DNA of 27,659 bases from a virus. The notes below the pieces were generated by a model, which did not search any database, had not been told where the DNA came from, and saw nothing but the letters and a program-made list of their open reading frames with translations. The translations under genes and the position numbers were made by a program. The stretch's first letter is position 1; the number at the start of each line of letters is the position of its first letter. The DNA lies in the IMG/VR virus record IMGVR_UViG_3300022912_000403, positions 1 to 27,659 of that record; one strand, 5' to 3'. Below are positions 1-27,659 of the stretch, piece after piece.

Positions 1-48
1 AATGAAGAACTTAATAAAATATTAGATAGAGAATTTACGGAATTTTAA
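1..48 (+). CDS. 3' end of an upstream gene (partial)
   Basis: Frame 1 is open from the window edge to a TAA at 46-48 and encodes 15 residues ending in REFTEF. The stop overlaps the ATG of the giant gene in a TAATG arrangement, which is typical of translationally coupled phage genes and supports a real gene end. Too little is present to assign a function. Confidence 0.55.
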   Translation, partial: NEELNKILDREFTEF

Positions 49-3000
49 TGCCTAAAAAACAACTAACAATAGATCCAAAAACAGGAAAATTATCGAGAAT
101 AAAAGATACAGAATTGCCTCTTGTGCAATTAGCTAATTCTTTAAATGAAGGTGATCCTGTTGCTCCATTTGGTTCTCTTACAACAGACATAATTGAAGTT
201 TGTCTTTATGACACAGATGATAATTATTTATCAAGTGCGACAATAAGAATCCCATTACCAGAGAGCTTAGATATAGGTCAATATGTGAGGAGTATGGGAT
301 ATGAACGTGGTACATATAAAATAGTATTTAATTTTTTAAGAGAAATAGGTGGCAGTAGTATACCTAAATTTGTCAAAAAAGATAAAACTATTTGGGATGG
401 AGAATTTACATTAGATACAGATGGTAAGCTTTACGCAGGTTCGGTGAGTAAACCTGTAATAGATCCAGATACCCAAGAGAAAATAGAACTTACCGCAGAA
501 AATGACAAATTTTGGTTACAAGAAATATCACCATCTCGAACTGAAATAAGACTGAGACCAAATCCAGCAATAAATGATGCTGATGCGAATGAACGATTTA
601 GATTATTAGGATATACGTGTTTATGTCAAGCAGATGTAAATGGTGAAGCCCCACTAACATTTGATGATACTGGAAAATCTGCTACAGTAAATTGGGTTCT
701 TAATGGTGGACAAGAAGTATCATTAAATGAATTAATGAAAGGTGGGACTCTTATTATACGAGATGCCTTTGTTATCGATTATGAAGAATCTCCCGAAACT
801 ATATCAACTTATACTCCAGTAGTAGAAACTATTACCGCGGCAGCATCAGATAATTTGGCAACTAATGGTCATTTTAATTCGGGTAACGGTGTTGTTCAAG
901 AAACCGATAGTAATCCAAAAAATGAAGTAGTTGAATTTCCTAATCCAGGTCATAGTAAGTGGTGTTTATTAACTTCCCCAGCTGGGGGAGAAGGTGGAAC
1001 TAAAGATGTTGAATATCAAATGGACTTTGAGGTTATACCCGGTGAAACTTATGTATTGAGTTGTTGGATATATCACGATGAAGATTGGAATGGTAGAACC
1101 GATGCACATTTTTATTCAAGAGCATTTACTGATAATGTAAATGGAATAACAATAAGTGGTGTAGGAACGGTATTAGAAACAAAGGTTGTTGATGGTAAAA
1201 CTTGGGAGCGTCAATATAGTCGTATAATTATTCCACCAGAAGGAACAGGAAAATTATCTTGGTACTTAGGTGCCGGTGCAGAAAAACCTGGTACTCCTGT
1301 ATTGTCTGGGAATAGATATTACACCGACATTCAATGTGAACCTGGTTCATCAACTTCGTTACCAACTTCATATATGATGGAAGAAAGACCCGAAGAACTC
1401 GAAATCCCTTCTACTGGTTTAATTAAATTTATAGACGATAATACGGTATCTGCAACACTCAATGGTGATGAAGAAGGATTAGTTGAGTTAATGCAATCTG
1501 GTGACAATAGAGAAAGTGGTGTTCTTACTATTAAAAATGCTATTGTTACGGATGAAACATTTGATGTAAAAACTGATAGAACTATTGTTGATGGGATACC
1601 AACAGATAATTCTGATGCATCAATTATTAGAGAAAAGGGGAGTGAAACAGAATTTAATAAAAGTCCATTTCATGGTGATGGTCAAACGGATTCAACTGAT
1701 TTAAATATAACATTACAGGCCAATGATACTTATAGATTAATTAAAGTTAATTCAAACGGTAATGAGGAAGAAGTAGGAAGATATGATTTGCCAGTTGATG
1801 TTACAGTAGTAGATGAAATACCAGTAGAACCTTCAATGGCCCCGGAGATAGTTATAGAAGAGAAGAAACTTCATAAAAGTTCATTTCATGGTGATAACCA
1901 ATCCGATTCCAATGAATTAATTGTTACTATACATAGTAATGACATTTACAGATTATATAGAATAGATTCAGATGGAATAGAAGAATTAATTGGTGAATAT
2001 GGTATTCCTGAAGAAGTTAAGGAAATCGATGATTTAGAATTAATTAATCCTGATGGCAGTGAGATCCGAGAAAATAAGAATGAAGGTGAGTGGGGTGCTA
2101 CAGCAAGTCCGTATCATAGTACTACAGATAATAAAATCATATTACAAGTTGATACTAAATATACTTTGTATAGACTTAGACCCAACGGAGAAGAAATTCA
2201 AATTGGTACACATGATAATTGGAAGGAATCAAAAGAATGGTCTTTAGATTCTCTTGTAGACGGTGATAAATTAAGAATTTTAACAGAGAATACGGGTGGA
2301 AAAAACGGTTTCATTGGCAAGATATATTATAATAATCAAATATATAAAACTGGAGATCCAAAATCAAAATATCAATCTGATGATGACCAAGAAATTTCTA
2401 TTACAACTGATGGTATTTGGGATGCAAGAGCCTTTACTTTAAGGAGAAGAGCCAAATGGTGGAAATTTGGTTTTGGTGACGATATATATGATTGGTTTGA
2501 TACTACAGCTATATTTGGATCAAATATATTTCTACCAACAAAAACTTATGGAATTCCTGAAAAGGTAAAACAATGGAAAGGTAAAGTACATAAAGATTTA
2601 GAGGATTGTAAGGTAATATGGACTGGTCCAAATTATAGAGAACTTAGATGGGAATGGGAGCCATCCGTTAATGTACATGAAAGAATATGGAAACGACAAG
2701 ATCCAGCATTAAATGTTCGTTCTGTTCATCCGGTAGCTTGGAGTTCTGGTCTGTCAGTACATTCTTGGAGTAGTTCAGGAGCATATGCATTCTGGAAAAC
2801 GGGTTGGTTAGGTCATCAAGCAAAATGGGTTAATGGTGAAGGTCACGGTGGTGGTCCTGCTATGAAATTCATAGACCAAAATTCACAATTTCAAAATCCA
2901 AATCATCCGGATTATAATGGTAAATATTTTGATATAGATGGAAATAGAGTACCAGATCATACTATCAATTATGCATATGGTAATAGATGGGGGTATGGAA

Positions 3001-6000
3001 GTGCAGATCATCCAATTTCATTAGAACATCGTGGCCAGTGGATTGATCAAAGACCACCTTTTAGTTTTGAATCACAAGGAATTAAAATTGGTGATAAACT
3101 AAAAATTTCTTGGTGGCAAAAATCTGATACTGTTGGTAAAGGTGCCAGAGTATATATAAGATATTGGAAAAAAGAAGCACCAATTGATGGAGTATTTTGG
3201 GATTCAGCTACTACCACCGTTGGAAACACACTAAGATTTATTCCAGTATCAAAAGAGGGTGAATGGGAGAAGGCAGAATATACATTTGAAGTTCAAGAAG
3301 ATTTTGACCTTTCAAGAATGGGTTCTTCAATTTATGGAGATAGAAATATCGGGCCCCTATTTCGTATAGACGGGTATTTTGGTCCAGAAGGAATATTGTG
3401 GGTAAGTGAACCAAAAATTACATTAGTTTCAGATGTAGATAATCCAGAAGTAACTAATACAATTACTCTTGATGATTTTGAACCAACTGATAAATTAAAA
3501 CTCTATACTACCAACCTTGGTACAGAACCACGTGGTTTTCTTTCAAAAGTAACATATAAAGGTAAAGAATATAGAACAGGTGATCAAGATAAAGAACATT
3601 ATTATGATGATTTTGCAGGTTCAACTTTAACTGTAGATTTACCTGGCACTTGGCAAATAACAGATGCAGAAAATAAGAATTGGACAGACCTCGGAGAAGT
3701 AACAGATGATAAAATAGATCCAGAACTTAAAGATTCTAAATGGATTTGGAGTTCGGAAGATACAAATGAAGTAGTATGGCAATGGCTTCCAAATAATAAT
3801 ATTGTTGATGGTATATGGAATTATCCCAATCCTGTTACATATGAAGATGCAGTTGGTATAACTGGTTGGAGTGATGGTTTTAATCCTTTTCATTGGGGAG
3901 GTGACTCAAGTAAACAAAGTGAGCTATTCTGGCATAGTGGTTGGGTAGGGCATCATGCAAAATGGGTACGAGATGAAGGTCAATTTGGTACTTGTATTAA
4001 ATTTGTTGATATGAATTCACAATTTGTATCACCAAATCACCAAGATTATGATGGACTTAATGGAACAGGAAATAACTCAGGAGCACAAGCTACATTAGAA
4101 CATAGAGATATGTTTGTCTATGCAGATTTACCAAATAAATTAGCATCACAAGGAATACAAGAAGGAAGTTTTATAAAGATTTCTTGGTGGCAAAAAACTA
4201 ATGTACAAGGTAAAGGTGCACAAGTTGGATTACGACATTTTAATAAAGATGGTCAAATTTCATGGGGACCAGATAATGAATTTAGAAGAATGATTCCTTG
4301 TACATCTGTAGATGAATGGGAACAAGTTAATTATACAGGTGTTGTTGATGAAGATTGGGATTTAACTAAAACTGACAAAATTTATGTAAAGGGTCATTTT
4401 GGTCCTGAAGGAATGTTATGGGTAGAGAACGTAACGATTGAAATAATTTCTGGAATAGCAACAGATCCAGACCAAACTAATATATACACAGTTCATAATT
4501 TTAATTCAGATGATAAATTAAAACTTTATACTACAAATTTAGGAACATTACCAAATGGATTTATATCTAAAATAAGTTATCGTGGTACGGAATATAAGAC
4601 AGGGGATCCTGGTGTAGATTTTTATACAGATCCAATAACCGATGAAACGATAACTATTAATTTACCAGGAGTTTGGAAAATACCAGGATCTAATTGGAAA
4701 ACACTCGGTAAGTCAGAAGAAGTCAATCCAGACTTGGTTGTAGATCCTACTTTATCTAATGCCGTATGGGTTGGAAATACAGATGAAGTAGAGGGACAAC
4801 AACTTTGGGAATGGAATCCACTTGGTGATATTGGTAACTACATATGGAATTATCCAAATCCAACTTTACGAACTGATGCAGTTTGGCCAGAGAATTGGTC
4901 TAATGGATTTCAAAATTTTAATTTTAATGATGAAGGTCAGAGATTTTGGCACTCGGGCTGGGTAGGACACCACGCTAAATTTGTTCCTGAAGAGGGACGT
5001 GATGGTGAAACGGCTATGAAATTTATAGACCAAAACTCTGGATTTGATTCACCGAACCATCAATATTATGTAGGAGATTATAAAACAGGCAATTCGTCTG
5101 ATGCTGACCAAACTTTGAAACATCGAGAAATGATGCTTTCACAAAAGTTACCACATACTATGGCTGCACAAGGAGTAGAAGTTGGTGATCAACTTACAAT
5201 TTCATGGAGACAAAAATCTGATACGGTTGGTAAAGGTGCAAGAGTTGGTATTCGTCATTATAACACCACAGTAAGTGATGTGGATCCATTAGAAAATACA
5301 CTTACTGGTACACTTCAAATGCGGAGCAATGATGATACAATTTACCAATTGGTAAGTTATAATAATTCTGAATTAATTGGTAAGGCCTTTCCTAATATGA
5401 CTGTAGCTGTTTCTAATCCATCACGAGGTATATCTGGTACTTTGACTTTACAAGAAATTAACTTATCCACTTCAGTGTTAACTTTTACCAGTGGGATTCA
5501 GGGATTTCAACGTGGAGATACACTTGACTTTACTTTAGATACTTCTCAACATGATGTACCAGTTGGTCCGTTTGGAGTTGAAACAACTAACGCATATTCT
5601 AATATAGAAAATACTCAAAAGGATCGAGAATGGTTAAGATATATTCCTACTACTACGGGAGATTGGCAAGATGTTAGTTATTCAGTTATTGTTGATGGAG
5701 ATTTTGATTTAACTCAACCATCTTGGTTGGTAGTTTATGGTCATAAAGGACCAGAAGGAATGTTATGGGTAGAGAATGTAGAAATTAAAATAACTGTTGA
5801 TAATCAACAAATATCTGTTGTTCCTGTATTTGGAGATTTTGTAGCAGAAATTGATGGTTGGATTGATAGAAATACTTTAACAGTTAAGGGTGGATATAAT
5901 AGTGTTGCTGAAAGTTTAGGACACATTTCCGATAATAGTGATAATATTCGGTCATATAGTACATTTGATGAATTTTCTGTAGAATATACTTCGTCTGTTT

Positions 6001-9000
6001 ATAGTGCAGAACCTATACTTGGATCGTTAAGAGGAGAGATTGCTAATGTTAATGATGATACTATTACTCTTGTTAATTCTTTTAATGAAATCGCTACGGA
6101 GGCTGGACATGATTTAGAAAATTATCCACTTGAAGCATTACAGTCAGATGATGGACTTCTCGCTTTCAATAAATGGTTCATTCAATATCCAACTGATAGT
6201 ACTGAAAATTTAGGTAAATTATTAAAATTGGGTCCAAATAAATATGATGTAATAACTAATTTTAAAATTGATACTCAAACATACCCTGAATATCCGCACT
6301 CACTTGTGTATAAATTATATGAACCATTACCAGATGATATAGTTAATCATGATTTTGTTACCGTAGTTAGGGAAATGATTCCACCGATAGAAGAAACTTG
6401 TACTTTAATTCCATTTGTAGATGAATGGGTTAGTGATGTAGTTTTGAGAACTCCAGAATTTCAAAGTGTTACGAGTCCGATAGGAACTGGTCAAACAGAA
6501 TTCAAGAATTATACTGAACTGGCAACTTCAAATTCTGATATTAAGAATAAATTAGAAGATGAAGTAATAAGTGGCAGTTTAAGTGCTGATATCAATGTAG
6601 ACTTTAATTTATTTGAGAATTTTATACATTTTAGTTCAGCAGAACAACGAGTTAAAAACTTTAAATATAAGTTAGATTTAATAGAACAGTATACAGATAG
6701 AAGTGCTTCATTGGCCGGTGCCGGAAGCGGATCTACTGGTACAATAGGAGTAGTTGCTGCACCGGGCAGTGGTTCATATATAACAATATCTGGATCACAA
6801 TCACTTAATCCACCATTTACTCCAGTAAGTGGTTCATTGACACAAATTCAATCTTGGGAAACGAAACGGAGATTGATGATTAATTCATTTGATAAATTTG
6901 AAAAGTATATGTTTAATCAAAGTTCTTCGTATTCGAGTCAATCTATTGGATTATTTCACGATAATGCTTGGCCCAAGAGAGGTGGTTCTGGAAGTTATGC
7001 ATATCCATATATTCTTACAAGAACTTCACAATCAATATCAACGACTTGGTATGATAACCAAATAATTTCTGCTTCTGCATATGATAGGGCAAATAAAAAT
7101 AGATTAAAAACTCACTTACCTACATTCGTCCAAGATGATTCACAGAATGATGTCTTTCTAACATTTGTAGATATGATTGGACATCATTTTGATGATATAT
7201 GGGTATTCATTAAATCTATGACAGATGTTTACGATAGACGTGATAAATTATCAGAAGGGGTTGCAAAAGATTTATTAAAACCAGTAGCACAATCTTTTGG
7301 TTGGGAAGTACAAGATGGAAAAGATTTAATATCTATGCAAAGATATATTCTTGGAATGGAATCAACTGGATCTGAAGAGCCGTGGGTTTATTCAGGAACT
7401 TCGGATAGAGATATATCGAGAGAAATTTGGAGTCGTATTATAAATAATATGCCTTATTTCTTAAAGACAAAAGGAACTGCACGGGCAATTAAAGGTTTGA
7501 TAAGTTGTTATGGTATTCCTTCAACTATATTACGAGTTATGGAATATGGGGGACCTAAATTATCAGGTCAAACTCCAGAATTTCTTACAACAAGAAAATT
7601 TACCAAGTCATTAAATTTCTTTGGGGCGAGCAATAATACATATGTTAACACTAATACTTGGTTACCAGTAGTTTCTGGAAGTGGATCAACAAGTAGATTA
7701 CCAGATACCGTAGAATTTAGATTCAAAGCTGCTACAGGATCAAATCAAGTATTGGTAAGACGAGGTGATGATTGGGCAATTAGATTATTAGATAATGGTT
7801 CAATTGATAACTATGGTCGTGTATCTTTTGTATTGAGTGGAAGTGAAGGATACATAGAAACAAGTTCGTCTGCTTTCCCCGTTTTTGATGGTGAATTTTA
7901 TTCCGTAATGTTAACAAGAGCATCAGCTTCTGGTAAGTTTTTATCTGATGATACACCAAGTCAAGATGTAGTTTATAGTTTATATACTAAAAAGTATGAC
8001 GCTGGTAGAAGTAAGATATTTTTAGAATCTACTGCGACATTGGCAGTAAGTGGTTCTGCGGGGGCAACATCAGAATCATATAATGCATCATGGACGGGAA
8101 GTGGTGGACAAATTACAATAGGTGGTCCTCAAGAGAATACATATTTCGGAGAATCATTTAGTGGTTCTATGATGGAATTTAGACTTTGGACAACTCCACT
8201 TACAGAATCAGCATTTGACAATCATGTGGCCTCCCCAATGGCATTTGATGGTAATACACCATCTGCATCATATATGGATATGGTTACTCGATATTCTTTT
8301 GACGATGACAAAGATTTAAGTGTAGCTGCCAATCAATGGTTTCAAGATGCAAGTGCAGACCAATCATTTACTTCATCCGCCACACCTACAAACTATGCCG
8401 GTGGCACATCAGACTATCATTTTTCAGCCGTAGTAGATGAAACAAAGATGAAAATTCCTAATTTGGGACCAAGTATGAAGTCATCTAATAAATTGAGAAT
8501 TGAAAATGATACTTTATTAGATTTGGCACAATCTGCTAATCCTATATTAAAATTTAAAGAAAGCATAACAATTCCAGCCTATGATAACGCACCAGTAGAT
8601 TCTAATAAACTTGGTATTTTCTTCTCACCTACGGCTGTTATTGATGAAGATATAATATCTTCACTACCAAATATTGATTTTGACCAATATATTGGAGATC
8701 CACGAGACCAATATAAAGAACAATATACAGGATTGACAACTGCAAGAAATTTATATTGGCAAAAATATTCAGGACCAAATAACTTTTGGGATTATTTAAG
8801 ATTGTTAAAATATTATGATAGTTCATTATATAGACAGATTAGAGATTTAATTCCTGCACGGGCAAATGCAACTGTTGGTATTCTTATTGAACCTACTATA
8901 CTTGAAAGAGATAAAGTAATTATAGGAAAAAAACCTACTTTTGAAACCGCACATTTTAAGAGTGATATAGATTTATATTATATTTCTGAAAGTGCAAGGT

Positions 9001-10091
9001 ACACACCATTGGATTCAGAGATAAATTGGTCTAATGAATTTGGTATTGGTCCATATCAAGCAACAGGTTCGTATATTTCAGCATCTTCGTATTATATGCC
9101 ATTGGATTCAGAGATAAATTGGTCTAATGAATTTGGTATTAGTCCATATCAAGCAACGGGTTCATATATTTCAGCATCTTCTGAATATACACCATTAGAC
9201 TCAGATATAAATTATAGTAATCCATTTAAGGTTAATTTTCATACAAAAGAAACAGGGTCATATATTTCCGCATCAGCTGATTATGTTCCACTTGATTCAA
9301 GTTTAAATTATAGTAATCCATTTAAGGTTAATTATTTAACTCAAGAAACGAGTTCATTTATTTCCGCATCTTCTGATTATGTTCCATTAGAAAGTAATAT
9401 GCAGTATGCAGATACATATAGAGTTAATTCTCATACACAAGAAAGTGGATCATTTATTTCAGCTTCTGCATTATATGATGATATAAATATGATATCAAAT
9501 ATTAATTTGAGGAATCCATATTTACTTGATGGTAGAACTCAAATTACTGGATCTGGTGTATCGATGTCTGCAGATTTTAGTTCATTAAGTGCACCAAGTG
9601 AAACTCTTGGAGAAAATGCAAGAGGAACGGGTTCATTTGTATTAAAACATATTTTAGAAAGACCATCATTATATGGTATAGGTGATAGAGATACAAGTGG
9701 TTGGTATGGAAATGATTATTATAATTCAACTATACAGGAAGGAAGTCAAAAATTAATTTTTGAAGAAGTGGTAATGCCACGAGTTGAAACTAATGTAACT
9801 TCAGAGTTTAATCGTGAGATTCAATATTATTATTCATCTTCATTGAGTTCATCTTTGGGAATTTATTATTCATCAAGTTTTGTAACTACCGATTTAGACA
9901 ATCGTTGGGATGATACACTTGGAACGGAAAGACTTTTTTATCTTGGGTGTAGTCAAACTGATACAACAACTGTATCTGATAAGGGTGGAAGATATAGAGA
10001 TAAAACACCAGCCGTAGATGTAACAGTTACTTCACCGACAAGGTTAGTAACTACAGATTCACCATCTACACCATTGGATGTTGCTAGATAA
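48..10091 (+). CDS. Giant repeat-rich virion structural protein, probably tail/baseplate adhesin
   Basis: This 3347-residue protein fills over a third of the window. Visible architecture: a small domain seen twice (about residues 185-247 and 453-505), flanking a carbohydrate-binding-like beta domain (about 268-443, opening NLATNGHFNSG and ending PTSYMM, the style of CBM4/9 modules). Three copies of a roughly 70-residue unit follow (524-726), then three long Trp-rich units (730-1923). A helical stretch leads to a segment resembling phage tail/baseplate proteins (about 2352-2505, with the KGTARAIKG motif, reminiscent of P2 gpI-type KGTxxAI motifs). A LamG/concanavalin-like domain (about 2548-2751) and five to six 31-32-residue tandem repeats (2987-3175) complete it. 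No signal peptide is visible. The ATG overlaps the previous stop; no strong ribosome binding site is seen, so coupling is likely. A tail or baseplate role with glycan or receptor binding is inference from domains and from adjacent structural paralogues. Confidence 0.8.
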   Translation: MPKKQLTIDPKTGKLSRIKDTELPLVQLANSLNEGDPVAPFGSLTTDIIEVCLYDTDDNYLSSATIRIPLPESLDIGQYVRSMGYERGTYKIVFNFLREIGGSSIPKFVKKDKTIWDGEFTLDTDGKLYAGSVSKPVIDPDTQEKIELTAENDKFWLQEISPSRTEIRLRPNPAINDADANERFRLLGYTCLCQADVNGEAPLTFDDTGKSATVNWVLNGGQEVSLNELMKGGTLIIRDAFVIDYEESPETISTYTPVVETITAAASDNLATNGHFNSGNGVVQETDSNPKNEVVEFPNPGHSKWCLLTSPAGGEGGTKDVEYQMDFEVIPGETYVLSCWIYHDEDWNGRTDAHFYSRAFTDNVNGITISGVGTVLETKVVDGKTWERQYSRIIIPPEGTGKLSWYLGAGAEKPGTPVLSGNRYYTDIQCEPGSSTSLPTSYMMEERPEELEIPSTGLIKFIDDNTVSATLNGDEEGLVELMQSGDNRESGVLTIKNAIVTDETFDVKTDRTIVDGIPTDNSDASIIREKGSETEFNKSPFHGDGQTDSTDLNITLQANDTYRLIKVNSNGNEEEVGRYDLPVDVTVVDEIPVEPSMAPEIVIEEKKLHKSSFHGDNQSDSNELIVTIHSNDIYRLYRIDSDGIEELIGEYGIPEEVKEIDDLELINPDGSEIRENKNEGEWGATASPYHSTTDNKIILQVDTKYTLYRLRPNGEEIQIGTHDNWKESKEWSLDSLVDGDKLRILTENTGGKNGFIGKIYYNNQIYKTGDPKSKYQSDDDQEISITTDGIWDARAFTLRRRAKWWKFGFGDDIYDWFDTTAIFGSNIFLPTKTYGIPEKVKQWKGKVHKDLEDCKVIWTGPNYRELRWEWEPSVNVHERIWKRQDPALNVRSVHPVAWSSGLSVHSWSSSGAYAFWKTGWLGHQAKWVNGEGHGGGPAMKFIDQNSQFQNPNHPDYNGKYFDIDGNRVPDHTINYAYGNRWGYGSADHPISLEHRGQWIDQRPPFSFESQGIKIGDKLKISWWQKSDTVGKGARVYIRYWKKEAPIDGVFWDSATTTVGNTLRFIPVSKEGEWEKAEYTFEVQEDFDLSRMGSSIYGDRNIGPLFRIDGYFGPEGILWVSEPKITLVSDVDNPEVTNTITLDDFEPTDKLKLYTTNLGTEPRGFLSKVTYKGKEYRTGDQDKEHYYDDFAGSTLTVDLPGTWQITDAENKNWTDLGEVTDDKIDPELKDSKWIWSSEDTNEVVWQWLPNNNIVDGIWNYPNPVTYEDAVGITGWSDGFNPFHWGGDSSKQSELFWHSGWVGHHAKWVRDEGQFGTCIKFVDMNSQFVSPNHQDYDGLNGTGNNSGAQATLEHRDMFVYADLPNKLASQGIQEGSFIKISWWQKTNVQGKGAQVGLRHFNKDGQISWGPDNEFRRMIPCTSVDEWEQVNYTGVVDEDWDLTKTDKIYVKGHFGPEGMLWVENVTIEIISGIATDPDQTNIYTVHNFNSDDKLKLYTTNLGTLPNGFISKISYRGTEYKTGDPGVDFYTDPITDETITINLPGVWKIPGSNWKTLGKSEEVNPDLVVDPTLSNAVWVGNTDEVEGQQLWEWNPLGDIGNYIWNYPNPTLRTDAVWPENWSNGFQNFNFNDEGQRFWHSGWVGHHAKFVPEEGRDGETAMKFIDQNSGFDSPNHQYYVGDYKTGNSSDADQTLKHREMMLSQKLPHTMAAQGVEVGDQLTISWRQKSDTVGKGARVGIRHYNTTVSDVDPLENTLTGTLQMRSNDDTIYQLVSYNNSELIGKAFPNMTVAVSNPSRGISGTLTLQEINLSTSVLTFTSGIQGFQRGDTLDFTLDTSQHDVPVGPFGVETTNAYSNIENTQKDREWLRYIPTTTGDWQDVSYSVIVDGDFDLTQPSWLVVYGHKGPEGMLWVENVEIKITVDNQQISVVPVFGDFVAEIDGWIDRNTLTVKGGYNSVAESLGHISDNSDNIRSYSTFDEFSVEYTSSVYSAEPILGSLRGEIANVNDDTITLVNSFNEIATEAGHDLENYPLEALQSDDGLLAFNKWFIQYPTDSTENLGKLLKLGPNKYDVITNFKIDTQTYPEYPHSLVYKLYEPLPDDIVNHDFVTVVREMIPPIEETCTLIPFVDEWVSDVVLRTPEFQSVTSPIGTGQTEFKNYTELATSNSDIKNKLEDEVISGSLSADINVDFNLFENFIHFSSAEQRVKNFKYKLDLIEQYTDRSASLAGAGSGSTGTIGVVAAPGSGSYITISGSQSLNPPFTPVSGSLTQIQSWETKRRLMINSFDKFEKYMFNQSSSYSSQSIGLFHDNAWPKRGGSGSYAYPYILTRTSQSISTTWYDNQIISASAYDRANKNRLKTHLPTFVQDDSQNDVFLTFVDMIGHHFDDIWVFIKSMTDVYDRRDKLSEGVAKDLLKPVAQSFGWEVQDGKDLISMQRYILGMESTGSEEPWVYSGTSDRDISREIWSRIINNMPYFLKTKGTARAIKGLISCYGIPSTILRVMEYGGPKLSGQTPEFLTTRKFTKSLNFFGASNNTYVNTNTWLPVVSGSGSTSRLPDTVEFRFKAATGSNQVLVRRGDDWAIRLLDNGSIDNYGRVSFVLSGSEGYIETSSSAFPVFDGEFYSVMLTRASASGKFLSDDTPSQDVVYSLYTKKYDAGRSKIFLESTATLAVSGSAGATSESYNASWTGSGGQITIGGPQENTYFGESFSGSMMEFRLWTTPLTESAFDNHVASPMAFDGNTPSASYMDMVTRYSFDDDKDLSVAANQWFQDASADQSFTSSATPTNYAGGTSDYHFSAVVDETKMKIPNLGPSMKSSNKLRIENDTLLDLAQSANPILKFKESITIPAYDNAPVDSNKLGIFFSPTAVIDEDIISSLPNIDFDQYIGDPRDQYKEQYTGLTTARNLYWQKYSGPNNFWDYLRLLKYYDSSLYRQIRDLIPARANATVGILIEPTILERDKVIIGKKPTFETAHFKSDIDLYYISESARYTPLDSEINWSNEFGIGPYQATGSYISASSYYMPLDSEINWSNEFGISPYQATGSYISASSEYTPLDSDINYSNPFKVNFHTKETGSYISASADYVPLDSSLNYSNPFKVNYLTQETSSFISASSDYVPLESNMQYADTYRVNSHTQESGSFISASALYDDINMISNINLRNPYLLDGRTQITGSGVSMSADFSSLSAPSETLGENARGTGSFVLKHILERPSLYGIGDRDTSGWYGNDYYNSTIQEGSQKLIFEEVVMPRVETNVTSEFNREIQYYYSSSLSSSLGIYYSSSFVTTDLDNRWDDTLGTERLFYLGCSQTDTTTVSDKGGRYRDKTPAVDVTVTSPTRLVTTDSPSTPLDVAR
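1618..2225 (+). repeat. Three diverged ~70-residue repeats in the giant protein
   Basis: Three successive units share the pattern SPFHGD..S..(D/E)L.(I/V)T(L/I)..ND.YRL....NG.EE.(I/V)G.Y, starting near 1618, 1848 and 2054. The third is the most diverged (SPYHST, YTLYRLRPNGEE). They are clear at protein level and weak at DNA level, so the duplication is old. Confidence 0.7.
2236..5815 (+). repeat. Three large Trp-rich repeats in the giant protein
   Basis: Units begin near 2236, 3454 and 4476 and end with the shared motif FGPEG(M/I)LWV or KGPEGMLWV near 3400, 4420 and 5770. Each has a DKL(K/R)(L/I)(Y/L)T opening, a GF(L/I)(S/G)K(V/I)(T/Y/S)Y stretch, an FW(H/K)(S/T)GW(V/L)GH(H/Q)AK(W/F) box, a (D/N)(Q/M)NS(Q/G)F..PNH box, and ISW(W/R)QK(S/T). 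Unit 3 carries about 115 extra residues near its end (about 5275-5615). The folds look like beta-sandwich ligand-binding modules, but I cannot assign a family. Confidence 0.8.
9006..9570 (+). repeat. Tandem 31-32-residue repeats near the giant protein's C-terminus
   Basis: Five clear copies plus one degenerate copy begin with PLDS.(I/L)N(W/Y)SN and end with GS(Y/F)ISAS. The first two copies are 93 bases apart and nearly identical in DNA (start points 9006 and 9099), while copies 3-5 are 32 residues long and more diverged. The near-identity of copies 1 and 2 points to recent unequal recombination or slippage. The repeats probably form an elongated fibrous or beta-structured stalk. Confidence 0.8.
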
Positions 10092-10121
10092 GAATAAATG
10101 TTAAAAAACAAAAAAAGATTA

Positions 10122-10129
10122 TATTTATA
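10122..10129 (+). promoter_or_regulatory. TATTTATA octamer, copy 1
   Basis: An exact copy lies 31 bases after the giant gene's stop and about 75 bases before the ATG at 10204. It belongs to a set of six gap-located copies (10122, 11175, 13820, 17141, 17545, 23467). It could be a phage promoter element or an mRNA-level signal. Confidence 0.4.
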
Positions 10130-10203
10130 AGAGAAGAATAATAAGTTATATTATGATCTTATAAAATTATAAAAAATCCGCATATTACATAGGAGAAAAA
10201 CAA

Positions 10204-11157
10204 ATGGGATATTTAAATAATTCAAACAGAACATTAGACGCTATATTGACAAAAAAAGGTCGTGAAATATTGTCAAGTGGTGGAGATTTTAATGTTACTA
10301 AATTTGCATTGGGTGATGATGAGATTGATTACTCGCTATGGGATACTACTCATACAAAGGGTACAGATTTCTATGGTGCAGTAATTGATAATTTACCAGC
10401 ACTTGAACCTTTCAACGATCCTTCCGAGATTATGAAATATAAACTTGTATCACGGACAGATGGAGTTCAAGCAATGGCAAAGTTAATAGAAAATCCGGGC
10501 ACACAAACATCTCTTAACAACCTAAAGTGGTACGCCGATGATGTATCAGGAGATGGTGGAACAAGAGTCCGAGTTGGAAACACGGCCTATTATCTTGGTT
10601 TGGGAACAACATTTGGTGTTGGTCATGTTAATAATAGTGATCTTACAATAGATTATGTTGGTGGGGATGATTCAATTTTCGAAGAAGGATATAGAAGTGA
10701 AATGTTTACACTGACAGTATTGGATACTACTGTGGCAGTATTGGCACCACTATACAAAGCCCTTCCAAATAAAGAGTACCCAGTTATTTCATTGGGTGGT
10801 GGTGGTAATCGAAAAAAGAGAAAACCCGGTCGTGGTGCACCCTCAGGTGGTATGCAAGATTCTGATAGAGACAAATGGTTTCCATTTGTAAAGTCAGTAC
10901 AACATCTTTCACAAACAATAAAAGGATGTTTAGTTTCAGATGGTGGTACATTCACCCACAGTAGAGGTAATAACTTTGCACCTACATTAAATGGGGCAAT
11001 AGCATTATATCCAAAGAAAATTTCATCTGCATCTTCACCGGCAAAAACTTCTATAATTGTCGCCGGAGAAAGTTCAGGAGCAGTTGTAGAGTTTAATGTT
11101 ACTATTACACATAGAGCTACAGGTATAAGACCAGCTGACGACGCAACATCTGCATAA
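10204..11157 (+). CDS. Virion-associated protein, paralogue 1 of the 'MG(Y/F)(L/I)N' family
   Basis: This 317-residue protein of unknown function is the longest member of a four-gene tandem family. The conserved N-terminal domain (about residues 1-85) carries LTKKGREIL, TKFALGDDEIDY.LWD and a (G/A)VI(D/E)N.P..E motif. A glycine/basic-rich linker (about 200-220) precedes a small beta-rich C-terminal domain with the motif TSIIV.GESSGAVVEF, also found in the gene at 11196 and as a separate gene at 13494. There is no signal peptide or membrane segment. The start is fixed by AGGAGA at 10191-10196. A structural role is inferred from its position between the giant tail-type gene and further structural paralogues. 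Confidence 0.75.
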   Translation: MGYLNNSNRTLDAILTKKGREILSSGGDFNVTKFALGDDEIDYSLWDTTHTKGTDFYGAVIDNLPALEPFNDPSEIMKYKLVSRTDGVQAMAKLIENPGTQTSLNNLKWYADDVSGDGGTRVRVGNTAYYLGLGTTFGVGHVNNSDLTIDYVGGDDSIFEEGYRSEMFTLTVLDTTVAVLAPLYKALPNKEYPVISLGGGGNRKKRKPGRGAPSGGMQDSDRDKWFPFVKSVQHLSQTIKGCLVSDGGTFTHSRGNNFAPTLNGAIALYPKKISSASSPAKTSIIVAGESSGAVVEFNVTITHRATGIRPADDATSA

Positions 11158-11181
11158 TAAATAAAAGTAATTTTTATTTAT
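11157..11181. repeat. AT-only inverted repeat
   Basis: ATAAATAAAA (11157-11166) and TTTTATTTAT (11172-11181) form a perfect 10-base-pair inverted repeat around GTAAT, starting at the last base of the preceding stop codon. Its right arm overlaps the TATTTATA octamer, so hairpin and octamer may be one signal. It lacks the GC pairs of a normal intrinsic terminator. Confidence 0.45.
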
Positions 11182-11182
11182 A
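11175..11182 (+). promoter_or_regulatory. TATTTATA octamer, copy 2
   Basis: This exact copy ends only 4 bases before the AGGAG ribosome binding site of the gene at 11196. If it were a -10 element, transcription would begin inside the ribosome binding site. This copy therefore argues for an mRNA-level or 3'-end role, or for an unusual promoter geometry. Confidence 0.4.
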
Positions 11183-11195
11183 AAAAGGAGTCCTT

Positions 11196-11885
11196 ATGGG
11201 ATTTATAAATAACACTTCGTATATACTGAATGCAGTATTAACAAAGAAAGGTAGAGAATATCTTGCAAAAAGTGATGGTAAGTTTAATATTACTAAATTT
11301 GCTTTAGCGGACGATGAGATAGATTATACCTTATGGGATCATGCACATCCAAAAGGATCAGATTATTATGGGGCCGTTTTAGAGTCCACTCCTATGTTAG
11401 AACCTTGTGTGGATCCAGAAGTTGTGATGAAGTATAAATTAATTACACAACCAGTTGGAACGCGGGCATTACCGTATATAGAAAATATTACACAGGCTAT
11501 AAACGGTAATAAGTTAAAGTCTATAGTGAATGATGATGGATGGACACTTACAGATATGACATTAAATCCTACAACCGTTGGGGCAAACAATGTTTATTCA
11601 GCAGAAAAATATAGTTATTTGGTGTTGAATAATAATGTGATTGATATTAGAATTGGAGCAATAAATCCAACGACTGCTCCTACATTCGATAGTTTACCAG
11701 AAACTGGAGCAGTTTATGGTGAAGAAAGTGGTAGAATGAGTAAAAAAGTTGTAAATAAAATTACAACAATTAGGGCAAGGCAGATGACATCTGATAGAGA
11801 AACATCAATTATAATAACCGGTCAAATGTCAGGAGCAGTTTATGTTCTTCGGGTTCAAGTTGGATATGAAGATCAAAGGACTTAA
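11196..11885 (+). CDS. Virion-associated protein, paralogue 2 of the 'MG(Y/F)(L/I)N' family
   Basis: This 229-residue protein shares the N-terminal domain of its neighbour at 10204 (LTKKGREYL, TKFALADDEIDYTLWD, GAVLE..P.LEP) and the C-terminal beta motif ETSIIITGQMSGAVYVL. It lacks the glycine/basic linker, so it shows the family in its simplest two-domain form. The start follows AAGGAG at 11185-11190. No catalytic motif, signal peptide or membrane helix is visible. Function is unknown; it is probably a virion component by context. Confidence 0.75.
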   Translation: MGFINNTSYILNAVLTKKGREYLAKSDGKFNITKFALADDEIDYTLWDHAHPKGSDYYGAVLESTPMLEPCVDPEVVMKYKLITQPVGTRALPYIENITQAINGNKLKSIVNDDGWTLTDMTLNPTTVGANNVYSAEKYSYLVLNNNVIDIRIGAINPTTAPTFDSLPETGAVYGEESGRMSKKVVNKITTIRARQMTSDRETSIIITGQMSGAVYVLRVQVGYEDQRT

Positions 11886-11887
11886 TA

Positions 11888-12391
11888 ATGGGATTTATAA
11901 ATAAAGATACTTTAACTGTTGATGCGATACTCACTAAAAAAGGTATAGATTATTTAAGGACTGCAGTATTTGGTCAAAATCAAAATGCTGAACACGTAAT
12001 TACAAAATTTGCATTATCTGATGATGAAATAGATTATGGTTTGTGGGATACTACACCAAGTGGTTCAAATTTTGTAAAACCATATGGACAGGTGATTGAT
12101 AACCAACCTTTAACAGAACCAATGGTTACTAATAATGAAAATATGAGGTATTTTTTGTTCAAGGATGGTATAGTTTTTGATACGGCACCAGAACCGGCGG
12201 ATGTAACACCACCAATTACAAGTTTTAATATGTTTCGAGGCAGAAAAAAAGAATTTAGTTTATTTAGAGGTGGTAGTCCAAAAAGTTTATATCAAGGACG
12301 GACAACTGAAAAACAAAAACAAGAACAAAAGCAAACAAGCAAACGAGATACAGGTGAACGACAACAAGGACGCCGTAGAGATGGGAAATAA
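11888..12391 (+). CDS. Virion-associated protein, paralogue 3 with basic/Gln-rich tail
   Basis: This 167-residue protein has the family N-terminal domain (LTKKGIDYL, TKFALSDDEIDYGLWD, a few extra residues before TKFAL) but not the C-terminal beta domain. Instead, residues from about 125 on are very rich in Lys, Arg and Gln and end GRRRDGK, so they are probably disordered and able to bind nucleic acid or acidic surfaces. The ATG sits 2 bases after the previous stop, with AAAGGA at 11876-11881 inside the end of the previous gene as its likely ribosome binding site. The missing C-terminal domain suggests domain loss or replacement. Confidence 0.7.
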   Translation: MGFINKDTLTVDAILTKKGIDYLRTAVFGQNQNAEHVITKFALSDDEIDYGLWDTTPSGSNFVKPYGQVIDNQPLTEPMVTNNENMRYFLFKDGIVFDTAPEPADVTPPITSFNMFRGRKKEFSLFRGGSPKSLYQGRTTEKQKQEQKQTSKRDTGERQQGRRRDGK

Positions 12392-12393
12392 AT

Positions 12394-13203
12394 ATGGGAT
12401 ATTTAGATAAAACAACTATGTCTGTAACTGCACATTTTACTAAAAGGGGACGAGAGATTTTAGCAAACGCACTTTCGGGGGTTACTGATGATTCTTATGT
12501 GATTACACAATTTGCACTTGGTGATGATGAAATCGATTATGGTTTATGGGATGAAACACAGGCATCTAATTTGGAGGGTAGAATTATAGAAAATATGCCA
12601 GTACTTGAATCATTTGTGAATCAAAAAGAAATTATGAATTCATTTATAATAGACCCCCCAGAAATACCTTTTGGATCTAAAATTTCAAATGTTTTAGATC
12701 AGATGATATTGGAGAGTAGAAATGAAATTATTGATATAATTCCATCAACAGAAAATCATGGTGAAACAGAAGAATATGAATTTTTTCTTGAACATGACAA
12801 TTTATTTGAGATGTATGATCCATTTACTGCTCCAATAACAAATTTTACTATGGGTATCGCAAAAGGTGATGTACCAATGACAGATTTTATTATGAGTGTT
12901 GCAGCTCCACCAGAACCTCCACCAACCGCTGATTTTACTGAAATGCACCATCCTTCGGGACTTGCACCTTTAAACGTAGAGTTTACTGATACATCAATAG
13001 GTGATAATTTAACATATCTATGGAATTTTGGTGATGGACAGACATCTAATGAACAGAATCCAAATAATGTATATACAAATAGTGGAGAGTATACGGTTAC
13101 TTTAGTAGTTACTAATAATGTTGGAACTCACACTAAAACCGGTTTGATCACGGCGGTTCAAGAGTCAAGTGGTGGTGGTGAAGATGATGAACCAGTATTA
13201 TAA
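12394..13203 (+). CDS. Virion-associated protein, paralogue 4 with C-terminal PKD domain
   Basis: This 269-residue protein joins the family N-terminal domain (FTKRGREIL, TQFALGDDEIDYGLWD) to a PKD domain at about residues 180-260, recognised by YLWNFGDGQTS, the NP....Y spacing and the GEYTVTLVVTN strand. PKD domains are Ig-like folds common on surface and virion proteins, where they space or bind. A proline-rich linker (APPEPPPTADF) separates the two parts. The ATG lies 2 bases after the previous stop. A surface-exposed virion part that contacts polymers or receptors is the likely role; this is inference. Confidence 0.75.
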   Translation: MGYLDKTTMSVTAHFTKRGREILANALSGVTDDSYVITQFALGDDEIDYGLWDETQASNLEGRIIENMPVLESFVNQKEIMNSFIIDPPEIPFGSKISNVLDQMILESRNEIIDIIPSTENHGETEEYEFFLEHDNLFEMYDPFTAPITNFTMGIAKGDVPMTDFIMSVAAPPEPPPTADFTEMHHPSGLAPLNVEFTDTSIGDNLTYLWNFGDGQTSNEQNPNNVYTNSGEYTVTLVVTNNVGTHTKTGLITAVQESSGGGEDDEPVL

Positions 13204-13420
13204 ATAAAAACGAGGAGTAGAAGATGGCAATATCAGGAAATGTACCTTTAACCGTAGAGTTTAGTGATACATCTACGGGAGATAATTTAACATATTTGTG
13301 GGATTTTGGAGATGGTCAAAAATCTACAGAACAAAATCCAAATCATGAATATGCTGCATCAGGACAATACAAAGTTACTTTAACAACTACTAACAATTAT
13401 GGTTCTGACACTAAAAGTGA
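12950..13420 (+). repeat. Tandemly duplicated PKD-coding segment
   Basis: The PKD region of the gene at 12394 (about 12970-13140) and that of the gene at 13224 (about 13245-13420) align closely in DNA as well as protein, for example GATAATTTAACATAT in both and the FGDGQ and NPN codons. High DNA similarity indicates a relatively recent local duplication, with the second copy left as its own reading frame. Confidence 0.65.
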
Positions 13421-13478
13421 TATCGTTACTGCAACATCTACTACGGGTGGAGATGGGGACTATAGCGGTGGATATTAA
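13224..13478 (+). CDS. Stand-alone single PKD-domain protein
   Basis: These 84 residues are almost entirely one PKD domain ([28 protein letters not shown]) with a Gly/Asp/Ser tail. A good ribosome binding site, GAGGAG at 13212-13217, precedes the ATG, which argues that it is translated. There is no signal peptide. It is a duplicate of the PKD domain of the gene just upstream. Two tandem TAA codons end it, and the same frame then opens again into the gene at 13494. It could be a small virion decoration domain or a fragment of a once longer protein. Confidence 0.6.
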
Positions 13479-13493
13479 TAAGAATTAAATTAT

Positions 13494-13748
13494 ATGTTAA
13501 GTGCAAAACAAATACCAAAAGATGGAATTGGCCGGGAAAAAACTTTATATGGACGAGGAGTCCGTTTAAAGGCAAAAAATTTAAGTAAAATTTCATCAAC
13601 AACATTAAAAATAACAGGAATGACAAGTGGAGCAGTACAGTATATTGATATTGTTGTTAAAAATGGTACACCTGCAAGATTTAGTCCACCCAGTGAAACT
13701 CCACCATTAGGTGAACTGGACAAAGACAAGGACAAAGACAAGAAGTAA
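13494..13748 (+). CDS. Isolated C-terminal domain of the 'MG(Y/F)(L/I)N' structural family
   Basis: This 84-residue reading frame carries the beta motif TTLKITGMTSGAVQYIDIVV, which matches the C-terminal ends of the proteins at 10204 and 11196. Its own C-terminus is proline-rich, then a KDKDKDKK run encoded by two 12-base GACAAAGACAAG units (13719-13742). It lies in the same frame as the PKD gene upstream, separated only by two TAA codons and four sense codons. No ribosome binding site is visible before its ATG, so it may be poorly translated or a relic. After its stop the same frame continues with 21 charged codons to 13814. Confidence 0.45.
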   Translation: MLSAKQIPKDGIGREKTLYGRGVRLKAKNLSKISSTTLKITGMTSGAVQYIDIVVKNGTPARFSPPSETPPLGELDKDKDKDKK

Positions 13749-13819
13749 GACAGAAAGATGGACGAGAGACAGAAAGAAGATAAATCTCGTCAAAAAATTA
13801 GTGATTTTAAATAATAACA

Positions 13820-13827
13820 TATTTATA
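13820..13827 (+). promoter_or_regulatory. TATTTATA octamer, copy 3
   Basis: This exact copy lies 7 bases before AAGGAG of the gene at 13847 and 6 bases after the last stop of the in-frame charged tail ending at 13814. It marks the boundary between the two structural gene families. Confidence 0.4.
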
Positions 13828-13846
13828 TGTAACAAGGAGATAAACA

Positions 13847-14905
13847 ATGGCAAGCAATTTCTTCACAGATATAACTGCAGAAGATAAACGGACTAATGTA
13901 TTAAGTACTATATCTTCCCCCGTGTGGTCTAATGGAACAGCAACTTTAACTGCGTTCTATACAAGTTCGACACAAAGTGGAAGTAGTGGTGATTATTACC
14001 TTGATGTCTATGATAAAGCTGGTAGTGATGCTACTCGAGCCGTCCAATTTGCTGTAGCATACGGACATATCGAAGGAAGTGGTTCTTTATCCACTTCTGC
14101 GGGTAACAACCCATCAAAGGCTATATATCGACAATTCAGAAATATCTGTATAAAAAACGCATCGAGTGAAACTCGATTTAATTTCAACGCTAATGGCGAT
14201 GGAACAACTTACCAAGCAAAGGACGTTTTCGTAATCAATGTAAACAGAGCACGGTATAGAGAAAAGATAGATCCAGGTAACTGGGAACTCCATTTGAGTG
14301 GAAGTGGTCAATCGAATATTATGAAACTAATTGATGATAGTGGAGCAACATCCGATTCATCTGTAAAGGCATCTCAGCGAGTTTTTAATATAGTTAGTGG
14401 TTCTATTACAAATGGAACTTCGAGAACACACGCTACTGCAATAGCAGCTTCAGGAGGTGGTAGTGGTTCACTTGGATATTTTTATCCAGAACTCGGTATC
14501 ATTGTATTGAACGCAGAAGCAATTTCTGGTTCATATGTTGGTGGAACAGGTGGAATTACATTAACTCGTTCAAGTGGTACAGATGATTATACTAATTGGG
14601 AATTAGTTGATGCTATTTCACTTGGTAATAAATTCCAGGCCCGTAGAGAAGAACAAATTAAATCTTCTCATTATTTTTGTAGAGTAAAATCTGACCAGTA
14701 TAATTATAGTCAAAACCCGACTTACTATACAGGTTCAAATGCTGAATTACAAAATTCAACTTTTGTTCAAGATCCAAAATCGTATATAACTACGGTTGGA
14801 CTTTACAACGGTAAAAATGAATTATTAGCAGTAGCTAAATTAAGTCAACCCCTATTAAAGTCTAAAGATAGAGAAGCTGTAATTAAAGTTCGATTAGACT
14901 TTTAA
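13847..14905 (+). CDS. Virion structural protein, paralogue A of a three-gene family
   Basis: This 352-residue Ser/Gly-rich protein of unknown function carries family motifs: an opening F(T/K)D...(E/D)DKR.NV.ST, then YGH(I/V).GSGS, N.NRARYREK(I/M)DPGNWELHL, KLIDDSGAT, (F/Y)YPE(L/M)G(I/M)IVLN, and a C-terminal TTVGLYN.KNELLAV(A/S)KLSQP followed by KVRLD(F/Y). AAGGAGA at 13834-13840 sets the start. No signal peptide or transmembrane segment is present. The spaced structural gene block and the beta-rich, low-cysteine composition suggest a tail, baseplate or head decoration part. I cannot place it in a named T4 gene. Confidence 0.7.
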   Translation: MASNFFTDITAEDKRTNVLSTISSPVWSNGTATLTAFYTSSTQSGSSGDYYLDVYDKAGSDATRAVQFAVAYGHIEGSGSLSTSAGNNPSKAIYRQFRNICIKNASSETRFNFNANGDGTTYQAKDVFVINVNRARYREKIDPGNWELHLSGSGQSNIMKLIDDSGATSDSSVKASQRVFNIVSGSITNGTSRTHATAIAASGGGSGSLGYFYPELGIIVLNAEAISGSYVGGTGGITLTRSSGTDDYTNWELVDAISLGNKFQARREEQIKSSHYFCRVKSDQYNYSQNPTYYTGSNAELQNSTFVQDPKSYITTVGLYNGKNELLAVAKLSQPLLKSKDREAVIKVRLDF

Positions 14906-14922
14906 GGAAAGGAGAACCTTAA

Positions 14923-15984
14923 ATGTCTTTTAAAGTTTTTACAGACGATGACAAGCGAGAAAATGTAGTTAGTACTGTTGCAGAACCAATGTGGACAGAT
15001 GGAGCAACAAGTTTAACCACATTTTTTACTGGATCCATCCAAGATTCCAATAATGGAAAATATTATTATGATGTTCATACGACAACTGATCAAACTACAG
15101 ATGTGCAGTTTGCCGTATCATATGGTCATGTTAATGGTTCTGGCTCAGAAGGTTCTACTACTGCCGGAACAACGAATCCTTCAAAGGGAATATATTCTCA
15201 GTTAAGACAAGTTATACTTCCAGCACAAACGTTAAAATTTAATTTTCATGGAGGATCAGGAGTAAATCACTATAGCGACAATGTTTTCGCCATTGTTTGT
15301 AACAGAGCTCGTTATAGAGAAAAAATGGATCCAGGTAATTGGGAATTACATTTGATGAGTGGAAGTAGTAATTCAAGTGGTGAAGGTGGAAATAGTATTA
15401 TAAAGTTGATTGACGATAGTGGAGCTACTGCAGATCCAACTATTGGTGCAGCTAAACGAGAATTTAATATAGTTTCTGGTTCAATTGCAGATGGAGTATA
15501 TACTACCGCGTCTGCATCAGCAGCAGCAACAAATTCAGGTTCATTTGGTTTATTTTATCCAGAAATGGGTATGATTGTCTTGAATCCTAACTCTCTATCA
15601 TCAGTATCAGCTTCGGGAGCAGGTGGTGTTATTCAATCAGTAGGAACAAGTGCATCATCTAATGATTATAATCATAGAAAGATATTCAATTCTATAAAAA
15701 GTGGTTCGTATTTTGCATCGAGGAGAGAAGAAAGGAAACGAAGTTCTTTCTATTTTTGTAGAATTCCAAATTTTGAATTTAACCACAGTCAAAATCCATC
15801 TTATTTCACGGGTTCAAATGCACAATTAGTTAATAATGATTTCATTAAAGAACCAATTACTTATATAACTACAGTTGGACTTTATAATGATAAAAATGAA
15901 TTATTAGCAGTATCAAAATTGAGTCAACCATTCAAAAAAGACCCGAATACTGAAGCACTTATCAAAGTAAGACTTGATTACTAA
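14923..15984 (+). CDS. Virion structural protein, paralogue B
   Basis: This 353-residue close paralogue of the preceding gene is collinear along its whole length. It retains NRARYREKMDPGNWELHL, KLIDDSGATAD, FYPEMGMIVLN, YFCRIP.FE(F)NHSQNPSYFTGSNAQ and the C-terminal TTVGLYNDKNELLAVSKLSQP. The start follows AAAGGAGA at 14908-14915. The two genes are 17 bases apart and look co-transcribed. Divergence is greatest in the N-terminal surface-like region and in the Ser/Ala/Gly-rich loops, as expected for exposed loops of a multi-copy virion protein. Confidence 0.7.
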   Translation: MSFKVFTDDDKRENVVSTVAEPMWTDGATSLTTFFTGSIQDSNNGKYYYDVHTTTDQTTDVQFAVSYGHVNGSGSEGSTTAGTTNPSKGIYSQLRQVILPAQTLKFNFHGGSGVNHYSDNVFAIVCNRARYREKMDPGNWELHLMSGSSNSSGEGGNSIIKLIDDSGATADPTIGAAKREFNIVSGSIADGVYTTASASAAATNSGSFGLFYPEMGMIVLNPNSLSSVSASGAGGVIQSVGTSASSNDYNHRKIFNSIKSGSYFASRREERKRSSFYFCRIPNFEFNHSQNPSYFTGSNAQLVNNDFIKEPITYITTVGLYNDKNELLAVSKLSQPFKKDPNTEALIKVRLDY

Positions 15985-15995
15985 AGGAGATTCCA

Positions 15996-17123
15996 ATGTT
16001 TAAGGATATATCTTCTGATGACAGGTCAATCAAAACATTCAAAACTTATAAAAAATTTACCTTTACAAATCTTGATAGTGGAAGTGGTGTATTTGGTCTT
16101 GAGGGAATAAGTGGAAGTGTACATAATTTTGACACGGGTTCGGCAGCATCTCAAAGTTTTGGAGTTTATAATTCTGTTTCTAAAAGTTATGGTCATCCTT
16201 GGCATACTTGGTATAGTGCAGGAACTTTCTTTAAAATCCCAACTTATTTTCAAATTAGAAATTTATATTATCAGTACGATAACATACCAAATCCTAAATC
16301 TACTGAAACACGATATCCTTTATATGCCGGTGGGAATTGGAGTAGAAAATGGCCGCATGGCAGAGAGGATTCTGGTTGGGGTACAATAAATCCACGTAAA
16401 CTTGGTGGTAAGGTAAATGTTATAACAATTCCACAAGAGTATTTTGGTGAAGAAATAAAACCATACTCTGTTAAAATTCTTGACGATAGTGGTGAAGCCA
16501 CATTAGATTTACGAGATGATGGTCACGGACAACTTTATGATAATCAGTATTCGGCAAGTTTTGCAGCAGGAACTCCAGGTGGTAGTCCACAGACAGGTAG
16601 TGTTGTTGGTAATGTATTTTATGAACACGGTGTGATTACTATCACAGATACGGGTTCTTTATATTATTCTGCAAGTCTTAAAACAGATACAGATGGATTT
16701 TCAGTTGCATTTGAGTCATCAAAAACTTCTTATGAATATCAATATATGTGTAATATAAATGAATATCAATTTACAGGTACTACAAATCCAAGTGTAGTTA
16801 CCGGTAGAAGTGGTAGTATATACATACCACAGGGAGCGAGATATATTTATGATGGAAAATTAAAAGATTGGGAAAAAGGCTCACCCGATTATCAAAATAC
16901 TATTGATTTAGTATTACCCCCGGCCAGTAGTTCGTATTCTTCTTCATATAATACAGGGAATTATTACGAAAATTTCACAACGCATTCGGAATTTGGAACT
17001 TATGTTACTAATATAGGTCTTTATAATCCTGAAAATGAGTTGATGGCTATCGCAAAACTTTCAAATCCAATTAAAAATGATAAAGATTTACCTATTTCAT
17101 TTTTAGTTCGTTTTGATTCGTAA
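15996..17123 (+). CDS. Virion structural protein, paralogue C (diverged)
   Basis: This 375-residue protein keeps the family's landmarks in looser form: an opening FKDIS.DDRS, YGHPWHTW in place of YGH..GSGS, KILDDSGEATLD, F(Y)EHGVITI in place of FYPELGIIVL, and a clear C-terminal (T)NIGLYNPENELMAIAKLSNP then FLVRFD. The Trp/Tyr-rich insert between residues 70 and 140 (GNWSRKWPHGRED) is specific to it. AAAGGAGA at 15984-15991 precedes the ATG. It probably occupies a related but distinct site in the same structure. Confidence 0.7.
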   Translation: MFKDISSDDRSIKTFKTYKKFTFTNLDSGSGVFGLEGISGSVHNFDTGSAASQSFGVYNSVSKSYGHPWHTWYSAGTFFKIPTYFQIRNLYYQYDNIPNPKSTETRYPLYAGGNWSRKWPHGREDSGWGTINPRKLGGKVNVITIPQEYFGEEIKPYSVKILDDSGEATLDLRDDGHGQLYDNQYSASFAAGTPGGSPQTGSVVGNVFYEHGVITITDTGSLYYSASLKTDTDGFSVAFESSKTSYEYQYMCNINEYQFTGTTNPSVVTGRSGSIYIPQGARYIYDGKLKDWEKGSPDYQNTIDLVLPPASSSYSSSYNTGNYYENFTTHSEFGTYVTNIGLYNPENELMAIAKLSNPIKNDKDLPISFLVRFDS

Positions 17124-17140
17124 ATTCGCCGTATATATTA

Positions 17141-17148
17141 TATTTATT
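17141..17148 (+). promoter_or_regulatory. TATTTATT, one-base variant of the TATTTATA octamer
   Basis: It lies 18 bases after the last structural paralogue's stop and 39 bases before the ATG at 17187, in an AT-rich gap. It matches 7 of 8 positions of the octamer and opens the envelope-directed gene block. Confidence 0.3.
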
Positions 17149-17186
17149 AGTGTAATAAAAACAATATAATATAGGAGAATAGATTC

Positions 17187-17534
17187 ATGGACAACCAGGC
17201 ACAAGGTCTTGTCGAGGGATTGATAGGACAATATGGTTGGTTATTTTTAGCAGGAGTGGGGACACTCATTTTTCAAAATACCATAAGAGAAGCAGTAGAT
17301 GGGTTTATGATCTTTTTAGGTAATGATTATAACGAAGATGACGTTGTAGAAGTCGATGGGGAACCCGGTCGTATAGTACGAGTCAGTATGTGGAAAACCG
17401 TATTTTTTATCTATCACATAGTGGGTGGTAAAATAGTCGGTGGTTCTAAATTAGTCGTAGCAAATTCTAAATTAAAAGACCTAAAAATCGAAAAACCGTT
17501 AGCAAATCTTGATTTATCCAAGTATGAAAAATAA
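17187..17534 (+). CDS. Minimal MscS-like membrane protein (pore helix plus beta domain)
   Basis: These 115 residues resemble the core of the small-conductance mechanosensitive channel MscS. A hydrophobic helix (about 14-44, ending QNTIREAVDGFMIFLG) matches TM3, which lines the pore and is normally followed by a 'P(F/Y)..GD.V' turn. Here the turn reads NDYNEDDVVEVDG, then the beta-domain pattern GEPGRIVRVSMWKTVFF and the terminal VANSKL, equal to the MscS 'IPNSKL' motif. TM1, TM2 and the C-terminal cage domain of the roughly 286-residue E. coli protein are missing. The start follows ATAGGAG. A membrane-gating, host-channel-interfering or lysis-related role is possible; which one cannot be read from sequence. 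Confidence 0.7.
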   Translation: MDNQAQGLVEGLIGQYGWLFLAGVGTLIFQNTIREAVDGFMIFLGNDYNEDDVVEVDGEPGRIVRVSMWKTVFFIYHIVGGKIVGGSKLVVANSKLKDLKIEKPLANLDLSKYEK

Positions 17535-17544
17535 ACAAACATGA

Positions 17545-17552
17545 TATTTATA
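17545..17552 (+). promoter_or_regulatory. TATTTATA octamer, copy 5
   Basis: This exact copy lies 11 bases after the MscS-like gene's stop and 36 bases before the ATG at 17589. A small hairpin follows it directly. Confidence 0.4.
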
Positions 17553-17553
17553 A

Positions 17554-17572
17554 TAGTAGAGTAACGCTACTA
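17554..17572 (+). other. Small leader hairpin
   Basis: TAGTAG (17554-17559) and CTACTA (17567-17572) can pair across a 7-base loop. It sits between the octamer and the GGGAG ribosome binding site of the beta-barrel gene. There is no T-run, so it is not a standard terminator; it could be a 5' mRNA stabiliser or chance. Confidence 0.3.
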
Positions 17573-17588
17573 ACATGGGAGAAAACAG

Positions 17589-18875
17589 ATGTTAAAGAAA
17601 ATTATATTGGGTTTATTATTGACCTCATCTTTGTTTGCGGAAACAGAAATTTGGAAGTTTTTCAAATACTCAACTGCTTATGCAAGTTTTAGTTTAAACG
17701 CACCAAGATATCAAGATGATAAATTTGCCATCGTTGGTGGATTATCTACGGGCGAATTAGTAGTAGAGAGAACTGAAGGTGAATTGGAACCTGACTTTCA
17801 AAAGTCATTTGGTATTAGAAAAATTGGTAGATTTAACTATGAACCTAAACGTGGAGTTAAGTCCGCCGGTAAAGGTGGTACTTGGTACGAGGGTTCTGAG
17901 GAAAACTATAACGAAAGTGCGACATTTGGACCTGTCAAGGGTTATGAGTATTTAATCAAATGGTCAGAAGGTCGTCAATGGGGTGAAGAATATATCAATC
18001 AAGAGTATTGGTTACGATATACTGGTGATTGGTTTATGGCTAAGATTGGTTGGACAGAATTAGGATTGGAAGATATTAATTATGGACAAGGTGATTTAAG
18101 ATTTAAATGGACACCTGGAATATTAAATGATAAATTCCATATCAGTATCGGTGCTAAACACAGACAACATCCTGTATATGGATTTGATGCTATGGTATTG
18201 GATACTACGTGGTATAGAGGTTCGTGGTGGGATTTCGCCGAAGATGCTTTTGGTGTAGATGACAACCGATGGGTAGATGCCAGTATGATTGATGAAGATG
18301 GTAATTTTCTTACAAGTGAATTAATGGAGTATATAAACGGTGAATGGGTGCCGATTGAAGGAGCAGGACCATTTTGGAATGAAGGTGGGGAATATTGGGG
18401 TCATGATTGGTTATGGAGAGATGCCGAGGGTAATGTATTTGCCTATACGGATAGAGAGTTTTTCGTATATCACTTTCCAGGTATGTTAGAAGATTATATT
18501 TCAGGTGTTAAAAGAGATATTGGATTTCAAAAAGAAACATCATTAGTTTTAGGAATAGATGCTTATCATTATTCAGATAGTTGGTGGGTTCATATTTGGG
18601 GTAATTATTTACCACTTCATTATGGTCATGATAAATATTCTTATCATAATGCTGCGGGATACCAACAACATTTAGAAGATGGTAAAGAGGCTCATGAATT
18701 TGAATTTATTGAACCAGGCATTGTAGCTTGGAACGATTATGACTTTGGTGTAATATTTGGAGTTAAACTACAAGATAACTTGGGTGTGTTTGCTGAAGGT
18801 AGGTATTTATTCTATTGGGAACGACCAGCTTATGATTTAAAATTTGGACTTAATTACCAATTTATAGGATTCTAA
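17589..18875 (+). CDS. Exported outer-membrane beta-barrel-like protein
   Basis: This 428-residue protein starts with a clean signal peptide (KK, hydrophobic core, cleavage likely after SLFA at residue 17). The mature part is rich in Trp, Tyr and Gly with alternating strand-like stretches. It ends in two strong amphipathic strands, FAEGRYLFYW and LKFGLNYQFIGF, with a terminal phenylalanine as used for recognition by the BAM assembly machinery. A long acidic, aromatic loop region (about 210-300) may be surface exposed. GGGAG precedes the ATG. No family could be named. An outer-membrane protein encoded by a phage could block receptors, exclude other phages or alter permeability; these roles are inference. 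Confidence 0.65.
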   Translation: MLKKIILGLLLTSSLFAETEIWKFFKYSTAYASFSLNAPRYQDDKFAIVGGLSTGELVVERTEGELEPDFQKSFGIRKIGRFNYEPKRGVKSAGKGGTWYEGSEENYNESATFGPVKGYEYLIKWSEGRQWGEEYINQEYWLRYTGDWFMAKIGWTELGLEDINYGQGDLRFKWTPGILNDKFHISIGAKHRQHPVYGFDAMVLDTTWYRGSWWDFAEDAFGVDDNRWVDASMIDEDGNFLTSELMEYINGEWVPIEGAGPFWNEGGEYWGHDWLWRDAEGNVFAYTDREFFVYHFPGMLEDYISGVKRDIGFQKETSLVLGIDAYHYSDSWWVHIWGNYLPLHYGHDKYSYHNAAGYQQHLEDGKEAHEFEFIEPGIVAWNDYDFGVIFGVKLQDNLGVFAEGRYLFYWERPAYDLKFGLNYQFIGF

Positions 18876-18876
18876 A

Positions 18877-19470
18877 ATGAACGGTGATATTAAAATAGGC
18901 AAGTTACTCTGTGATGAAGATGTAATTACAAAGCGACAATTAAATCAGGCTTTACAGGCTCAGATTAAAGGAGATAAGAAATCTCTTGGAGAGATACTTG
19001 TAGATAAAGGTTTCTGCACTTTAGATGATATAACAGAAGTCATAATGAACTCTAGCGATGAAAATGGTCACGAAGTCCACCATGAAGCAATTGCTGAAAA
19101 GATAGAACCAAACCAGCCAATTGAATTAAGTGAAGATAAAGTAATGGATACTAAATTCACATTATCAGTTCAAACTATGGTGGGTGCTGGTATGGGATTA
19201 GCTTCTTTGATAGGAATGTGGTATACACTACAGGGTGAGATACAAGAGGCAAAAGAACTACCAAGTTTAGAAAGTTTATATGCTGCAGAATATCCATCAA
19301 GACCAGAGGGTTATAACTGGCCTCGTTCTTACGAACAATACAAAGATCAAGTAGGTTCACTTCAAGAAGATATGGACACAGTATACGAAACGATTGAAGA
19401 GCTAGAAGATTTAGTTAAGGAACTATCCAAAGAAATCCGTTCACTTGAAAAATCTAAAAGAGATAAATAG
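18877..19470 (+). CDS. GspE-N/MshEN-like domain with membrane helix and coiled coil
   Basis: Residues 5-57 match the N-terminal domain of type II secretion/type IV pilus ATPases: IGKLLCDEDVITKRQLNQAL, then SLGEILVDKGF.TLDDI. In some ATPases (MshEN) this fold binds cyclic di-GMP; here the usual glycine after 'L...' in the first half is Asp, so binding is uncertain. A transmembrane helix (about 96-118, ending GMWYTLQGEI) and a charged coiled coil (about 157-193) follow. There is no ATPase domain. The total is 197 residues. The ATG is 1 base after the beta-barrel gene's stop, so the two are probably co-translated. It may dock on the host secretion or pilus platform, which the nearby prepilin genes make plausible. 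Confidence 0.6.
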   Translation: MNGDIKIGKLLCDEDVITKRQLNQALQAQIKGDKKSLGEILVDKGFCTLDDITEVIMNSSDENGHEVHHEAIAEKIEPNQPIELSEDKVMDTKFTLSVQTMVGAGMGLASLIGMWYTLQGEIQEAKELPSLESLYAAEYPSRPEGYNWPRSYEQYKDQVGSLQEDMDTVYETIEELEDLVKELSKEIRSLEKSKRDK

Positions 19471-19479
19471 GAGTTTATT

Positions 19480-19854
19480 ATGAGATATTTAATTGGATTA
19501 ATATTTTTCTTATCTACAATAACTGCCCAGGTTACTGATAAGAATTTTAAAGATAAAGCTGGAAATGGTTTTGTGGTTGTAAAATTTACTTCTGAGTGGC
19601 AGGAGAAAGATTTAGATGAAGGTTTATTTAAAGGTGTTAAAGGACACGAAGATGCTATTATAATAGAAGCTAAATCATCTGATGTTAAAAAGATTTGTAA
19701 GAAATTAAGAATTAGAAATTACCCATCTATAGCATTATTCTTTGATGGGAGTAAAAAAGAAGTTTGGAAAGCCGACATGGATGGGGAAATAGATATTGAA
19801 GTGGGTGATATTAATTCTGCAATAGATGATGTCTTAGCAGAAGATGTATTTTAG
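19480..19854 (+). CDS. Exported thioredoxin-fold protein without the CXXC site
   Basis: These 124 residues begin with a signal peptide (hydrophobic 4-14, cleavage near TAQ at 17). The thioredoxin pattern follows: VVVKFTSEW at 32-40, the strand AIIIEAK, the helix KKICKKLRIRNYPS with the cis-proline at 82, and ALFFDGSK. Where W-C-x-x-C would stand the sequence is W-Q-E-K-D, so both redox cysteines are missing and disulfide exchange is not expected. It probably acts as a binding or chaperone-like module in the periplasm. ATAGGAG sits before the ATG, 9 bases after the previous stop. Confidence 0.65.
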   Translation: MRYLIGLIFFLSTITAQVTDKNFKDKAGNGFVVVKFTSEWQEKDLDEGLFKGVKGHEDAIIIEAKSSDVKKICKKLRIRNYPSIALFFDGSKKEVWKADMDGEIDIEVGDINSAIDDVLAEDVF

Positions 19855-19857
19855 TGT

Positions 19858-20508
19858 ATGAACGTTGCAATCGTAGCTGGTCATCTGGCCTTTGGGTTAA
19901 TAGCCTTTTCGTTTTTAGTAAAGGATATTTTTTGGTTAAGAATAGTATCAATATTAGCTAGTTTATTTTCAGTATTTTATAATTGGGTAATACCCGTAGA
20001 ACCAATGTGGATTCCAATCGGATGGAATTTTGTATTTGTGGCATTGAATTTATATCACATATCAGTTATCATATATGAAAAACGTCCTGTTCATATGTCA
20101 CCTAAACATAAAGAACTATATGAGACAATGTTTAAAAATATGACACCAGTTGAATTTTTGAAGATAACAAAGCTAGCAGATTGGATACATTTCAAATCTG
20201 GAGCAGTAATAACACAAAAAGGACACGCAGTATCTACTTTAAATTTAATATATAATGGAACTATTGATGTATCGGTAGATGATAAAAAAGTAGCAGAACT
20301 TAAAGATGGTCAGTTTATTGGTGAGATGTCATTTCTTACAGAGAAACCAGCAACGGCTACTTGTGTGGTTAAACACGATACGGAATGTTTGGTATGGAAA
20401 CAAGAACAATTTAAAGAATTATTAACAAGAAATCCAAGTTTATATTTTACGATTCAATCTTTATTGAGTACTCAAGTTTCAAGTGCATTAGTAAGTAGTA
20501 ATACGTAA
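19858..20508 (+). CDS. Popeye-like protein: three membrane helices plus cyclic-nucleotide-binding fold
   Basis: This 216-residue protein has three hydrophobic helices (about 4-21, 27-44 and 52-73) followed by a cyclic-nucleotide-binding-type beta roll (about 95-205). The order matches the Popeye (POPDC) family. The phosphate-binding cassette reads GEMSFLTEKPATATCVV at 155-171; the canonical arginine that holds the cyclic phosphate is Ala here, so binding would be weak, altered or lost, much as the canonical cassette is altered in Popeye proteins. The ATG is 3 bases after the previous stop without a clear ribosome binding site. It may sense a nucleotide second messenger at the host inner membrane, or act only as a scaffold. 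Confidence 0.65.
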   Translation: MNVAIVAGHLAFGLIAFSFLVKDIFWLRIVSILASLFSVFYNWVIPVEPMWIPIGWNFVFVALNLYHISVIIYEKRPVHMSPKHKELYETMFKNMTPVEFLKITKLADWIHFKSGAVITQKGHAVSTLNLIYNGTIDVSVDDKKVAELKDGQFIGEMSFLTEKPATATCVVKHDTECLVWKQEQFKELLTRNPSLYFTIQSLLSTQVSSALVSSNT

Positions 20509-20519
20509 TGTTACAACTT

Positions 20520-20534
20520 GTATCGCAACGATAC
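20520..20534. repeat. Short GC-containing inverted repeat
   Basis: GTATCG (20520-20525) and CGATAC (20529-20534) flank CAA, just after the Popeye-like gene. No T-run follows. It could be an operator or a weak mRNA 3'-end hairpin. It is in the window's longest gene-free gap (20509-20704), where I see no convincing sigma70 promoter. Confidence 0.35.
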
Positions 20535-20613
20535 TATCAAAATGTTACAGTATAAAATGCCACTCAAATAAGTAAAATATTACTCTCCCATAGATTCAAA
20601 TATATAACAACTT

Positions 20614-20635
20614 AAAAATAAATTAAATTATTTTT
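20614..20635. repeat. AT-only inverted repeat upstream of the pilin genes
   Basis: AAAAATAA (20614-20621) and TTATTTTT (20628-20635) can pair as 8 base pairs around ATTAAA. It resembles the inverted repeat at 11157-11181 in composition. It may act as a weak transcript end in either direction, or be chance in AT-rich DNA. Confidence 0.3.
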
Positions 20636-20704
20636 CTAAAATAGGGTACTTTGGTATAGTTTTTGTATCATATAGGTAATTAACTAACTAATAGGAGAAC
20701 TGAA

Positions 20705-21343
20705 ATGTTCAAAAACTTAATTAAAAACTTAAAGAGTAACAAAGGTGCTTCACTTGCCGAATTTGCCGTTGTTACTGCAATGATGGGCACAATGGCAACG
20801 GTTGCTGCACCTAAATTTTCTGGTGTTGGTGCTGGTGCTGAAAAACAAAAAACAAGTTCTAACATGGATATGATTGCTCAAGCTGCTAGTAACTTTTACA
20901 ACATGACTGCAACTGAAGAGAAAAAAGGTCGTTTCCCTGGACAAGATAAATATACTAATCCCGTTGGAACATACGGTGCCATTGGTTCTTCTTTAGCTGA
21001 GATTGAAGCCGCTAAAGACGCAATTGAAGCTGACATTGAATTATTTGATAGCTATACAAGTGCTAAAGGTGCTGGATTTGTATCTGTATTTGGACTTGCA
21101 CATGAGGATGCTTTTATCTTACCAGCAAACGTTGGTAGTCATAGTATAGCAGCTGATGATGATGGTACTTATGTGGGTTCAATTGAATGGATGCAATCTT
21201 TTGGTGGTGAAGCTATTGCATCTCCTTTTCAGGATGGACATTACATTTATGCTGTTGTTCCTGGAATGGGTGCTGAAGCCCCAACACTTTATATTGCAGA
21301 CTTGGTAAATCCCGCTGCTTATAACACTTCATATAAACCGTAA
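20705..21343 (+). CDS. Type IV prepilin-like protein, likely major pilin
   Basis: This 212-residue protein has a short basic leader ending SNKG, a prepilin-peptidase-type site G/A at residue 14, Glu at mature position 5 (ASLAEF) and a hydrophobic N-terminal helix running to APKF. The mature domain is Ala/Gly-rich with no cysteine pair, and is longer than its three neighbours. It has its own 196-base leader region and a strong ATAGGAGA ribosome binding site, and uses Gly GGT, Ala GCT and similar codons more heavily than nearby genes, which fits high expression. In hosts, such proteins are processed at the inner membrane and polymerised by the type IV pilus or type II secretion machinery. No peptidase or assembly ATPase gene is in view, so host machinery would be needed. 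Confidence 0.8.
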   Translation: MFKNLIKNLKSNKGASLAEFAVVTAMMGTMATVAAPKFSGVGAGAEKQKTSSNMDMIAQAASNFYNMTATEEKKGRFPGQDKYTNPVGTYGAIGSSLAEIEAAKDAIEADIELFDSYTSAKGAGFVSVFGLAHEDAFILPANVGSHSIAADDDGTYVGSIEWMQSFGGEAIASPFQDGHYIYAVVPGMGAEAPTLYIADLVNPAAYNTSYKP

Positions 21344-21368
21344 GAACAATTATTCATAGGAGAATAAA

Positions 21369-21815
21369 ATGAAAACAAACACACAAAACAACAAAGGATT
21401 CACGCTCATTGAATTGATTATGGTTACAATCATACTCGGTATTCTTGCGGCTGTAGCAATCCCCAGATATACAGCTACTGTTGAAAGAGCTGAACAAGCG
21501 GCTGAAAATGCTGTGATTTCGAGCATTAAATCTGGTTTAGAAACATATGCAACTGAACAATTATTAGATAATGGTCGTAGAAGTTGGCCTGTAAATCCAT
21601 TTTTAGCATTGGACACATCACCATCTGGTTATTCAACCGACATAACAGATGCTGACTCTGATTCTGAATGGACATTCAATACAACATCTAATTCTATAAC
21701 TCATATGCGTGGGGATAATTCACTTCACCATTGGGATTATGTTCAAGGTGTAACAACCTCTGGTCTTGAAGCCGTTGGAACACTCGGTGGTAGAGATGCA
21801 GGTTCAAGTATTTAG
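21369..21815 (+). CDS. Type IV prepilin/pseudopilin-like protein
   Basis: These 148 residues show the textbook class: leader NNKG, then mature FTLIELIMVTIILGILAAV with Glu5, and a helix continuing into an Ala/Glu-rich stretch. The globular part shares SWP.NP..AL, EW.FN and (T)H.RGDN with the prepilin at 22356, so these two are duplicates. ATAGGAGA lies before the ATG, 25 bases after the preceding pilin gene. A rho-independent terminator follows at 21835-21864, closing a two-pilin transcript. Confidence 0.85.
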   Translation: MKTNTQNNKGFTLIELIMVTIILGILAAVAIPRYTATVERAEQAAENAVISSIKSGLETYATEQLLDNGRRSWPVNPFLALDTSPSGYSTDITDADSDSEWTFNTTSNSITHMRGDNSLHHWDYVQGVTTSGLEAVGTLGGRDAGSSI

Positions 21816-21834
21816 TAAATCTTAAAACATCAAT

Positions 21835-21864
21835 AAAGGCTTCATTCCGTGGAGCCTTTTTTTT
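21835..21864 (+). terminator. Rho-independent terminator
   Basis: AAAGGCTTC (21835-21843) pairs with GGAGCCTTT (21851-21859), 9 base pairs with one T-G wobble, around a 7-base loop, followed by a run of T to 21864. It separates the first two pilin genes from the next two and is the only classical terminator seen in the window. Confidence 0.85.
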
Positions 21865-21879
21865 AAATTTGGACATACC

Positions 21880-22356
21880 ATGAACCTAAAATTGATTAAA
21901 CGAAATAATGGGTTTACTTTAAACGAACTGGTTGTTGCGATTTCAATAATGGGTGTTTTAGCTAGTGTGGCTGTTCCTCGTTTAAGTAGCGTTCAAAGTC
22001 AAACTCAGAAAGATATTAACATTGCAAATATCAATGTAATACGAGAAACATTCTTTCATTATTACTATCGACAACATATGGTAGGAAATCCACACTTTCC
22101 ACCCAGTTCAACTGATTCAGATCGTTTAATGGATGATGAATGGACTAACTCTCCTATTGATTCAACCATTTCTAATATAGCACCAAAAGATTTATTTAGT
22201 ACAGGAAGAGTTCCTAAAAACTCCCAAGACACTCCATTTTATTATGAAACATTAAATGAAATTGATAGTGATGGAACATTGAAACACACAATCATATTAA
22301 AGGATATTGACATTGATAGCCCATCTTATAACGAAACCTACAGGTACTCTATTTAA
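21880..22356 (+). CDS. Type IV prepilin/pseudopilin-like protein with Asn before Glu5
   Basis: This 158-residue protein has the leader KLIKRNNG and the mature start FTLNELVVAISIMGVLASV with Glu5. The Asn at position 4 is unusual in an otherwise hydrophobic segment. The globular domain (PHFPPSS, DEW, TPFYYETL) differs from the other pilins and looks like a minor pseudopilin. It begins just after the terminator with only a weak ribosome binding site, and its stop overlaps the next gene's ATG (TAATG). Lower expression as a minor tip or initiator subunit is a reasonable inference. Confidence 0.8.
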   Translation: MNLKLIKRNNGFTLNELVVAISIMGVLASVAVPRLSSVQSQTQKDINIANINVIRETFFHYYYRQHMVGNPHFPPSSTDSDRLMDDEWTNSPIDSTISNIAPKDLFSTGRVPKNSQDTPFYYETLNEIDSDGTLKHTIILKDIDIDSPSYNETYRYSI

Positions 22357-22772
22357 TGAATAATCGTAGAGGATTTTCATTCATTGAATTGATTATGATC
22401 ATTATTATAATGGGAATACTATCAGCCGTAGCTATACCTAAGTATATGAGTATTGTAGCGAGTGCGGAAATACGGGCTGAGAAATCATTCGTAAATGATA
22501 TATGGGAAGGATTAGAAGATGTTGCTGAAGATAGATTTTTAGATACTGGAGTTGAAAGCTGGCCTTACAATCCATTATCCGCAGTTGGTAGAACTCGTAA
22601 TATTATAATAAACTTAACAATTGGTTATCCTATTGAAAGGAATGAATGGAGATTTAATTTAAGTGACCCCAACTCTCCTATTTTATTACATAAGAGAAAC
22701 AATTATGAAGTATGGGGTTATACTTATGATTCGCTAACATTTACTTTATCAGAAGAACCGGAGTTATTTTAA
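22356..22772 (+). CDS. Type IV prepilin/pseudopilin-like protein, duplicate of the gene at 21369
   Basis: These 138 residues have the very short leader NNRRG, then FSFIELIMIIIIMGILSAV with Glu5. The globular domain repeats the landmarks of the gene at 21369: FLD.G..SWP.NP, EWRFN and a W.Y near the end. TAATG overlaps occur at both ends (with 21880 and with 22772), so three genes are translationally coupled. No calcium-binding or disulfide signature typical of some pseudopilins is evident. Confidence 0.8.
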   Translation: MNNRRGFSFIELIMIIIIMGILSAVAIPKYMSIVASAEIRAEKSFVNDIWEGLEDVAEDRFLDTGVESWPYNPLSAVGRTRNIIINLTIGYPIERNEWRFNLSDPNSPILLHKRNNYEVWGYTYDSLTFTLSEEPELF

Positions 22773-23341
22773 TGAAATATTTAACAATAATATTATTTTT
22801 AAGCATAACATACTCACAAGAAAAATACAATGGACAATTCAGGGGTCACCCTTGTGATGATACAGAGTATAGAGATGATTATGGTTCGCCTAATTGGAAA
22901 AATTATGGTGGGTGGTTAAGTGAATGTGATTCATTAGCATCTGCATATTCCGATTCTACATTTGCGATTGTTCTTGAAAAACGACATAGTAAAAAATTAG
23001 AAGAAGAGAGAAAACGACAAGAAGAAATAGACAACATAGATACTGATATGGATGCCATGTGGGAAAATACTATCTGGAATGAGATAGTAGAAATAGGGGA
23101 AACCATAGAATATGAAGTAGAGAACATAACTACCGTGGCTGGAGTGCGTGGAGCGGAAGCAGAAGATGAAGCCTTAGCACTTTTGTATTATAGAAAATCT
23201 ATGAAAGGATTATCTAAATTAGAATTACAAAGGGCATTAGGTAAGTTGATTAGCAGACGACAGGAAATGCCCGATGATACTGATACAAAAAAGATAGATA
23301 GTTTTATTTACCAATTAAAAATAAAATTAAAAAAGGCTTGA
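22772..23341 (+). CDS. Exported helical protein coupled to the pilin genes
   Basis: This 189-residue protein starts with a short signal peptide (hydrophobic 4-13, cleavage near TYS at 15). The mature N-terminus is Tyr/Gly/Asp-rich and holds the only two cysteines (residues 28 and 52), possibly a disulfide. From about residue 65 it is strongly charged and helical (KKLEEERKRQEEID), with further helices to a Lys-rich end. It is unrecognised. The TAATG overlap with the pilin upstream suggests a shared function, for example a periplasmic partner of the pilins. Its TGA stop overlaps the -35 box of the next promoter. Confidence 0.65.
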   Translation: MKYLTIILFLSITYSQEKYNGQFRGHPCDDTEYRDDYGSPNWKNYGGWLSECDSLASAYSDSTFAIVLEKRHSKKLEEERKRQEEIDNIDTDMDAMWENTIWNEIVEIGETIEYEVENITTVAGVRGAEAEDEALALLYYRKSMKGLSKLELQRALGKLISRRQEMPDDTDTKKIDSFIYQLKIKLKKA

Positions 23342-23366
23342 CTTTTATTAAAAAATAGTGTATATT
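23338..23366 (+). promoter_or_regulatory. Strong sigma70-type promoter
   Basis: TTGACT (23338-23343), a 17-base AT-rich spacer and TATATT (23361-23366) form a near-consensus host-type promoter. Expected transcription starts near 23373. It would drive the DNA metabolism genes and likely marks early or middle expression by host RNA polymerase. The leader to the first gene would be about 125 bases and contains an AAAGGAG (23433-23439) that serves no evident reading frame. Confidence 0.7.
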
Positions 23367-23466
23367 ACAACATGAATATACAAACTCATATGTTAGATAA
23401 AATCCATATTGAGTTAATAGCAATAATTATATAAAGGAGAAAAATACATATTACTATTTAACTTTA

Positions 23467-23474
23467 TATTTATA
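23467..23474 (+). promoter_or_regulatory. TATTTATA octamer, copy 6
   Basis: This exact copy lies 24 bases before the chosen ATG at 23499 and about 100 bases downstream of the sigma70-type promoter. Together they could give the metallopeptidase operon two start sites, or the octamer could be an RNA element in its leader. Confidence 0.35.
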
Positions 23475-23498
23475 TAAAATGATGGAGTGTATTACGGA

Positions 23499-24056
23499 AT
23501 GATTAAATTAAAAGATTTACTTTCAGAAAAAATTACATTACCTATTGAGATAGGCGATACTGTTTTGATGGGTAAATTTAAAAATAAAAAGGTTGTAGTT
23601 AAGACTATCGCCTGGAACGAAAAGGGTGATTTATTAATTAATGGTAAGTCTTCATTACGGATGAGAATACCACCAAAAAGTAATTTAAAATATGAAGTTA
23701 ATGAGCGAGTTGATTTTAATCAAATGGCTACAGAGATAGTTAAAAAAGCTGGACTAAACTCTAAAGTGATATTTAAAAACACAGGTAGTAATAAAGCTGA
23801 TTATAATGTTGATAATGATACGATTAATATAAAACCAACATCTAATTTAAAAGATTTTTTAGTAACTGTATTTCACGAAATAGACCACGCGAAAGATGCT
23901 AAAAAATATAGTAAAGAAAAATATAAAGAAAAATATGAACAAGAAATGAACAAAGCCGTTGAAAAGGGTTTAGACCCACATGATGGTAATTACTTTGAGA
24001 TTAAAGCTGAAAAGTATGGTCGTAAAATGGCGAAGGAATTTCTAAAGAAGAGATAA
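23499..24056 (+). CDS. HExxH zinc metallopeptidase-like protein
   Basis: This 185-residue protein has a zinc-protease motif HEIDH at 126-130 and a downstream helix YFEIKAEKYGRKMA (166-179) supplying a likely third ligand Glu (167 or 171), the layout of small gluzincin/ImmA-like peptidases. Residues 1-70 form a basic beta-rich part of unknown role after the opening MIKLKDLLSE. I prefer the ATG at 23499 over an in-frame GTG at 23487, because that GTG overlaps the GGAG ribosome binding site. There is no signal peptide, so it acts in the cytoplasm. Possible targets are a host regulator or a virion precursor; neither can be read from sequence. Confidence 0.7.
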   Translation: MIKLKDLLSEKITLPIEIGDTVLMGKFKNKKVVVKTIAWNEKGDLLINGKSSLRMRIPPKSNLKYEVNERVDFNQMATEIVKKAGLNSKVIFKNTGSNKADYNVDNDTINIKPTSNLKDFLVTVFHEIDHAKDAKKYSKEKYKEKYEQEMNKAVEKGLDPHDGNYFEIKAEKYGRKMAKEFLKKR

Positions 24057-24057
24057 T

Positions 24058-24561
24058 TTGAAAACATTGGGTTTAGATGCATCAACCACAACGGTTGGAT
24101 ATGCATTCGTAGAAGACAAAAAAGTTATAGATATAGGATTTATTCCTATTCACAAAGAAAAAACAATACGAGATAAAGTTGAAGTTACATTAGATGAGAT
24201 AAATAAATTAGATCCATTTGATGAAATTGATAAGATTTATATTGAAGATAGCCTTTCAGGTTTTATGCAAGGTAGAACCTCACAACAAACAATAATAAAG
24301 TTAGCAAAGTTTAATGCCGTATTGGTGTATTGTTTAGAATTTGCTTATGGTGAAATAGTAATTGGTTTAAATCCAATGACGGCACGTAAAAGTCTTTTCG
24401 GTAAGGCTCGTAAGCAAGGAGTATCAGCAAAAGATTTTGTAAAAGAAGAAATAAATTGCTTGTATTCCTTAGAAGAATATGTTAAATTAACCAAGACAGG
24501 ATTATGGGATAAAAGAAATATGGACAGTTATGACGCACTAGTTTGTGCTCTATATGAATAA
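24058..24561 (+). CDS. RuvC-like Holliday-junction resolvase/nuclease
   Basis: These 167 residues have an RNase H-like fold with the RuvC layout: LGLDAST at 4-10 (Asp7), YIEDS at 61-65 (Glu63), and the C-terminal MDSYDALVCAL (Asp156 and Asp159) completing the acidic metal site. A basic segment (TARKSLFGKARKQG) before the last motif suits DNA contact. Only a TTG at 24058 keeps the first catalytic strand, so TTG is the likely start, 1 base after the preceding stop. It would resolve branched DNA during phage recombination and packaging, in place of T4 gp49. The next gene overlaps its end by 8 bases. Confidence 0.8.
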   Translation: MKTLGLDASTTTVGYAFVEDKKVIDIGFIPIHKEKTIRDKVEVTLDEINKLDPFDEIDKIYIEDSLSGFMQGRTSQQTIIKLAKFNAVLVYCLEFAYGEIVIGLNPMTARKSLFGKARKQGVSAKDFVKEEINCLYSLEEYVKLTKTGLWDKRNMDSYDALVCALYE

Positions 24562-25468
24562 TAAATTAATACATTTGCTAGAACGGACTTTAAATAGTCG
24601 TGGTAAAAAACTAACAAAACAAGATGAGTATATGTTCTTCTCACCTTTTGTTAGTCACTATAAACCCAAATTACAGGTCAATATGTCATCACAGAAATGG
24701 CATTGTTGGATTAGTAATCAAGGTGGACATTCACTTTATTCTTTATTTAAAAAGATAAATGCCGATACTAGGTACTTTAGTGAACTACGAGATATCGTAT
24801 TCATACCAACGAATAAAGATGAAGTTGAATCTAAAGTTATCGTTTCTCTACCAAGAGAAAGTCAACCCTTATGGACAAAATCAAAATCGTTATTTTACAA
24901 TCATGCTATAAATTTTCTCAAACGAAGAGGAATTAATGAAACTGATATTAAAAAATATAAATTGAAATTTTGTGATAGTGGAATGTATCAAAATAGAATT
25001 ATTATACCTAGCTACGATGACAATGGTTTATTAAATTACTTTGTAGGTAGGTCTTTTATGGGTGATAACATGAAGTATAAAAACCCAAATGTATCACGGG
25101 ACATTATTCCATTTGATTGGTTTATTGCTTGGTCACAACCAATTATATTGTGTGAGGGTGTGTTTGATGCCATTTCAATCAGAACAAATGCAATACCAAT
25201 GTTGAGTAAAAAACCATCAAAAAGTTTATTAAGAAAGGTTTTTGAAAAGAAAGTAAAAACAGTTTACATTGCTTTAGATGATGATGCAAAAAAAGATGCA
25301 TATAGATTATCGGAATTTTTTAAAGATTTTGGTATTGATAGTAAAGTGGTAAATTTACCAGTTGATAAGGACCCAAATGACTTGGGTTGGGAACGAATAA
25401 CAACATTAATAGATTCAACCGAATCGGCTAGTTTTAGTGATTCAATACAGGCAAAGTTATATGGATAA
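24554..25468 (+). CDS. DnaG-type primase/TOPRIM protein with degraded zinc finger
   Basis: This 304-residue protein is collinear with the N-terminal and catalytic parts of DnaG-family primases. Residues about 29-66 correspond to the CHC2 zinc finger (SPF....KPKLQVN..., WHCWISNQGGHS), but most zinc-binding Cys/His are replaced. RIIIPSYDDNGLLNYFVGRSF is the typical RNA-polymerase-domain strand, and the TOPRIM core has IILCEGVFDA (Glu201) and YIALDDDA (Asp242-244). It would synthesise RNA primers with a replicative helicase not in this window. I chose ATG 24554 (8-base overlap) over a GTG at 24545; neither has a clear ribosome binding site. Confidence 0.75.
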   Translation: MNNKLIHLLERTLNSRGKKLTKQDEYMFFSPFVSHYKPKLQVNMSSQKWHCWISNQGGHSLYSLFKKINADTRYFSELRDIVFIPTNKDEVESKVIVSLPRESQPLWTKSKSLFYNHAINFLKRRGINETDIKKYKLKFCDSGMYQNRIIIPSYDDNGLLNYFVGRSFMGDNMKYKNPNVSRDIIPFDWFIAWSQPIILCEGVFDAISIRTNAIPMLSKKPSKSLLRKVFEKKVKTVYIALDDDAKKDAYRLSEFFKDFGIDSKVVNLPVDKDPNDLGWERITTLIDSTESASFSDSIQAKLYG

Positions 25469-27659
25469 GATAAAAACAATTGCTCATTTAGCAGATATTC
25501 ACATTAGAAAACTACATAGGTTTGTAGAATATCGAGATGTGTTTGATAGGTTGTATGAAAAATTAAGGGAAGCAAAACCAGATTTAATCTACATTGGTGG
25601 AGATATAGTTCATGGAAAACTTGATACCTCACCTGAAGAAATTAGATTACTTGCCGATTTCTTTTTGGCTTTAGCTGGCATATCACCCACATTAATAATT
25701 CCTGGCAATCATGATTGTAATTTAAATAATAAATCACGAGAAGATGTATTATCTCCTGTTGTAGACTTAGTACAACAAATAAATCCCAACTTATTGTATT
25801 GGAAAAAAAGTGGTGTTTATGAATTGGGTGATTGTCAATTTGGTTTTCTGTCAGTATTTGATATTACGAAAGATGGTAAACCAAACGTAGCAAATCTACC
25901 GAAGGCTAAAGATATAGTCGGTGATAATAAGATTGCTTTATTTCACGGTGGTGTGGGTAGGTTTGAAGTAGATACTGGCTTATGGATGAGTGATGATAAT
26001 GTTAATGCAAATGACTTTGATGGTTATGATTTAGTTTTATTGGGTGATATTCATAAAAGACAATTTATAGATGATAATAAAAGAATAGCTTATCCTGGTT
26101 CATTAATTCAACAAAACTTTGCTGAAGCACCAGAACACGGATTTCTTTTATGGGATGTAGAAAAAAGAGAATCTGAATTTATTCAAGTGGAAAATGATTA
26201 TGGATTTAAAACTATATTGGTTGAAGATGGTGAGATAACAAGTAAAATGTCTTTTGTTCCAAAGTATGGTAATATAAAAATTAAGTATCGTAATACAAAT
26301 GTAGATCAATTGAGATTGATTGAACTAAATTTAAGACAAAAATATATTAATATAAAACAAGTTGCTACGGAGAAGTTAGATTCAATAGGTGGGCAATTAA
26401 ATGAATCTAAAACTAAAATATCAATTGAAGATATACATGATTTAAAAGTTCAAAACGATTTGATTGAGAAAATCGTTAAAGCAGAAAACCCATTAATTGA
26501 TGATGAAACTATTCAAAGACTCTTTGATATAAATGAGTTTACTAATTCTACTATCGGTATGAAAAATGATTTACCAAGAAACGTAGATTGGAAATTAAAG
26601 TATATTGAATTCGAGAATATGTTCAGCTACGGTAAGAAAAACGTAATAGACTTCACAAAATTAAATGGTGTCGTGGGTGTAGTTGCACCAAATCATAGTG
26701 GTAAGTCAGCATTAATTGATATTATTGCCTATACGATATTTGATACATGTAGTAGAACATTTAAAGCCATTGAAGTACTGAATAATAAAAGTAAAAACTT
26801 TGAAGTCAAGTTATCATTAGAAGTAAATGGTGTAGATTATATTATTCATAGAACTGGAAAACTAAAGGTTAGGACAAGCCGTAAGACAGGTCAAGTAACT
26901 AAATTATGTCCTGTAAGCGTTAAGTTTTACGCAGAAGAGAATGGTGAGTTAATAGACCTAAGTGGAGCTGCCCGTAGAAACTCACAATACGGAAGTGGAA
27001 CGAATGAAGAAATACGTACTATATTAGGTTCATTTGATGATTTTATTTTAACATCATTATCACTACAGAATAACGGTCAAAACTTTGTTGAGAAAAAACA
27101 AAGTGAAAGAAAACAAATTCTATCTCAATTCATGGGTATAGATTTATTTGATAAATTATATGATTTAGCCAAACAAGACGTGTCGGATGAAAAGGCTGTT
27201 TATAAGAAACTAAAACAAAATAATTTATTCTCAAATTTAATTGACTTGAAAAAACAAATAGAAGTCAACACCGAAGAATTATCAGATAATCAAAAGAAAT
27301 TGGTGTATTTTGAAGATACTTTACGTGATGGGTATAACGTAAGGGATATATTAACATCTCAATTGAAAGAAGTTGATGATATAGATAACATAGATTTTGA
27401 TGGCCAACGGGATGTAATTGAATCCGAGTTATCAACATTAACTGATTTTTTAAATGATGAAAACAAATACATGAATGATTTGAGAGAATTATACAATCAG
27501 GTCAGTTCAAAAACAAAAGAATTAGATGAAGATGAGATAAACCAAAAGTATGACGAGTATTTAGAAAACAATATAACAATTGCAGATGCTGAAAAAGAAA
27601 GAGATATATTGGATGTTGGTATAAAGCAATTACATCAGAAGTTAATAGAATTAGAAAAG
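25461..27659 (+). CDS. SbcD-SbcC fusion recombination nuclease (gp47-gp46-like), 3' truncated by window
   Basis: One uninterrupted frame of 733 codons runs to the window end. Residues 1-350 form an Mre11/SbcD nuclease with all metal motifs: DIH at 12-14, GGDIVH at 46-51, GNHD at 82-85, H162 in FHGG and GDIH at 195-198, then YPGSLIQQNFAE. Residues from about 385 on are the N-terminal ATPase lobe of Rad50/SbcC: LKYIEFENMFSYG, a Walker A APNHSGKS at 409-416 (Ala replaces the usual first Gly), the Q-loop region SLSLQNNGQNF, and the start of the long coiled coil where the window ends. I checked the frame through the junction and found no stop. In T4, genes 47 and 46 are separate; the fused complex would resect DNA ends for recombination-dependent replication. 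The ATG overlaps the primase stop by 8 bases (ATGGATAA). Confidence 0.88.
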   Translation, partial: MDKIKTIAHLADIHIRKLHRFVEYRDVFDRLYEKLREAKPDLIYIGGDIVHGKLDTSPEEIRLLADFFLALAGISPTLIIPGNHDCNLNNKSREDVLSPVVDLVQQINPNLLYWKKSGVYELGDCQFGFLSVFDITKDGKPNVANLPKAKDIVGDNKIALFHGGVGRFEVDTGLWMSDDNVNANDFDGYDLVLLGDIHKRQFIDDNKRIAYPGSLIQQNFAEAPEHGFLLWDVEKRESEFIQVENDYGFKTILVEDGEITSKMSFVPKYGNIKIKYRNTNVDQLRLIELNLRQKYINIKQVATEKLDSIGGQLNESKTKISIEDIHDLKVQNDLIEKIVKAENPLIDDETIQRLFDINEFTNSTIGMKNDLPRNVDWKLKYIEFENMFSYGKKNVIDFTKLNGVVGVVAPNHSGKSALIDIIAYTIFDTCSRTFKAIEVLNNKSKNFEVKLSLEVNGVDYIIHRTGKLKVRTSRKTGQVTKLCPVSVKFYAEENGELIDLSGAARRNSQYGSGTNEEIRTILGSFDDFILTSLSLQNNGQNFVEKKQSERKQILSQFMGIDLFDKLYDLAKQDVSDEKAVYKKLKQNNLFSNLIDLKKQIEVNTEELSDNQKKLVYFEDTLRDGYNVRDILTSQLKEVDDIDNIDFDGQRDVIESELSTLTDFLNDENKYMNDLRELYNQVSSKTKELDEDEINQKYDEYLENNITIADAEKERDILDVGIKQLHQKLIELEK

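Follow-up and report, generated by a model that had tools for sequence, protein, structure and literature searches.

A conserved but composite block of cell-envelope genes in a group of uncultured tailed phages

It is known that phages can disable pili or change single receptors. Superinfection exclusion through inhibition of type IV pili (T4P) by phage proteins is established in Pseudomonas phages, and the T4P disablers that have been described include Pf4 pVII, PilB inhibitors and Gp21 (PMC11436027). In the NfrA/NfrB glycan system, which is the receptor of phage N4, an outer-membrane barrel is paired with an inner-membrane MshEN protein (PMC8669472). We found nothing on the gene set presented here in the literature on phage-encoded pilin or TonB receptor modules.

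This gene set lies within a 27,659-nt stretch of viral DNA (IMG/VR record IMGVR_UViG_3300022912_000403), the whole of which we refer to as the window. All ten open reading frames of a preliminary description, here designated A to J, were found in the window at the positions below, closely packed and on the + strand.

17187-17534, + strand: A, 115 aa, one transmembrane (TM) helix and a possible MscS-type beta-domain
17589-18875, + strand: B, 428 aa, exported outer-membrane beta-barrel of an orphan family; core of the unit
18877-19470, + strand: C, cytoplasmic MshEN/GSPII domain (residues 6-58), TM helix (about 98-118) and periplasmic coiled coil
19480-19854, + strand: D, exported thioredoxin fold without CxxC
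19858-20508, + strand: E, about three TM helices and a cyclic-nucleotide-binding-like domain (POPDC architecture)
20509-20704, no strand: gap of 196 nt between E and F, preceding the pilin cassette
20705-21343, + strand: F, 212-aa prepilin, site SNKG/ASLAEF...P22 (slash, cleavage)
21369-21815, + strand: G, GspG/PilA-type prepilin, likely the major subunit
21835-21859, + strand: terminator-like hairpin after G, 11-bp stem and T-run
21880-22356, + strand: H, prepilin
22356-22772, + strand: I, prepilin, 1-nt overlap with H
22772-23341, + strand: J, exported helical protein, 1-nt overlap with I; last in the cassette

These are not chance open reading frames, because relatives preserve the encoded proteins despite scrambling of the four-fold degenerate sites. 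The median identity of B, A and E is 0.74-0.86, as against 0.39-0.51 for s9, s7 and primase, with four-fold sites at about 0.45-0.53, and the three genes are under strong purifying selection; for B alone the median is 74%, compared with 39-47% for the adjoining virion genes. Exclusion proteins are often variable, and the exceptional conservation of B speaks against a role in exclusion. A chimera of phage and bacterial DNA, which the preliminary description had named as a possible undoing of its proposal, is ruled out by joins common to independent contigs and by a relative that encodes a PHROG 2 terminase. Contig L003, from another metagenome, carries s9-A-B-C with A, B and C each 100% identical to the window, and contig L025 carries D to J at 99-100% identity, except for J at 78%. 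A search of related contigs for conserved gene order, as had been proposed, revealed that the order is kept in many related phages. The block is real and conserved, yet it is composite, and not one fixed system.

Its invariant part is a unit formed by B, usually an outer-membrane lipoprotein gene that the window lacks, C and D. Every one of the 30 non-redundant contigs that offer enough sequence has C within 2 kb after B and D as the next gene after C; the spacing of C and D is 9-10 nt in all but a few of 23 pairs. In 29 of these 30 contigs, E, a pilin F or a holin-like gene follows the unit within 5 kb. B has a signal peptide and belongs to a family found in at least 132 IMG/VR contigs. An AF2 run with 20 sequences gave an unusable model (pLDDT 38); 57 sequences yielded a medium-confidence model (pLDDT 61, pTM 0.58) with 12-14 strands, whose top PDB matches are outer-membrane proteins, at low TM-scores, in support of the earlier beta-barrel label. 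A pattern scan of GTDB revealed no cellular relatives of B, and a comparison of B and C with annotated phages gave no significant match; by sequence, no cultured phage carries either. B has one viral relative in the structure library (A0A516LKJ4, 25% identity, E-value 1.5e-19). Judged by sequence, the products of the unit should occupy successive layers, with C in the inner membrane, D in the periplasm, and the lipoprotein and B in the outer membrane. The envelope location claimed for the products of the block finds support for nearly all of them.

The labelling of C as GspE-N/MshEN-like proved correct. Its domain scores 46 bits against NCBIfam NF053729 (cut-off 38), a model matched by 19 of 19 members, and a PDB profile match to PilF (1.9e-8) confirms homology to the GSPII domains of PilF, PilB and MshE. 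The NCBIfam term 'c-di-GMP_motif' prompted us to consider c-di-GMP sensing, which was largely rejected after a check of individual residues. MshEN receptors of c-di-GMP have Arg at position 1 and Gln at position 24 in both 24-residue motifs (PMC5013675, PMC12002112). Among 56 distinct C proteins, the motif I Arg is replaced by Lys in 51, a Gly-to-Asp change also being noted in this motif, the motif I Gln is kept in all, the motif II Arg is Thr, Ser or Ala in all, and the motif II Gln is lost in 52. C has lost most of the residues with which such a receptor contacts c-di-GMP. B and C resemble NfrA/NfrB in pairing a barrel with an inner-membrane MshEN protein, and C weakly matches the NCBIfam NfrB model; they differ in that a glycosyltransferase domain and most c-di-GMP contacts are missing from C, and a TPR domain from B.

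The thioredoxin fold assigned to D is borne out by PDB profile matches (best 2.8e-9), with Pfam just below its cut-off; a CxxC active site occurs in none of 62 distinct D proteins. E, described earlier as a Popeye-like sensor, is above the family cut-offs of both PF04831 (55.6 bits) and PF00027 (56.6 bits) and has TM helices, so its homology to POPDC and cNMP-binding proteins holds. The sensor part of the label is weakened, since the phosphate-binding cassette reads GEMSFLTEKxATA in nearly all copies and the Arg of cAMP-type CNBDs is absent. This Arg is also absent from the cellular relatives of E, and we rejected a phage-specific disarming for that reason; a role for E as a Pycsar/CBASS effector or decoy is unsupported, the PADLOC matches spanning the CNBD only. 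With ligand or catalytic residues missing from C, D and E, sensor readings are weakened throughout. For A, the proposed MscS-like core is a weak assignment: the window copy scores 16.6 bits against PF00924 (cut-off 20.2), nine of nine members match weakly, and there is no PDB profile match. A is 72-100% identical among relatives and is sometimes sited elsewhere.

The remaining genes form a pilin cassette. All four proposed prepilins are confirmed by a cleavage site with G(-1), E(+5) and P(+22) and a hydrophobic helix; G, H and I are above the Pfam N_methyl cut-off, and I is related to G (39%), whereas F is identified by its cleavage site and weak NCBIfam and PDB profile matches only, its invariant G, E and P being kept in 20 relatives. 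J has an invariant core around VAGVRGAEAEDEAL. F is the first gene of every cassette locus and is followed by G, H, I and J in order, with 2-4 prepilins plus J across the phage group. Phage pilins that occur singly, such as PHROG 3433 'pilin', share the prepilin N-terminus, but here an ordered set of 2-4 prepilins with accessory exported proteins is kept across a phage group. Upstream of the cassette, at a distance of two genes at most, D, E, A or the lipoprotein gene is present in 24 of 35 loci, which correspond to about 23 of 33 distinct contigs. The tight spacing and 1-nt overlaps from which co-expression had been proposed are present, but the block is not one operon, as a gap precedes F (196 nt in the window, mostly 110-270 nt in relatives) that probably holds a promoter of the cassette's own; a search for a late promoter (TATAAATA) gave no excess. 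Terminator-like hairpins number 3 in the region versus 2.6 in shuffles, and the one after G is suggestive of a means by which G may be set above H, I and J.

What is invariant in the block is the B-(lipoprotein)-C-D unit; the pilin cassette is optional, occurring near B-C-D in 9 of 30 contigs, and can lie elsewhere, and E is found in lysis cassettes. The parts are separable: a nearby pilin cassette is lacking in two thirds of the B-C-D phages, and B-C-D itself is not seen in two of the largest contigs, of 132 and 165 kb. The phage does not appear to encode a complete type II secretion system (T2SS) or T4P: motor ATPase, platform, prepilin peptidase and secretin (PF00437, PF00482, PF01478, PF00263) were above the Pfam cut-off in none of 29 related records, which are probably incomplete, while control genomes did match the same profiles. 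Pilin assembly would therefore need the machine of the host. The locus is like T2SS and T4P in its prepilins with N-methylation sites, one of them GspG-like, and in the PilB/PilF/MshE GSPII domain of C; it differs not only in the machinery not found but also in that this domain is joined to a TM helix and a coiled coil and not to an ATPase, and in that B is a porin-type barrel and no secretin.

We tentatively favor the reading that an uncultured group of marine tailed phages uses the block late in infection to refit the host envelope, with a unit that docks on, and pilins that alter, a host type IV filament machine; late expression would be expected from gene position. B, the lipoprotein, D and C may form a trans-envelope complex in which the GSPII domain of C would act as an adaptor docking on host T4P or T2SS, as the N-domains of GspE and PilB do. 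The host prepilin peptidase would cut the phage prepilins and the host motor would polymerise or cap them, and the host filament would thereby be replaced, blocked or redirected. The phage would most likely benefit because a surface filament used by competing phages is lost or altered, or because the envelope stays under its control up to lysis. Other phages are already known to interfere with type IV filaments through proteins of their own, but the described disablers are single small inhibitors or regulators, in contrast to whole prepilin sets beside envelope proteins. Of the earlier proposal that the phage rewires the host T2SS or T4P, the dependence of the pilins on host machinery is supported, and a single fixed system is not. 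Together with a phage TonB-dependent receptor, the gene set suggests that taking over the envelope is among the main strategies of the group and that these phages refit the outer layers and pili of their hosts during infection; the purpose (exclusion, egress or transport) is unproven. A conserved multi-gene set in a widespread group would mean that viruses rebuild the host envelope, beyond breaking it, and the orphan barrel family, the GSPII adaptor without most ligand residues and the ordered prepilin cassettes provide entry points. It is possible, though doubtful, that the products go further and form a hybrid trans-envelope machine, to which the phage gives the outer-membrane conduit, adaptors in the periplasm and inner membrane, and pseudopilus subunits and the host only motor, platform and peptidase; a machine of this kind, if real, has not been described before.

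Alternatively, B-(lipoprotein)-C-D might disrupt or perforate the outer membrane in a spanin-like manner, with E timing the holin and the pilins a separate add-on, a lysis or egress role that we consider unlikely. Holin-like genes, assigned mostly by topology, lie within 5 kb downstream of the unit in 18 of 30 contigs. E recurs flanked by a holin-like gene with two TM helices and a GH108 endolysin gene (G026, G039, G041), which indicates lysis rather than pili, and in L034, L035 and L037 it comes right after an SLT transglycosylase gene; a GTA_holin_3TM-type protein nearby scores below its cut-off. The gene for the lipoprotein either abuts that for C or overlaps it by 1 nt, we saw no further family of spanin-like lipoproteins, and an inner-membrane coiled coil (C) with an outer-membrane lipoprotein would, by topology alone, fit a spanin pair. 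The position of E and the unit, which in many relatives adjoin genes for holin-like proteins and endolysins, recalls lysis cassettes (holin, endolysin, spanins), but the unit has no spanin homology, and we know of no described cassette with an outer-membrane barrel or GSPII domain among its lysis parts. The lipoprotein, at 200 aa, is unlike short o-spanins and is missing from the window, the conserved cytoplasmic GSPII domain has no known lysis role, and both the strong conservation of B and the presence of the pilins would be left unexplained. Holin and endolysin genes in the surroundings are a point against the favored reading, since they would also suit lysis or egress.

It is improbable that the unit serves transport or nutrition, with B as a porin-like channel that, with a surface lipoprotein, maintains the influx of substrates during infection. 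At least 329 IMG/VR contigs, G026, G039 and G043 of the phage group among them, encode a full-length TonB-dependent receptor, and several relatives have an exported TonB_C protein adjoining the pilin cassette. These genes, the acidic residues after the lipoprotein Cys and the conservation of B would be consistent with such a role, but the unit has no substrate-binding protein or inner-membrane transporter, and it is not evident what the GSPII domain, the dead thioredoxin fold and the pilins would do in uptake. Independent acquisition of envelope genes that piled up in a permissive late region, with no joint function, would explain why in some phages A, E or the pilin cassette lies away from B-C-D, but is hardly probable given a B-C-D order that does not vary among strongly diverged phages and a cassette order that is kept, usually directly behind D, E or A.

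Relatives of E occur in Bacteriovoracaceae, Chloroherpetonaceae and others, and at 40-49% are too distant to identify the host. The Gln that follows the signal-peptide cleavage site, along with the CarboxypepD-TonB receptor, hints at a host in the FCB group.

All ten ORFs named in the preliminary description are present in the window, a linear IMG/VR contig of 27,659 bp, where they lie closely spaced on the + strand between virion-like genes on one side and a zincin-RuvC-primase-SbcCD block on the other. Labels were assigned from Pfam, PHROGs and NCBIfam, with F labelled by its cleavage site:

17187-17534, +, A: MscS beta-domain, weak match
17589-18875, +, B: no family match in the three collections
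18877-19470, +, C: GSPII/MshEN domain
19480-19854, +, D: thioredoxin fold
19858-20508, +, E: POPDC/cNMP-binding
20705-21343, +, F: prepilin site Gly(-1), Glu(+5), Pro(+22)
21369-21815, +, G: N_methyl prepilin
21880-22356, +, H: N_methyl prepilin
22356-22772, +, I: N_methyl prepilin
22772-23341, +, J: no family match in the three collections

The F site is invariant across 20 relatives, and the F profile touches the PDB entries of geopilin and MshA. The gene set is conserved and widespread; the literature searched holds no earlier description of it, and to our knowledge it is undescribed. The block itself is confirmed, and its reading as one single system is borne out only in part. The B-(lipoprotein)-C-D order is invariant, the prepilin cassette is ordered but lacks a machine, and E occurs in lysis cassettes.

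Relatives of B occur in at least 132 IMG/VR contigs, those kept having about 68% identity or above. Neither B nor C had a significant match in cultured or annotated phage records, and scanning GTDB genomes by pattern yielded no cellular relative of B; a structure-based search returned one viral entry, A0A516LKJ4, which is likely a distant homologue. ORFs were called and labelled at 123 loci, and gene order was counted in 30 contigs, non-redundant at 97%, with at least 4 kb of sequence beyond B. C follows B within 2 kb, and D lies directly behind C, in 30/30. Nearly everywhere, 9-10 nt separate C from D. A lipoprotein gene separates B from C in 22 of the 30 (in the window none lies there, and none was found elsewhere in it), and E, pilin F or a holin-like gene occurs within 5 kb in 29.

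An AlphaFold2 model of B from 57 sequences (pLDDT 61, pTM 0.58) has 12-14 strands; the PDB matches listed at the top are outer-membrane proteins, nearly all of them porins, channels or autotransporter barrels, and their TM-scores are low. Across diverged phages, median identity is 0.86 for A, 0.75 for E, 0.74 for B, 0.66 for C, 0.55 for D and 0.54 for F, versus 0.51 for primase and 0.47 and 0.39 for the virion-like genes s7 and s9, with only about 0.42-0.55 identity at four-fold degenerate sites. Such protein identity over scrambled sites shows that strong purifying selection acts on B, A and E and that none of them was recently transferred.

C belongs to the GSPII/MshEN family, but in nearly all of 56 sequences motif II no longer has its Arg and Gln, 51 carry Lys for the motif I Arg, and all 56 have Asp for the turn Gly. 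A similar loss marks the GSPII-A domain of Thermus PilF, a non-binder in which binding requires restoration of the motif II Arg (PMC12002112); another natural example of a non-binder is Xcc GspE (PMC5013675). CxxC is found in 0/62 D sequences, and E, like its cellular relatives, has Ala in place of the Arg of cAMP-binding domains. Because these residues are missing, the prediction from sequence is that the three domains act as adaptors, not as functional sensors or enzymes. The context of E, which the original grouping did not foresee, links it more closely with lysis control than with pili: in three related records (G026, G039, G041) it is flanked by a 2-TM holin-like gene and a GH108 endolysin, and in three others it lies (L034, L035, L037) immediately behind an SLT transglycosylase.

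The pilin cassette was surveyed at 35 loci in 33 contigs. Each locus opens with F; one to three further prepilins come next, then an optional protein that has a TM helix and a small domain, then J. D, E, A or the lipoprotein gene lies within two genes upstream at 24 loci (23 contigs). Since the gap before F is mostly 110-270 nt, versus usually <65 nt within the cassette, the latter is probably a separate transcription unit. A terminator-like hairpin with an 11-bp stem (21835-21859 of the window), 3' of G and before H, might place G above the other subunits in abundance, which is only suggestive because shuffled sequence shows such hairpins equally often. In several relatives an exported protein comprising only a TonB C-terminal domain lies near the cassette or J, at several cassette loci after J:

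G006:39348-39683, -
G043:76770-77069
G023:1447-1782

In 29 related records, which reach 165 kb in length, no motor ATPase, platform protein, prepilin peptidase or secretin exceeded the Pfam cut-off, whereas the same searches were positive in control genomes; this absence is strong but not final, because the records are probably incomplete. The prepilins, if they work, must be matured and moved by the host. From sequence, the products have a predicted layer-by-layer envelope topology, and B, C and D may together form one trans-envelope complex, expressed late, in which C would dock through its GSPII domain on a host type IV filament machine, and phage prepilins would be built into the host filament or cap it. 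Other phages might thereby be excluded, or the envelope managed ahead of lysis. A spanin-like role in egress and a role in transport are rivals that the data do not separate from this filament-machinery reading.

Among their replication genes, phages of the group also carry a TonB-dependent receptor of full length (CarboxypepD_reg + Plug, 912 aa), with relatives in at least 329 IMG/VR contigs (80 kept, 74-99% identity):

L089:3599-6334 (G039:123599-126337)
G026:2-2311
G043:5769-8495

Elsewhere in the window, the single 3,347-aa ORF at 48-10091 has no Pfam match at E 0.1. Four paralogous virion-like genes in tandem (10204-13203) share an N-terminal region (MGxxN...LTKKGxExL...KFALxDDEIDYxLW), one carrying an extra PKD domain. 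Unrelated proteins, the one encoded at 23499-24056 and others in many relatives (e.g. G026_081-083, G043_098-102), share a short start tag, M[IV]KLKxLLxE, perhaps a peptide for targeting or packaging.
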